The notes under the pieces: model-generated
Seen by the model: only the letters and a program-made list of their open reading frames with translations
Databases searched by the model: none
What the model was told of the DNA's origin: nothing
Made by a program: the position numbers and the translations under genes
Part shown: piece by piece, positions 1 to 64,000 of the stretch
Layout of the letters: each line of letters opens with the position of its first letter
How positions within the stretch are numbered: position 1 is the first letter of the stretch
DNA from: Chrysophaeum taylorii
Lineage: Eukaryota; Sar; Pelagophyceae; Pelagomonadales; Pelagomonadaceae
Direction of reading: 5' to 3'
DNA: 64,000 nt
Assembly: GCA_029834535.1 (NCBI GenBank)
Contig: JAQMWT010000436.1
Span: 1-64,000 of the forward strand

Positions 1-1250
1 GTTCTGGCTGGTTGCAAGCCATCGCTAAAGAACAAGTCTCTTTGGTCAGCTTGGTTGCTGGGATGTTCTGCGCCTTCCTTCTACGTTTTCAACATTTGTA
101 CCTCAAGTGGATCCCTCCGCAAGAAGCTGACTTGGTTGCTTCAAATCGTAACAGGCTCGCCTCGTTGTCCGCGGTTACACCCAGGTTCACGGCATTGCTT
201 ACCACTGACACGTGCCGTCCTGTGATGTCATCTCTGCTTTCACAAGCCCCTGTCTGGCGTTGCTGTTCATGACTGGGATTTGCATGTTGGATGTCAACTC
301 CGCTTTTATCCAAGCTCTCATTGACGAAAGAATCTATGTCTGGCCACCGAAGGCTATGCTCCTCGCCAACCCACCGATCGTTCCAATCGTTTACAAGCTC
401 CGTCGCTCTTGGTATGGTTGCAAAAGCTTGTCGCACTGGTGGCTTTATTTGTTCTTCTTCTCAATGATTGTGGCTTGTCCGCGGATCTCGTGACACTTGC
501 CATTACAAGCTCGTGCTCAATTCTACCGTGGTCCTCCGTCTCGTTTTAGTCTTTGATGATCTTCTTGTGGCGCACCCTCGTCATTGCATTGGCCATTACC
601 AAGCCTTTTCCTCCATATCCGCGCTTTCACTGACGTCAATGAACTTGATCTCACCTCTTACGTTGGCTTTTGAAGCTGAATTGCTCGCTCTTTACGCCGC
701 TACTGCTGAGCTCTATTGGCTTCTCCAACTTTTTGATGACTTTGATCTCCATCGTCACACGGTACCAATGTATGTCGATAATAGCACCACCGTCACCCAA
801 GTCCGTCTCCAATGTCTCCCGCGGCGCACCCGCCATATTGATATTCGCTTTTACCGCCGAATATCATCGCAACCACATCATTGACCTCCAACATAGCGAT
901 ATCTTCACCCGCAGTACGGAAGCTCCTTCCTTCCTCCGGCTTCGTGCTCGTTACCTCACCTCGCGACTTCGCCCTGATATCTCCTGTCTCTTTCTGCCAC
1001 ACTGCCTCTCCTGACGTCTTCCTTCAAGCTTCTCCTCTGTGAGTGTCTCACTTACCCCTTTTCCCTTTTCTTTTCCAGCACCTGTGTGAGGATCTCACTT
1101 ACAGCTTTTTATCCTTTTCTTTCTTTTCCAGCACCTGTGTGAGGAAGCTATGACACTTACCCCTGCACCACGTCCCCATTATAGTTCTCTCATCCCCTTT
1201 TCAGTTCTCACAAATACATTAAGAATCCCCAACGTTGTACTCCCCTAATA
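1..1250 (+). mobile_element. Copia-type LTR retrotransposon fossil A (3' part)
   Basis: This is the 3' portion of an old Ty1/Copia-family element entering from the left edge. The translated remains show a Copia reverse transcriptase stretch around 285-440 (DVNSAFIQAL followed by a VYKLRRSWYG-like box) and an RNase H-like stretch around 660-800 (EAELLALYAATAELYWL, then a YVDN segment). The end is a pyrimidine-rich tract and a terminal block near 1128-1210. The same block recurs at 6407-6487 and 10318-10400, and inverted at 51938-52078, so it is probably part of the LTR. The copy is heavily decayed, with roughly ten breaks, and looks old. Copia affiliation follows the order and wording of the RT and RNase H boxes. 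Confidence 0.75.
1128..1215 (+). repeat. Terminal (LTR-like) block of Copia family A
   Basis: A block beginning CACCTGTGTGAGGAAGC and containing GACACTTACCCCTGCACC recurs at 6407-6487 and 10318-10400 on the same strand and at 51938-52078 in reverse. Its placement at both ends of fossil B marks it as LTR-derived. Short CTGTGTGAGG units are also repeated just upstream of it (1080-1140). Confidence 0.6.
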
Positions 1251-1364
1251 GCTAGCTAGCTAGCTATATCGCGCCAACAATCCTCGGCAGATGCAGCGCC
1301 GTTTTCCAGCAGGTTCGACGCTAAACGGATTGCCGACCATCAACAGCCCCCAGCGCCAGCCCTT
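1216..1364. other. Spacer with a TAGC microsatellite, no gene seen
   Basis: Between the Copia fossil and the coiled-coil pseudogene lies a short spacer with about four TAGC units at 1250-1266. I see no coding sequence or RNA gene here. Confidence 0.5.
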
Positions 1365-2137
1365 TTAAAACAAGCGCTCCTCGCTTATCTGCTTTTTCTC
1401 TCGCGCTGGCTGCGGTTTTCTGGTATGGCACCGAACTTCGCTGATTTGAACACGTAGAAGATGCGAACGGACGTCCTCGGAGAACGAGCGTGGCAAGTCC
1501 ACCATCTCTTCTCCGAAGGGCACTTCCTGCTTGTGGACGCCCATAGTGGCGTAAACATTCGCGGAAGTATTCAGCGACAGCCTGTGTTTCGTTCTTTGCG
1601 TTTATCCACCAGGCATCTGCTTCACTCGCTTTGCGATCTTCGTTTCGTTCATCATCTTCGACACCAGCGTGTTGTTCTTGGCGAAGAAGGTGTTTATCTT
1701 ATCCTTGTACGTCCTACCGCGGCAGTCGAGGATGATGGTCTCGATGACGTTTCGCAGCTCAAGTTCTTTTAATTCACTCAAAAACGCGCTCTCTGCAGCA
1801 AGAGTGCGTCCCGTTCAGACGTCAACACCCTCAATTCTTCCGACAGGTCCTTGGCTTCGAGAGCCACCTTCGCCACCTGGGCGGCCGCGTCGGCCACTTG
1901 GTCCTTGGCTTCGAGAGCCACCGCTGCCACTTGGTCCTGGCTTCGAGAGCCACCTTCGCCACTTGGTCCTTGGCTTCGACCAACTCTTCCAAGCTCTCGT
2001 AATACTTTTCTTTCCATTCTCGTTCGACCGTCGCCCGGGGAGAGAGGACACGGCAACTGTGGACTTGACGTGCCGGCGCTTGAAACGCACATGCGAGATA
2101 ATCGCCGGCGAGAAGAAGATTGGCACACAAAGAACAT
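1365..2137 (-). pseudogene. Broken coiled-coil protein gene
   Basis: Three minus-strand frames together read like one coiled-coil protein that has been broken. The upstream part (near 2040-1950) has a VEREWKEKYYESLEELVEAKD-type helix. The middle part (about 1970-1780) has imperfect repeats of the unit EAKDQVAKVAL ending in LTSERDALLLQ. The last part (about 1790-1365) has LRNVIETIILDCRGRTYKDK and a basic C-terminus. Moving between these parts needs at least two frame changes, and the last part has an in-frame TAA at 1602-1604. The heptad-like A/L/E/K pattern is directly visible. The family is not recognised, and the protein's role is unknown. Introns instead of breaks are possible, but no convincing GT-AG pairs of normal length are visible at the junctions. 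Confidence 0.5.
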
Positions 2138-2270
2138 CGTCGCCTGAGCTCCGAAGTACCGTTTTGTTCAGAGGAGCGAGAGGTTGTTAAAGTCTAACAG
2201 TCCGTTGAGTCGCGCCAAAAGCAATAAATGTCTCGCACTTCGAGGTCTGTCGCCCGCCTTTGACTGGCGA

Positions 2271-2597
2271 ATGCAGGTCGGTGAGGGCGGCGTGCGGCGG
2301 CGGCAGGTCGAGAACGAGCCGCCCGAGTTCGAGAAGCGCGCCGAGAAGCCCATCACGGAAGAGGAGGCTCTGGCGAGGTTGTCCAGTTTCATAGCCACGG
2401 CCGCAAACGGCGGTCCGTTCGCGCCGCGAGACGACGTCCTCGCGCGGCTCCACATGATCCACAAAGCAATGAGTCGCGAAGCACCATCGCAGCCAAGAAG
2501 CAGCGCAGAGAGTCGGCGCCCTGAACGAAGGTATGCACACGCAGAAAGGAGGTTTTGCTCCGAAGACAAACGACGGAGACGTCCACCGGCTGCCTGA
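2271..2597 (+). CDS. Small hypothetical protein (possibly broken at the 3' end)
   Basis: An ATG-initiated frame of 108 codons. Its first about 75 residues look coding: acidic and basic residues alternate, with PPEFEKRAEKPITEEEALARLSSF followed by FAPRDDVLARLHMIHKAM. The tail turns into arginine-rich, low-complexity sequence. In the next frame the same DNA reads IAAKKQRRESAP and stops, which would be a more natural end, so one frameshift near 2475 is likely. The family is not recognised. It lies divergently from the broken coiled-coil gene, 130 bp away, and both may be remains of host genes damaged by the surrounding transposons. Confidence 0.35.
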   Translation: MQVGEGGVRRRQVENEPPEFEKRAEKPITEEEALARLSSFIATAANGGPFAPRDDVLARLHMIHKAMSREAPSQPRSSAESRRPERRYAHAERRFCSEDKRRRRPPAA

Positions 2598-2898
2598 AAT
2601 CACGTGTGTGGATTGGACTCGCGGCGTGATGCTCACCCTCGCATTACGCCCGCCATCGATGGCGGGCTTTATGTTTAAACCCTGGGCTGCCTCCCAGCCA
2701 GAAGAATCAAATAGGGAGGGTTTTGTATGAACAGTGATTTGAATTGGGTGTTATACGTCCGTCGACGCTGAGGTTGGGAAGGCGGCAGCGAGGAGCGGCT
2801 TGTCGATGCCGTGCTGCCGAGCAGCCGGCAAGGCGCACCGTCGTTGCCGTGGAAATTTAGCGTTCAATACGCGGGCCTACGGATTACGCGGCCACGCG
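2598..2898. other. Non-coding stretch with a perfect 20-bp palindrome
   Basis: No gene is seen. The palindrome GCCCGCCATCGATGGCGGGC lies at 2648-2667 and would form a strong hairpin. A weaker CTGGG/CCCAG stem follows at about 2683-2697. The function is unknown; the first hairpin follows the small frame ending at 2597 and could be a 3' end structure. Confidence 0.45.
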
Positions 2899-2931
2899 CA
2901 TCCTTACCCTAAATCGAGGGACAGACAGACA
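2899..2931 (-). repeat. Inverted scrap of a Helitron 5' region
   Basis: The sequence TCCTTACCCTAAATCGAGGG followed by GACAGACAGAC is the reverse complement of the segment just inside the 5' end of every Helitron copy in this window. It directly abuts the 5' end of the LINE, so the LINE probably landed in a Helitron's TGTC-rich tract. Confidence 0.6.
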
Positions 2932-5900
2932 GTCACGTGACCTGAGATTTTTGCGCTCTGCGATCGACAGGTCTCCATCGCCACCCATTATATCGTGTGC
3001 TTTGCACCGCACCATTCCTGCCCAATTCCGCAGGCATGGGCGAGCGCAATGGCTGAAGTGTGTTCATGGTTTGAAGACGCCACTTCCGATAACGCTCGTG
3101 ACCGTGCCCTCCTTTGGTACATGAGCCTTCACAGCCTACTTCTTCGGCGAGCACCACGAGGCGGCGCCCGTCGGCCCGACGTGCTCACTGACCGCTTTAC
3201 AGCCTTCGCCGCAGGGCGTTACGACCTCCTCGTTGACGGCTACCTCCACGACGTGACTCGCGTGCGCTCCCATGTACGCTCACGGGCGGCCCCCGACGAT
3301 GACGCGGACGCACTTCGTGCATTGCGACTCGCTGAATGGCGACCTCTCTCGGGCGTGCCGTATTCTCACCAGCCTGGGCATCGCCGACCATGCCACCCAG
3401 ACGTCATGCGCCAACTCGTGTCCAAACATCCTGCTCGCAAGGAGGACCTTCACACTTTCCCCAACCACCCGCAAGGGCTCGCCACACTCTCGGTCGCCCT
3501 GCGTGAAACTTACCGCACGCTCCGGCCGAAGGCTGGTGTGGGCCCCGACCAGTGCCGCAATTCCTCTCCGTGTTCGCCCAGCCCTTCCCGAGCAACGTCA
3601 AGGCACGCTCGGCGATGGACAAAATCGACAACCTTGAGACCTTGTTCGTTCGGGGGAGCTCTTCCTGACTGGTATTACTTCATCACCACCACGGTAACCC
3701 TAATTCCGTTGGTAAAACGACGCTGACGCTAACCAAGCACCTGACGTTCGACCTATCGGCATTGGCACCGTCCGCCGCCGTGCCACTGGACGGTGCCTTG
3801 TGCGCCTCCACCCGAGCTCTCTGAGGCACTGTACCCGATCAACGTTGCCGTCGGGGTCAAGGGCGGCCCCTCGCGCCTCGTCTTTGGCGTCCGCATCCAC
3901 GCGGAGCAGTACCCCGACCAGGTCATCATCAAGCTGGACAAACGCAACGCCTTCAACGAGCTCAAGCGCCGGACCGTCGTGGACAAACTCGCAAACCACG
4001 CCAACGCTAAGCTGCGTGCCTTTGGCCACTTTATGTTCAAGCAATTGCGGCCGGCATCCTGGGTGGCCCTCCACGGCCCCACCGGCCTCGATCGCCCCCT
4101 TCGACTCAAGAAGGCGGCCAGCAAGGCGACCCCACCTATCCACCGGCGTACTGTCTGGCAACGCATGACGCCGCTCAGGCCCTTGACACCCGCTTACGTT
4201 CATGTGCCGGCTACGCCCGATTTGGCATGGACGACGGCGTCATCTCTGGTTCCCCTCGTGAAGTTGTCGACGCCTCCTGCAGTACGCCCGCGACATCCAA
4301 GCTAGCGGCGAGGAGCTCCCCTCGACAAGTGCGAGGCGTTCTGTCCGGCACTTGGCATGGGGCTCTCGACCACCCCGATGTTCACGACCACGTCCGTTGC
4401 GCCTGACGGCACGCACTCTTGCTGGTATCCCCGTTGTCGCCGACGGCCTCGTAATCTACTGTGCCCATCGGCTCCCGGCCACGCCGGAGATGCCTATGTC
4501 GAAGCTACCTTGCAACGCGAGGTTGACGCTCAGGTGAGCTACATGAGCCGTATTCGCACCAAGCTCCAGAACGTCTCCTCCACTGCATGTACTCGGGGCC
4601 GCTACTGCATCGCCCCCGCCATGGACTACATCGCGCAACCGCTACCCCGCCAATGCCTTGAGCGCGCTCCGCCGCTTCGACGTTGCCGCCCTCAGCTTCG
4701 TCGCCACAGCACTTGGCGCAGATCCGCGTCAGGTTTTTGACTCCAACGGCATCGTCCTCCAACGCACCGTCTTCCTGCTCGAAGTGGGGGTGGCGGCATT
4801 CGCTCCTGCGCCGACCTCAGCCCCGCCGCCTTTGTTGGCACGGCGGCCCAGGCCCTCCCACACCTCGTCGACCTTCGCGATCCTACGGGTGCCTTGGAGG
4901 TCCCTGGCTACCTCCCCGCCTCGCCTCGGTCCTGGGTGCCACTTTTCGCACAGTTAACGAGTTGCACCGTTGGCACCACCTCCTCGCATCCGGTTGCCGC
5001 CTGGGGCGGGCACTCGAGACTGCGGGACGGACTTCGGGCTGATCTCCGTACCACGCTGGCTTCCCACGGCGGCGCTGGTTCCGGCGACCCCGCCAACGTT
5101 CATCTCGTCGACGGTCCTCTCTCCCACGAATTCGTCTCCATGGGCGTCCTCGTCGACCCCACCATCTCGACACCCGTGCTCATACCCCAACTCCAGCGTG
5201 CTCTAACCTCCCAGCGAGACAGCTCGGGCCACTGCACTCCAGCGCCTTGCGGCCACCCTTCCCATCACCGAAGCACTTCGAGTAGCGGCGTCCTCATGGG
5301 ATCGCTTCTCGACCACGTTCATCAGCTCGTGGCCCAGCTCTGGCCTTCAAATCCCCAACCGCTGCTGGGCTGAGATGTGTGCCCAGTACTTTGGCTACCC
5401 CTCTCCAGCTTGTTTGGGCCTCGTGGGCACTCGCATTCTGGGCACTGACGTCGTTCTCGACGCTCACGGCAAGGTGCTTCTCACGCAGGCCAACCTTGTC
5501 AACCGCGGAGGAGCGCGGACCACCTGGCATGACGGCCAGCTCGACTGCGTCCACGGCAGCGTCAAAGAGGCCGGCATCCCAGCCCTGTCCGAGGTTTTCG
5601 GCATCTTTGCTGACGTCGTCGCCCTACCATTCGCACGCGCCTCTACGGCCGGTACCGAGGCAATCTCGCCCGACGTCAAGTCGTCCCAGACATCCTCACC
5701 ACGCTCGACAACAAGGAGCAACTCTACGACATCAAAACCCTCGCTTGGGGTTCGTTGTACACCGCCCACGCCCTCCATCCCTCCCACCCGTCGCCTGTCG
5801 ATCGGCGCGCAGCGCAAGTCCACTCCGAATACCTGCTCACGCCCGCGGCATCGACCATCATCCCCCAGCCGGGTACAGCACCACCGCCTGGCTTCTTGGG

Positions 5901-6400
5901 CCCTGTCGAACAGCGGCTACGTAGCTACGGCACCGTCGCCGGCCTCGTCTTTGGTGCCTTCGGTGGGCCAGCGCGGTGCCGCTCTGCCTCAAACATGCGC
6001 AGGCGCCGCTGCGCGAACCTGGGTGCAAGCGGCTGCGCCAACTTCAGAGGCAAAGGCGGCCCAAACTCGCCGCATCTACCGTGAGTGGGATCGCCAACGC
6101 ATTAGGCCGGGCTCGCTGTGCCCTCACCGCCCTCACCCATGCCGCCGCCTGGGAACCCCGCCAGGCCGCCCGATCCCAGGACGTCACCCTCGTCGCACAT
6201 GCCGGCGGCAGCCGCACGACCTACGGGCGGGGCCCGTCCTCTCTTCGCCTGCCCCACGCCTCGGCGATGACCCCGACTAGGTCCCGCGCGTTTATCCCGC
6301 CCGTCAGGCACATCCCTCATACCCCACAAACCCACCCACATCCTTCATGCTCCCACACACCACCCCCCTCTTAGCAGTCGACATTTAAAGACAGACAGAC
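2932..6400 (+). mobile_element. LINE (non-LTR) retrotransposon with RT and restriction-like endonuclease, near full length, decayed
   Basis: The element runs from just after a GACA tract to a 3' UTR (6281-6383) ending TTAGCAGTCGACATTTAAAG plus GACA repeats. It carries one decayed ORF with a reverse transcriptase and a C-terminal PD-(D/E)XK nuclease. Its 3' end recurs at 10474-10598, 13011-13072, 13097-13460, 27247-27968, 34525-35246, 39091-39205, 39305-39484 and 56094-56259, all 5'-truncated as expected for target-primed reverse transcription. The restriction-like endonuclease places it with the RLE-type LINE clades (R2/R4/NeSL-like in general plan), but the exact clade is not resolved. Both flanks are GACA/TGTC tracts, suggesting a preference for that microsatellite. 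Confidence 0.8.
2995..6280 (+). pseudogene. LINE ORF remnant: N-terminal region, reverse transcriptase, PD-(D/E)XK endonuclease
   Basis: Several plus frames in succession spell one protein. The start (from 2995) has a W-rich helical region (RALLWYMSLHSLLLRR). RT blocks follow: a LRPKAGVGPDQ region near 3520, an RPIGIGTVRRR-like start near 3755, GVGVKGG/FGVRIHAEQYPDQVIIKLDKRNAFNELKRR near 3850-3980, and an RFGMDDGVISGSP box near 4220 carrying the catalytic DD. A GGGGIRSCADLSPAAF-like C-terminal segment lies near 4790. Near 5670-5740 the pattern PDVLTTLDNKEQLYDIK fits a PD...(D/E)XK nuclease core. The ORF ends LGDDPD at the TAG at 6278-6280. At least five frameshifts interrupt it, so this copy is inactive. 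Confidence 0.7.
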
Positions 6401-6403
6401 ACA

Positions 6404-9400
6404 AACCCACCCTGTGAGGAAGCTATGACACTTACCCCTGCACCACGTCCCCATTATAGTTCTCTCATCCCCATTTCAGTTCTCACATGGCAGTAGGTGT
6501 TCTCCACGGTTGAGCCTCTGCTTGACTTCGTGGCGACACCTCCTCGGCTTCAGTTCATTGCTACGTGTTCGATTCGTTGTCGTCTATCATGTCCTCGATC
6601 GAAATTCGCTAGCAAGCTTTCGCACAAACTTGATGCCTTCAGCGGTGAGCGACATTTTTTCCCACCAATGGCACGTCGTCTTGAGAACATGATCATCTCC
6701 ACCGGCGATCACATTATCTCGACCAACGATCCTTGACAAGCATCTCAGCATCTCGCTGCTTGCAGAAGCATCTCGCTGCTCTGAAGGCGACTTCGTCAAG
6801 CAACGACGTTGATATCCATGAAAACCGCGACATGAACTTCACGCGACTTTACAAGCGCATTACCGATGTCTACATGGGCCGTGGGGATCGCGTAGCGAAC
6901 TTCCTCAACAAGTTTATCATCGGAGTATACAAGTTGCTTGGCATTGTACCTACTACCGGCGTTCAAGTTGCTCGGCACTGTACCAATCACCGTAGTTCAA
7001 GTTGCTCGACATTCTACCTGATCTGACGCACCCTCGAGTGGGTTCTCGCATTTGACTACGTGCATCGTGCTTCAAGCCTTACTGGCTTTGTTTTATCGTC
7101 TCGCTTGTACCGATGAATGTGGTTGTACCCTTGAGAAGTTCAACACCAATCAATTTAGATGGCATGCACAACCACTTCCGCCGCTATCCGCCGCGTCGTC
7201 AGCCACGACTTCAGACTCTTCCAACTGACCTACCCTAGACGCCCCTTCCCAACAACCTGGCTTTACTCGATTCCGACACTACCCGATGTCCCGGCTGGCA
7301 AGGATCACTTTAAGGGGGACTGCCGCAAGTTTCAAAGTTCTAGCTATTCCACGACAACGCGCTACCCACCATCGCCTCTTCTCAACAGCGCAACACTCCC
7401 CATGACTCCAAAACCCAACAACACCAACCCAAACCCACACCACCACACTGCCTTTTCTGCTCCCGGCCTACTCCCACCTTGACTGATTCTAGTTCCACTG
7501 CCGCGTTTCTTAATACCACCATCTGTCTCTTTCACCGCCTTCAAACGCCCACCACTGTCTCCCGCCACTCCTCCTTGGCGCCTTGTCTCATGCCAATCAC
7601 ATAATCTGGCGTCATGTGTGTACCGCCAATGTCTGATGCAAGCCGTCACACGACACTCCGCCACCTACGGAAGCCCTTGTTTTGTTTTTAGCCCGCCATG
7701 CAGGCCTCGTCTGTATTTTTCTCGTCGTTGCTCCTCTCCTCGTTCTGTCTTTTCACCCTGTCGTTGCTCCCCTCCTCGTTCTGTATTTCGCTATTCGTTG
7801 CTCCAATCCCGTTGTGCATTTTCACCTATTCGTTGATCCCTTGTTGTGCTTGTCGGTTTTGTAAAAAGCGAATCACGTTCCATCGCGCATTTCACCTGCC
7901 ACAACTGCCGCAGTTCGTCATTTGCGTGCGCCTTTGTGCTTCCTATGTGGTTGATCGCTCATCTTCGGGATCCACACTTTCTTTGCTGTGTGGTTCTCCT
8001 TTGCAGCTTTTTCGCCGCTCTGACCTTTAAAATCGGTTTTGCTATCGACGTGAATCACCCGCGACGCCATCTGCAATGTTCTTACGCCACTGCGAATATC
8101 GCGCAGCGAGCGAAGCTGCTTGCTCCTCCAACGTTGGCCCATATGGCAACTTCGTTCTTCCGAATGCGAAAACGGGCCACTTTCTTATCTTCCACAGCAG
8201 GCTGGCATACAGCAGCCTGGTCTACCTGTGTTCGTTCCTTACACCGCAGGCGCGTCGAAGTCTTCCATTTTCGCGTACATGGTCGTGCCCATGGCACTTG
8301 CTCGCACCACAACAACCAAACACCCACGTTCGATCAAACCTGCTTACGCCTGTTTTTGCTTCTGTCGACCCGACCATCGTCATAACCTGGTCACCATGCA
8401 CTGCGCATCCTATCTGCCCAAGGCGTCGTTTTCAACGTCTGGTACACCGTCAAGTACCAGCTTGTGTTTCCGCTTCTTTGCCCGCTGCGTTTCTCCTGGC
8501 ACCAATCGTCTAACGCACGTCATCCCAGGCACTTTGTCGCTATTGTTCTTCAGACCTCGATTTTGCTGACGTTTCACTTACCCGATTTCCTGCAATGTCA
8601 ACCACCGAAGGAACTTCAACGTTGTTCTGACTTTCTGAATCACGCTTAAAGCTTCGCATTGTTGCCCCATTGTCACCTGTTCCTGCTGTTGCCCGATTGT
8701 CACCTGTTCTTCCGCTGTTCTTCCGCTGTTGCCCCTTGTCCGCTGTTGCCCCTTGCCCCTGTTTGATGAGAATGCGCCGGTTTCACTGGGACTGATCACC
8801 ATCACAACCGACCATTCTCGTCTCGAGAAAAATACAAAGTGCAAAAGAGAAAACAACAGCAGTGTCAAAGTCGCGCCAAACGGAGCCGACCGCGCAAAGT
8901 CGACCAACGCGCGTTAACAACAACCAATTTTTTTTTCGCCTGTTTCATCCTGTTCCTGTCCGTCGATACGGGCCATTCTGATGTTGATACGGGCCATTCT
9001 GATGTCGATACATTTGTTTCTCCTGTCACGATGTTGATTCTGTTTCCTCTGTCGCTTCTGTTTCCCCTGTAACTCTTTTATGTCTCTTCTGTTAGCGTTT
9101 TGTTAGTTCATTAGGTCTTCCTTCCCCTTTGTTTAGCTACACCCTTGTTGATCCCCATGCACACGTTGTTACTTGCTTCCGAAGAACTGTCGCAATATTC
9201 CGACCTTATACACCATCACTTCCACCACCGTACGCTTTAGCTCCGACCAATCCTGAGCGTCCTGGCTGGTTGCAAGCCATCGCTAAAGAATACAGCTCTT
9301 TGTCAGCTTGGTTGCTGGGATGTTCTGCGCCTTCCTTCGACGTTTGGCAACATTTGTTCAGTGGATCCTCCAAGAAGTATGACTCTGGCTGCTTTCAAAT

Positions 9401-10400
9401 CGTACAGGCTCGCCTCGTTGTCCGCGGTTTCAGGTTCGGCATTGTTACCACGACACGTGCCGTCCTGTAGATGTCATCTCTGTTTTCAAGCCCCTGTCTG
9501 GCGTTGGTGTTCATGACTGGATTTGCGTTGGATGTCAACTGCTTTTATCCAGCTTCATTGACTTGTTACCTCATGCCCATTATCTGGTTGTTCTAAGCCT
9601 GTCGCCCCACCATCGTTCCGGAACAGCGACGCGCCTGTTCTTTTATGCATGCAAACGCTTGTCGCAATTGGTGGCTTTATTTGAACGCTTCTTCAATGAT
9701 TGTGGTTCGTCCGCGGATCTGGTGACACTTGCCATTACAAAGCTGCTTCTACCGTGGTCCTCCGTCTCGTTTTGTCTTTGATGATCTTCTTGTGGCGCAC
9801 CCTCGTCATTATGCCATTACCAAAGCCTTTTTTCCTCCATATCCGCGCTTTCACTGACGCAATGAACTTGATCCCCTCTTACGTTGGCTTTTGAAGCTGT
9901 TGCTGCTTTACGCCGCTACTGCTTGCTCTATTGGCTTCTAACTTTTTGATGACTTTGATCCCCTCGTCACGGTACCGTATGTCGATAATAGCACCACCGT
10001 CACCCAAGTCCGTTCCAATGTTCTGCGGCGCGCACCCGCGCCTATGATCTGGTTGCTTTTACCGCCAATATCATCCAACCACATCATTGACCTCCAACAT
10101 AGATATCTTCACCCGTTACGGAAGCTTTTCCTTCCTCCGGCTTCTGCTCGCATCTCACCCTGCGATTCTGCCCTGATATCTCCTGTCTCTTTTCTGTCAC
10201 TGCCTCTCCTGATCTTCCTTCAGCTTCTCCTCTATGTCTCAGCCATCCCTTTTCCCTTTTCTTTCTTTTCTGCACCTGTGTGAGACCACTACCCTTTTTC
10301 CTTTTTCTTTTCTTCCAGCACCTGAGGAAGCTATGACACTTACCCCTGCGCCCGTCTCATTATGCCCTTCATCCCATCTTTCATTCATATGCACACCCAT
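6404..10400 (+). mobile_element. Copia-type LTR retrotransposon fossil B, both LTR remnants present
   Basis: This is a second copy of Copia family A. Remnants of the shared terminal block lie at 6407-6487 and 10318-10400. Between them is a decayed Gag-like part (about 6500-7500), a long stretch with little recognisable coding, and RT and RNase H remains at about 9230-10080. The WLQAIAKE and LVVRGF-type boxes match fossil A at 12-160 nearly word for word. The element is badly broken, with well over ten breaks, and appears old; the low identity between its two terminal blocks also suggests age. A 21-bp unit (GATACGGGCCATTCTGATG) is repeated twice around 8965-9008. The stretch 7500-9100 holds no frame I would call a host gene. 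Confidence 0.65.
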
Positions 10401-10426
10401 GCTTCACCCCACCCCCCTCTTAACAG

Positions 10427-11587
10427 TCCTAACTATTAATCGACAGATGTTTGTCTGTTTGTCTGTCTGTTTGTCTTTAAATGTCGACTGCTAAGAGGGG
10501 GGGGTGTGTGTGGGGAGCATGAAGGATGTGGGTGGGTTTGTGGGGTATGAGGGATGTGCCTGACGGGAGGAGATAAGTACGCGGGACCTAGTCGGGGTCT
10601 GTCTGTTTGTCCCTCGATTTAGGGTAAGGATCAGGTAAGCCCCCGAGCCAGGCATTGATCCTCCAAGCCGTCTACGGCGACCTCACAGACTATTTCCACG
10701 ACCCGCGGCGGCTCTTTCAGCGCGCCATTCTCACGCCCCGTCGAAACGATGTTGTCGATGCTGACAACGCGCGCGTGACCGCGGCCTTTTTTTCCCGGAG
10801 ACGAGGCGTCGGAGTTCTTTTCGGCCGACTAGGTTGGGTCGGAAGTCGACGCCTCGCTCTTTACAGTCGAGTTTTCAACTCCCTGACAACCAACGGCATG
10901 CTGACTTTGATCTCGAGCTTAAAGTCTTCGCAACCTCGACCCGTCGTACGGCCACTGCAACGGCACCCGACACATCATCGGTAGTGTCGTGTCACCGAGG
11001 CTCCTCCAACCTGTATCCCTCAAGCCCCACCGACGCCAAACGATCAACAAGAGCCAGATGCAGACGCCCCGCAAGGTCGGCGTCCTCTTGCCCAAGCCCG
11101 TCTTCTGCCACTTCCAGCTCTACGTGGCTCTCTGTCGATCGGCAACCCCGAGGATATCCTCTTCTGAGTCGACGACTCCACCCTACCCCACACGTGCTGC
11201 GCAATACCGATAAGCCCCCTCCCGGCGTCTACACGCGCACTGTAGGTGAACTTACTGGGACCAGGTGAACTTACTGCGGTTTGAGATTGGGACTAGGTGA
11301 ACTGAGTGACCAGGTGAACTTACAGGGGCCAGGTGAACTTACTGGGTTTTTTTTGACAACTCAACCTCAAAGGTTGGCGGCGCGTGCGGATCAAAGCAGC
11401 TTGGATTGGCGGGGGTGAGAGCGACGAGCTCAAAGGAGAGTGGAGTGAGTGGGTGTGAGCACGAGTGGGTTTACGCCGGGTTAGAGATTGGGACTAAGTG
11501 AACTAACAGACCAGGTGACTTACTGAGACGAGGTGAACTTACTAGGGTTAGAGATTGGGACTAGGTGAACTTACTGGCCTGCACTTG
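10427..11587 (+). mobile_element. Helitron copy H1 with helicase remnant and LINE passenger
   Basis: The copy starts TCCTAACTATTAATCGACAG, passes a TTTG/TCTG microsatellite, a LINE 3' fragment (10474-10598, opposite strand) and the segment CCCTCGATTTAGGGTAAGG, and then the remains of the last third of a Helitron helicase (10655-11249). It ends with tandem GGTGAACTTACTGG units and GGCCTGCACTTG. Helicase evidence: ILTPRRNDVVDADNAR, RNLDPSH-CNGTR, TINKSQ and YVAL boxes, in several frames. The same internal losses (the GAPVILL and PSD...RRQFPVR regions of Helitron helicases) occur in every copy, so this is a non-autonomous family. Helitrons move by a rolling-circle mechanism. Confidence 0.75.
10474..10598 (-). 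mobile_element. 5'-truncated LINE 3' end inside Helitron H1
   Basis: Reading the minus strand, this is the LINE 3' UTR from CCCCGACTAGGTCCCGCG to CTCTTAGCAGTCGACATTTAAAG. It sits inside the Helitron's TTTGTCTG tract, which continues on both sides. It has the same orientation and location as the larger passenger in copies H4 and H5, but a different truncation point, so it is an independent insertion. Confidence 0.75.
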
Positions 11588-11654
11588 TCGACATTTAAAG
11601 ACAGACAGACAGACAAACAAACAAACAAACATCTGTCGATTAGTAGTTAGGACT
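11588..11654 (-). repeat. Inverted Helitron 5' end with LINE tail
   Basis: Directly after the H1 3' end comes GTCGACATTTAAAGACAGAC, a CAAA/CAGA tract, then ATCTGTCGATTAGTAGTTAGG, which is the reverse complement of the Helitron 5' end. H1 plus this piece (10427-11654) therefore has inverted termini. It may be the trace of a second, inverted Helitron that lost its body. Confidence 0.6.
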
Positions 11655-11745
11655 CGAAGCACAATCCTCCAGTCACAAGACACGGAGGTGCCCTGCCCTA
11701 CGACGCTTGCAATTACCAGAAATAAAAGGCAATTCGAGGTCCTCT

Positions 11746-11979
11746 ATGGTCACAATGTGCCGGCCGACCGATAATTGGCACTACACCACCAAATGGGCCG
11801 CTTCGGCTAGAAATGCCAAGGACGCAGTCGAGGAATACGCGCGTGCGCTGTTGATCACCGAAAGACCTCTATCTCGCAAGGAGGAGGAGGAGTGCAACAT
11901 GCAATGTACAACACTCACAAACGGCTGGCTTGTAGAAGATGGAAACGGCATGCTCAGGGATTTTCCGAGGTGGGCATGA
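11746..11979 (+). CDS. Small hypothetical protein, 77 aa
   Basis: An ATG frame with a plausible coding look: MVTMCRPTDNWHY, an alanine-rich helix (WAASARNAKDAVEEYARAL) and a glutamate-rich stretch before a stop. It is not recognised, and no membrane segment or motif is visible. Its last 26 bp overlap, on the other strand, the end of the membrane-protein gene at 11954, so at most one may be fully real at the 3' end. It lies just outside an inverted Helitron end. Confidence 0.3.
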   Translation: MVTMCRPTDNWHYTTKWAASARNAKDAVEEYARALLITERPLSRKEEEECNMQCTTLTNGWLVEDGNGMLRDFPRWA

Positions 11980-12454
11980 GGGAGTACTTTGGTCCCGAGC
12001 GGGTGGCGGCGTCGCGCTTGGCGCGAACTTGTAACGCGGAGAGCACGACGACGACAGCGCAGACGAAGACGAGGGCGAGGTTGGCACTGCGGAGCTGTCG
12101 GACGTCGGCGACTTGGAGGCCCCTCGTGTGCGCAATTTGCGCGGGGCCGATGACGGCCGGCACCAGAAAGAAGATGGAGAGAATCGGAAGGAAGTGGAGG
12201 CAGCCGTAGATGTGTGGGAGCTTGTTCGCCACACCGCGCTTGAGCGGAAGCACGTCCTCGACGATGATCTTCGGAATGAGAAGTAAAATCGCCGGGCCGA
12301 CGATCATTTTTATAGGCTGAACGATAGGAATCGGAACTCCAAAGTAGAGCGTTGCCATCTCAAGCTCTTTATCGGCGCCCCCGCAGGCGCGCCAGGCGAC
12401 GCCCGCATCGACAATCGAGAACGTCCCCATGAGCGTACCTGAGGTCGACGTCAC
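11954..12454 (-). CDS. Membrane protein with about four transmembrane helices (main exon)
   Basis: A 166-codon open frame with clear hydrophobic segments. These are around residues 35-65 (LYFGVPIPIVQPIKMIVGPAILLLIPK), 85-108 (CLHFLPILSIFFLVPAVIG) and 125-145 (NLALVFVCAVVVVLSAL), with possible extra hydrophobicity near the start. A basic, polar tail ends in PTSENP. The first ATG in this frame is at 12430 (MGTFSIVDAG). The frame is open further upstream, so the true N-terminus is uncertain. The neighbouring frame at 12451-12666 looks like the preceding part of the same gene, joined by a frameshift or a short intron. The protein family is not recognised. The topology suggests an integral membrane protein of unknown role. 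Confidence 0.5.
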   Translation of the reverse strand: MTSTSGTLMGTFSIVDAGVAWRACGGADKELEMATLYFGVPIPIVQPIKMIVGPAILLLIPKIIVEDVLPLKRGVANKLPHIYGCLHFLPILSIFFLVPAVIGPAQIAHTRGLQVADVRQLRSANLALVFVCAVVVVLSALQVRAKRDAATRSGPKYSLMPTSENP

Positions 12455-12666
12455 GTGCGCGCGGACGCAAGCGCACTCAGCAAGACGGAGGGCACGAGCT
12501 CGAACGGAGACACGGGACTCATCTTTTCAACGAGCGTACTCTTCTCGGCTGCGGTGGCACGCGAAGAGCCAACAGTCATCACGTCGTCAAGACGATTCTG
12601 TGCGAACACTGACCACGACTTGACCACGACCTCCAAGCTCGACCCTTTTTCTGGAAGCGGAAGCAC
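12451..12666 (-). pseudogene. Probable N-terminal part of the 12-kb membrane-protein gene, in another frame
   Basis: The frame reads MLPLPEKGSSLEVVVKSW, then a hydrophilic stretch, then SPFELVPSVLLSALASA, and stops exactly where the membrane-protein frame opens. The two frames differ by one base, and the overlap region contains a GT...AG pair only 16 bp apart, too short for a normal intron. Either a sequencing or real frameshift separates them, or the gene uses an unusual splice. The coding look is fair (balanced charged and hydrophobic residues), but there is no family match. Confidence 0.35.
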
Positions 12667-12704
12667 GGGTAGGCCCTAAAAATTTTGGCGTACGCTCTTC
12701 AACC

Positions 12705-12964
12705 TAAACTAACTAACTTCAGACCTCTCCCGAGCATGGGAGCGAGGCCGGACCGACAGGAGCCAGCCCGGAATCACGGGCCTGTAGACGTGTGGAGCGC
12801 CGAAAGGTCTGTCGGCGGAGAGTGACCATCAAGCTTGTCGCCATGCGACGAGGAGACCGCGATGTGACTGACAGCCAACTCGTCGATGACCCTCCGTATT
12901 CGCCCCCCGCCATACCCCGTCCCACTGCGAACGTTCCGGCTGCCAACCGGCCCGCGCTCTTCAA
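12705..12964 (-). mobile_element. Non-LTR-type repeat with (TTAG)n tail, copy 1
   Basis: On the minus strand the element ends GGGAGAGGTCTGAAG followed by TTAG units (12705-12720). The last about 80 bp match the copies at 14612-14707, 39206-39304 and 39757-39850. An open minus frame covers 12964-12719 (LAPVGPASLPCSGEV at its end), but the different copies favour different frames, so its coding status is unclear. The simple-repeat tail and variable 5' ends suggest a LINE or SINE 3' end. Confidence 0.55.
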
Positions 12965-13010
12965 CCTTTCCTCACATATGAGTATTTAATTATTTTTATA
13001 GAAACGCACG

Positions 13011-13480
13011 GGACATACCCCACAAACCCACCCACATCCTTCATGCTCCCCGCACACACCCCCCTCTTAGCAGTCCTAACTACTAATCGACAGATGTTGC
13101 CAACTTCACAGAGGCAAAGGCGGCCCAAACTCGCCGCATCTACCGTGAGTGGGGGATCGCCAACGCATTAGGCCGGGCTCGCTGTGCCCTCACCGCCCTC
13201 ACCCATGTCGCCGCCGCGGGGAACCCCACCCAGGCCGCCCGATCCCAGCAGGACGTCACCCTTCGTCGCACATACGTCCGGCGGTAGCAGCATGCGTACG
13301 ACCTACGGGCGGGGCCCGTCCTCTCTTCGCCTGCCCCACGCCTCGGCGATGACCCCGACTAGGTCCCGCGTACTTATCTCTGCCCGTCAGGCACATCCCT
13401 CATACCCCACAAACTTACCCACATCCTTCATGCTCCCCACACACACCCCCCTCTTAGCAGTCCTAACTACTAATCGACAG
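13011..13480 (+). mobile_element. Two LINE 3' fragments interleaved with Helitron 5' ends
   Basis: 13011-13072 is a short LINE 3' UTR piece (CATACCCCACAAACCC to CTCTTAGCAG). It is followed by a Helitron 5' end (13073-13096). 13097-13460 is a longer LINE fragment starting in the ORF (TTGCCAACTTCACAGAGG) and ending CTCTTAGCAG, followed by another Helitron 5' end at 13461-13480. The LINE ORF ends here in the same GACCCCGACTAG as in the long copy. The alternating order shows several rounds of insertion or template switching at one site. Confidence 0.6.
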
Positions 13481-13481
13481 A

Positions 13482-14544
13482 TCCTAACTACTAATCGACA
13501 GATGTTTGTCTGTCTGTCTGTCTGTTTGTTTGTTTGTCCCTCGATTTAGGGTAAGGATCAGGTAGGCGCGAGAGTAAGGATCAGGTAGGCGCGAGAGCCA
13601 GACAGTGATCCTCCAAGCCGTCTACGGCGACCTCGCAGACTGTTTCCACGACCCGCGGCGGCTCTTTCAGCGCGCCATTCTCACGCCCCGTCGAAACGAT
13701 GTTGTCGATGCTGACAACGCCGCGCGCATGACCGCGGCCTTTTTTTCCCGGAGACGAGGCGTCGGAGTTCTTTTCGGCCGACTAGGTTGGATCGGAAGAC
13801 GATGCCTCGCTCTTTACAGTAGAGTTTTCAACTCCCTGACAACCAACGGCATGCTGACTTTGATCGCGAGCTTAAAGTCTTCGCAACCTCGACCCGTCGC
13901 ACGGCCACTGCAACGGTACCAGATACATGATCGATCGTGTCGTTGTCACCGAGGCTCCTCCAACCTGTATCCCTTAAGGCCCGCCTACGCCAAACGATCA
14001 ACAAGTGCCAGGGCCAGACGCCCCGCGAGGTCGGCGTCCTCTTTCCCAAGCCCGTCTTCTGCCACGTCCAGCTCGACGTGGCTCTCTGTCGATCGGCATC
14101 CCCGAGGATATACTCATCTGGGTCGACGACTCCACCCTACCCCACACGTGCTGCGCAATACCGATAAGCCCCATCCCGGCGTCTACACGCGCACTGTAGG
14201 TGAACTTACTGGGACCACGTGAACTTACTGGGGTTTGAGATTGGGACTAGGTGAACTGAGTGACCAGGTGAAACTGGGACCAGGTGAACATACTGGGGTT
14301 TTAGAGCAAAGGGTTTTTAGAGTAAACTCACTCAAAGGTTGGCGGCGCGTGCGGATCGAAGCAGCTTAGATTGGCGGAGGCGAGAGCGACGAGCTCAAAG
14401 GAGTTGGTGTGAGCTAGGTGAACTTACTGACCAGGTGAACTTATATGAAACTTACTGGGACCAGGTGAACTTACTGGGGTTAGAGATTGGGACCAGGTGA
14501 ACTTACTGGGGTTAGAGATAGGTGAACTTACTGGCCTGCACTTG
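13482..14544 (+). mobile_element. Helitron copy H2
   Basis: It starts TCCTAACTACTAATCGACAG after an A and ends GGCCTGCACTTG. The TTTG/TCTG tract, the CCCTCGATTTAGGGTAAGG segment, helicase remains (about 13605-14202: YGDLADCFHDPRRLFQRAILTPRR, TINK-QGQT, and the end PLPGVYTR-like) and the GGTGAACTTACTGG minisatellite are all in the family order. It is directly followed, head to tail, by copy H3. The doubled 5' end at 13461-13500 looks like a slipped or repeated initiation. Confidence 0.75.
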
Positions 14545-15692
14545 TGTTTGTCTGTTTGTCTCTTTGTTTGTTTGTTTGTCCCTCGATTTAGGGTAAGGAT
14601 CAGGTAGGCGCCCCTCGTCTACAGGCCCGTGATTCCGGACTGGCTCCTGTCGGTCCGGCCTGGCTCCCATGGTCGGGAGAGGTCTGAAGTTAGTTAGTTA
14701 GTTAGTTGTCCCTCGATTTAGGGTAAGGATCAGGTAGGCGCGAGAGTAAGGATCAGGTAGGCGCGCGAGCCAGACAGTGATCCTCCAAGCCGTCTACGGC
14801 GACCTCGCAGACTATTTCCACGACCCGCGACGGCTCTTTCAGCGCGCCATTCTCACGCCCCGTCGAAACGATGTTGCCGATGCTGACAACGCGCGCATGA
14901 CCGCGGCCCTTTTTTCCCGGAGACGAGGCGTCGGAGTTCTTTTCGGCTGACTAGGCTGGGTCGGAAGACGACGCCTCGCTCTTTATAGTCGAGTTTTCGA
15001 CTCCCTGACAACCAACGGCATGCTGACTTTGATCGCGAGCTTAAAGTCTTCGCAACCTCGACCCGTCGCACGGCCACTGCAACGGTACCAGATACATGAT
15101 CGATCGTATCGTTGTCACCGAGGCTCCTCCAACCAGTATCCCTTAAGCTCCGCTGACGCCAAACGATCAACAAGAGCCAGGGGCAGACGCCCCGCAAGGT
15201 CGGCGTCCTCTTGCCCAAGCCCGCCTTCTGCCACGTCCAGCTCTACGTGGCTCTCTGTCGAGTCGGCAACCCCGAGGATATCCTCTTCTTGGTCGACGAC
15301 TCCACCCTACTCCACACCTGCTGCGCAATACCGATAAGCCCCCTCCCGGCGTCTACACGCGCACTATAGGTTAACTTACTGGGACCAGGTTAACTTACTG
15401 GGGTTTGGGATTGGGACTAGGTGAACTGAGTGACCAGGTGAACTTACTCGGACCAGGTGAACTTACTGAGACCAGGTGAACTTACTGGGGGTTTTAGAGT
15501 AAACTCAAAGGTTTGCGGCGTGTGCGGATCAAAGCACCTTAGATTGGCGGAGGCGAGAGCGACGAGCTCGAAGGAGTGGGTGTGAGCTAGGTGAACTTAC
15601 TGACCAGGTGAACTTATATGAAACTTATTGGGATTAGGTGAACTTACTGGGGTTAAAGATTGGGACCAGGTGAACTTACTGGTCTGCACTTG
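14545..15692 (+). mobile_element. Helitron copy H3, tandem to H2
   Basis: It abuts the 3' end of H2 and lacks the first about 20 bp of the 5' end, starting in the TTTGTCTG tract. Helicase remains lie at about 14778-15360, the minisatellite follows, and the copy ends GGTCTGCACTTG. It is interrupted at 14612-14707 by a (TTAG)n-tailed insertion flanked by a duplicated 34-bp Helitron segment. The H2-H3 arrangement matches the tandem array at 42-46 kb. Confidence 0.7.
14612..14707 (+). mobile_element. (TTAG)n-tailed insertion with 34-bp target-site duplication
   Basis: The insert is 96 bp, from CCCTCGTCTACAGG to TTAGTTAGTT. It is flanked by two identical 34-bp copies of a Helitron segment, 14578-14611 and 14708-14741, each starting GTCCCTCGATTTAGGG. 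The long direct repeat, simple-repeat tail and truncated 5' end are the marks of target-primed non-LTR insertion. Confidence 0.7.
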
Positions 15693-15839
15693 TTATTACT
15701 GGTAAGAAGAAAAACCACGAGTAGGGTCCAGTGATAGGAAACATTCATGTTGTACAAGTTGTAGGAAATTCGAAGACTGACAGCGGCCGAAAACGTCGAA
15801 CGCCAGGCATTCGCGACGGTCGTGCACGGTGACGAAGAA

Positions 15840-16274
15840 ATGCGGCCGACTACAGCCGCCGTCGAGCTCATGCACGTGACAGTGGAGGAGCTGAGCTCCG
15901 TGATGTCTTGCGACATCGAATTAGGCGCTTTGCGAGCGACGCCCGTTCGCGACGACGACGAGTGTCCAGTTGCGCCCATCGTGACGCGACAGGAACCTCT
16001 GTCGCGTACCGACCGACTTTACGCCATACTCAACGCCCTGATGCCCTACCTTGCCTTCTTTAGTTTCCTCACGTTCATCACGACCTCCGTCTTTGCCGGT
16101 CGCACCTATTCGCGACAAGGCTTCACACTCAAAATGATCGTCTGGACCTTCCTCGCATGGGCCTACTTGCAATTGACGGTTTTGTGCTCTTGCTTGTACT
16201 ACTTCCAGGACAATAGGGGGAAGCCACCGCACAGCGCGCCGGCGTCAGCACATGGATGTCCGACCACGGTTTGA
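15840..16274 (+). CDS. Two-helix membrane protein, 144 aa
   Basis: I chose the ATG at 15840 (MRPTTAAVELMHV); the frame is open a little upstream but only with non-ATG codons. An acidic N-terminal half (VEELSSVMSCDIE; RDDDECP) precedes two hydrophobic helices. These are about residues 67-92 (LMPYLAFFSFLTFITTSVFAG) and 101-127 (LKMIVWTFLAWAYLQLTVLCSCLYY), joined by a short loop. The tail is polar. The family is not recognised. The size and topology suggest a small integral membrane protein with a cytosolic acidic N-terminus. It begins about 150 bp after the end of Helitron H3, so its promoter region abuts the transposon. Confidence 0.55.
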   Translation: MRPTTAAVELMHVTVEELSSVMSCDIELGALRATPVRDDDECPVAPIVTRQEPLSRTDRLYAILNALMPYLAFFSFLTFITTSVFAGRTYSRQGFTLKMIVWTFLAWAYLQLTVLCSCLYYFQDNRGKPPHSAPASAHGCPTTV

Positions 16275-16361
16275 TGGCAACGACGACCCGATGGCGGCGA
16301 TGATGCCTCGGCGGTCGCTTGAGAAGATTCTTCTCCTCGGTTGCTGCCGGTCCGTGGTCCA

Positions 16362-16415
16362 CCCTCTCTCTCTCTCTCGCTCGCTCGCTCGCTCGCTCGC
16401 TACCTCGCTCGCTAC
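16362..16415. repeat. (TC)n / (TCGC)n microsatellite
   Basis: A CT-dinucleotide tract passes into about nine imperfect TCGC units between the convergent 3' ends of the two flanking genes. Confidence 0.85.
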
Positions 16416-16553
16416 AGGGAACAATTAACAACAACGAAGAAGAAGCTCGGGACTCCTCGTCGAGAGGAGCGACGAATTCATAGTAAACAACCAGAACAAG
16501 ATACTCGTGTAGTATAGATGATACTACGTGAGATAAGTATGTGTGCGCGTGTG

Positions 16554-17603
16554 TCAAACGTATCGCGCGCAGCAGGACCAGGGGCGCGTGGAATTGACGA
16601 GGGAAGGAAACGTCTGAGCGCACTCGGCAACGGCCGCGACGACGTTCGGTAGGGCGTGGGAATCGTTGGCGTAGGTTTTGAAGAAGAAAGCCGGGTCAGA
16701 AATCTGGGGGACCGTGAGGTCGAGAAGGCGCGTGCAACTCCTTTTGGCGGCTTGGAGGGCCGACTCAGTGCCCAGTTGGAGCGCCGCTCGCGTGACCTGA
16801 AAAATGCCGTCGAGGGAGAGCGAGCCGATTTGTCGCGGGTCCGCGTCGGACCACGCGCCGCCGGTTTCTCGTTGTGTTTCCAGCGCGAATGCCAGGAGGC
16901 GCGCGGGGTCTGGAAGGCGGAAGCCGAGGTCCAATCCAAGCATGACCCCAAAGGTAGGCATGGCGCCGCCTACGCACTCGACGCGGGCGAGAGTCGTGTT
17001 CGAGACGGGGCAAACGACGCCGAGCCTCCTGTCGACGTTGGAGCGAACCCAATCGACCCACCAGTCGACGAAGGGTCGGAAAGTCGCGTTGCGCTCGGCG
17101 ACGGCCAAGGTCGCGGGGTAACTTCCGATTTGCTGCGCGCACTCGTGGATGTTGTTCCCCCGGAGCTTGGACGAGTAGCAGGCGCTCGAATAGAGCGGAT
17201 CCAAGGTCGCGCTCCAATTAGCTGGCGTGATGGCGAGGGCCTCGAAGGCGCGGTTCGGGTAGGCTGGCCGTCGGTCGAGGATCGCGAGCGCGGCCGCAGA
17301 ATTAGCGGCGGCGTGAAACGGCTGGCGGCCGGGGTCGTCGTCGCTCACCTTGTAGTCTCCCGTGACCGGATCTTGGTAGGAATCAATCGTCGCTTTCCAC
17401 AAGTCGCGCGTGTTCTCGTCGAGTCGGTCGAGGTGGCCGCAGGTTCCGAGGACGTGTACGACGTCGAGCGTCCCGTAGAGATCTGCGGCGGCGGACGAGG
17501 GGTCGAGCGAAAAGACGCCGTTGCCGAAGTCGACAGTGAACAAGTCCAGCCACGCCGGCAGAATCTTCGACTCGAAGCCTCGCAGATCGTAGACGGTTGT
17601 CAT
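16554..17603 (-). CDS. Predicted alpha/alpha-toroid-like protein, about 350 aa
   Basis: The minus frame is open far upstream, but the sequence before MTTVYDLRGF is an arginine-rich shadow of the neighbouring gene, so the ATG at 17603 is preferred. The protein has helical repeats with a toroid flavour: DLYGTLDVVHVLGTCGHL, TIDSYQDPVTGDYKVSDDD, then HAAANSAAALAILDRRPAYPN, and near the end DPRQIGSLSLDGIFQVTRAALQLG. QDP.TG followed by alanine-rich helices recalls prenyltransferase/squalene-cyclase toroids, but the DXDD and metal-site motifs are not seen. A role in catalysis is therefore not claimed. It lies 84 bp downstream of the beta-propeller gene on the same strand. An alternative ATG at 17687 overlaps that gene's stop codon (TGATG). 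Confidence 0.65.
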   Translation of the reverse strand: MTTVYDLRGFESKILPAWLDLFTVDFGNGVFSLDPSSAAADLYGTLDVVHVLGTCGHLDRLDENTRDLWKATIDSYQDPVTGDYKVSDDDPGRQPFHAAANSAAALAILDRRPAYPNRAFEALAITPANWSATLDPLYSSACYSSKLRGNNIHECAQQIGSYPATLAVAERNATFRPFVDWWVDWVRSNVDRRLGVVCPVSNTTLARVECVGGAMPTFGVMLGLDLGFRLPDPARLLAFALETQRETGGAWSDADPRQIGSLSLDGIFQVTRAALQLGTESALQAAKRSCTRLLDLTVPQISDPAFFFKTYANDSHALPNVVAAVAECAQTFPSLVNSTRPWSCCARYV

Positions 17604-17686
17604 GTAGTTCTGTCTATATGATGTAACGCCGACGTCACGGCAGAATACTATTGCCGTCCGTTGGCAACGGTAAAATACATAATACA

Positions 17687-19360
17687 TCAGAGGTCGTAGG
17701 CGACGAGGAAGGCGAGAGCTGGGACGAGGCAAGACAAGAAGATGACGAGGAGACGAAGTGGAAGTCGACCCGCGCGTTGCGAGCGGAGTTGAATCGCGTA
17801 GACCGCAAACTGGGAGACGACGACGAGGAGGGGGTCTCCTCCCTGTTTGGTGGTGGGTTCGTGGAGGACGGGCGGCAGGAGCGGGACTTCGTCGTCCCAG
17901 ACGAAAGGGAGGTCGAAGTCGGCCAGAAGAGAGCCGTCGTAGGCGGCAAAGAGGGCGAGGTTGTCCGGGCCGGAAACGATGAGGAGCGTATCCCTGCGGA
18001 GCTTGCGGAGGTGGCCTTGGTGCGCCGCGTTCCAGGCGGGCGAGCCGCGGACGAGCCATTTGTGCTCGCCGTCGGCGCCGATGCGCGTCAGAACGCCGCG
18101 GCTGACCGCGAAGACGACGTCGCGCGGGCGTCGTCTTTTTTGTCGTGGTATTCGTAGCCCGTCGGTTTCGTTTAGTCGAATCATCGATTCGCGTCGCGCG
18201 GACCGAACCTTGAGAGGCAGGGGTGGCGCGACGAAGACGAGCCTCCTCGAGTCGGATCGTCTTTGTACGCGGCGATCGATCTCCCGGCCGGCGTCGTGGC
18301 AGAGGGAGGCCTCTTCCAATCCCGCATATCTCTCGACCGGAGGGAATCCGCGAGTCGCGACGGCGAAACACGGCGGCACGTCGTCGTGGGTCTCCGGTGC
18401 GGCCCTTTTGTATGATTTTCGCCGGCGCGGCGCCGGGCGATGCGACTCGACGGCCGCGACCGTGTCGAGGGCGCCGTCGCGGTCGAGGTCCGCGTGCAGC
18501 GCGGCCGGCGGGAGCGCGGCTCGCGCGACTCTCGCGCCGTCGGCGGCGTCGATCGCCTCGAGGCCGAGCCGCGTGCGGAAAACAAGGACGTCGTCGGCAA
18601 CCTCGAGGACGACGCCGCCGGTCCAGGGTGTAACGACGCGCCCGGCGACGAGGTCGCGCGCCGCGATCTCCGGCCCGTCGAACGACGACGCGAGAGTCTC
18701 TAGGTCTCGCGCCGCCCAGAACCGAGCGTCGCTTTCCCAGGCGTTGCGCGGCCGCGGCAGCGGCCCCGCCTCGCTTGCGCCCAGAAACCCTTGGTCACGA
18801 GGGTGCTCGAGGGCCGGGGACACCCAGAGCCGACGTCCGCCGTCGTCGTCGTCGAGCGCGGCGAACCGCGTCGTCGCAGAATCCGAAGCGACGACGTACA
18901 CGCGGTCCCCCGAAATCGCCGCCGCGATATCTCCGGAGGGGTCCTCGAAGACGCGCCCGGCGTCCCACCGCGAAGCGAGGGTGCTTGCGTCGAGGCTCGC
19001 CACGCTCGAGTCGTTTCGCGCGACGTAGACCCTCGCCCCGTCGATCGCCACGCTCGCGATCCGCGTCGCCGCGCCGCACACCTCGGCTTGGGCCACCAAA
19101 GCCCCTCTCGAGCCGTACCGCCGCACCCACCGCGGCTCGTGCGGGGGGTCCGCGACCAACACCGACAACTCCTCCTCCCAGACGACGGGCGCCACGTAAA
19201 ATCTCGCAATATCATCATCATCACCGCGCGCCGCGTGCGCCACTCGCCACCGCACCTCGAACTCGTAGTCCACCCACCCGTGCACCAGCGACACCACCAG
19301 CGTCACGCCGCAGCACCAAACCGACACCTCGACCCACCGATTTCGGAGGATCGCGTCCAT
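17687..19360 (-). CDS. Membrane-anchored beta-propeller (FG-GAP/FAM234-like) protein, 557 aa
   Basis: The start is the ATG at 19360 (MDAILRNRW); codons further upstream are non-ATG. A hydrophobic segment near residues 10-30 ([18 protein letters not shown]) acts as signal or anchor. A C-terminal helix of about 22 residues ([23 protein letters not shown]) is a second anchor. Between them are propeller-like repeats: [46 protein letters not shown], and a calcium-loop-like [17 protein letters not shown] typical of FG-GAP/VCBS blades. FAM234-type proteins share this plan; the assignment is by architecture, not close identity. It is divergent from BioA across a 106-bp spacer and precedes the toroid-like gene by 84 bp. 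Confidence 0.65.
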
Positions 19361-19466
19361 ATATATATATTCGGGCAAAGACTTTCACAGTCACGCTAAT
19401 AATAATAACCCGCCGCACCGGGCGACGAAGACCGACCAACTTGTGGTACAACTTGAACAACTTTTT
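19361..19466. promoter_or_regulatory. Short bidirectional promoter region
   Basis: Only 106 bp separate the ATGs of the divergent propeller gene and BioA, so both promoters and 5' UTRs must lie here or inside the genes. A TATATATATA run touches the propeller ATG and is probably too close to serve as its TATA box. It lies about 100 bp upstream of BioA, where it could matter. Confidence 0.45.
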
Positions 19467-20951
19467 ATGAGGCTCGGGTGGCGGCGGACGCTATCGGCGA
19501 GGACGCAAGAGGCGACGAAAACGACGACGTTGCAGCGCGCCTGGGAGCGTCCCCTCGGTGCGCACCTCGCGGCCGACGCGGCGCACGTGTGGCACCCGTA
19601 CACGAGCGCCGCCCGGCGGTCGCGCGTGTGGTCTGTTGCGTCGGCCCATGGCGTGAGGCTGCGGCTCGAGTCGGGCGAAGAGGTGGTGGACGGGATGTCG
19701 AGCTGGTGGGCGGCCGTGCACGGCTACAACCACGAGCGGCTCAACGCGGCGGCGACCGAGCAACTCTCGCGCTGCTCGCACGTCATGTTCGGCGGCCTCA
19801 CGCACCGGCCGGGCGTCGCGTTGTGCGAGCAGCTCGTCGAGATCGCCCCCGGCGCCGATCTGTCGCGCGTCTTTCTGTGCGACTCGGGCTCAGTTGCGGT
19901 TGAAGTTGCCATCAAGCTCGCGCTTCAATACTGGCGCGCCGCCGGCCGCGACGCCAAGACTAGACTTCTCGCGACGCGCGGCGCGTACCACGGCGACACG
20001 TTCGGGGCCATGGCCTGCTGCGATCCCATCAACGGCATGCACGCCGAGCTCTTTTCGGCGGTCTTGCCGCGACACGTCTTCGCCCCGCGGCCCGATTCGC
20101 GCTTCGGGGCGCGGCCCGGCCTCTCCGACCTACGCCGAGTGCCGTCGCGCGAAGGGGGCGCAGCCGCCGACGAGCTCGAGCGCCTAATCGAGGCGCACGC
20201 CGACGAGCTCGCCGCCGTCATTCTCGAGCCCCTCGTCCAGGGTGCCGGCGGGATGTGGTTCTACGACCCGGACTATCTGCGCCGCGCGAGGCGTGCGTGT
20301 CGCGACCACGGCGTCTTGCTTATCGCCGACGAGATCGCGACTGGCTTCGGCCGCACCGGCGACCACCTGTTCGCGTGCCAGCACGCCGACGTCGAGCCCG
20401 ACATCTTGTGCGTCGGCAAGGCGCTCACGGGGGGCTACCTCTCCATGGCGGCCACCCTCGCCACCGACCGCGTCGCGATGGCCGACCGCGAGAACGCGCC
20501 TCCCCTCATGCACGGCCCGACCTTCATGGCAAATCCCCTCGCCGCCGCGATCGCTGGCGCGAGCCTCGATCTCCTCATCTCGCCCGACTACGACTGGCGC
20601 GCCAAGGTCGCCGCCATAGAACGCCAGCTCATCGACCAACTCGCGCCCTGTCGGGCCTCGCCCGCGGTCGCCGACGTCCGCGTCCTCGGCGCCATCGGGG
20701 TGGTCGAGCTCGCACACGCGGGGCACGACCATTCCAAGCTCGCGGAGGCCTTCGTGCGCCGCGGTGTCTGGCTCCGATCCTTCCGCAACCTGATTTACAC
20801 CATGCCCCCCTTCGTCATCCAGCCCCGCGACCTCGCAAAAATAACGTCGGCGATCTGCGAGGTCGTCTCGACCCTCCCTGGACCTGGCTCTGGCTCTGGC
20901 TATGGGTCTGGTGGCTCTGCGGGGGGGGACCTCCGCCGAAACGGATCTTAG
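19467..20951 (+). CDS. BIOA: Adenosylmethionine-8-amino-7-oxononanoate aminotransferase (biotin synthesis)
   Basis: This PLP enzyme converts 7-keto-8-aminopelargonate to 7,8-diaminopelargonate using S-adenosylmethionine as amino donor, the penultimate precursor stage of biotin synthesis. Family marks in order (ATG at 19467): HVWHPYTS near residue 40, [14 protein letters not shown] near 76, HVMFGG near 105, [13 protein letters not shown] near 138, [11 protein letters not shown] near 172, [12 protein letters not shown] with the cofactor Asp at about 288, and [13 protein letters not shown] with the PLP lysine at about 318. The first about 30 residues are arginine-rich, consistent with a mitochondrial presequence. 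A glycine/serine-rich tail follows the enzyme fold. No dethiobiotin synthetase domain is fused to it, unlike in plants and several fungi. A Harbinger transposon begins at the last base of the stop codon. Confidence 0.93.
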
Positions 20952-21315
20952 ACCCGTTCTCTGCAGAATAAAGTTGCCAAATAATCTCAGGGTTAATTTG
21001 GGCTGATTATTTGGCCAGTTTTAAGTGCCGGTTCTCTTCTGGTCGTGTAAACTGAAATGGATTTGATGGGTGTTTTTGCGGCTTAAATGTCCGGTTCACG
21101 ACTTGAACGACGGCGCGCTGATACGAGCGACTCCGAATCGGACAGCGACGACGATGGCCGCCTGGCCGACATCACCGAAGCGTTAAAGCGTCGTTGAATC
21201 GCGGCGATCACCTCATTTGGTGCGTTTGACCGTGAGAAGCGCTTTGGGCCGTCGGGGCCCAAGCTTCGTGCGTCGCGTAAAGTGGTATCATCACGTGCGG
21301 ACAGAGGGTCCACGA

Positions 21316-21699
21316 AAATTTCGACGGATGTATCGCATGGAGGTCTAGCATTTCAACGAGTTGCTGGAGTTCGTGCGGAGGGAGATACAGACGCAAGACA
21401 TCGAGAGAGCCGTGCGTTCTTCTGGGTCTGAGGTATGCGCCGAGGTCCGACTTGCGATCAGCATACGCTACCTTGCTGGGGGGAGCTACCTCGATATCTG
21501 CTCTAACTTTGGGGTGTCTCCGGCGGAGTTTTATCAATCGATTTGGAGATGTGGTGAAGCCATCAACAACACGTTCCCTACAGACTTCCCGCTGGACGAC
21601 GAGACGGAACTCGAGAAACTGGAGGCGGGCTGGGCTCGCAAGTCACGCCCCGCGGTCCTTCGAAGCGTGGTGGGTGCCATCGACGGTTGCTGCATTTGA
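21316..21699 (+). pseudogene. Harbinger transposase remnant (N-terminal part)
   Basis: The frame carries helical text typical of the start of Harbinger DDE transposases: EVRLAISIRYLAGGSYLDICSNFGVSPAEFYQSI, WRCGEAINNTFPTDFPL, then VVGAIDGCCI, where the Asp of GAIDG is the first catalytic residue. A stop directly follows that box, so the remaining two acidic catalytic residues are absent. An in-frame TAG also lies upstream, before HFNELLEFVRREIQ, and an S/D-rich frame at 21088-21195 may be the displaced N-terminus. It is inactive. Confidence 0.7.
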
Positions 21700-21748
21700 C
21701 TGCGGTAAAGCATCGTCGAATCGCGGCGAAAGGTCCAGTCCCACCTCG

Positions 21749-22582
21749 TCAAGTCCCCACCCCGCGCACTACGCTTGAGGCACCCCCTCCTCCGCGAGGA
21801 GGGGCTTCTTTTGCGCCCTCGGCAGCGCCAAGTATAACGATAGCACTCTTCATATCGGAGGAGGCGGCCGGTGGCAGGGGCGGGCCGGCCGCCAGGGGTC
21901 GGAGGAGGTTTTTTAGTTGACGAGGCGCGGAGGTTGAGTCAAGACGGTAAGGAGGGAGTTGTAGGTTCCTGACGAGCTCGGGAACATCAGGATCAGCGGC
22001 ATACAGGATATCGTCCACTGCTGGATCGTTCGATTTGCAGACCTTGGCCAGCTCCTCCCAGTGCAAGCTGGGCTCATGAGGGTCAAGGTTTTGCCAAGAT
22101 GGCGTTATGACCCGCAAAAGGTGGGCGTCTCGCGTCTGGACGATGGACATGACCATCCGCGATCGGCAGGGATCCTTCGACCAGTGATTCTTCGACGGCG
22201 ACGGCGGCGAGCGAGCTTCACAAAGCGGGTTGCGCCAGCTCGGGGACACTGCCTCGGTTGCGGCCGCACACGCTGCGTCGACAGATGCAGCCTCTGACTC
22301 TGCGCTCTCCGGCTCCGACTCGGCCGAGTCACTCAGTGTGAAGAGCGTGGCACTCGTTTCCACCTTCTCGAGCCAAGCCACGAGCGCGGACCAGTTCCAG
22401 GCCTTGCACCTGGGCTCCGGCACGCTTTGCTCTGCCGCCCGGCGCTTGATCTCCGCCATGAGGTGTCTGTTTTCCGGCCGCGAAAACTTCGGGGTCCAGC
22501 TCTGCATCGTCATCGCAGCCCAGCCGGGTTTGATCTTCAGCGTCGCTGCCCGCCGCTGCGCTTCCTTCGTGGTCCTCGCCAT
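21749..22582 (-). CDS. Harbinger second protein (putative DNA-binding), 277 aa
   Basis: An intact ATG frame within the transposon. The N-terminus has a basic helix (MARTTKEAQRRAATLKIK) and tryptophan-bearing text, MQSWTPKFSRPENRHLMAEIKRRAAEQ and CKAWNWSALVAWLEKVET, that could fold as a small helical DNA-binding domain. The middle is acidic and serine-rich (SDSAESEPESAES). The C-terminus is proline/alanine-rich low complexity. In PIF/Harbinger elements a second gene encodes a Myb-like protein that brings the transposase to the ends; position and orientation fit that role, but no Myb signature is certain. The last 80 codons may have been read into non-coding DNA after internal deletion. Confidence 0.5.
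   Translation of the reverse strand: MARTTKEAQRRAATLKIKPGWAAMTMQSWTPKFSRPENRHLMAEIKRRAAEQSVPEPRCKAWNWSALVAWLEKVETSATLFTLSDSAESEPESAESEAASVDAACAAATEAVSPSWRNPLCEARSPPSPSKNHWSKDPCRSRMVMSIVQTRDAHLLRVITPSWQNLDPHEPSLHWEELAKVCKSNDPAVDDILYAADPDVPELVRNLQLPPYRLDSTSAPRQLKNLLRPLAAGPPLPPAASSDMKSAIVILGAAEGAKEAPPRGGGGASSVVRGVGT
21784..21804. terminator. GC-rich stem-loop between convergent transposon frames
   Basis: A perfect 9-bp stem (CCCCTCCTC with its complement) and a CGC loop, followed by TTCTTTT, lies just after the transposase remnant. It may act in transcript ending, or be chance in a GC-rich deletion scar. Confidence 0.3.
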
Positions 22583-22731
22583 GGTCGGTATATTTGCTTA
22601 AGTTTCTTCACTTTGGAAAAAAAAAACCCAAGTCAGGTCGGATTATTTGAAAATCCTCCAAATATCCCGCCATGATTATTTGGCCAATTTCATTATTTGG
22701 CCAACTTCATCTCTGTAGAGAACGGGACTTA

Positions 22732-22996
22732 GCATCCTTCTTCTTTTTTTGAAGACCTACTACAGAAACGGCAGGAAAACTCCTGGCCGCGCATATCCCA
22801 ATTGGGACATACGCCATGTCATCATAGGGACTTTTGTTAGGGAGAAAGCGCAGGACGACGATTAGGCCGCCGCCGCCGCCGCCGCCAATAACCAACAACG
22901 AGTCGGCGTCGCAGGTTTAAAAAGTGAAGAAATCGCTCGCTCCTGCGCGCGCGCTCTTACTTGTTTGTTCATTTGTTCATTCCAAGAGTATCATCG
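22732..22996 (+). promoter_or_regulatory. Region upstream of KAP3
   Basis: Between the transposon and the KAP3 ATG there is a T-rich tract after the former BioA stop, a (GCC)n run at about 22867-22885 and pyrimidine-rich sequence before the start. No defined promoter element stands out. BioA's own 3' UTR must originally have been here, and is now displaced 1.8 kb by the transposon. Confidence 0.35.
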
Positions 22997-25303
22997 ATGG
23001 GAGACAGGAGCAGGCGGCGGATCTACCCCGGGCTCATCGAAGACGACAAGGATGAATGTGCGATTGTGGTGCACTACGAAATATCGCAAGGCGGGAGCTC
23101 GGAGCGGACGCAGCACTCGAAGCGACTCCGACTGAGCACGCACATCTTGCAGACGGACCCCGCGAGGCTGGCAGACGACGTGATGCGCAAGTGCCGGTAC
23201 ATCGCCGAATCGAAGCGACAGTTTGTGGAGATGCTGATCGCCAATCTCCAGGAGTACTACGCACGGTCGCCCGAGGCGCTTGACAACGCAGAGGCGGCGC
23301 AGGAAGCTTCGAGGCAGCGGCGGCGACGGCGGACCAACGAGGACGAGCCCCCGAACCTTGAGGCAATCGAGGAGTACGTCGACATGCTGTACGAGGGCGA
23401 AGAGGAGTCGCGGCGCGAAAAGATCCGGGGAACCGAAAAGATCCTGGGGCTGTGTTTGTACGTGGGGAACCTCGAACACCTCATCCAGCACAACACGCTT
23501 ATGGGCGCAATCTCGCGCGTTTTGGCCGAAGACTATCGCAAGTCGGCGGACCTGACGTACAACATCGTCCGAGTGTTTCTGGCGTTTTCCAACTTCATGG
23601 AGATGCATGCCATTCTGTCGACGTATCGCGTGGGGTCCGTGTGCGTGGACATCATCGAATACGAGGTCCGGCGTTCGCAACACCGCGAGGAAGTCGAGGA
23701 GGGCCTCGCCAACCAGATCGCCGAGGCCAAGGTTGGGTTGAGCGATTCGCGAGAGGGCATTTTCGAGCATGAGAATAGGCTGAGCGAGCTCGAGAAGACG
23801 CAGCACCGCGAGGCTGCGCGATCGAGGATCATGCAGCGAAAGCAGGACAAGCTGTTGTACGTGTGTCTCCAAGTGCTCCTCAACCTCGCCGAAGACACGG
23901 CGGTCGAGCACAAAATGGTGCGCAAGAATTTGACGGAGCACATGTCACGTATCTTCGCGCACTCGACCTCGGTCCCCCTCCTCACGCTCACAGCCTCTTT
24001 TCTAAAAAAACTCTCGCTCTTCGAGGAGAACAAGGACCGGATGGCCAAGGCAGGACTCGTCAGTCGCATGGCGCGCTTCATTTCCTGCTCGTCGTCGGGC
24101 CTCGTCATCGCCCTGTTGCGTCTCCTCTTCAACCTCAGTTTCGACCCGGCGCTCCGGGATCTCATGGTTAAAAACTCTCTCATCCCAAAGCTCGTGACGG
24201 CGCTAAAGGACAATCACAAATACCGCGAAGTTTCGCTCCGCGTTCTATATCACCTCTCCGTCGACGATCGGTGCAAGTCGTTGTTCACTTACACCGAGGC
24301 GATCCCTGTCGTCATGCAGCTCATCATCAAGTTTCCGGCATCGAAAAAGATCACGAAAGAGCTCGCCGCGCTCGCCGTCAACCTCTCGCTCAATCGCCAC
24401 AACGCCGAGCTCATGTGCCAGAACAAGGGCCTCCAAGCTCTCGTCGCGCGCGTCGAGCGCACGCAAGACCCACTCCTGATGAAGGTCGTCCGGAACCTCT
24501 CGCTCTGGACTTTCAACGTGCAGAGCGAGTTGAAAAATCCCCAGACCGAGTACGCGCAGCGTGGACTCTGGGCCCGCCACGTCACCCCTATCCTTGCCAT
24601 CGCCACCAACACCGAATCGCACGATATGCTCGTCGAAGTCCTCGGCACCCTCGGCAACTTCACCCGGCACGACCTCATGCGCGGCGTCACTTGGGCCAAG
24701 TACCTCGAGGAGCTCAACCTCACCGGCTTTTTGTCGAAATTGCTCGTGCCGGGTATGGCCCAGCACGACATCGTCCTCGAGGCTGTCGTTTTCACCGGCG
24801 TCCTCGCGACCGAGCGTCAGGCGGCCTCGCTCATCGCTTCATCGAGCCTTGCCCGAGCGCTCGAGGAGGTCTGGAGGCTAGCGGCCGAAGATGCGGAGAT
24901 CGTTCTCCAGCTCCTGTTCACTTTCCAGCGGCTCCTCAAGTACCGCGAGACCCACGACGAAATTCTCTACAACTCGCGCATCCTCCTTGATATCCTCGAC
25001 TGCCTCGACAACTCAAACCCCGAGATCCGAAGGTACGCGGACACCTGCCTCGACCTTGTTATCGAGCACGACCGCGACGACGCCTCTGTCCTCGGCGAGC
25101 TCGGTGCCCAGGTGCGACAACGTCGCTTCTACTCGCACAATCGCGACTGGATCGACATCATCCAGCAAGAAGACGGCAACTCCCACCGTGGTGGCCACAG
25201 TAGCCTCGAGGAGAGCGACAGCATGAGCCCCACCGACCTCGGCGGCTTCGACCACCACCTCCGCTCATCTCGCGGTGCCAAGGAGGAGTACAGGCACTGG
25301 TAG
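22997..25303 (+). CDS. KIFAP3: Kinesin-associated protein 3 (kinesin-II accessory subunit)
   Basis: KAP3 is the non-motor subunit of heterotrimeric kinesin-II, which drives anterograde intraflagellar transport. The ATG at 22997 (MGDRSRRRIYPGLIEDD) gives 768 residues, close to the usual 700-800. The N-terminus has the KAP opening (DECAIVVHYEI near residue 20, RLRLSTHI near 50). A charged helical stretch holds YVDMLYEGEEESRREKIRGTEKILGL. ARM repeats follow from about residue 140 to 720, for instance LLRLLFNLSFDPALRDLMVKNSLIPKLV, LAALAVNLSLNRHNAELMC and NPEIRRYADTCLDLVIEHD. The tail includes RRRFYSHN-like FYSHNRDWIDII, a conserved KAP end, then a serine/histidine-rich extension. It is intron-free here. 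Its presence implies a ciliated stage in this organism. Confidence 0.92.
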   Translation: MGDRSRRRIYPGLIEDDKDECAIVVHYEISQGGSSERTQHSKRLRLSTHILQTDPARLADDVMRKCRYIAESKRQFVEMLIANLQEYYARSPEALDNAEAAQEASRQRRRRRTNEDEPPNLEAIEEYVDMLYEGEEESRREKIRGTEKILGLCLYVGNLEHLIQHNTLMGAISRVLAEDYRKSADLTYNIVRVFLAFSNFMEMHAILSTYRVGSVCVDIIEYEVRRSQHREEVEEGLANQIAEAKVGLSDSREGIFEHENRLSELEKTQHREAARSRIMQRKQDKLLYVCLQVLLNLAEDTAVEHKMVRKNLTEHMSRIFAHSTSVPLLTLTASFLKKLSLFEENKDRMAKAGLVSRMARFISCSSSGLVIALLRLLFNLSFDPALRDLMVKNSLIPKLVTALKDNHKYREVSLRVLYHLSVDDRCKSLFTYTEAIPVVMQLIIKFPASKKITKELAALAVNLSLNRHNAELMCQNKGLQALVARVERTQDPLLMKVVRNLSLWTFNVQSELKNPQTEYAQRGLWARHVTPILAIATNTESHDMLVEVLGTLGNFTRHDLMRGVTWAKYLEELNLTGFLSKLLVPGMAQHDIVLEAVVFTGVLATERQAASLIASSSLARALEEVWRLAAEDAEIVLQLLFTFQRLLKYRETHDEILYNSRILLDILDCLDNSNPEIRRYADTCLDLVIEHDRDDASVLGELGAQVRQRRFYSHNRDWIDIIQQEDGNSHRGGHSSLEESDSMSPTDLGGFDHHLRSSRGAKEEYRHW

Positions 25304-25719
25304 CACACGCACGGGCCGCACAACAACTCATACTATTCTTCGCTGAAGAAATTTTTTGACCCGGACTTGCCTCCTTCGATTTAGCGCGATACAAGCAGCG
25401 TCGTTTCGTCAATCAAGCCGGCCTCTCACGTATACCACCACCACCTCGGGATGCAACAGCGAAAGAATGCGCCACCCCTCTCGGCACACCACATTGCGCC
25501 ATCACCGCTACCAACAGACGGTGAGACCTAGTGTAAACTAGAACGACAACGTGGCCTGGCGAGGCGACGAGAGACAGCGGCAGAGGCGCACCATCCCCCC
25601 CCGCAAAAAGGAAAGAAGAGCAGTCCGGTTCGGGTTCGAAACGGACATCGTATTCCACAAACGACGACGAAGCGTGTGCAGCGACCCACAAAAGTAGGAA
25701 TCCCGGCTCGCAGCCCACC
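25304..25719. other. Intergenic region, no gene seen
   Basis: This 416-bp stretch holds the KAP3 3' UTR and the upstream region of the seven-helix gene. It includes a CCCCCCC run near 25592 and no convincing frame, RNA gene or repeat. The ATG at 25720 has a good CCACC context. Confidence 0.5.
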
Positions 25720-27078
25720 ATGTCTGAACAAAACAGGACGCTGCGCGAGCTTTTGTCGAAATCGCCTCGATGCGTTTTTTTTTTTCGTCTGGCGGGTGTA
25801 GCGGTACGCGATGGTGAAAACTGGATCTGGACAGTTTGGATCTCTTTCAGTCGTATCGTCGTTCTGGGGTCTGCGACGTTCTGGTTCTGCGAGTGGTACC
25901 GCAAAACGCATCAAAGTTCGTCCTTTCTTCGAGTTCAAGGTCGGCTCGGAGTCGCCCTCTTCCTGCCTTTACTCCTGGGACCGGCGACGGCGTCTTGGTA
26001 CGCGTGGTTCGTCATCCCGACGAAGCTGGCGACTACGAAGGCGACGGTCTCGCACCGCGCGGTGCTGCGGCGCGTCGAAAACCTCGCTACGATTTTTTTC
26101 GCAGTGATGGTTGCGTGCATCTTTTTTAATTTGTTGCTTGGTACTGTCGGGTACCTGTGGCTCTTTCGACAACCGCTCCATTTGCAGTTCTGGAGCTGGT
26201 TTGTCGCCGCGAACTCGACGGCTCCGCTGTTGACAATCAGCTTTCTCTCGCTGGCGCTCGACACATGCGAAGCGCTGCACGATGTGCGCTCTGTCATCGA
26301 TCAGGCTCGCGAACAGACGCTGACCCGAGACGAGTACGCGCGCGTCCGCGACGACATCCTGAGCCGAAGCGCCAAAACACAACCAACCCTCGCACCGCTA
26401 GCGTTCACGGCAAGTTTATCGAGCATAGCTGCGTTGTACCAGCTCTTTCTCATCGAGCGCCACCCTGACGAATACGGCATCGACAATCGCGAGTACGGCT
26501 CGAAGTTTGGGCGCGTTATCATGATGCTAGCCTACGACCTCTATTTTTGCACCCTCATGTCTAAGGAGGCGGTACTCTTCTTTGCTTTTTTAGGCCTCGT
26601 GATGGACGTGAACGACACGGCCGACTCCCTCACGGCAGTCCTCGTCGACGATGGTCGAGGAACTCGACGATGGACGGCGACGAATAACAACGACTGCACT
26701 CCCTCGCCGCTCGTGCAGCTTCACCGTGCGCGACATAGGCGGTCCTTGTCGTGCGTCTCGCTTCTCGAGCTCGGCTCGCTATCGAACGACCTGGCGTCTT
26801 ACGATATGGTCTGCCGCCTCCAGCTAGAGCGCATCCAATCTTGGCGCGACATCGAGCGCGAACAAGAACGTCAGGCGCTAGTGATCCTTAATACCTCAAC
26901 CGCACTTCGACCTCACAACCTAAGCTCGTTTCAGATGTACTTCCGCAAACCTCTCCTCCAGCCAATCACCTTTGATCTCGCCGGCGTGCGCGTAACGCGC
27001 CCGCTCTTCTTTGCGACGCTTTTCACGTTCGCAACTAGTCTCCTTTATTTTCTATCCTACACTTGTACGACGCCGTAA
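25720..27078 (+). CDS. Seven-transmembrane protein, possibly gustatory-receptor-like
   Basis: The ATG at 25720 in the context CCACCATGT gives 452 residues. Hydrophobic helices are seen near residues 36-60, 77-100, 121-150, 157-181, 222-243, 263-296 and 417-449, so seven in all. A long polar loop (about 297-415) between helices six and seven contains RQALVILNTSTALRPHNLSSFQMY. The last helix is preceded by ITFDLAGVRVTRPLFFATLFTFATSLLYF. An internal loop before a final helix with a conserved phenylalanine-rich turn is reminiscent of insect gustatory receptors and their protist relatives (GRL), which have an intracellular N-terminus. That is a shape-based suggestion only. No rhodopsin-type DRY or NPXXY box is seen, so a classical GPCR is unlikely. 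Confidence 0.6.
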   Translation: MSEQNRTLRELLSKSPRCVFFFRLAGVAVRDGENWIWTVWISFSRIVVLGSATFWFCEWYRKTHQSSSFLRVQGRLGVALFLPLLLGPATASWYAWFVIPTKLATTKATVSHRAVLRRVENLATIFFAVMVACIFFNLLLGTVGYLWLFRQPLHLQFWSWFVAANSTAPLLTISFLSLALDTCEALHDVRSVIDQAREQTLTRDEYARVRDDILSRSAKTQPTLAPLAFTASLSSIAALYQLFLIERHPDEYGIDNREYGSKFGRVIMMLAYDLYFCTLMSKEAVLFFAFLGLVMDVNDTADSLTAVLVDDGRGTRRWTATNNNDCTPSPLVQLHRARHRRSLSCVSLLELGSLSNDLASYDMVCRLQLERIQSWRDIEREQERQALVILNTSTALRPHNLSSFQMYFRKPLLQPITFDLAGVRVTRPLFFATLFTFATSLLYFLSYTCTTP

Positions 27079-27194
27079 AAAAACTCTAGCAGCAGCACCA
27101 CCCGGCCCCCGCCGCCTTGAGATCCTACTACGACGCAGGTTATTCTTTTCCTTACTACTAATCGACAGATCTTTGTCTTATCTTCTTCTTCTTA

Positions 27195-29002
27195 TCTTAA
27201 CTACTAATCGACAGATGTTTGTTTGTTTGTCTGTCTGTTTGTCTGTCTTTAAATGTCGACTGCTAAGAGGGGGGGGGGTGTGTGTGGGGAGCATGAAGGA
27301 TGTGGGTGGGTTTGTGGGGTATGAGGGATGTGCCTGACGGGCGGAGATAAGTACGCGGGACCTAGTCGGGGTCATCGCCGAGGCGTGGGGCAGGCGAAGA
27401 GAGGACGGGCCCCGCCCGTAGGTCGTACGCATGCTGCCGCCGGACGTATGTGCGACGAAGGGTGACGTCCTGCTGGGATCGGGCGGCCTGGGCGGGGTTC
27501 CCGAGGCGGCGACATGGGTGAGGGCGGTGAGGGCACAGCGAGCCCGGCCTAATGCGTTGGCGATCCCCCACTCACGGTAGATGCGGCGAGTTTGGGCCGC
27601 CTTTGCCTCTGTGAAGTTGGCGCAGCCGCTTGTCACCCAGGTTCGCGCAGCGATGCGCTCTGCGCATGTTTGGGCGAGAGCGTGGCACGCCGCGCTGGCC
27701 TCACCGAAGGCACCAAAGACGAGGCCGGCGACGGTGCCGTAGCTACGTAGCCGCTGTTCGACAGGGCCCAAGAAGCCAGGCGGTGGTGCTGTACCCGGCT
27801 GGGGGATGATGGCGTCGATGCCGCGGGCGTGAGCGAGGTATTCGGAGTGGACTTGCGCTGCGCGCCGATCGACAGGCGACGGGTGGGAGGGATGGAGGGC
27901 GTGGGCGGTGTACAACGAACCCCAAGCGAGGGTTTTGATGTCGTAGAGTTGCTCCTTGTTGTCGAGCATGTTTGTCTGTCCCTCGTTAGGGTAAGGATCA
28001 GGTAGGCACGACAGTAAGGATCAGGTAGGCGCGAGAGCCAGACGGTGATCCTCCAAGCCGTCTACGGCGACCTCGCAGACTATTTCCACGACCCGCGGCG
28101 GCTCTTTCAGCGCGCCATTCTCACGCCCCGTCGAAACGATGTTGTCGATGCTGACAACGCGCGCATGACCGCGGCCTTTTTTTCCCGGAGACGAGGCGTC
28201 GGAGTTCTTTTAGGCAGACTAGGTTGGGTCGGAAGACGACGCCTCGCTCTTTACAGTCGAGTTTTCGACTCCCTGACAACCAACGGCATGCTGACTTTGA
28301 TCGCGAGCTTACGGTCTTCGCAACCTCGACCCGTCGCACGGCCACTGCAACGGTACCAGATACATGATCGATCGTGTCGTGTCGCCGAGGCTCCTCCAAC
28401 CTGTATCCCTTAAGGCCGCCGACGCCAAACGATCAACAAGAGCCAGGGCCACAAGAGCCAGGGCCAGACGCCCCGCGAGGTCGGCGTCCTCTTGCCCAAA
28501 CCCGTCTTCTGCCACGTCCAGCTCTACGTGGCTCCCTGTCGATCGGCAACCCCGAGGATATAATCATCTGGGTCGACGACTCCACCCTACCCCACACGTG
28601 CTGCGCAATACCGATAAGCCCCCTCCCGGCGTCTACAAGCGCACTATAGGTGAACTTACTGGGACCAGGTGAATTTACTGGGGTTAGAGATTGGGATTAG
28701 GTGAATATAGTGACCAGGTGAACTTACTGAGACCAGATGAACTTCCTGGGGGTTTTAGAGTAAACTCAAAGGCTAGCGGCGTGTGCGGATCAAGGCAGCT
28801 TAGATTGGCGGAGGCGAGAGCGACGAGCTCGAAGGAGTGGGTGTGAGCACGAGTGGGTTACACCGAACTTACTGGGGTTAGAGATTTGGACTAGGTGAAC
28901 TTACTGACCAGGTGAACTTATTCAAAAAACTTTCAAGAAACTTACTGGGACGAGGTGAACTTACTGGGGTTAGAGATAGGTGAACTTACTGGCCTGCACT
29001 TG
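27195..29002 (+). mobile_element. Helitron copy H4 with 0.72-kb LINE passenger
   Basis: It begins TCTTAACTACTAATCGACAG after A27194 and ends GGCCTGCACTTG before T29003, the A/T insertion pattern of Helitrons. The 5' TTTG/TCTG tract contains a LINE fragment in reverse (27247-27968). Helicase remains follow at about 28045-28650 (VYGDLADYFHDPRRLFQR, CNGTRYMIDRV-like, SQGQTPREVGVLLP, WVDDSTLPHT), then GGTGAACTTACTGG units. A partial second 5' end lies just outside at 27152-27180. H5 (33509-35312) is the same composite inverted, so the passenger was copied by Helitron transposition. DJ-1 starts 46 bp after it. Confidence 0.8.
27247..27968 (-). mobile_element. 5'-truncated LINE fragment carried by Helitron H4
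   Basis: Read on the minus strand, it starts at CTCGACAACAAGGAGC, inside the endonuclease core (DNKEQLYDIK), and runs through an unbroken C-terminal ORF of about 195 codons ending LGDDPD. The 3' UTR then ends at TTAGCAGTCGACATTTAAAG. The C-terminal frame is less decayed than in the long LINE copy. A methionine codon at the junction opens the frame, but it comes from the Helitron/LINE boundary. Confidence 0.8.
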
Positions 29003-29048
29003 TATTACCCTACTTCCATCAGAAATCCCTCGCCTTGACCTTGAAGAG

Positions 29049-29744
29049 ATGGAGCACTTTGCGCGGACGGCCGCCGTCCTGTTCTTCGTTCGCGGGCGCG
29101 CGTTTGCCCCGACGCGTGGTAAGGCCTTGGCGGCCACGATCCGTTGGGCCTCGACGACCGAGGGCGGCAAGAAGAAGGTGCTGGTGCCCATCGCCGACGG
29201 GTCGGAGGAGATCGAGACGACTTGCATTGCCGACACCTTGGTGCGGGCCGGCGCCGAGGTGACTGTCGCGTCGGCAAACGCCGACAGCTCGCTCAAGGTG
29301 ACCATGTCGCGGGGGATCAAGATTCTCGCCGACACACACGTCGACTCGCTGGATGTTGATTCGGAGTGGGACCTCGTCGCGATTCCCGGGGGCATGCCCG
29401 GCGCCTCAAATCTTGCGGCCTCGCCGGCCGTGCAGCGCATCGTCAAGACCCAGGCCGACGCCACCAAGCCCGTCGCCGCCGTGTGCGCCTCGCCCGCCGT
29501 TGTCCTCGAGCCTCTCGGCGTCCTCGCGGGCAAGTCGGCGACGTGCTACCCTGCTCTGGCCTTTCTCGATGCCGTGGGCGACAAGGCCGCGCCGGGGGAC
29601 GTCGTCGTTGACGGCAACCTCGTTACCAGCCGAGGGCCCGGCACTTCCCTCAAGTTCGCCCTCGCGCTCGTCGACAAGCTCTACGGTCCCGAGAAGGCCC
29701 GGGACCTCGCCGAGCAGATGCTTGTCGCAACCGACCATCCATAA
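29049..29744 (+). CDS. PARK7: DJ-1/PARK7-family protein
   Basis: DJ-1 proteins act in oxidative-stress defence, and many members deglycate or hydrate reactive aldehydes. The ATG at 29049 gives 231 residues; the frame is open upstream only because it reads into the Helitron. Residues 1-40 are basic and hydroxylated (MEHFARTAAVLFFVRGRAF... IRWASTTE), consistent with mitochondrial or plastid targeting. The core starts KKKVLVPIADGSEEIE, where the Glu near residue 53-54 corresponds to DJ-1 Glu18. It continues with DLVAIPGGMPGASNL and the nucleophile elbow AAVCASPAVVLEPLG, with the reactive cysteine at about 146 (DJ-1 Cys106). The end matches the family: VTSRGPGTSLKFALALVDKLYG. It lies only 17 bp before the GST-like gene on the same strand. 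Confidence 0.93.
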   Translation: MEHFARTAAVLFFVRGRAFAPTRGKALAATIRWASTTEGGKKKVLVPIADGSEEIETTCIADTLVRAGAEVTVASANADSSLKVTMSRGIKILADTHVDSLDVDSEWDLVAIPGGMPGASNLAASPAVQRIVKTQADATKPVAAVCASPAVVLEPLGVLAGKSATCYPALAFLDAVGDKAAPGDVVVDGNLVTSRGPGTSLKFALALVDKLYGPEKARDLAEQMLVATDHP

Positions 29745-29761
29745 CCCTCGTGAAATCTGAA

Positions 29762-31012
29762 ATGACCAAGAAGGCGGTGAGAAGGTCGTGGGGCGACCTG
29801 AGTCGCATCGCGGGCAAGCCGACGCGGCGGTACTACGAGCAGAACCCCCGGCTGTTCGGGCACGACAAACCCCAGGTCGTGCTGTGGCGCGACAATTCGG
29901 CGTGGTGTCCGTACTGCCTCAAACTTTGGCTGCTCCTCGAGGTGATGGAGCTGCCGTACGAGATGAAGACGATTCCGTTGCAGCGGTACCTCAAGCCGGG
30001 GGAGAGCAAGCCCCGCGAGTACACCGACATGGTGCCGAGCGGGGTCGTCCCCGCGCTCCAGCTTCGGGACGGCGAAACGTTTGGCGCGCCGATCGAACGA
30101 GTCCACTCGATCTTCGAGCTTCTCCGCGAGCATCCGGGCTTTCCCGAGGGCGACCCCCGTCTCTACGAGATGGTGTGCCGACCGGGCGGCGTCCGCGACA
30201 AGTTCGAAGTCGCGCGCCGGGCCTACGAGGCCTGCGCCGGCGCGCCAGATTCCTCGTGGCGGCGGCCCGACTACTTCGAGTCGACCGGTCTCCTCGACGC
30301 GTGCGCGGCCCTCGACGACGTTCTGGCGATATCGGGCGGACCCTTCGTGTGCGGCCGCGAGTTCACCGCTGCCGACTGCCAGCTCGTCCCACTCCTCGAG
30401 CGCGCCGAGGCCGTCGCCCCTTATTTCTTCGGCGGCCCGGACCGCGTCTTTCCCGGAACGACCTTCGACGGCGCGAGGCGCTTGCTCGACGAGGCGCGCC
30501 GGACCACCGTCTTCAAGCACCACGCCTCGGATTCCACCACGCTCGCTCGGACCAACCTCCGATACGCGACGCGTTTCTTTCGACCCCTCGACGCGGAATA
30601 CGCGCGCATCGTCGACGCGAACCCCGACTGGAAGCGAGACGCGACCCGCGATCACAAGCGCGAGGCCGCCGCGCGCCTGTGCGCCAACTACAAAGCCGTC
30701 GCTAAGTTTGCGTCGCGCTGCGCGCAAGTCGACGTCGAGGACGACGTTGTCCAGCACGTCCTCCGCATCACCGCGACCGCCCTCCTTCTCGGCGACGACG
30801 CGGCGGCCGACGCGGCCAGGGATATGTGCTCTGCGGTTGGCCCGGCCCCCGCGCGAGCCGCCGCGGCCTCGCTCCTCGAACTCTCGCTCAACGTCGGCGT
30901 CCCGCGTGACATGGACCTAGGCCCCGCCAACGCCCTTCGCGCCTACTCCCGCTTTGTCGCCGACCTTCTCCTCGTCCAGCTCCGGGGCGGCGGCGGCGGC
31001 GGCGACTCGTGA
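29762..31012 (+). CDS. Glutathione S-transferase-like thioredoxin-fold protein, 416 aa
   Basis: The ATG at 29762 is preferred over an upstream GTG. Residues 38-115 form a GST N-terminal fold: VVLWRDNSAWCPYCLKLWLLLEVMELPYEMKTIPL with a CPYC redox motif at 49-52, followed by a SGVVPALQLRDGE strand-turn with the cis-proline that binds glutathione. Residues about 160-260 are a helical C-terminal GST domain (LDACAALDDVLAISGGPFVCGREFTAADCQLVPLL). A further about 150 residues of helices and a glycine tail extend beyond the usual 220-residue size. CPYC suggests an omega-class or glutaredoxin-like thiol activity rather than a Ser/Tyr GST. It starts 17 bp after the DJ-1 stop, so the two redox genes may share a transcript. 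Confidence 0.8.
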   Translation: MTKKAVRRSWGDLSRIAGKPTRRYYEQNPRLFGHDKPQVVLWRDNSAWCPYCLKLWLLLEVMELPYEMKTIPLQRYLKPGESKPREYTDMVPSGVVPALQLRDGETFGAPIERVHSIFELLREHPGFPEGDPRLYEMVCRPGGVRDKFEVARRAYEACAGAPDSSWRRPDYFESTGLLDACAALDDVLAISGGPFVCGREFTAADCQLVPLLERAEAVAPYFFGGPDRVFPGTTFDGARRLLDEARRTTVFKHHASDSTTLARTNLRYATRFFRPLDAEYARIVDANPDWKRDATRDHKREAAARLCANYKAVAKFASRCAQVDVEDDVVQHVLRITATALLLGDDAAADAARDMCSAVGPAPARAAAASLLELSLNVGVPRDMDLGPANALRAYSRFVADLLLVQLRGGGGGGDS

Positions 31013-31099
31013 TGAGATTTGCTTGTTTGCCCCCTCATATTATTATTATCTTTTGAGAACGGTTGGGAAAAGAAATCGGCAGATGAGCCAGCCCGGGTG

Positions 31100-33316
31100 A
31101 TGGTGAGTGGTCAGACGACGGGCCATGCGCACGCGTGCTTGGCTGACAGCTTCTGCAGAGCGCTCTGGCGGCACGCGGACTCTTTGCGGTTCGAAGGACA
31201 CGAGCAGCGCGCGCGGTCGGGCGCCATCACGGCGCTCGTGCGACTGGCGGTGCACGAGGAGCCGATTCGAAACTTGCACCAGGCGCGGGAGATCAAGTCT
31301 GTGGGCGCGCGGCTGGAGACGGTGCTCGCGGGGTGCCGGGAGTCAGCGGCGACGGAGCAGGGACGATACGCGACGGCGGCCGTCGCGATGCTCGCCGTTC
31401 TGGCCGAAGCGGACGAACTGGTGCCGATGCGGACGCTCGTCGAGCGCGCCGGCCTCAAGCTCGAGTCGGACAAGCGGTTCAGGGACTGGGAGACGTTGGT
31501 CGCGTATCCATCCTCGTGCACGGCGTGGGCCCAGATGACGCCGCTCGAGGGCGCGCTCGGGTGGGTCAAGCGCCGCGCGCGCGCCAAGTTGGACGGCTCG
31601 TGCGGCTTCGAGCTCACGCCGATCGGTCGGGCTCGGGCGCCCGCGATCGTGGCTTCGCGCCTCGGCACGGGCTCGGCCGCGACCGGGGCGCTGCGGAGCT
31701 GGCGCGGCGACGAGGCCCTCGCGCTGCTCGTCGACGACCGCGAAGGGGGCGGCGACGAGTGCGGCCTCGGCGCGATCAGCCGCTGGCTGAGGCACCACGA
31801 CGCTCCGCACGAGACGCGGCGCCTGCCGACGGGCTACGGCGACTACGTTATCACGACGCGCTCCGGTTGCCCCGACGAGCTGGATTATCTCGTTGACTGC
31901 GTTGTCGAGCGCAAGACGGCCGTCGACCTCGCCGACTCGATACGTGACGGTCGCTGGCGGTCGCAGTACGCGGCGATGCGCGACACCGCGAGCAGACTGG
32001 GCGTGCGCATCGTCTACTTGGTCGAGGGGACGCCGAAGGACCACGTCCATACCGCCTGCGGCTGTGGCTGCCTCGGCGTCGGTCGGTGCGGGAATCCGCG
32101 CGTCGACGAGGTCGAGGCGGCTCTCGCTCGGCGCGCGGAGGCCGACGACGTCGTCGTCGCGCGCGTCGTCGACGTCCACGCCTCGGCGCGGTGGCTCGCC
32201 GCTCGCGTCCAACGCCACGCCCCCCCCGCGACCCCCAGCAAGCGCCGCGCGGATGACGCGGACGACGCCGCCGGGCCGAGAGCGAGACCTCCCGAGAAGA
32301 AGAACGCGTCCCCCGGGGAGGCGGCAAAGAAACGCGCGTCGCGCCCGCGCGTCGCGAAGGCGGCCGCCGAAGCGTGGGCGCGGCGCGACACCGCTGCCCT
32401 CGGCATGCTCACCGGGGCCGTGCTGAAGGCGCTGTGCGAGGAGCTTGGCGAGGCCACGTCGGGTACGAAGAAGGATCTCGTCCTCCGCCTCGACAACGTT
32501 CCGATGCCGGCGCTCCTGGCCGATCGCAAACGGGCCGACGGCTACGTCCCGAGAGACCGCGGCTGCGGCCACGCGATCCTGTGCGCACTCGAGCGCGCGC
32601 AGCGCCGGCATCCTCGCGACGACCACAAGTGGGGTCTCACCAAGGACGACCTCATGGCCTTGGCCGAAAAGACGAACGTCGCGACGGTCTCGCTCTACGC
32701 CAAACAAGGCCCCGTGGGCTACGACGGCTGGAGCTCGACGCGTGACTTGTTGGTCAAGGGCGAGCCGCCGCTCGTCCGCAAGGTCAATCCAGGAATGAAG
32801 TACGCGCTCACTACCCTCTCAGGCACCGACGCCGCGGGCGCATTCCAGCGCAGCGGCCGCGACGTCGCCGTCGCGCTCCACGCCAAAGCGCACGCGCGCG
32901 GGTGGTGCGCGTGCGACGACCCCCCCCCCGCTTCAGACCCGGCCGCAAGACTCCCGACACTCGCCGACCTCCTCTGCGACCACCAAGTCGATGACCAACC
33001 GACGACGACGACCCGTAACTTCTTCGCTCCGCGCAACGCTTCTGAGAAGAAGAAGAACGAGTCGCGCCCGCCGGCGACCCCGCCGACGGTTCGTGCCAAG
33101 AGCAGGAGACGCCGACCACCCGAGGAGGACGACAGCGACCGCGAACTCTTTGGCGACGACGACGACGACCCCATCGCTGCTGTCAACGCTGCGCGCGAGA
33201 CCCGACGACACCATGTCGAGGTTCTCGATCTCACCGACTCCCCCGCCCCTACGCGCCAACCACCCCCGCTCGACGACGACGATGACGACGTTATCGATCT
33301 TACCACCTCACCGTAA
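31100..33316 (+). CDS. MUS81: MUS81-type structure-specific endonuclease with extra SAP, second winged helix and SUMO-interacting motifs
   Basis: MUS81 with an EME partner cuts 3' flaps, replication forks and nicked Holliday junctions. The ATG at 31100 gives 738 residues. Order of domains: a helix-hairpin-helix-like start (about 20-75: SFCRALWRHADSLRF...REIKSVGARLETVL); a winged helix (about 88-178: GRYATAAVAMLAVLAE... TAWAQMTPLEGAL); and an ERCC4 nuclease (about 206-370) with LLVDDREGGG and the metal-binding VERKTAVDLADSI. Then, unusually, come a SAP domain (about 433-465: LTGAVLKALCEELGEATSGTKKDLVLRL), a second winged-helix-like segment (about 485-580: HAILCALERAQRRH...WSSTRDLLVKGEPPLVRKV) and an acidic tail with VLDLTD and VIDLT motifs. 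The usual C-terminal tandem HhH is not apparent. It lies 88 bp downstream of the GST-like gene. Confidence 0.85.
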   Translation: MVSGQTTGHAHACLADSFCRALWRHADSLRFEGHEQRARSGAITALVRLAVHEEPIRNLHQAREIKSVGARLETVLAGCRESAATEQGRYATAAVAMLAVLAEADELVPMRTLVERAGLKLESDKRFRDWETLVAYPSSCTAWAQMTPLEGALGWVKRRARAKLDGSCGFELTPIGRARAPAIVASRLGTGSAATGALRSWRGDEALALLVDDREGGGDECGLGAISRWLRHHDAPHETRRLPTGYGDYVITTRSGCPDELDYLVDCVVERKTAVDLADSIRDGRWRSQYAAMRDTASRLGVRIVYLVEGTPKDHVHTACGCGCLGVGRCGNPRVDEVEAALARRAEADDVVVARVVDVHASARWLAARVQRHAPPATPSKRRADDADDAAGPRARPPEKKNASPGEAAKKRASRPRVAKAAAEAWARRDTAALGMLTGAVLKALCEELGEATSGTKKDLVLRLDNVPMPALLADRKRADGYVPRDRGCGHAILCALERAQRRHPRDDHKWGLTKDDLMALAEKTNVATVSLYAKQGPVGYDGWSSTRDLLVKGEPPLVRKVNPGMKYALTTLSGTDAAGAFQRSGRDVAVALHAKAHARGWCACDDPPPASDPAARLPTLADLLCDHQVDDQPTTTTRNFFAPRNASEKKKNESRPPATPPTVRAKSRRRRPPEEDDSDRELFGDDDDDPIAAVNAARETRRHHVEVLDLTDSPAPTRQPPPLDDDDDDVIDLTTSP

Positions 33317-33508
33317 AAAACGGTCGTCGCGAATCAATATGATAAAACTCGGGAAAGTATATCGACGCCTCCGGCTCCTCGTCGACACAGTGGGGCTTTG
33401 GTTCCTTTTTCGTGCGTTCGTTAGGAATGTGTGGCATGCGTTGTGTATTAAGATTTGATGATGACTACCACCAAGGTCGCGAGCGAGAAATGAATAAATA
33501 AAAATAAA
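33317..33508. other. MUS81 3' region, no clear gene
   Basis: A 39-codon ATG frame (33339-33458) is the only frame. It is hydrophobic and basic, but too short to call. AATAAATAAAAATAAA just before the inverted Helitron could supply a polyadenylation signal for MUS81. Confidence 0.4.
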
Positions 33509-35312
33509 CAAGTGCAGGCCAGTAAGTTCACCTAGTCCCAATCTCTAACCGCAGTAAGTTCACCCTGTTAAGTTCACCTAGTCCCAATCTCTAACCCCAG
33601 TAAATTCGGCGTAAACCCACTCGTGCTCACACCCACTCACCCCACTCTCCTGCGAGCTCGTCGCTCTCACCCCCGCCAATCTAAGGTGCTTTGATCCGCA
33701 CACGCCGCTAAGCTTTGAGTTTACTCTAAAAGCCCCAGTAAGTTCACACTTGGTCTCAGTAAGTTCACCTGGTCACTAAGTTCACCTAGTCCCAATCTCT
33801 AACCTCAGTAAGTTCACCTGGTTCCAGTAAGTTCACCTGGTCCCAGTAAGTTAACCTATAGTGCGCGTGTAGACGCCGGGAGGGGGCTTATCGGTATTGC
33901 GCAGCACGTGTGGGGTAGGGTGGAGTCGTCGACCCAGAAGAGGATATCCTCGGGGTTGCCGATCGACAGAGAGCCACGTAGAGCTGGACGTGGCAGAAGA
34001 CGGGCTTCGCCAAGAGGACGCCGACCTCGCGGGGCGTCAGGCCCTGGCTCTTGGTGATCGTTTGGCGTCGGCGGGCCTCAAGGGATACAGGTCGGAGGAG
34101 CCTCGGTGACAACGACACGATTGATCATGTATCTGGTACCGTTGCAGTGGCCGTGCGACGGGTCGAGGTTGCGAAGACTTTAAGCTCGCGATCAAAGTCA
34201 GCATGCCGTTGGTTGTCAGGGAGTCGAAAACTCGACTCTTGAGAGCGAGGCGTCGTCTTCCGACCCAACCTAGTCGGCCGAAAAGAACTCCGACGCCTCG
34301 TCTCCGGGAAAAAAAAGGCCGCGGTCATGCGCGCGTTGTCAGCATCGACAACATCGTTTCGACGGGGCGTGAGAATGGCGCGCTGAAAGAGCCGCCGCGG
34401 CTCGTGGAAATAGTCTGCGAGGTCGCCGTAGACGGCTTGGAGGATCACTGTCTGGCTCTCGCGTCTACCTGATCCTTACTGTCGCGCCTACCTGATCCTT
34501 ACCCTAACGAGGGACAGACAAACATGCTCGACAACAAGGAGCAACTCTACGACATCAAAACCCTCGCTTGGGGTTCGTTGTACACCGCCCACGCCCTCCA
34601 TCCCTCCCACCCGTCGCCTGTCGATCGGCGCGCAGCGCAAGTCCACTCCGAATACCTCGCTCACGCCCGCGGCATCGACGCCATCATCCCCCAGCCGGGT
34701 ACAGCACCACCGCCTGGCTTCTTGGGCCCTGTCGAACAGCGGCTACGTAGCTACGGCACCGTCGCCGGCCTCGTCTTCGGTGCCTTCGGTGAGGCCAGCG
34801 CGGCGTGCCACGCTCTCGCCCAAACATGCGCAGAGCGCATCGCTGCGCGAACCTGGGTGACAAGCGGCTGCGCCAACTTCACAGAGGCAAAGGCGGCCCA
34901 AACTCGCCGCATCTACCGTGAGTGGGGGATCGCCAACGCATTAGGCCGGGCTCGCTGTGCCCTCACCGCCCTCACCCATGTCGCCGCCTCGGGGAACCCC
35001 GCCCAGGCCGCCCGATCCCAGCAGGACGTCACCCTTCGTCGCACATACGTCCGGCGGCAGCATGCGTACGACCTACGGGCGGGGCCCGTCCTCTCTTCGC
35101 CTGCCCCACGCCTCGGCGATGACCCCGACTAGGTCCCGCGTACTTATCTCCGCCCGTCAGGCACATCCCTCATACCCCACAAACCCACCCACATCCTTCA
35201 TGCTCCCCACACACACCCCCCCCTCTTAGCAGTCGACATTTAAAGACAGACAAACAGACAAACAAACAAACAAACAAACAGACAAACATCTGTCGATTAG
35301 TAGTTAAGAAGA
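33509..35312 (-). mobile_element. Helitron copy H5, inverted twin of H4
   Basis: On the minus strand it starts TCTTAACTACTAATCG near 35312-35309 and ends GGCCTGCACTTG at 33509, where the next base is T on that strand. It carries the same LINE passenger with the same truncation point and the same CCCTCGTTAGGG variant as H4, so the two are products of one composite. Helicase remains lie at about 34448-33850. The pair H4/H5 brackets DJ-1, the GST-like gene and MUS81 in inverted orientation. The slight ambiguity of the 5' boundary comes from TCT repeats. Confidence 0.8.
34525..35246 (+). mobile_element. 5'-truncated LINE fragment carried by Helitron H5
   Basis: It is the same fragment as in H4: it starts TGCTCGACAACAAGGAGC, has an open ORF end through AWGSLYTAHALHPSH and LGDDPD, and a 3' UTR ending CGACATTTAAAG. 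The ORF part (to 35132) is unbroken and differs little from H4, indicating recent shared descent. Confidence 0.8.
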
Positions 35313-35403
<91 letters not shown>

Positions 35404-35406
35404 ATA
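35309..35406. repeat. (TAAA)n microsatellite, about 24 units
   Basis: A nearly perfect AAAT tetranucleotide run directly abuts the 5' end of inverted Helitron H5. It is one of the longest simple repeats in the window. Confidence 0.95.
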
Positions 35407-35489
35407 GCATGTCAAGAGGAAAGAAAATAAAAATGTGATAAGCGCCGTAAGGATGGTGAATAAGAATGCGCCTGGGAATGGTGTTGTTG

Positions 35490-36260
35490 TTAGTCAAGGA
35501 GCTGCGGTGAGGTTCGAGCCGCGGAGTAGTAGGCCGCGGTGCCGAAGAGCGCAAGGAAGGTGGCAGAGTACGCCGGGTGGGCTCTGTAGATGCGCGAGAC
35601 GAGGTCTTTGTCGAGGACGCCCGCGACCGAGGGCACCGAGTCCGGGGTGATCCAGCCGAGGGCGAGAGCGTTGGCGGAGAACAAGGAGAGGCTGCCGCAT
35701 ACTTTCGAAAACTGAGCGAAAACCTTGAGACGCGCGGTGCGCACGCGCGCGAGCAATAAAAGAAGGGTGCAGTTCGCGAAGCTGAAGCACGCCGAGGCGA
35801 CGAGGCTCGCCTGGGCGCGGAACTCTGCTTTCAGGCCGGCGACGACGAGCATCGAGGAGCCAGCGAGGGCGGCAGCGACCGCGAGTCGAGCGACCGCGGA
35901 CGTCCTTTCGTCGAAGATGCTCTTCGCGGCCAACGAGTAGCACCCGAGGAGCGAGGCACCCGCGCCAGTCACGGTGTACGGAGGCAGCGGGGACTCGACG
36001 AGCTCGAGGGCGGCCGCGAAGACGCTGCCGAAGAAAACCGACAGAATCCCGACGCCCGCCAGATAGAGTTTGTCGACGTTGCTCAGCTTTGCTTTGCCGC
36101 GGCAGCTCGTCGCGTGCCCCACAAACAACAGGCAAGCCCCCACAAACCTCGCCGCGACGCCCATTGGCAGCGCAAAGGGCCACGTCTCCACAACGAACGA
36201 GATCACCTTGAGGTATGCTGTCGGGACCAGCGACAGGACGCACGCCACCGACGGCAGCAA
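35490..36260 (-). CDS. Polytopic membrane protein, about seven helices, N-terminus unresolved
   Basis: An open frame of at least 256 codons rich in A, L, V and F, with hydrophobic segments throughout. They include FALPMGVAARFVGACLLFVGH, LYLAGVGILSVFFGSVFAAAL, VARLAVAAALAGSSMLVVAG, ASLVASACFSFANCTLLLLLARV, SLSLFSANALALGWI and YSATFLALFGTAAYY. The first in-frame ATG is at 36164. Upstream the frame stays open without an ATG to an in-frame TGA near 36313, just before GTGGTGGTAG, which could be a splice acceptor, so a 5' exon may lie further right. The transporter- or receptor-like topology is clear, but the family is not recognised. The 3' end is close to the TAAA microsatellite. Confidence 0.55.
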   Translation of the reverse strand: MLPSVACVLSLVPTAYLKVISFVVETWPFALPMGVAARFVGACLLFVGHATSCRGKAKLSNVDKLYLAGVGILSVFFGSVFAAALELVESPLPPYTVTGAGASLLGCYSLAAKSIFDERTSAVARLAVAAALAGSSMLVVAGLKAEFRAQASLVASACFSFANCTLLLLLARVRTARLKVFAQFSKVCGSLSLFSANALALGWITPDSVPSVAGVLDKDLVSRIYRAHPAYSATFLALFGTAAYYSAARTSPQLLD

Positions 36261-36299
36261 AACGAGGAGGATCGGCGCCTTGGCCGTTGTCGCCCTACC

Positions 36300-37025
36300 A
36301 CCACCTCAACGCCGATCATCGAACACCTATGTCGCACCTGTTGGACTTGTTGGTCGTCGTTGATGACATGTCGACGTACACGATATTCCAAGCTTGGCAA
36401 TTTGGCAAGATTTTTTCGAATTCAAAGAGCCCGCAACGGACGGACACCATGTCAACAACGGTCTCCATCACTCGAACCCCGAGAGAGTCGGGGGGACCAG
36501 CACCACCGCCTCTTGCATGGTCGGTCATCCGCTCCACACCGACCATATGTGCGCCGCGAGGCCATTGCCAGGATCTTTGAGTGACTCGACAGTGGCGACG
36601 TGGAGGCCAGACGGTTTGCGGCGGCGTTCGGGGCTGCCGCGCGCCTTTCGCGAGGTCGTCAGGAGTCAAGATGCGCCGCAAGGTAAAGTGCGCAATCTCC
36701 TTACAAACATCGGATCCTGATGATGATGAAAAAGGCACGCGCTGCGAGAGGCCAGAATGTGCGAGCACAACGCCCGTTTTGTCAAGCATGAACCGCGCGT
36801 GTTCGTTCCATGGAGGGGGGATCTGACACAAATCTTCACGAGTGGCCGCGTGCCACGGCCGGGGAACCGAGGGAGAAGATCATCAAGGCAACAAAGCGCT
36901 GCCTGTGCGTCGTAGATGCCCATGACCGACCTCAGCGCTATACGCTTAGAGGGTCCTAGGGCCGCCGGGCGGAGTGACCCGCACCGCGAAAGCGTCGAGG
37001 TGTGGTGTAAAAAAGTCGTGGATGG
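36300..37025. other. Unresolved region with damaged coding-like text
   Basis: Several short frames on both strands look partly coding. On the plus strand near 36720-36826, RCERPECASTTPVL...NRACSFHGGG resembles a CHORD-type Cys/His block, and near 36845-36960 EKIIKATKRCLCVVDAHDRPQRYT is in another frame. On the minus strand, GLFEFEKILPNCQAWNIVYVDM lies near 36370-36430. No single frame connects them. This may be a decayed gene or the 5' exon region of the membrane protein to the left. Confidence 0.3.
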
Positions 37026-37101
37026 CGACACCCGGTGTCGCCACTCTCACGGCTGGACCCATCGCCGGGTGTCGCCACTCTCACGGCTGGACCCATCGCC
37101 T
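37026..37101. repeat. Two tandem copies of a 33-bp unit
   Basis: GGTGTCGCCACTCTCACGGC and the following ACCCATCGCC are repeated twice in a row just beyond the phosphatase stop codon. Confidence 0.75.
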
Positions 37102-37106
37102 GCCGC

Positions 37107-38606
37107 TTATTGAAGGGAGCACACCTGGCTCTGATGCATATTTTCTATCTGCGCCGCTCCGTCGTTCGCGCGGGCATCAATCAGAGCACCACTCCCCGTT
37201 TGGAGCTTGATTTTAAACGTGGCGAAGACTGGTCGGTGGTCGCTCGATCGGAGGTCGGGCACCGATGTGTACTCGAGCAATTCGACGACCTCCTCGTCTC
37301 GACTTGCCCACAGCACGCGATCCGTCCACGATGGGACCCGCTGTTTCGCACTCGAGTCGTAGACGTCACCAGCTGCTGCTCGTGCATCACCGGTGGCATC
37401 CACCGAGTCGAACTTGTATGTGGGAAAGAATTCCAAGGGACCTTCAGAAAACCTGCTCAGCGCGTTACCCTCTGAGATTGCGACTCTAAGCTGATCAGCT
37501 TCACGAAGCGCGGCGAGATCCCCCGAGGCAAGCGCCGAATCTGCCGCCGCACGCGACATTTCTACTCTGTAGTTCAGGTCGCCGCTCCAAAATACGCAAT
37601 CGAATACGTCGAGTAGCGCACCAGACGTGTCTCCCACGTGGTTGGGACCGCCGGCGTCGTCATTGGAAACCGCTCCCTCTAGCGTCGTCGTCGTCGTCGT
37701 CGTCTGCGTCGGCTCGTCGTCTCGTGTCGAAACGACGCGATTGACCGCACTCTCGCGAAGGAGCTTTGTGAGGTCAGAAGAAATCTTGCTCACTTCCCTA
37801 TTCCTTGTCGAGACATTCTTTTGGTGGGCGGCGAGATGGGCAGTGACGAAGACGATTTTGACAGCGCCAACGTGCAATGCCAGGCCGATCCCTCCCTTGT
37901 TCCCTAGGCGCGTCTCTCCGGCGCCGACACCCGTCGCGACGGCCGCAGAACGCATCCCTCGCACCAAGGGAAGCACCCCCCTGTGGACGAATAGAATACT
38001 GTGAGTGGCCTGCAGCGTGTGGCTCACGAGCGGCTCGTAGTTTGGGCCCACGGCTTCTCTCAACGTTGCGGTCCACTTCGCCTTGGATTGGTTAATCAGC
38101 GACAAGGCGATGCTTCGTTCGCATTCCTGCGTTCCGACGTGCAGCATGTGATAACTTTCGAGCGGCAGAAGCCGCTTACGAATCGCGGCGCTGCAAGCGG
38201 TCGGTTTTGCCTGCAAGTTCCATGTCACGCATCTGACCAAGATTTCGCGACGTTCTTCGATGTCGCGCCTCAGTTCTTCCGATGTCTTACCGGCCAATCC
38301 ACCCTGCGGCTCGATTGAGCCTTCCATCTGTGGGCCAGCTGCCGTAGACGTTGGCGAGCCACAAAAATCATCTACCCTGGTATCTTCGAGCACTAGGTTC
38401 CCAGATGGATCGAATCGAAGCATCGAAAAAATGTCCTTTCCACTCGACCCGACGAGACTCTCGTCGACAACCAAAGTGTAGTCCCGCGCCGACGCCAATT
38501 CGCGCCCGTGCACATACCTCGTTCCGGTGACTTCCTCTTCGACGACTGAGACAATCAAATCCCGCCCAGACAAGTTGACCACGGACTGCTCGAACACCAC
38601 AGCCAT
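37107..38606 (-). CDS. Inositol polyphosphate 5-phosphatase
   Basis: The enzyme removes the 5-phosphate from inositol phosphates or phosphoinositides with Mg2+. The ATG at 38606 gives 499 residues. The catalytic domain spans about 125-468, with all family boxes in order: VTWNLQAKP (129), HVGTQECE with the metal-binding Glu (161), TRLGNKGGIGLAL (233), VTAHLAAHQ (254), VFWSGDLNYRV (338), EFFPTYKFD (392), VPSWTDRVLW (424) and SDHRPVFATFKI (455). The first 120 residues are a separate region with beta-strand-like text. A polythreonine run (about 302-308) and an acidic insert lie in a loop before GDLNYR. No lipid-binding or membrane segment is seen, so it is likely cytosolic. Confidence 0.92.
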   Translation of the reverse strand: MAVVFEQSVVNLSGRDLIVSVVEEEVTGTRYVHGRELASARDYTLVVDESLVGSSGKDIFSMLRFDPSGNLVLEDTRVDDFCGSPTSTAAGPQMEGSIEPQGGLAGKTSEELRRDIEERREILVRCVTWNLQAKPTACSAAIRKRLLPLESYHMLHVGTQECERSIALSLINQSKAKWTATLREAVGPNYEPLVSHTLQATHSILFVHRGVLPLVRGMRSAAVATGVGAGETRLGNKGGIGLALHVGAVKIVFVTAHLAAHQKNVSTRNREVSKISSDLTKLLRESAVNRVVSTRDDEPTQTTTTTTTLEGAVSNDDAGGPNHVGDTSGALLDVFDCVFWSGDLNYRVEMSRAAADSALASGDLAALREADQLRVAISEGNALSRFSEGPLEFFPTYKFDSVDATGDARAAAGDVYDSSAKQRVPSWTDRVLWASRDEEVVELLEYTSVPDLRSSDHRPVFATFKIKLQTGSGALIDARANDGAAQIENMHQSQVCSLQ

Positions 38607-39090
38607 ATGGTGCTCTTGTTACCCCTTGTGCGCTCGTGCTTGGCGACAGGACTGCCACCGGCGTCCGGTTAGCGTCGCTGACTCAGATGTGTGTCATCCC
38701 GAACTTCAAATGATACGTCGTTCGCCTTTTGTTTGCCGGGGCAAATCTCTCACATCGACTATGCCCCCATCCCAACAAAAAGCGGCAAGAAAACAGCACC
38801 AAACGGAAGCGATAAATATCGAAGCACAGCGCTATATTTTGCCCCGGCCACTCGCACACACCAGGACCGGCACTCCAGCCCTCTTCGCGAAGGACGTTAT
38901 TGTTACCATATCCCATTTTAGCAACTCCATATTTTATAGCTTCGTGTGTGGAGAAACCTCGACTGGAAAGAACTCCAATGACGCCCGCGTGTGTTCCTCA
39001 GTATCACCCGCGCTCAAGTCAATCCCTTAGGGCTGCGTCGCCCAAACCCGACACAACCATCGCATGAACAAACGAAATCGACATCGTTTT
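38607..39090. other. Intergenic region, no gene called
   Basis: The region holds the upstream part of the phosphatase gene and AT-richer DNA. A long plus frame (38527-39030) overlaps the phosphatase start and has no convincing coding character. No repeat family of this window is seen until the LINE fragment at 39091. Confidence 0.45.
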
Positions 39091-39205
39091 GACCCCGACT
39101 AGGTCCCGCGTACTTATCTCCGCCCGTCAGGCACATCCCTCATACCCCACAAACCCACCCACATCCTTCATGCTCCCCACGCACACTCCCCTCTTAGCAG
39201 TCGAC
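39091..39205 (+). mobile_element. 5'-truncated LINE 3' end
   Basis: It runs from GACCCCGACTAGGTCCCGCG (the ORF stop) through the 3' UTR to CTCTTAGCAGTCGAC, where a (TTAG)n-tailed element interrupts it. The interrupted tail resumes at 39304 with ATTTAAAGACAAAC. Confidence 0.8.
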
Positions 39206-39303
39206 CCCAACTGTGTGATTTTTTGCTCTGTGATCCTGGACCGGCTACTACCGGCCCAGCCTGGCTCCCATGCCCGGGAGAGGTCCGAAGTTAGTTAGTT
39301 AGT
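39206..39303 (+). mobile_element. (TTAG)n-tailed insertion, copy 3, inside a LINE tail
   Basis: About 98 bp ending GGGAGAGGTCCGAAG and TTAG units, matching 14612-14707 and the inverted copies at 12705 and 39757. It splits the LINE junction GTCGAC / ATTTAAAG precisely. The sequence CCCAACTGTGTGATTTT at its start extends the shared part further 5' than in the 14-kb copy. Confidence 0.65.
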
Positions 39304-39484
39304 TATTTAAAGACAAACAAACAGACCCACATCCTTCATGCTCCCCACACACGCCCCCCTCTTAGCAGTCGACATTTAAAGACAAACAAACAGACCCCCC
39401 CCAACACCCACGTCCTTCATGCACCCCACACACACACCCCTCTTAGCAGTCGACATTTAAAGACAAACAAACAGACAGACAGAC
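39304..39484 (+). repeat. Stack of three LINE 3' tails
   Basis: ATTTAAAGACAAACAAACAGAC occurs three times (about 39304, 39375, 39457). The second and third are each preceded by a short LINE 3' UTR piece ending CTTAGCAGTCGAC. Each piece begins inside the CAAA/CAGA tail of the one before, so later LINE copies landed in earlier tails. Confidence 0.75.
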
Positions 39485-39509
39485 AAACATCTGTCTATTA
39501 GTAGTTAGG
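39485..39509 (-). repeat. Inverted Helitron 5' end
   Basis: ATCTGTCTATTAGTAGTTAGG is the reverse complement of the Helitron 5' terminus. It follows the LINE tails, the same order as at 11588-11654 and in H5, showing that the tails sit in a Helitron remnant. Confidence 0.65.
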
Positions 39510-39677
39510 ACTTCAGACTCATAGCTTGAAAGTCATGAAATACATATTTGTGGAAGCGTAAGGAAGGAGAGCGGGAAAGCCGTATTACGGAGAGAAAACC
39601 CTTAAGTAGAAAAGGTGTGAAAGGAGTAAGGAATGCCCAGTGTCGTGCACATCATAGTGTAGCGCTCTGGACCCCCT
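39510..39677 (+). repeat. Repeat R, copy 1 (empty site)
   Basis: The block from CTTCAGACTCATAGCTTG to TGTAGCGCTCTGGA recurs at 56026-56340. In the second copy a LINE fragment replaces about eight bases of this copy (TATTACGG at 39583-39590). The two copies are direct repeats 16.5 kb apart. What they belong to is unknown. Confidence 0.65.
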
Positions 39678-39756
39678 CGACGTGTGGGAAAGGCTTTAAT
39701 GCGTCCCAGACGTTCTTGAGTGTGAAGCTTGTGTACGATGCATGAGAGCATCGATT

Positions 39757-40190
39757 AACTTAAACTAACTAACTAACTAACTAACTTCAGACCTCTCCCG
39801 AGCATGGGAGCCAGGCCGGACCGGCAGGAGCCGGTACGGAATCACAGAGGAAAATCACGCAGTTGGGGCAGAGGCGAGGGACGAGGACGGACTTGTTGAT
39901 GGTGTACCGCCACTGCGCGCGGTCTTATGCGAGGTCGTGCAAAAGCGTCGCAGGCCGCGGACGTGTTGGTCCACGAACAATCGACCTGTCCGTCGCGTTC
40001 TGCCCAACCGAGCGAACCCCATCCCAGCGCGGACTTTCCGGGTGCTAACCGGCCAGCCCGGGAGGCGAGCAGGCACCGTCTCACTCCGGGACGGCCGGGG
40101 CCGCCGCAGGGAGCAAGCGTGTTAGGCGCCGTCCTCCATCGCAACCAACGGTTAGCGATCGCAGGGGTTAGGATTAACTTGAAAATAATA
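39757..40190 (-). mobile_element. (TTAG)n-tailed element, longest copy
   Basis: On the minus strand it ends GGGAGAGGTCTGAAG plus five to six TTAG units (39757-39782). The body extends to about 40190 with GC-rich, coding-like text in more than one frame (WRYTINKSVLVPRLCPNCV; RLLPVRPGSHARERSEVS just before the tail), so the family probably ends in an ORF whose stop lies in the tail. It borders the 3' side of the large LTR-type element and may have truncated it. Confidence 0.5.
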
Positions 40191-40227
40191 CAACAACGTA
40201 AACGATGAGATAACATTACAATTAACA

Positions 40228-41004
40228 TTAGGAGGAAGTTGGACGTGTTGTTACATTACGTAATGAATCAGCATCCACAAGGCCAGATGTGTGGTCCAAT
40301 TCATCATCACTATTGTCTTCAAGTTTCTTTAATTCTGGAGAGGAAGTGCCATGATCTTCGAACTGGTCGTTAGTTGTAGTGTTGCTTATAGTAGTCGCGT
40401 CGCAGAGATCAGCAAGTGGTGAGATGACAGGAGACAAGTAGGACATAGCCGCAGCAGGTGTTAGAGTACGCAGTTCTGTCGCAGGAATAACATGATCATG
40501 TGCATCAGACATAGCAGTATGTAAGCCAGCAGCTATACTTTCGATTAAGGGTTGCTGTGTCTCCTCTAAGGTGTTTGGAGGAGACTGTTCAACCGAAGCG
40601 ATAAAGGATTTAGAAACCAAATGAGCTAAGACAGCGAGGGTGGACAATGTAGCATCCTGCTGCATCTGGTAGCTGGAAAGCAAATTGTCTAAAAGTGACA
40701 CATGCTTGATGTTCTCTGTTAATTGTGCGGGAAGAGCATCGTTTGCACTTTGAAGTTGAGTGATGGTCTCCTAAGCATCGGAGATTCGTAGGTCACGTTC
40801 TGCAAGTTGCTTATCACGTTCTGTGATGTGCAAGGAGAGTGACTGGATTTCTTCTCTAAAAATTCGTAAAGTTTCAGGGACATTGTCGGGAGGCTCGGCT
40901 GTAGGAGTAAGCATAGCATGCTCATGTGCTAGCTCAGATTCAGACAATTTAGTGTCTGAACATAAGTCTATTGTTGCGGAAGGATAACCAACTTGTATAA
41001 GCAC
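40228..41004 (-). other. Terminal frames of the LTR element
   Basis: Two short frames (77 codons at 41004-40771 and 157 codons at 40701-40228) follow the accessory protein. Both are hydrophilic and helix-rich with heptad-like text (SLHITERDKQLAERDLRISDA; SPELKKLEDNSDDELD). They may be parts of one accessory product. No family is recognised. Confidence 0.4.
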
Positions 41005-41019
41005 ATTTTTGAATGCAGT

Positions 41020-41937
41020 CTAATGCTCTGGGACTAAATTAAGGAAGTAGTCCACCATCGATGGCAATGTCTCACGAGAGGAAGTGTGAATCTGATGTAT
41101 AACATCACTAACGAAACACTCAATGAGAACTCCGAGAAGGGCATCAGGGGTTGTGACGACGCACACTTGGTCTTCGACGGACTGTATTAGTGACCAGGCG
41201 GTAATAAGTATTTCGAGATTGACAGTCGAAATATGAGGTAGGTGCAGAAGCAGGGGGGAATTATCATCGTCCGGGTTAATTACTATGTCGGAGCTGTCAA
41301 GGTTGTGAACGGTCATATAACTGATGAGCGCATCTTCGATTTTTTTTTTATTTGGGATGGACTTTCCAAAGCGTAAAATAGCAGCTCGAATATGAGCTGA
41401 GGGGTCATTATGACACAAGAGAAGAAACGTGTCAAGACGATTCTTCGTTAATGCGGTCCCGTGTTGTGAGAGGTTGCAAATCACACAGACCAATAAGAAA
41501 ACTGGGCGAGGGATATCGAAGCAGTGTGCGGCATGCTGTGATGATGACAGGTGTTCTTCGATGATTTTAGTAACTTCATCCGTCGTGATCTCATCCTCAG
41601 TACAAATAGCGAGTACTAGCGGAGTACCAGGTGCGTCTGATTTATTAAGGCACTTGGTGCAGAGTACATGCACTTTTACAATTCCTTTAACCTGGGGAAA
41701 TCTGTGTAAACGTATGCCTTCATTTGTAGGTACATTAGGTGCGTTTTTGATCCGTTTAGTCCTTAAGCACAGAAGGGAGCTCAAGAAATGAAGGTTATCA
41801 ACTTTATTGTTCTGTTGTGCGTCGGTGAGCAGCTGCTGTAGAGGTTGAGACCAACAGTGGATATCTTTAGGTGGTGGTAGCAGGAAATAAGGAGGGTGAT
41901 TACCAAGCGAGAGAACAGTTCCTGACATCATCGCCAT
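41020..41937 (-). CDS. Accessory protein of the LTR element, zinc-ribbon-like, 305 aa
   Basis: This frame includes VHVLCTKCLNKSD and, about 65 residues later, LLVCVICNLS, two CxxC pairs that may bind zinc. The opposite element at 53504-54334 has a corresponding frame (SPYCTQCLNDLGQ ... NICCACHN) with the same spacing pattern, so it is a conserved extra gene placed after pol in this family. It is not recognised outside it, and its function is unknown. Confidence 0.5.
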   Translation of the reverse strand: MAMMSGTVLSLGNHPPYFLLPPPKDIHCWSQPLQQLLTDAQQNNKVDNLHFLSSLLCLRTKRIKNAPNVPTNEGIRLHRFPQVKGIVKVHVLCTKCLNKSDAPGTPLVLAICTEDEITTDEVTKIIEEHLSSSQHAAHCFDIPRPVFLLVCVICNLSQHGTALTKNRLDTFLLLCHNDPSAHIRAAILRFGKSIPNKKKIEDALISYMTVHNLDSSDIVINPDDDNSPLLLHLPHISTVNLEILITAWSLIQSVEDQVCVVTTPDALLGVLIECFVSDVIHQIHTSSRETLPSMVDYFLNLVPEH

Positions 41938-42215
41938 AACATCAAACTTACAGTGCTTTAATACATAGTATTATGTGCTCTTTACGCTGGTGTCACCATC
42001 ATGTCGAGTTGATCTTGACGTGGGGGTCACTGGTGCTTTAGTGCCTTGAGCAACAGAGTGATACGACGGTCGTTTGCGGTTGTTGCGAGATCCGGCATGA
42101 ACAAGCACCGGATTCAGAGCATTAAAAGGCGACGATAGGGCGGATATTCCACCCCGTCCACGATTCACTACTGAATATCGTCGTCGTGCGGCGTCTTTAT
42201 TGTTGACAGGGTTCA

Positions 42216-43108
42216 TCTTCCTAACTACTAATCGACAGATGTTTGTCTGTTTGTCTGTTTGTCTGTTTGTTTGTTTGTCTGTCAGTCCCTCGATTTAGGG
42301 TAAGGATCAGGTAGGCGCGAGAGTAAGGATCAGGTAGGCGCGAGAGCCAGACAGTGATCCTCCAAGCCGTCTACGGCGACCTCGCAGACTATTTCCACGA
42401 CCCGCGGCGGCTCTTTCAGCGCGCCATTCTCACGCCCCGTCGAAACGATGTTGTCGATGCTGACAACGCGCGCGTGACGCGGCCTTTTTTTCCCGGAGAC
42501 GAGGCGTCGGAGTTCTTTTCGGCCGACTAGGTTGGGTCGGAAGACGACGCCTCGCTCTTTACAGTCGAGTTTTCAACTCCCTGACAGCCAACGGCATGCT
42601 GACTTTAATCGCGAGCTTAAAGTCTTCGCAACCTCGACCCGTCGCACGGCCACTGCAACGGTACCAGATACGTGATTGATCGTGTCGTGTCACCGAGGCT
42701 CCTCCAACCTGTATCCCTCAAGGCCCGCCTACGCCAAACGATCAACAAGAGCCAGGACCAGACGCCCCGCGAGGTCCGCGTCCTCTTGCCCACAAGCCCG
42801 TCTTCTGTGTGGTGAATATAGTGACCAGGTGAACTTACTGAGACCAGGTGAGCTTACTGGGAGTTTTAGAGTAAAATGAAAGGTTAGCGGCGTGTGCGGA
42901 TCGAAGCAGCTTAGATTGGCTGAGGCGACAGCGACGAGCTCGAAGGAGTGGTGTGAGCACGAGTGGGTTTACGCCGAACTTACTGGGGTTGGAGATTTGG
43001 ACTAGGTGAACTTACTGACCAGGTGAACTTACTGGGACCAGGTGAACTTACTGGGGTTAGAGATTGGGACTAGGTGAACTTACTGGAGAACTTACTGGCC
43101 TGCACTTG
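42216..43108 (+). mobile_element. Helitron array unit H6
   Basis: First unit of a four-copy head-to-tail array. It follows A42215 and starts TCTTCCTAACTACTAATCG. Helicase remains (42353-42812) stop early: the YVAL/WVDD part is missing, and the unit jumps to the minisatellite. It ends GGCCTGCACTTG directly against H7. Confidence 0.75.
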
Positions 43109-44172
43109 TCCTAACTACTAATCGACAGATGTTTGTCTGTCTGTTTGTCTGTTTGTTTGTTTGTTTGTCCCTCGATTTAGGGTAAGGATCAGGTAGGCGC
43201 GAGAGTAAGGATCAGGTAGGCGCGAGAGCCAGACAGTGATCCTCCAAGCCGTCTACGGCGACCTCGCAGACTATTTCCACGACCCGCGGCGGCTCTTTCA
43301 GCGCGCCATTCTCACGCCCCGTCGAAACGATGTTGTCGATGCTGACAACGCGCGCATGACCGCGGCCTTTTTTTTCCCGGAGACGAGGCGTCGGAGTTCT
43401 TTTCGGCCGACTAGGTTGGGTCGGAAGACGACGCCTCGCTCTTTACAGTCGAGTTTTCAACTCCCTGACAACCAACGGCATGCTGACTTTGATCGCGAGC
43501 TTAAAGTCTTCGCAACCTCGACCCGTCGCACGGCCACTGCAACGGTACCAGATACATGATCGATCGTGTCGTTGTCACCGAGGCTCCTCCAACCTGTATC
43601 CCTTAAGGCCCGCCGACGCCAAACGATCAACAAGAGCCAGGGCCAGACGCCCCGCGAGGTCGGCGTCCTCTTGCCCAAGCCCGTCTTCTGTCACGTCCAG
43701 CTCTACGTGGCTCTCTGTCGATCGGCAACCCCGAGGATATGCTCTTCTGAGTCGACGACTCCACCCTACCCCACACGTGCTGCGCAATACCGATAAGCCC
43801 CCTCCCGGCGTCTACACGCGCACTGTAGGTGAACTTACTGGGACCAGGTGAACTTACTGAGGTTTGAGATTGGGACTAGGTGAACTGAGTGACCAGGTGA
43901 ACTTACTGGGACCAGGTGCAAGTTACTGGGGCTTTTAGAATAAACTCAAAGCTTAGCGGCGTGTGCGGATCAAAGCAGCTTAGATTGGCGGGGGTGAGAG
44001 CGACGACCTCGAAGGAGAGTGGGGTGAGTGGATGTGAGCACGAGTGGGCTTACACCGAACTTACTGGGGTTAGAGATTGGGACTAGGTGAACTTACTGGG
44101 GCCAGGTGAACTTACTGGGGTTAGAGATTGGGACTAGGTGAACTTACTGGCGAACTTACTGGCCTGCACTTG
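43109..44172 (+). mobile_element. Helitron array unit H7
   Basis: It starts TCCTAACTACTAATCGACAG at the exact end of H6. It has the fullest helicase remnant in the array (43236-43831, with ILTPRRNDVVDADNAR, TINKSQGQTPREVGVLLPKPVF, YVALCRSATP) and the GGTGAACTTACTGG minisatellite, and ends GCACTTG at 44172. Confidence 0.8.
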
Positions 44173-45021
44173 TCCTAACTACTAATCGACAGATGTTTGT
44201 CTGTCTGTTTGTCTGTCTGTTTGTCCCTCGATTTAGGGTAAGGATCAGGTAGGCGCGAGAGCCAGACAGTGATCCTCCAAGCCGTCTACGGCGACCTCGC
44301 AGACTATTTCCACGACCCGCGGCGGCTCTTTCAGCGCGCCATTCTCACGCCCCGTCGAAACGATGTTGTCGATGCTGACAACGCGCGCATGACCGCGGCC
44401 TTTTTTTCCCGGAGACGAGGCGTCGGAGTTCTTTTCGGCTGACTAGGCTGGGTCGGAAGACGACGCCTCGCTCTTTACAGTAGAGTTTTCAACTCCCTGA
44501 CAACCAACGGGATGCTGACTTTGAGCGCGAGCTTAAGGTCTTCGAAACCTCGACCCGTCGCACGGCCACTGCGACGGTACCCACTGCGACGGTACCAGAT
44601 ACATGATCGATCGTGTCGTTGTCACCGAGGCTCCTCCAAACTGTATCCCGTAAGGCCCGCCGACGCCAAACGATCACCAAGAGCCAGGGCCAGACGCCCC
44701 GCGAGGTCGGCGTCCTCTTGGCGAAGCCCGTCTTCTGCCACGTCCAGCTCTACGTGGCTCTCTGTCGATCGGCAACCCCGAGGAGATACACTCATCTGGG
44801 TCGACGACTCCACCCTACCCCACACGTGCTGCGCAATACCGATAAGCCCCCTCCCGGCGTCTACACGCGCACTGTAGGTGAACTTACTGGGACCAGGTGA
44901 ACTTACTGGGGTTGGAGATTGGGACTAGGTGAGCTGAGTGACCAGGTGAAACTGGGACCAGACCAGGTGAACTTACTAGGGTTAGAGATTGGGACTAGGT
45001 GAACTTACTGGCCTGCACTTG
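44173..45021 (+). mobile_element. Helitron array unit H8
   Basis: It starts TCCTAACTACTAATCG against H7 and ends GCACTTG at 45021. Helicase remains are at 44271-44877. The 3' minisatellite is shortened compared with H7 and H9. Confidence 0.8.
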
Positions 45022-45042
45022 CCCTAACTACTAATCGACAGA

Positions 45043-45074
<32 letters not shown>

Positions 45075-46024
45075 CCTCGATTTAGGGTAAGGATCAGGTA
45101 GGCGCGAGAGAGCCAGACAGTGATCCTCCAAGCCGTCTACGGCGACCTCGCAGACTATTTCCACGAGCCGCGGCGGCTCTTTCAGCGCGCCATTCTCACG
45201 CCCCGTCGAAACGATGTTGTCGATGCTGACAACGCGCGCATGACCGCGGCCTTTTTTTCCCGGAGACGAGGCGTCGGAGTTCTTTTCGGCTGACTAGGCT
45301 GGGTCGGAAGACGACGCCTCGCTCTTTACAGTAGAGTTTTCAACTCCCTGACAACCAACGGCATGCTGACTTTGATCGCGAGCTTAATGTCTTCGCAACC
45401 TCGACCCGTCGCACGGCCACTGCATACCAGATACATGATCGATCGTGTCGTTGTCACCGAGGCTCCTCCAACCTGTATCCCTTAAGGCCCGCCGACGCCA
45501 AACGATCACCAAGAGCCAGGGCCAGACGCCCCGCGAGGTCGGCGTCCTCTTTCCCAAGCCCGTCTTCTGCCACGTCCAGCTCTACGTGGCTCTCTGTCGA
45601 TCGGCAACCCCGAGGATATACTCATCTGGGTCGACGACTCCACCCTACCCCACACGTGCTGCGCAATACCGATAAGCCCCCTCCCGGCGTCTACACGCGC
45701 ACTGTAGGTGAACTTACTGGGACCAGGTGAACTTACTGGGGTTGGAGATTGGGACTAGGTGAGCTGAGTGACCAGGTGAAACTGGGACCAGGTGAACATA
45801 CTGGGGCTTTTAGAGTAAAGGGTTTATAGAGTAAACTCAAAGGTTGGCGGCGCGTGCGGATCAAAGCAGCTTAGATTGGCGGAGGCGAGAGCGACGAGCT
45901 CAAAGGAGTTGGTGTGAGCTAGGTGAACTTACTGACCAGGTGAACTTATATGAAACTTACTGGGACCAGGTGAACTTACTGGGGTTAGAGATTGGGACTA
46001 GGTGAACTTACTGGCCTGCACTTG
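45022..46024 (+). mobile_element. Helitron array unit H9
   Basis: It starts CCCTAACTACTAATCG against H8 and ends CCTGCACTTG at 46024, followed by T46025 and the resumed methyltransferase-like frame. Helicase remains are at 45121-45709. H8 and H9 share variants (GGCTGACTAGGCTGGG) not in H7, so they are the closest pair. Confidence 0.8.
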
Positions 46025-47870
46025 TAGACATCATAAAAGATTGTGCCAAAGACAAGGTATCTGTGCTGCACGTGGTGGAGGCTTGGTCAACGGTCATGAA
46101 ATTGGATACATAGGATTTCTTCGTCACGGCAGCAGTATGTTGGAAGGTAGGGTCCAACATAAGGGATTTAATATCGGCGACGATGAGCGAAAGGTGCTTG
46201 TACAGAGTGCTGTACGTACCGGCAGGCAGAGCATTGCTGAGCATGTCACAGCAAAGGTCATGGCGTAGAGACAAGAGGAAAGATTCCTGTTGTTTGGTGT
46301 GGTTGTTAGCACGAATCAACTCCGGTCGAGTGGGGTAGCGTAATTTCCCGTTGCGAGGGTCGAGTAAAATCATATTGGCATACCCTCGGATGGTTGGCAA
46401 TGGAGCAAGCATTGAGTGGATTTTAGAGCCGAGCTTGCGGTCACTTCCACGAAGGTACCCTATATAGCGACTATGAGATAGGTGATGATCTTCCAGAGCA
46501 AAAAGAGAATCCTTGTAATCGAAAGAGTTGTCGGTGGCCTTGTAGGTAAGGCAGCCAGGCATCACGAGAGCGCATCTGGACACGAGGTTTTGTATGGCGG
46601 TGCCATAGGTGGTAGCGGAGCCAACTTGGGGAAGGGCTTGGACTATCCACAAGTAACCTATAAACGGCTCCAGATATATGGACCTGTCCCGGTCGCGGGG
46701 GATGTCGGAAGCAGTGAACGTATACGTGCTCCCAAAGGCGTTGATGGGGGTCTTTTGGTTGGTGGTGGCGTTCTCTATGGTGAGGTTGCCGTCGGAATGG
46801 TGGCCACCAGTTAAGAAGTAGGAGTTGTGTGATGTTGATGAGGTTGTAAGTAATAACCTGTGTGACGGTTGGTTAGTTTCGAAAACGGTTATGTAATAGG
46901 ACACAGGAGTGGGTGAGTTAGTAAGTAAGCTTGCGAACACGTTATAGAGGATTGTAAAAATCTTGACGTGTATAGGATGTGTTGCATTGGGTAATGGCTC
47001 CATAGAGGAGCGTTTAAAGCACAACTGATGGTAAGTACACTCGGGTTGAACAGAGTGAGTACGTTGCTCGTGAGCCTGTTGTGAGTGAAGGCGAAGTAGT
47101 AACATATTGAGGGATTCAAGGTCAGCCATAGTAAGCTGAGCAGAACCTGTGCGAGAGTAAGGTGCAAACGTTTTAGGAACGGGTATATATGGAGGATCGG
47201 GGAACACCCGGATCCAGTCTTTGGTTAGGTGGTTAGGTAGCCAAAGGCGCTTGGGAATAGCTTGTAGATCATCCACGATCTTTAGGAAGGGGCGTGGATG
47301 GAGGATGGGCCACGATGATAGTTTAATTGGTCCAGTAGAATATCTGCGGGCGACGCATATCCACCTTTCTCTAGATTGGTAGTCGCCACATAGGTAGGTC
47401 GGGAACCTATCAACAACATCGACACAGTAATCAAGGGTAGTATAGATAAGGTTGGCCACTGTGATGTGGTCTTGATGACAGTACTTATGCGGAGGCGTCA
47501 TCTCAGCCAGTAGTACCAAGGGCTGGAGTAGCTTGATGACAGACAGCATGCTGTCGAAAAGAGAATCGTCCAGCAGACTGTGTAAGTCTTCTGACTTTTG
47601 TTGTTTTAGTAAATTCCTGTTTGTGCAGGGAGGAGTGATCTCAATTATATCACAATAGAATGTGCGCCTTTCCTCGGGTGAGATTAGGTGGAGATGGTTA
47701 ATAAAGGCGGGGAGAGATTCAAATAATAGTACAGTAGGACAACGGTGGCGTAACATACGAACAAGCGTATCATCAGACTCAACAACAACTTTTACATTGA
47801 TATTTAAGCCGAAGTTATTAGTGGCTTGAGACAGGAACGCCGGAGTTGACAAACCAGAACAAAGTAACAT
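46025..47870 (-). pseudogene. Cytosine-C5 DNA methyltransferase-like protein, interrupted by the Helitron array
   Basis: Visible DNMT boxes in order: motif I-like MLLCSGLSTPAFLSQ at the start, motif IV-like IIEITPPCTNRN with the PPC catalytic cysteine near residue 80, motif VI-like LVLLAEM near 118, motif VIII-like QSRERWICVARR near 165, a long variable region where a target-recognition domain would sit, motif IX-like LRYPTRPELIRA near 515 and motif X-like DMLSNALPAGTYSTLYKHL near 548. The complete order and spacing fit a C5 methyltransferase. Such genes are known as cargo of LTR retrotransposons in a few lineages (reported for dinoflagellates and a charophyte alga). The frame is cut near its 3' end by the Helitron insertion. 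A role in methylating DNA of the element or host is inference. Confidence 0.7.
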
Positions 47871-47927
47871 GACAGAGGGTTTGCGGAGATTGGACTCTTG
47901 TGAGAGAAAAACTGGTCGTGCGAGTAG

Positions 47928-50693
47928 TCAACTCAATGGTTGCGTATTTTGCTGAACAAATTTGTTCTGTTTCCGAAGATTGAGAACCAAAGGGCGAATC
48001 CACGGCCGATCTGGTAAAACTCGTTGGAGTAGGTAGTTGTAGTATGCCAGTAGATCCCTGTTTTCATGGTATCGCTTGAGGGGAAATGCAAGGGAGCGAA
48101 GTTCCAGCCGCTTGTCGCGCGCGATGTTGTAAGTGATACAAGGGAGAGCGGGTAAATTCGCTGCGACATAGTGTATGGGTATACGTACATCTTTGTCTAT
48201 GCGGCTCGTGACAACGCTGAGCTTTTGCTCAGCTCGATCGTCGAACTCGGTGGTAAGATTGGTCTGGTTCCATACGAGCATGCTCAGGATAGCGAGATGT
48301 CGGTCATGCACTGGTTGAAGACATAAAGCGAAGTCGATCTTAACGTAACCAATTTGTGGATGATCTGGTAGGGGAATAACGATGTTGCGTGTTAACATCA
48401 TGTGTGATGCCCGTTGTTGTCCTGTTGCCGTCTGAATAACAATCGGGGCGTACGTAGAGTCCAATGGTATTATATGATTGGGTATAGCGAAATCGTAGGT
48501 GGACATCAATGAGATGGTAGCACAAGAGTCAAAATATAGGAAAGAGCAATGTGGAGGGACACTGTTTACCTTCATGTAGTTGGTGAGGAAGGCGTTTTCC
48601 GAATGTGGGCAAGTAGTGGAGAGACTAGCGGTGAAGAAATTCTTCAGCAATAACAGATTCGTTGGAATAATGATCGGTTGAACAGGTGGTGATGGCTCGT
48701 CAGCCTCATCAGCCATGCCGTGCTTTTCGTCAAATGACGATAGGGAGGTGTGGTCGGCATCCCTTTTGGGTTCGGCTTGTGGTGGTAGGTTGAGGGCAGA
48801 TTGGACCTGTGAAGATAGCGAGGACAATAATGCTGGTGGTAAAGCCGAAATGGCGGAAGCGGTAAAGAGGTTAGACACAGTATTGGAAGGATTACCCTGT
48901 GTGTTTGTAGTAGGAGGAGTTGTTGTTGGGGTGGGAGCAGTAACGACAGTATGGTGTTGTGGCTCCACGTAGTTTAACGACTTTTCGGTCGAGGGTAGAT
49001 GAACGTCTACATCATAAATGATGTCTTCTGCAAACATGAGCTGTTCGTTTAGACGAAGTAAACTACTGTTGTCCTCAGTAGATGTTGTTGACAGGATATC
49101 GGCTGATTGTAGCAAGGTCTCAAATAACTTGTTGATATTCTGTTGTAGCTGAGCCGTGGTATCATTATCTGTCACATGCTTCGTGAGTTCGCTACACTGC
49201 TCTCGCAGGCTATTTAAGGTGTGGTTAGTTCGATCTAATAGTTTCATGTTAGACCGAGAGGACCTGTCAAATGTGCGGGGGTAAATTGGACGGTCATGGG
49301 ACTGTCCGGCAGTTTTCTTGGTGACGTAAGAATCACCAGGACGATAATACGATAAATCGCTGCGGGAGAAAGGCTGGCGAGCATCATTAGAGTTACGCAA
49401 GCGTCTAGCGGAAGATGTACCTGGTTGGGACGAAGTGATGAAGGCGAGTGTGTTAGCAGTTTGAGTCAGACTTTTGTCCGATGAGTCCAAAATATGTGTA
49501 AGGAGTAACTTTGGCTTTGGTTGAGATGATAATCCTTCGACATAGGGTTGCCAAGAAACAGGGCGTTTTAAGCGTCTTTTGTTCGACCCGTTTGATACGA
49601 CATTGTAAAGGTCTAATGCGTATTCTAAAATGTAGCTTGGGTTGGTAGGGTGACACAATCGTTCAGCTTCTGGTACAGGTCGAGATGAAGATCGGGTTTC
49701 GTACATATAACACCAATCTACCCAACCACGATCATAACGGTTGTTGCTGGTATTATCGGCATAGTGCCGATGTATCTCTTCATAGATTTTTCTGCAAAGA
49801 GTGCCAAAGTCGAATTGAAGGTCAGTCTCTTCCTGGTTAAGTTGGTAAGAGATTTGCCTAAATGCTAGGACAGCTTCGATAAATACATGGACATACCAGT
49901 TAGGATTATAAACAACAGAGTTAAATTGCTGTTTCAAATAAGACACATCAGTAGTCGTAACAGACTCGTAGTGACTCAAGGCGATGAGCATAATGGCTCG
50001 AGCCTTGTTGGGTAAATAGCTTTTGTTGTACATTTCGTTGATGGCGGGCCAGGCCGCAAGTGCCGGTTTTCCAACACTTTCAAGGTTGAAGTAAGTATGT
50101 AAAAAGGTAGCGTGCGTGTTCTGGTAAGTGTGCCAGTCAGCTGCAGTTAATGAAAGCATGGTAACCGGGGCACGAACACGAGTGTCGAAAGCTAGTGCCT
50201 TCGGGTGCGCGCGATTTAAGATTCGTTCCTCTTCTAAGAAACGAGCGGTAATTTCAGGACGTAATGCCTTGACTTCATAGTCGTAACAGACGGTAGTTAG
50301 CTGAGCTACTTCTGCATCAGGTAAGTGGGGAAAAGCTTCGTTGGTGAAATGCCATTCCTGATACTCAGGGGGTAACTCATCGACAGTTAAACGGAGATCA
50401 GCAGCCCTATCGGTCTTCCATTCCAGGAAAACGCGATCGAGAATTTGATTCCGGAGGATTTCGTAGTCCTTGCATGACCGAGTATATGCTTCATACGAGT
50501 CGTACTCGAGGAAAGCATCGGCATGACTGGACCGTAGTAATTGCTTGATATGCTTGATTTGCAAGGATACCTTGCGGTTCTGAAGCTGGAAGCGGTTGCC
50601 CTCATTGAGGAACTCAACTACAGGAGCTTCGAGCTTCAATATATCCGCACCTGTGATCGCCTTAGGTGCGGCTCGTGCTGCGTGTTCTGCCAT
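47928..50693 (-). CDS. Gag- and aspartic-protease-like protein of the LTR element
   Basis: A long open frame of about 920 codons from the ATG at 50693. The first about 450 residues are helical and capsid-like, with no match I can name. A serine/proline/threonine-rich linker follows. Near residues 740-850 a segment with FLYFDSCATISLM and a later strand-rich stretch (IVIPLPDHPQIGYVKIDFALCLQPVHDRHLAILSMLVW) resembles a retroviral-type aspartic protease, with the D-S-x-A-T pattern of the catalytic loop. Gag followed by protease is the normal order in Copia elements. The methyltransferase-like frame begins about 60 bp further along the same strand. Confidence 0.55.
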   Translation of the reverse strand: MAEHAARAAPKAITGADILKLEAPVVEFLNEGNRFQLQNRKVSLQIKHIKQLLRSSHADAFLEYDSYEAYTRSCKDYEILRNQILDRVFLEWKTDRAADLRLTVDELPPEYQEWHFTNEAFPHLPDAEVAQLTTVCYDYEVKALRPEITARFLEEERILNRAHPKALAFDTRVRAPVTMLSLTAADWHTYQNTHATFLHTYFNLESVGKPALAAWPAINEMYNKSYLPNKARAIMLIALSHYESVTTTDVSYLKQQFNSVVYNPNWYVHVFIEAVLAFRQISYQLNQEETDLQFDFGTLCRKIYEEIHRHYADNTSNNRYDRGWVDWCYMYETRSSSRPVPEAERLCHPTNPSYILEYALDLYNVVSNGSNKRRLKRPVSWQPYVEGLSSQPKPKLLLTHILDSSDKSLTQTANTLAFITSSQPGTSSARRLRNSNDARQPFSRSDLSYYRPGDSYVTKKTAGQSHDRPIYPRTFDRSSRSNMKLLDRTNHTLNSLREQCSELTKHVTDNDTTAQLQQNINKLFETLLQSADILSTTSTEDNSSLLRLNEQLMFAEDIIYDVDVHLPSTEKSLNYVEPQHHTVVTAPTPTTTPPTTNTQGNPSNTVSNLFTASAISALPPALLSSLSSQVQSALNLPPQAEPKRDADHTSLSSFDEKHGMADEADEPSPPVQPIIIPTNLLLLKNFFTASLSTTCPHSENAFLTNYMKVNSVPPHCSFLYFDSCATISLMSTYDFAIPNHIIPLDSTYAPIVIQTATGQQRASHMMLTRNIVIPLPDHPQIGYVKIDFALCLQPVHDRHLAILSMLVWNQTNLTTEFDDRAEQKLSVVTSRIDKDVRIPIHYVAANLPALPCITYNIARDKRLELRSLAFPLKRYHENRDLLAYYNYLLQRVLPDRPWIRPLVLNLRKQNKFVQQNTQPLS

Positions 50694-50859
50694 AGCAGTT
50701 GACGGGGAACCTGTGGGTTCAGTCACGCAGTTGACACTGTCTAGACATTCTAAGGGGGTCTGTCTATCGGTGTCTATGTACACTCATCGATTTTTCGATG
50801 GAAAATGTGTCTATATGACGACTGTGCAAGCTGTGAGTCCAGAGTAGTGTCGCTAAGCG

Positions 50860-51531
50860 TAGTCACTCAGGCAGCTGGTTAGTCTTGGTGCTCTCAAGGA
50901 GCTTGTTAGGTGCATTGCCATGGAATGTACGAGTGGACGTACCCAAAATATTCCATAACATGTGTGCAAGAGTACAGGTTAGCCAATTACACTAACATCA
51001 ACATTGACATGACAACACGATGCTATGAACAGGTGCACACAAGGTTACACGATCACGTGTGCTAAAAAAATATTATATACAGCCCAATGGTAATGGCGAT
51101 GTATTGACAAGCGTGTCACATGTCGAGGCTAGGTCGGCGCGGTAACGACCCAATACCCATAGGCTACGTGCATGTTTTTGACACATGGTTTCTCAGGGAC
51201 CCGCCTGGGCCCATAACCTGCAGAGCATTTAGCAAGCAGTGGTAAGTCACCTGGGAAACCATCCCGTCTCATCGTGAACGTCTGGCAGGTTATTTCGGGG
51301 AATGAAAGGTTATGTTCCCTATATCCTCAGAACACGACAGGCGGCATCTAGAACTACACGAGAAAGGTTAAGTGTATAGTGCCACATACCTCGGGACGCG
51401 CTAGACCATGATGATGAGCGTAGGCACAAATCAGAGGACTATTAGATTGTGTAGAAAGGAAGAAGAAGGGTAAGGAAGAGATCACGTTCTCAACGGACGG
51501 ATAAGGGTAAGAGGCAGCAGATTTCTCTGCA
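50860..51531 (-). repeat. 5' LTR of the methyltransferase-bearing element
   Basis: Read on the minus strand it begins TGCAGAGAAATCTGCTGCC and is homologous to 55361-55667 for about 310 bp. A TATA-like TATATAATATTTTTTT lies at about 51079-51062 and could be its promoter. The inner boundary near 50860 is uncertain. Confidence 0.6.
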
Positions 51532-51937
51532 GATCTATTGTACATATTTGTTGTGTGACGGTGCGTGTCCACCAGTTAAGTTGGTTCGTGACTGAGTTGG
51601 GTCGGTCACTGGTCACGTGCACTCGCATAACTAATAAAACTAAATTTTTTCTACACAAGCCGCGGAAACTTGTGCGGGTTTTTCCTTGCATTCCCAACAC
51701 AAGACGGACTGCTAGAGAATTAATCCATTCTTTAGTCTCAAATCATCATGTTTAAATAGCATGTTGCTTTGTTTGGTCTTGTAAATAAGCCCACGCTTAA
51801 AAAAGCGTACTGTACATATGACCCGCACTCAAGAAGCCCTTCATTCTTATGTGTCAAATCTGTTTATCAATCCTGTTACGAATGGAATGAGGCGTTAGAC
51901 TAGCGATAAGAGAAAGACGTACGGATACTGGATACGT
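51532..51937. other. AT-rich spacer between opposed LTR elements
   Basis: No gene is seen. A hairpin-like CGCTTAAAAAAGCG lies near 51794-51807. The DNA is AT-rich like the elements on either side and may be remains of either. Confidence 0.4.
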
Positions 51938-52078
51938 GGTGCAGGGGTAAGTGTCATAGCTTCCTCACACAGGTGCTGGAAAAGAAAGAGAAGGAAAAAG
52001 GGGTAAGTGAGGTCCTCACACAGGTGCTGGAAAAAGAAAGAAAAAGGAAAAAAAAAGGGGTAAGTGAGACGCTCACAG
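51938..52078 (-). repeat. Inverted terminal fragment of Copia family A
   Basis: GGTGCAGGGGTAAGTGTCAT and the following GCTTCCTCACACAGGTGCTGG units are the reverse complement of the family A terminal block and its upstream pyrimidine tract (1030-1190). The fragment sits directly at the truncated 5' end of the Copia copy at 52 kb. Confidence 0.65.
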
Positions 52079-53503
52079 AGGAATCACCATCCCTTTGGAA
52101 CAAAGAGATAGACGGCTTCTTCCGTAGCCTTGGTTACAAACGCCTGCATTCGGACTCTTGCCTATATGCTCGAGTATCCGCACATGCTAAGTTCGTCGTA
52201 TGCAGTCTGTCTGTAGACGACATTGTTATTGTGTCCAATGACGACCCTCTTCGTACTGAATTACAGGATGCCCTCCACAAACGGTATGCTGTAGAGCAGT
52301 TTGAACCTGTCCATACCCTCCTAGGCATGCGTGTGTGTCGCACATCTGACGGCTCCATTTCACTGGATGTGCAAGCCAAGCTGGATGAACTCTTCGCTGA
52401 TCACCCAGTCTTGCAGCAACTGACCCCGCTTAAATATCCTATGTCATCGTCCTTCAAGTATAAAGATGGCACTCCCAGCACTGAAACAGAGTTGTACATC
52501 AACTCGCACTTTGCCACCCTCCTCGGCAAGCTAGTGTTCATGCAAGTTGCCTGCAGACCTGACTTCTCGCAAGCCTTGGGCAGATGTTCGCGTGGTATGC
52601 ATGCACCCACACATGTTCACGTCCAAATGCTAGAGCATTTACTTCGTTACCTCAAGAAGCCGGAAAACCGCTCACTTCGCCTCTGGTTTCACCCTAAAGG
52701 TAATGCCATTGAAGCTCACCTTCGCACTGTCTCCGCTAATCGAATTGATCTATCCACTGTGGTCGACTACCAACCACAGGATGTATCTACTGGACAGTTT
52801 GACCCCTTAGTTGCCATGGTTGACGCTGACAATGCCCCTTCCTTAGCACAGGAAGATAGGAAATCTACCACCGGGTTTGTCTTCTATCTTTTCAACTGCC
52901 TTATTGGTTGGAAAAGCAAACTTCAACCGATTGTCTCCTGCTCAACTCACGAAGCTGAGTTGATTGCCCTCAGTATTTGTGCTGATGAAGCTGTTTGGCT
53001 ACGCAAGCTGCTGTTGGAACTCTCCTTTGTTGTCAACCCCACCTTCTACGTCAATAATGCTAATGGTGAGAACACCGCTGACCCTGTTGACTTTGATGAC
53101 AATGACAACCCAATTGCTGAAGATATGCGCTTCATCAGAAGCCTACCTCTTTTGTCTGACAATGCTGCCGCTGTTCACACCTCTAATAACCCAGATGGGT
53201 CCTCTCGATCCAAGGCACTGTCGACTAGATGGTTTAAGATTCGTGAGTACATATCGCTTCAGAAAATACGAGTCCATCATGTTCCCGGCAAGCTGAACGT
53301 GGCGGATGGCTTTACAAAACCACTTGCGGCTGAGTTCTCCACTTTTCGTTCTCTACTCGGTATGCATCATGCCTCTCACGACAATCCTTTACAGGATTGA
53401 AGATACCTAACTCTAGTGACCGCAACGTCGTTAAACTATCCCTGGCCTTACCTTCTCTTGCCACAATTTTTTTTGTACACGGGCAAGTGTTGTTCATGTC
53501 TTC

Positions 53504-54334
53504 TTGACACTCCCGTGGCCGTGGCATCTCTCCCAAGTTGTTTCAAAAGTGACAACCCATAACTACTGTCACTCCTACTACCTCCCAGGCTGCTACTGTC
53601 TCACCGACACCAGCGATGGCCTCAACATGGATTTTACCCTGATTGAACGAGGATTCTCTCTTTTTGAGAGCTTCCGTACTCCTGCTACGCCCTTTCTCTC
53701 TTCTGTTATGCGAGCGGAAATCTCTACGGCACTCAACCCGATATATGAATCTGCTGACTCTTTACTGTTTGTGGAACTTACGAGCTTCATATTTATGCGC
53801 CTACCCATTACTACATTTTGGGAAGCTGCTCCTGCTATTACTTCTATTGGCTGCTACAGAGGCCCCAAATGTGAACGTTTCATCCTGTCACCCTATTGTA
53901 CGCAGTGTCTCAACGACTTAGGACAGCCTACATTTCTTGCTTCTACCACATATAATTCGAAGTCACAAGCACCTAGTGAACTCCCCACTGAAGTGCTGAG
54001 TCACCTTAACACAGATGACCACAAGATGAATGGTCATATTCCCATCTCAACTATCACTACTAACATTTGTTGTGCTTGTCACAACACCGATCAGGCGCCC
54101 ATACAATCTAACGTATGTGCACGTAATGCTACTTCCTTCCAACCATCGTGCAGCGGGTGCTCAGCTGGTCATATACGCGCAACCATCATACGCACGTATC
54201 ATTTGCCAAAGGAGCTACATATGCTCTTGACCAGAAATCTAACGCAACAGTCGTCACTTGCTCACTTAGTCTTATCAGTAACCGATGCAGCCACAGACTC
54301 CACTTATTACTCAGATGCACCTGGAGCATCTTAA
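53504..54334 (+). other. Accessory zinc-ribbon-like frame of Copia element C
   Basis: It contains CTQCLN and CCACHN pairs matching CTKCLN and CVICN of the frame at 41020-41937. A third Cys-rich stretch (CSGCSAGH) is present. It lies about 100 bp after the RNase H end, where some Copia and Gypsy lineages carry extra genes. Its role is unknown. Confidence 0.45.
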
Positions 54335-55360
54335 CCTTCTTGTAACGCTCGAGCAAACACAAGCTCGTAAAACTCAGGCTATATGTTCAAGCCACCAAAT
54401 ACCACCATGTGATTCATACTGTTATCTGATCGCGTGTACAACATCTTAACAACTACGCATCATCCTCTGATGATACAGAACCGCTATTACTCCGGGATGT
54501 AATGTTCGGCCACACTTATGTTCAGGCAGAACATTAAGGCTTCCTGCACCCCTTTCTTTTTTTTAACGTTGACCGAAACGTCGTTAAACTACTCACACTC
54601 CACGCTAGACGCTACTCTGGAGATATCTTCGCCACCGTTACCTACGCCTTCTGCTTCGCTTGTTGATTCCGACTTCTTGTGCCAACAAGTCGACCAACTC
54701 CAGGAAACACCTCCCTGGAGAACCGGCTCTTCCCTCCTACAGCCAACACCCACGTGTTACTTATACACTGTACAAGATCACAGAGCTGTTGTCTCGCTTA
54801 ATACTCACCGCTCATTATCAACATGCTACCAACTACTCCTCCCCGGACGATCACCTCCTTCATCTACGTGACAAGTTGCTCTCATGCTTCAGAGCATTCC
54901 GTCCGCTCTCATGTGAATCTGAAGACTCTTCTATCTTCGTTCTTCGTTCGCCAAGTCCAACCTTTTTTTGGGGAACCAACTGGACACCTTTCAACTAGAT
55001 TCTCTATCGCCATCCATACTGAATGCTCTACTTGCACTCACCCTTCTCTTGGCACCACATCGTTCAGCTATTGGTGTTCACCACCTTACAGCAGAAGCTG
55101 ACGATGATTAATAATCCTAACTCACTGTCTGTTGTATCTGCGTTTCTTAATGTTCTGTTCAAAAGGGTCAAATCGACTCTCAGCTCCACCAAGTCCAAGT
55201 CCAAGTCCTAAGACCCTTCTACACTCTTGATGCTTCGTATGTGACCTCTGTGACCATCAAGACTGTATTCCTTCCTTTTTTTTTTCTTTTTCTCTTCATC
55301 ATCATCTTTCTCAAGAGATGCTCTACAGTCGCACCTTGCGCTTAAGACATCTCGAGGGGG

Positions 55361-55980
55361 TGCAGAGAAATCTGCTGCCTCTTACCCTTATCCGTCCGTT
55401 GAGAACGTGATCTCTTCCTTACCCTTCTTCTTCCTTTCTACACAATCTAATAGTCCTCTGATTTGTGCCTACGCTCATCATCATGGTCTAGCGCGTCCCG
55501 AGGTATGTAGCGCTATACACTTAACCTTTCTCGTGTAGTTCTAGATGCCGCCTGTCGTGTTCTGAGGATCATAACATTTCATTCCCCGAAATAACCTGCC
55601 AGACGTTCACGATGAGACGGGATGGTTTCCCAGGTGACTTACCACTGCTTGCTAAATGCTCTGCAAGATCACCGCCAAACACATTGTCGCGTTGTACTCG
55701 TGATCAGGCGCAAATTGATCACTCCATTTATACGCACAACACAGTTGGGCTGACACACCTACGCATCTGGGCCCATAACCTGGAGAGATTTGACCCTCTC
55801 CGGGTACATGGTAGAGACTGCGTGCAGTCTTAGGCGTGTAAGGACCATTCCGCTTGTCACATGCTACTACACAAGGTAGGGATTTAGGCCCTAACTCCTT
55901 AAGGACATTAGGTCCCATAGAAGCGTTTACACTGACAACGAGGAACGAAGCCTCTGTTAATTAAACAGAAAACTCCATAC
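55361..55980 (+). repeat. 3' LTR of Copia element C
   Basis: It begins TGCAGAGAAATCTGCTGCC right after a polypurine tract. The first about 310 bp match the inverted LTR at 51531-51222, after which the two diverge at GCTCTGCA. The outer end is not certain; element-like sequence continues to about 55980. Confidence 0.65.
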
Positions 55981-56025
55981 CTGACGATACGCACCTGGAG
56001 GCCTACTCCATGTTGGAAGAGAACT

Positions 56026-56340
56026 TCAGACTCATAGCTTGATGGTCATGAAATATATATTAGCGGAAGGGTAAGGAAGGAGGGAGGGAAAGCCGGGGCC
56101 CGTCCTCTCTTCGCCTGCCCCACGCCTCGGCGATGACCCCGACTAGGTCCCGCGTACTTATCTCCGCCCGTCAGGCACATCCCTCCTACCCCACAAACCC
56201 ACCCACATCCTTCATGCTCCCCACACACACCCCCCCCTCTTAGCAGTCGACATTTAAAGAGAGAAAACCCTCAAGTGGAAAAGGTGTGAAAGGAGTAAGG
56301 AATGCGCAGGGACGTACACATTATGGTGTAGCGCTCTGGA
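56026..56340 (+). repeat. Repeat R, copy 2, containing a LINE insertion
   Basis: The same block as 39510-39677, from CTTCAGACTCATAGCTTG to TGTAGCGCTCTGGA, but split at 56093/56260 by a LINE 3' fragment. Outside the block the flanks are unrelated to those of copy 1. Confidence 0.65.
56094..56259 (+). mobile_element. 5'-truncated LINE 3' end in repeat R
   Basis: It runs from GGGGCCCGTCCTCTCTTCGC (ORF end) to CGACATTTAAAG, 166 bp. Comparison with the empty copy at 39.5 kb shows insertion between AAAGCCG and AGAGAAAACC with loss of about eight target bases. Here the target is not a GACA tract. Confidence 0.8.
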
Positions 56341-56868
56341 GCGGCGCCATCCACCAGATGCACACCAGCATGGTCGAATTGCGAGCGGTCGCGGTGGTTC
56401 GCGCGAGTACCAGTATCATGAAACAGGAAATAGGAGAAGCACTCCAGAGTTGGCGCGGGCGAGAGAACGCATGACGTCTGTCAGACACATTAAATACATG
56501 CACCGACTGACGCCTTATTAGCCTAGTCGCTCGTCGAAAATAGCTACTCTTTCCTCACCTTATCTTGCCTTACCTCCTCCGATTGCAACCACTGAACGCC
56601 CTACGTGCTCACGTTCGCACCCCCCCTCTCTTAGCAGCCGACCTTGAAACACCCACGAGACGTAGGCGCACTTATATTTTTGTCACCGTTTAATAATACA
56701 TAACGTACCCATCACGGAACAGTCCGAATGAAGATGGCAAGCCAGATAGTGTAGGCGCCTGTTCCTCACCTGTCGACTGCGAGTACAGTCAATTAAAGAG
56801 AAACGACCGTGCTTTGAGCAGCGGGCCGCAAAAGGCGACAAAATATCCTAAGCCGGAAAAAGTTCGTG
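56341..56868. other. Intergenic region, no gene called
   Basis: A short plus frame ending at 56474 (SIMKQEIGEALQSWRGRENA) recalls one SFI1-type helix and might be a scrap of the neighbouring gene family. Otherwise there is only non-coding DNA, with the 3' UTR of the minus-strand giant gene near 56700-56868 (AATTAAAG and similar). Confidence 0.4.
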
Positions 56869-59800
56869 CTAATAGCCTGCGGGAGCAGCTTGCAAAACCC
56901 AGCCAGGCAAGAGTTGCGTCAACATCATCAGCCAGCCTACTGCTCCGAACACCAGGAACGCGGACTCTGCAGGGTGTTTCTGGCTCTGGGCAGTCAAGCT
57001 TGTAATTTGTTCGCGCATTCGAGAGACTTGCCGCGCATGCTCTTGGCGTTCGAATTCTAACTGCACTTGGGACTCCTCTCTGAACTGAGGTGATGTGGGT
57101 TCAAACTCGCTCACGTCGATCTCAGACGGGGGAAAGCTTCCAACGTGGTGAGGGAAGTGGCGCGCCGAGTAGCTGTCGTGAGCCGAATGCTGTCTTACGT
57201 GCACCAGAGCCAGGCTGTGCTCAGGACCCGCGAACTCAGAATATACGTCCGAGACGGGCGTCTCCGGCTCAGGCAAAGCGGGCACTCGTCGCCGAAGTCC
57301 ACAATGATCCGCTCCAGGACTTGTCGGCAGATTTGAAGCCCTCTGAAGCCGGCTAAGCTGATGGCGTAGATCATTATTCTCTTCTCGAAGCGCCTCCTCG
57401 ACCTTCGAGGCTTCGGCTTCTCTCTGTCGCAGCAATTCTTGGAATGCCTTTGCGCGAGCTATGGCTCGTCTTTCAGCAGTGCTGGAATCAGTCCGGACAT
57501 TGTCAATCCGGACACTATCCCCTGATCCGGGGACCGTGTTGAGGGCGGTGATGGAGGCGGAGTTGGTTGAAGAGCGCTGTAACTCTAGAACGGCACGTTT
57601 GTGACGCTGCAAGGTGTTCGCCAAAGCTGCACGAAGTGCTGCAAGGAATTGGTAATGTTCGCGCCACTGTCGGAAGCCGTTGAGGAGCTGCGAGTGAACG
57701 AAGCGCTGAAGAGACAACCTCAGCAATCGGGCGCCTTGGACAATGCTCTTGGCTCCGCGGCTAATGGCCTTCATCCGAGAGTGCCATAAATACCATGTCG
57801 CGCGAAGCAGTTCTCGTTGTCTCTGGCGAAGAACATGCACAGTCGTCCGGGCAAGTAGTTGCCTATTCATGGACTCAATCAGCGTAGCGATCCTCCACCT
57901 TCGCAATGCGTGTACAGATGCTGAAACACACCACTGGGTAAGACGATGCGTCATGCTTTGTGATGCGGTCGTAATGTTCGAGAGCTCACGCAAGCGGCTC
58001 GTCACCAGGCAGCTCCACTTTCTCAACGCTATCAGGCAGTGGTTTCGCTGCCGTTGCTGAATGGTGCGTCGAAGAATCAGCATAAACAGAGGCGCTGCGA
58101 CGCTCGACGACCTCGGGTTGGTAACATCTAGAGCTGCTACTGTTGGCCGCGCAGTTTTGAAACGCCACATGAGTAGAGCGCGTCCACAAAGCCAGAGAGT
58201 GTCTGGAGTGAGCATGCGTGCTAGCGAAATTAAACATTGTCGTCTCGAATTCATCGATGCACTTAAGAGCGAAATCTCAAGATCAGCAATCATTAATTTG
58301 GAATCCTCACATTCTCGCTTGAGTTGCGAAAGAGACTCGGCAGCGTGGTAAGCCATTGTGGCGCGATTCCACCTTGTGAAAGCGATGACGTGCGCGCGTT
58401 GCACGCGAGACAGCGCGGGTGCGAGCAACGCACAATACAGTGCTTGATTTTTCGCATTTTGTTCGTTGGAAACTGTCACGACGTGACTCCACGTGCGGAA
58501 ATACCGAATTAAGCCTCGGTGCATCATGCGCCGCATTATTTCATGGGAGATGCGCACACCGATACGAATTCTAGAAGTCAACGAAGGCAGAAGGCTTGCG
58601 CTCTTGCTCCATGATAGGAGTGCTGACTGCATCCTTCTCGTACTAAATCTGTGCAGCACGTTCCAAACAAGCACGAGCGATAGACTGCGTTGTGCCTTGC
58701 ATCTGTCGCTGGCCCTGACATTTTGATGCATCTTGTACATACTGGTGGCGAGGGCACGCCGCGTCGCGAGGAGTTGACACTTGCGTACCACTGATATTAT
58801 TTTTTTGAGCTTCACAGTCATTGACACCCACGTCGTCCAAACAGAAAGCAACACACGAGATGTCAATGAGGACGAAGAACCCCTTACGACACAAAGAAGT
58901 ATCTCGAGACATTGTCGCCGATGGCGCGACTTTTGTGTATCAAGGATCGATGTCTGTGTCCCTTTGGCTACAATTGTGAGAATATGCGCGCGCCACGCGT
59001 TCAATGCCCAAAACAAACGAGCACAATGTACGCTGCGATACGCGCGCGCAAGTTTACGAGTCAGGGTCTCGAGCAGTCGCAATCGTTTACTTGCCGCAGA
59101 AGCAGTATTCCACAAATGATCATATGCTCGTCCCAAAAGCCTTCTCCTCAACGTGCGCATACACATTGTGCTTCCAGTCGAAATAGCTGCTATCGCCGAC
59201 CGTACCGCTATCGTCGAGCAGTGCCAGGTGATGAAGTGTTTCAAGAGCTGACTCCAGGTCGAGGAGCGAAGTACGCACCAAACGAGATGAGCCCCCAGTC
59301 GACAACTCTGCATGTCGCACCTTTCTCGAGTGCACACATTGTACCATATGCGCAGAGCTGCCAAGATGTTGAGCTTGGACATGCGTGCGCAGATATAGAT
59401 CATTTTTTTCCTGGTGGTTCGTCGATCTAGTGTCAAAGACTGCCAGCTAATCCATGCCGACGCGAGTGATTGAACCATCGATCGTCGCAAGACCCTGAAA
59501 ACAAACTGCGAGGCGCACTTCGTCGACTGTTTAGCTCGCAGGCTAGCCACAGACTTGACCCTCGAGTCGCACCTTCCGTGGACAGTAGACACATACCACG
59601 ACAAAAAGAAACTTCGAAGACTCCCCACTCGCACATTCCGAATTCTGCTGCAGATGATTTTACTTGAGATCTGCGCGCGAGCTTGGCGCATCTGAACGCT
59701 CTGTAACAGAGAGCGCCAACACTGAAATCTACGTGCGAGCACGAGCGATTGCGAGCGGTGAGTACCACGGAATAGCATCAAAGCCGCCGAAGCACGCAAT

Positions 59801-62800
59801 GCCTCGAAATGAGTTTCGACTCTAGTCACTTCGAACCACATCACGAAAGACAATCGAACCCACGCCATCGATGTCAGCGAGAATCGCTGGAAGAGTAACA
59901 GGGAAGCAGCACGTCTTGCTACCTTTTCTTTCGCGCGCTCGCGAGACCAAGCATACCACCTTCTGAATGAGCGTGCACGGCTCACATGAAACCACCCAGC
60001 TAGCAGTGTGGATACCTTCTGAGTTCCTGATGCCACGTGCAGAGCTCGCTGCAATGTGCCCGCGTGATCTTGGGATTGTTCATCTAATAGCGCGCACACA
60101 TCGACACAGTTTTTCCAGAATCCAAAGTAACGACAAATCTCTATACGTGTTTTCTGATAACACACTTGTTTGAAGATAACAGAGCCTGCTCTCATTATTG
60201 CCGAATTAGCTGCGAGCTTAAGTTGCTGTTTTTCAACCTCTTGGTTGTGTTCGTGCGCCACAGATGATTCTTCGGCTAAGTCTCTTAGCCGTACCATTTC
60301 CACTTTATGTCGACGATTTGCGTCAGCCAACGACCCAGCTACCGCCGCGTCGACAGCATCCAACTTAGCAACTTCGTGCCAACGTCGTAGATTCTCAATC
60401 TCGAGTTTGTGGTCTGCCAAAAGTTTGCGCTCGGCAGAAGCTAGCGCCACCCTAATTGCCTCATCCCGCGCTTGGGTCGCAGTTATGGAGCATACCTCGA
60501 GCTCTGCTGCGTGCTGAGACCGCAACGTCGCCAACTGTTCCTGGGAAGCTAGCGCCACCCTAGTTGCCTCATCACGCGCTTGGGTCGCAGCTATGGAGCA
60601 TGCCTCGAGCTCTGCTGCGTGCTGAGATCGCAACGTCGCCAACTGTTCCTGATGACGACCTTGCGCCTTCTCTAGGACCGATTGCGACGTCAAGATGTCA
60701 GTTTTGTGTTGTTCGGTAAGTTCGTGAGTGAGTTGGGCGAGGGCATCTCTATGTTCCTGTTCACGTTTCTCAAGGACTTCGCTCAACTTTGATGCAATTA
60801 CCTGGCTGGACTTAAACTCCATCTCTTGTCGTAGTGCGGCGAGCTCGAGTGAGTGTTGCTCCGACAAAGTTGCAAGACGGGCCTCGTGTTGTGACTGGGA
60901 TGAAGCCAATGCAGTGGCCAGCATCTGTGCATGATGCTCGTCACGAACCCGCAGAGCTCCTGCTAGGTCAGACGCACGAACGCGATCTTTTTCCAACGCC
61001 AGCATCTGTGTCGAGGATTCCAACGCAACTTGGTGCTTCTGACGCTCAAGCTCCAGCTTCTCCTCAAAACGCTTCGCGGCGAGCGAACTGTTTTCACAGT
61101 GTGCTTTCCTTTCCTGAGCAAACTCGTCGGCGTGCTTAGCGACTAAGTCTGCTAAGTCCTGGGCACGGTTTGCGACATATTCCGATTCCATTTCTCTAAT
61201 CCGATGGTCATGGACTTCCTTGATCTCTTTCATTGCATGAGCAAGCCGCGAAGCCTCTTTTCTCTCGTCATCCAATGCTGCATTTGATGCTGCCAGCACA
61301 GCTTCGTATTTGGAAATCAAAGCAGCTCTCTCGCGATCGTGGGATTGCTTAAACTCAGCCAGAGAATCTTCGTGCGTCCTACGCAATCGAGCTCTCTCTT
61401 CTTTGATGGCCACATCGTGCTGCTGTTCCAGTTTCACTTGCAAAGACCGCAACTCAGCAGCACGTTCACGCGTGTTATCAAACACAACCTTTTGAACCAT
61501 GACAGCAGCCTCCTGGGTGTGTTCTTCCTTGAAAAACGCAAGTTGCTGTTCGAAGTACGAAGATTTTTGATCCATCTCTGCCTTGTGTCTCGAGCCTAAG
61601 GATGCCTGCAGCGCATCCAGCGATTGTCGTTTCTCTTCTTCATATGATATCGCTTTTGTGGCCGCTTGCCACAGGCCAAAACGAATACGAAGCTCTTCGT
61701 GACGCCAACGTCTCAGCAAGCGATGAATTAACCTAGTCGCGAGGAGTATTTGTTCCATGGAGCAACGGAATCTGTCGGTCTCTTCAACCCAGGCATGGAA
61801 GCTTCTTGAATACAGCGAGCGCAACCAACGCAAGCCAACGCGCTCAGCCTGGTTGAGTGCTGAACCAAAAGTTCTTAAAGCTTCATGCCGCCTTATCGAG
61901 CCCGCTTTCAATCTCGTGAACCACATCTTGAGATAACGAGAGGTCGAATTACCCAAAGCTTGGCATAGGAGCATGGTTGACGAGTAGCGCAAATCAGAGA
62001 TGTATCGATCTTGCAGGAAGAAATGCTTCCATCGGCCCATGGCACGAGCTACAGTCATATGTTCAAGACTGCGACAAGCTTTGACAGTGGCATTCAATAA
62101 CGTTTGGCCATTTGCAACATGATCGACCCAACTGCACCAGGCCAATGCGAGAGCTCGGTTGCGTTGATCATACAAGATCCTAGCTGTGAGTTGAGAACCT
62201 TGCCAAAACAGCCATTTTTCGTGACGGGAACGCCACTCGTCGTGTAATGCAATCTGCTCCTCTAATGCTCGGCGCTTTTCCACTTCGAGAGAATTCGTCG
62301 CGACAAATAGGCGCCATTGTGTGAAGTAGTTTGATGTCTGATAAGCTCGCCAGGTACGCCGGATCCTCAAAAGTCTGTGGATCATTTCTTCTTCCGCCGC
62401 TTCGTGCTGACGAACTTCCTCAACGGCACGTATCCATCGGACAAAGCCTCGAATGACGCGTGTCTGTGCCGACTTCGACATAGTCAGCCGCAAATGGTTC
62501 AATATTGTTCGTTGCCCTAAGACCATCAGTTGGGATTTTATCGTGACTCTTGACCACCTGCCAAAGGCATTGGAAATACGGGACATGCACAATTTCGCCA
62601 GAATCTTTAAAAGTGCCGTTGAAGCGGTCGCACGGGAGGCAGCGATGCTTTCACTTTGCACGACAATATTCATCCAATCGCATAGTGCGCGCGCAAGGCT
62701 GAGCTTGTGAAGGCGATAAAAGCCAGCATACGTAAGATCACGGATCCGATTCCAACGACTAACGCAGCTAGTCCAAGAGGACCAAGCCGATGCCAATGAT

Positions 62801-64000
62801 TCTTGCGAAGAAGCATGCAGCATACGCTCCACAAGACGAGAGCCCTGAAGCAGGCACCAATCAGTGTGCATTTTGCGATGGTTCGTGAGCGACATTTCAA
62901 GTGTAGAAGCTATTCCGCTCACTGCAGCGTAAGTCCGCCAGGTATGGAATGAAGATCTTGTGACGTACGTGCTACACTTTCCCAGTAATCGAAGAAGTAT
63001 CCAGAGCGATAGTTGAGTCTTTTCACGTGATTGCGTCAACAACTCCGTAGTTGTGTGCCAAAATCGTAGTCTATGCAACAGTTGCAATCGCATCCATCGC
63101 TGAAGAGCTCGCTGCACCTTCGAACTCGCCAAGGCTATTGCGTCGTGTCGCGTCGAGGTATCACGCCACTGACTCTTGAATTTGCTAAACGCATGAGCGA
63201 CTTGTCGTGCCGTGTGCTGCCGGAGAGTGCGAGCAGTACTCAATCTCAGCCTCGAAAGCTGCATGCAACGTATTGTGTCGTTGATCCTATCCTTCAACCT
63301 CGTGAGCGCACGCCGTAAACGCTCTCGATACCGACATTTCAGAGACAGATAAAGAAGTCCAAGGCCGCATCTCACGCGAAGTGCAATTTGGGATCGGTGG
63401 GCCTTCTCAGCTTGGGCGTGGTGATGGCGCTCCAAATTTTGATGAATCGTCAACGCCAGACCCCACAGCCTGAAGCATCGCGTCACTTGACTCCTTGAGC
63501 TACGTTTCATTGCAAATTCCAGCATGACAGTCCCCGCGTTTAGCTTCGCTGTATTCAAGCGGATCGCAGCTTCGCGTGCTTCCATTCGTTGCCGAACATG
63601 CTCTTGCTCTGCTAACTCGCGGCTGTGTTTTGTGTATGCATCTTCGAGAGCTTTTGCGTTTTGAGTAACAGCCGTCTCATGTTGTTTGACCATTGCTGAT
63701 ACCTCATTCTCATGGTGAATCTGAGCTTCCTTTATCGCGACATCGACTGCAGTCTCGACTGCGAGAGTTTGAAGACAGGTTTGTGCTTCAAGCTGAGCGA
63801 CGTGCCTTGCCTCTTGCTCAGCAAAGGCTGCATGATGTTGGTCGCGAGCTGACTTTAAATTCAAATCAATCGATGCCCGCAGGGCCGCCTCCTTTGCATC
63901 CCATCCCTGACGAGCAATGGCTAGTGCAGCATCGGCTTCGCCAACTGCCTTTTCGAATCTCGCTGACAGGCTGGCTTCTTGTGAGTCCAACGCGGCTGCA
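56869..64000 (-). CDS. Giant SFI1-like centrin-binding-repeat protein with coiled coils and a C-terminal membrane helix (5' incomplete)
   Basis: A single open frame of more than 2,370 codons enters from the right edge, where it is open upstream, and stops at 56869. Visible order: coiled coil (about 1-145 of the visible part); tryptophan-bearing helices of the SFI1 type (about 155-830), e.g. VTRCFRLWGLAL, VAHAFSKFKSQWR, VIRGFVRWIRAV, LIHRLLRRWRHEELRIRFGLW; a long coiled coil (about 840-1290); a second set of tryptophan helices (about 1300-2135); further coiled coil; and a hydrophobic helix near the C-terminus (AFLVFGAVGWLMMLTQLLPGWVLQAA). SFI1 repeats bind centrin and occur in basal-body and contractile-fibre proteins. 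The C-terminal helix is unusual and suggests tail anchoring. Its GC content is lower than that of the genes at 17-33 kb. Confidence 0.75.
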   Translation of the reverse strand, partial: AAALDSQEASLSARFEKAVGEADAALAIARQGWDAKEAALRASIDLNLKSARDQHHAAFAEQEARHVAQLEAQTCLQTLAVETAVDVAIKEAQIHHENEVSAMVKQHETAVTQNAKALEDAYTKHSRELAEQEHVRQRMEAREAAIRLNTAKLNAGTVMLEFAMKRSSRSQVTRCFRLWGLALTIHQNLERHHHAQAEKAHRSQIALRVRCGLGLLYLSLKCRYRERLRRALTRLKDRINDTIRCMQLSRLRLSTARTLRQHTARQVAHAFSKFKSQWRDTSTRHDAIALASSKVQRALQRWMRLQLLHRLRFWHTTTELLTQSREKTQLSLWILLRLLGKCSTYVTRSSFHTWRTYAAVSGIASTLEMSLTNHRKMHTDWCLLQGSRLVERMLHASSQESLASAWSSWTSCVSRWNRIRDLTYAGFYRLHKLSLARALCDWMNIVVQSESIAASRATASTALLKILAKLCMSRISNAFGRWSRVTIKSQLMVLGQRTILNHLRLTMSKSAQTRVIRGFVRWIRAVEEVRQHEAAEEEMIHRLLRIRRTWRAYQTSNYFTQWRLFVATNSLEVEKRRALEEQIALHDEWRSRHEKWLFWQGSQLTARILYDQRNRALALAWCSWVDHVANGQTLLNATVKACRSLEHMTVARAMGRWKHFFLQDRYISDLRYSSTMLLCQALGNSTSRYLKMWFTRLKAGSIRRHEALRTFGSALNQAERVGLRWLRSLYSRSFHAWVEETDRFRCSMEQILLATRLIHRLLRRWRHEELRIRFGLWQAATKAISYEEEKRQSLDALQASLGSRHKAEMDQKSSYFEQQLAFFKEEHTQEAAVMVQKVVFDNTRERAAELRSLQVKLEQQHDVAIKEERARLRRTHEDSLAEFKQSHDRERAALISKYEAVLAASNAALDDERKEASRLAHAMKEIKEVHDHRIREMESEYVANRAQDLADLVAKHADEFAQERKAHCENSSLAAKRFEEKLELERQKHQVALESSTQMLALEKDRVRASDLAGALRVRDEHHAQMLATALASSQSQHEARLATLSEQHSLELAALRQEMEFKSSQVIASKLSEVLEKREQEHRDALAQLTHELTEQHKTDILTSQSVLEKAQGRHQEQLATLRSQHAAELEACSIAATQARDEATRVALASQEQLATLRSQHAAELEVCSITATQARDEAIRVALASAERKLLADHKLEIENLRRWHEVAKLDAVDAAVAGSLADANRRHKVEMVRLRDLAEESSVAHEHNQEVEKQQLKLAANSAIMRAGSVIFKQVCYQKTRIEICRYFGFWKNCVDVCALLDEQSQDHAGTLQRALHVASGTQKVSTLLAGWFHVSRARSFRRWYAWSRERAKEKVARRAASLLLFQRFSLTSMAWVRLSFVMWFEVTRVETHFEALRASAALMLFRGTHRSQSLVLARRFQCWRSLLQSVQMRQARAQISSKIICSRIRNVRVGSLRSFFLSWYVSTVHGRCDSRVKSVASLRAKQSTKCASQFVFRVLRRSMVQSLASAWISWQSLTLDRRTTRKKMIYICARMSKLNILAALRIWYNVCTRERCDMQSCRLGAHLVWCVLRSSTWSQLLKHFITWHCSTIAVRSAIAAISTGSTMCMRTLRRRLLGRAYDHLWNTASAASKRLRLLETLTRKLARAYRSVHCARLFWALNAWRAHILTIVAKGTQTSILDTQKSRHRRQCLEILLCVVRGSSSSLTSRVLLSVWTTWVSMTVKLKKIISVVRKCQLLATRRALATSMYKMHQNVRASDRCKAQRSLSLVLVWNVLHRFSTRRMQSALLSWSKSASLLPSLTSRIRIGVRISHEIMRRMMHRGLIRYFRTWSHVVTVSNEQNAKNQALYCALLAPALSRVQRAHVIAFTRWNRATMAYHAAESLSQLKRECEDSKLMIADLEISLLSASMNSRRQCLISLARMLTPDTLWLCGRALLMWRFKTARPTVAALDVTNPRSSSVAAPLFMLILRRTIQQRQRNHCLIALRKWSCLVTSRLRELSNITTASQSMTHRLTQWCVSASVHALRRWRIATLIESMNRQLLARTTVHVLRQRQRELLRATWYLWHSRMKAISRGAKSIVQGARLLRLSLQRFVHSQLLNGFRQWREHYQFLAALRAALANTLQRHKRAVLELQRSSTNSASITALNTVPGSGDSVRIDNVRTDSSTAERRAIARAKAFQELLRQREAEASKVEEALREENNDLRHQLSRLQRASNLPTSPGADHCGLRRRVPALPEPETPVSDVYSEFAGPEHSLALVHVRQHSAHDSYSARHFPHHVGSFPPSEIDVSEFEPTSPQFREESQVQLEFERQEHARQVSRMREQITSLTAQSQKHPAESAFLVFGAVGWLMMLTQLLPGWVLQAAPAGY
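60437..60652 (-). repeat. 108-bp tandem duplication inside the SFI1-like gene
   Basis: The coding unit QLATLRSQHAAELE through RDEATRVALAS is present twice in a row in the central coiled coil, in frame (36 residues), with only a few differences. It is a recent in-frame expansion of the coiled coil. Confidence 0.75.

Follow-up and report, generated by a model that had tools for sequence, protein, structure and literature searches.

Retrotransposons that carry cytosine DNA methyltransferases (MTases) are already known among DIRS, LINE and Gypsy elements. The closest described system is KnitGypsy-Dnmt3 of Klebsormidium nitens, an LTR element present in several copies, with a C5 MTase in Pol that is under purifying selection (reported Ka/Ks < 0.2; de Mendoza et al. 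2018, PMC5890265); as described there, its domains are those of a Gypsy element, its repeats follow the DIRS arrangement and its Dnmt3 sequence is clear. The same report describes SymbioDIRS-Dnmt3 and SymbioLINE-Dnmt in Symbiodinium, which are DIRS (tyrosine recombinase) and LINE elements with cytosine MTases, and its Symbiodinium passages give the Copia elements of that genome as being without any DNMT domain. The Symbiodinium LINE-type enzymes also form an orphan branch, and the Dam-type MTases of DIRS elements are adenine enzymes, structurally unrelated to cytosine DNMTs (PMC5890265). One sentence of a 2025 survey (PMC12344493) mentions DNMT3-bearing "LTR Copia and DIRS" elements, and its section on them gives no element structure; since the survey cites the 2018 paper, whose LTR element is Gypsy, "LTR Copia" may be a mistake. 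Among titles and abstract openings drawn largely from outside the subscription literature, and in passages of PMC9998398, PMC6338049 and PMC12210899, no other account of a DNMT in a Copia element turned up.

The retroelement described here is a Ty1/Copia variant of these systems. It was found in a stretch of 64,000 nucleotides from Chrysophaeum taylorii (assembly GCA_029834535.1, contig JAQMWT010000436.1, positions 1 to 64,000), the whole of which we refer to as the window. Like KnitGypsy-Dnmt3 in its published description, it is an LTR retrotransposon with a predicted C5 MTase in the polyprotein, multiple copies and purifying selection on the MTase, and a MTase in the coding region, many copies and purifying selection are the properties by which a retrotransposon-encoded DNMT is recognized. 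Unlike KnitGypsy-Dnmt3, it belongs to Ty1/Copia, its MTase stands directly past a UGA between protease and integrase, and the window protein (P0001) has no direct match to PF00145. As reported for Symbiodinium, several retrotransposon classes in one genome each appear to carry a C5 MTase. With the Dam-type DIRS elements, as far as these are described in PMC5890265, the shared feature is a DNA methyltransferase within a retrotransposon, and the difference is that theirs is an adenine enzyme and this one a predicted cytosine enzyme. Our reading of the locus, to which we assign a probability of roughly 0.7, is that a divergent C5 MTase has been built into a Copia polyprotein, is made as a readthrough product, is packaged, and most likely methylates the cDNA.

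The initial annotation placed the MTase frame downstream of a Gag/protease-like frame, and this arrangement is what we observe. ORF1, a 951-aa frame at 50783-47928 on the minus strand, is followed in the same reading frame by the MTase frame (47870-46008, minus strand; 620 aa, protein P0001 in the ORF list and its translation), with one TGA and 19 codons between them. The LTR, which was said to be shared with a Copia element, is real, as 51531-51219 (minus) and 55361-55665 (plus) form an inverted repeat of 96.5% identity, and the TG...CA ends together with a primer binding site are those of a Ty1/Copia LTR. The idea of two separate elements did not hold up, since the plus-strand Copia fragment is 97% identical to the RT half of a longer copy elsewhere in the genome (L031), meaning that one rearranged family lies here with its halves head to head. 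The features of the window copy are as follows:

51219..51531, minus strand: 5′ LTR (TGCAGA...TCTGCA), with its inverted match at 55361-55665 and 94% identity to the L031 5′ LTR
51205..51218, minus strand: primer binding site of 14 nt, GGTTATGGGCCCAG, directly after the LTR and complementary to the anticodon arm of host tRNA-Met
47928..50783, minus strand: ORF1, with a Gag-like region and, at FDSCAT (D is residue 752), a protease-like motif, both labels being assigned by eye
47928..47930, minus strand: in-frame UGA between ORF1 and ORF2, context UGA CUA, a TGA in 25 of 27 located copies
46161..47870, minus strand: predicted C5 MTase domain, from residue 1 to roughly residue 570, supported by motifs, homologues and selection
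46008..46025, minus strand: truncation junction from the element into a tandem-repeat array, L031 homology stopping at 46025 (blastn) or 46014 (tblastn)
52079..about 53400-53515, plus strand: inverted 3′ half of the same family with C-terminal RT and RNase H, 97% identical to L031 (PF07727 E 2.5e-10; RNase H by eye)
55361..55665, plus strand: 3′ LTR of the inverted half by LTR match, with GAGGGGG (polypurine-like) just before it

The window copy is broken, with Gag-protease-MTase on the minus strand, the RT half inverted alongside, and the integrase and the front of RT missing. Its minus-strand part (51531-46025) is 94% identical to the L031 element by blastn, and its plus-strand part (52079-53515) is 97% identical to the RT-RNase H half of that element. 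Because homology ends at about 46014-46025, where the ORF enters a tandem array at the left end of the copy (spacings of about 0.83-1.05 kb), the C-terminal stop of the frame is a truncation artefact. ORF1 (951 aa) matched no significant Pfam family, and an Rfam scan of the whole window returned nothing at gathering scores. The complement of the primer site was found in two host tRNA-Met genes (L052 and L053), and we take the primer to be a tRNA-Met of the initiator type, presumably with half-tRNA priming as in Drosophila copia. The arm-sequence pattern also matches at L050 and L051, but these are not called as tRNA genes.

The MTase frame is far from private to the window. Searching the organism's own genome (70.8 Mb, 697 contigs; 71 scored of 1604 first-look candidates) gave at least 71 copies of the MTase of this family, hereafter family 1, in 76 matched stretches at 77-100% identity. 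Other copies of the element thus do have the frame, whose absence from all of them would have told against the initial annotation. Family 1 divides into subfamily 1a, to which the window belongs, and subfamily 1b (L054, L056), which is 47% identical to P0001. Seven 10-kb regions of other copies were examined, and the longer copy L031 has the order LTR, Gag-PR, in-frame UGA, then MTase-integrase-RT. Its ORF2 has 1691 open codons, in which the MTase is followed by a weak rve match (E 0.0076 at 784-866), SH3 (E 5.6e-4 at 968-1007; both under their cut-offs) and RVT_2 (E 7.7e-42 at 1431-1651), and RVT_2 downstream of the integrase is the Copia order. RNase H, identified by eye, lies after RT beyond a stop. 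With lesions in ORF1 and after RT, and the 3′ LTR outside the region taken, we do not call L031 intact.

This pairing of MTase and RT extends across the genome. When RVT_2 was searched (150 scored of 1670 candidates), at least 45 of the 150 scored matches had a family 1 MTase 2-6.5 kb upstream on the same strand, compared to none with it downstream and one with it on the opposite strand; the figure of 45 is a lower bound, since it comes from best-scored lists and a second Copia family (family 2) was left out of the pairing count. The other 105 of the 150 had no family 1 match upstream, again with family 2 outside the count. The proposal of a C5 MTase relative carried by an LTR retroelement is therefore supported by the many copies, the upstream boundary shared by 25 of the 27 located copies, the purifying selection presented below and the fusion in L031.

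The boundary between ORF1 and ORF2 was located in 27 of the first 30 copies, and 25 of these have TGA there (16 TGACTA, five TGAATG, two TGAATA, one TGACCA and one TGACTG). Neither TAA nor TAG occurs at the boundary in any of the 27, and the two exceptions are L008, which is without the stop, and L030, which is rearranged upstream. L054 of subfamily 1b has a one-codon gap between two open frames at the same place, which implies a stop. UGA CUA is a known readthrough context, and the retention of UGA in 25 of 27 copies makes readthrough likely; the codon is probably passed by a fraction of ribosomes. Folding of one copy, that of the window, found no stable RNA structure 3′ of the UGA beyond what shuffles gave (z +0.57). 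Ribosomes might also reinitiate at an ATG 57 nt downstream of the UGA, though such a start would fall inside the presumed first strand of the fold.

Motifs I, IV, VI, VIII, IX and X of C5 MTases had been read in the right order in this frame, and all were found again in 47870-46008 on the minus strand. They were then counted in 30 copies, some of which are truncated:

47832..47870, minus strand: motif I, MLLCSGLSTPAFL, with the pattern in 26/30 copies and recovered in the alignments
47625..47633, minus strand: motif IV Pro-Pro-Cys with the predicted catalytic Cys82, Cys in 30/30 copies (PPC in 29, PSC in one), aligning with LPC of family 2
47499..47507, minus strand: motif VI Ala-Glu-Met, Glu in 30/30 copies, aligning with VEN of family 2
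47364..47378, minus strand: motif VIII QSRER, in 29/30 copies (three have QSRGR), L004 having a stop inside
46317..46343, minus strand: motif IX-like LRYPTRPEL, core RYP[TI]RPEL in 29/30 copies, aligning with IRHYSTREL (L054) and IRYATLNEI (L048)
46224..46241, minus strand: motif X-like LSNALP, in 28/30 copies, aligning with IANAIP (L054) and LANAVP (L048)

A motif II pattern is also present in 29/30 copies. By the general definitions of C5 MTase motifs, in which the canonical motif VI is Glu-Asn-Val, the frame has the ordered series (I, IV with PC, VI with E, VIII as QxRxR, IX and X), with the usual Asn of motif VI absent. The ordered four-motif pattern (I, IV, VI, VIII) was matched by 0 of 20,000 shuffles of P0001, which serves as a sanity check only because the pattern was composed after the protein was inspected.

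Direct database matches to the window protein are missing, in line with the earlier suggestion of a divergent and possibly undescribed branch. P0001 matched no Pfam family at E ≤ 1, leaving it short of the PF00145 cut-off, and no NCBIfam family at E ≤ 1; its sole match among PDB sequences was an unrelated chance match (E 0.67), and profiles built from family 1 only matched no methyltransferase in the PDB. The profile search against PF00145 that had been put forward as a check thus failed for P0001 itself but came out in favour for a relative. For P0002, a 392-aa MMETSP transcript product 42% identical to P0001 (E 9e-70), the sole Pfam family matched at E ≤ 10 is PF00145, with E 4.4e-4 and 20.2 bits (cut-off 22). 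The P0001 protein search gave no homologue besides P0002, a search with residues 1-620 of the 1691-aa L031 frame gave none, one with alignment A6 gave none among the best 8000 candidates by common words, and scans of IMG/VR gave no relative. In this genome 105 matches to P0002 were scored, out of 1056 candidates, and all show 39-44% identity, so P0002 probably comes from another species, which would make the lineage older than this genome and transcribed elsewhere. Within subfamily 1b, L054 matched PF00145 at E 0.081 and L056 had no match.

The link to recognized C5 MTases runs through family 2, which is over the PF00145 cut-off and matches TIGR00675 at E 3.4e-8, below the cut-off of TIGR00675 itself. 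Aligning families 1 and 2 with hhalign gave E 6e-4 and probability 28% (family 2 as A2), E 8.5e-4 and 24% (with A8), and E 3.2e-4, score 40.4 and 39% in a third run, whose controls reached a maximum score of 30.0 in 150 column shuffles (0/150 as good) and 24.1 with a reversed profile. Motifs II, IV, VI and VIII are in register in this alignment, pairing Glu31, Pro-Cys82, Glu123 and the motif VIII arginines with the corresponding motifs of family 2. A PDB search with a mixed profile (A4) gave 43 rows headed by 18 C5 MTases (best 1.6e-6, M.HhaI 2.7e-5), and since this profile includes family 2 it is no independent proof for family 1. AlphaFold models from two-sequence alignments (window protein and P0002) were of low confidence, with mean pLDDT of 34.3 for 615 aa and 41.7 for 249 aa; at that pLDDT of 41.7, the strand and helix order of the 249-aa model agrees with a class I Rossmann-like MTase fold. 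Generic Rossmann folds led the Foldseek search with this model, and Dnmt3a-Dnmt3L ranked 37 (best 50 of 1887 rows), an unspecific outcome that counts neither way. From the motifs and this remote homology, we are highly confident in predicting that the window frame encodes a divergent C5 cytosine MTase.

Other MTase matches in the genome place family 1 in context. A PF00145 profile search gave 124 matches, of which two resemble genes of the host itself: L038 (360-aa frame), which we take to be Dnmt2-like, and L039 (2086-aa frame), presumably Dnmt5-like. A host frame beside L038 matches light-harvesting proteins, the best of these being, by name, from red-plastid algae, and a search for the dinoflagellate spliced leader with up to 2 mismatches gave 0 matches. 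Fifty-five further matches fall within the range of the family 2 profile, and among the nine that were read, L048 has a single frame of 1952 codons that combines a protease-like motif with matches to PF00145 (1.1e-7), weakly to rve, and to RVT_2 (1.6e-38). The other 67 matches include 64 within profile positions 1-77, many near or under the cut-off; one was read (L049, family 3) and has the start of a C5 MTase (PF00145 4.4e-5) upstream of RVT_1 (1.2e-13), Gypsy-like by eye. The L049 protein has at least 62 matches in the genome (58 scored candidates), with sets at 83-100% and 69-71% identity and one short stretch at 55%. Families 1 and 3 aligned by hhalign at E 0.09 and families 2 and 3 at 0.33, neither being significant, and family 3, represented by one sequence, is nearest to the Dnmt2-like L038 (E 0.0057). 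Since families 1 and 2 do not align significantly with family 3 and the latter is nearest to L038, at least two captures of a MTase by LTR elements of this genome are likely, although not proven. A more speculative extension is that the captures, one in the Copia lineage of families 1 and 2 (from one ancestral MTase) and one in the Gypsy-like family 3, each apparently directly after the protease, might reflect strong pressure on both lineages to methylate nucleic acid in the particle. Such pressure could come, for example, from a host defence directed at cDNA that lacks methylation, and in family 1 UGA readthrough would set the dose.

A mode of action for the enzyme can be proposed. A Ty1/Copia family would have built a divergent C5 MTase into its polyprotein between protease and integrase, and the fraction of ribosomes passing the conserved UGA would make Gag-PR-MTase-IN-RT-RNase H. 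Readthrough would then bring the MTase into the virus-like particle at Pol stoichiometry, where new double-stranded cDNA would most likely be methylated before integration, and a methylated copy might pass as host-like DNA or have its chromatin state set. De Mendoza and colleagues made this proposal, methylation of cDNA within the particle, for SymbioDIRS-Dnmt3 (PMC5890265). For the element described here we infer readthrough, packaging, DNA as the substrate and cDNA as the target, and we see about even odds that the role of the MTase is to methylate the element's own cDNA.

The enzyme may instead act on RNA, either that of the element or the half-tRNA-Met primer, and RNA methylation is raised for the LINE-type enzymes in PMC5890265. 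We consider this unlikely, but it would suit a primer site that pairs with the anticodon arm of host tRNA-Met, as well as the lack of a CpG transition excess described below. Dnmt2-type C5 MTases modify tRNA anticodon arms, and family 1 aligned better with the Dnmt2-like L038 (E 0.043) than with the Dnmt5-like L039 (0.2), a weak comparison of two host MTases in which even the L038 match is not significant. What speaks more for DNA is the region of about 320 aa between motifs VIII and IX, presumably a target-recognition domain, which is more like that of a DNA enzyme; the VIII-IX spacing is smaller in Dnmt2.

Selection on the domain was measured as the ratio of summed dN to summed dS across 15 copies (105 pairs, five stop codons skipped). 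The whole MTase domain has a dN/dS of 0.173, with the lowest values in residues 1-180 (0.093) and 501-570 (0.108) and higher values in residues 181-500 (0.223) and 571-615 (0.259); individual pairs vary between 0.11 and 0.47 over the whole domain and between 0.03 and 0.80 over residues 1-180. In four copies, RT has a dN/dS of 0.171 versus 0.085 for MTase residues 1-180, and three of those copies without indels give 0.176 for the whole MTase versus 0.171 for RT. The MTase domain is under purifying selection and is about as constrained as RT, the motif part more so. These values also bear on whether the domain could be catalytically dead and kept for nucleic acid binding or assembly, as Dnmt3L is for Dnmt3. 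A motif VI that deviates from Glu-Asn-Val and the lack of a direct profile match for P0001 would be in keeping with this, but all 30 copies keep the predicted Cys and Glu, 29/30 keep the motif VIII pattern, and the motif-bearing parts are the most constrained, making a dead domain rather improbable. An origin of the frame by chance or contamination, or as a single degenerate copy, was also considered and is rejected in view of how many copies there are, the dN/dS values and the profile comparison with family 2.

On methylation, the mutation pattern gives a mixed picture. There is no CpG transition excess among the 15 copies, either at all sites or at third positions (0.049 CG, 0.034 CHG, 0.053 CHH). 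The observed/expected ratio of CpG is 0.93 for 46000-51531 and 0.76 for 51532-55665, lower than the 1.01-1.30 of the other stretches of the window that were measured, with TpG or CpA up to 1.33; as GC content differs too, this mild depletion decides nothing. The lower CpG values of the element halves would be expected if the element marked each new copy of itself for silencing, which would limit harm to the host, as PMC5890265 proposes in general terms, and other DNMT-like genes of the host (L038, L039) could in principle maintain such marks. With no transition excess, and a CpG difference that is mild and accompanied by a difference in GC content, we find self-silencing a poor candidate for the role. 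That there is no MTase at all, and that the motifs arose by chance in a fast-evolving retroelement spacer, would account for P0001 itself having no profile or fold match but is very improbable given the P0002-PF00145 match, the shuffle-tested link to a family above the Pfam cut-off and the focus of constraint on the motifs.

Retroelements usually suffer under host cytosine methylation, and here the elements themselves appear to carry the methylating enzyme class. Genome counts based on PF00145 both miss such elements, as with the window protein, and include them, as with families 2 and 3. The 2018 report (PMC5890265) did not settle what a retrotransposon gains from its own MTase, and the many constrained Copia copies in this small algal genome would offer a tractable system in which to ask. 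The selection seen in many copies suggests that the element uses its MTase to spread.

The truncated end of the window element runs into an array of roughly 1-kb repeating units, which are also present upstream of the element portion at L037, another copy of its family. The inverted half of the window element also holds an open reading frame, which follows RNase H and precedes the 3′ LTR. The features are as follows.

42211-46040, with further stretches at about 10600-15700, 27970-29000 and 33500-34520: the roughly 1-kb repeating units, containing simple repeats (CTGT/TTGT) as well as GAACTTACTG repeats
53504-54334, plus strand: 276-aa open reading frame

A Pfam search with the 276-aa frame returned no significant match, and it is possibly an extra 3′ ORF of the element. 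CpG observed/expected was 0.93 and 0.76 in the two element halves (46000-55665), lower than the 1.01-1.30 of the other stretches measured.

Locus L048 (G000:C96:62000-68999), together with 55 PF00145 matches in the genome, indicates a second Copia family carrying a C5 methyltransferase. At L048 a protease-like motif, the methyltransferase and an integrase follow one another in a single long frame, and this methyltransferase scores above the PF00145 cut-off. A Gypsy-like element (L049, G000:C235:20000-23999) carries another, distinct C5 methyltransferase, with RVT_1 downstream of it; most of its 62 matches in the genome fall into two identity groups.

The same genome holds two genes that we take to be Dnmt2-like (L038) and Dnmt5-like (L039), and maintenance of cytosine methylation in the host is therefore plausible. 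P0002, a transcript-derived MMETSP relative of the window methyltransferase, shows 39-44% identity to the 105 matches that were scored in this genome. Its source is probably another species; the Copia-methyltransferase lineage is transcribed and may extend beyond this genome.
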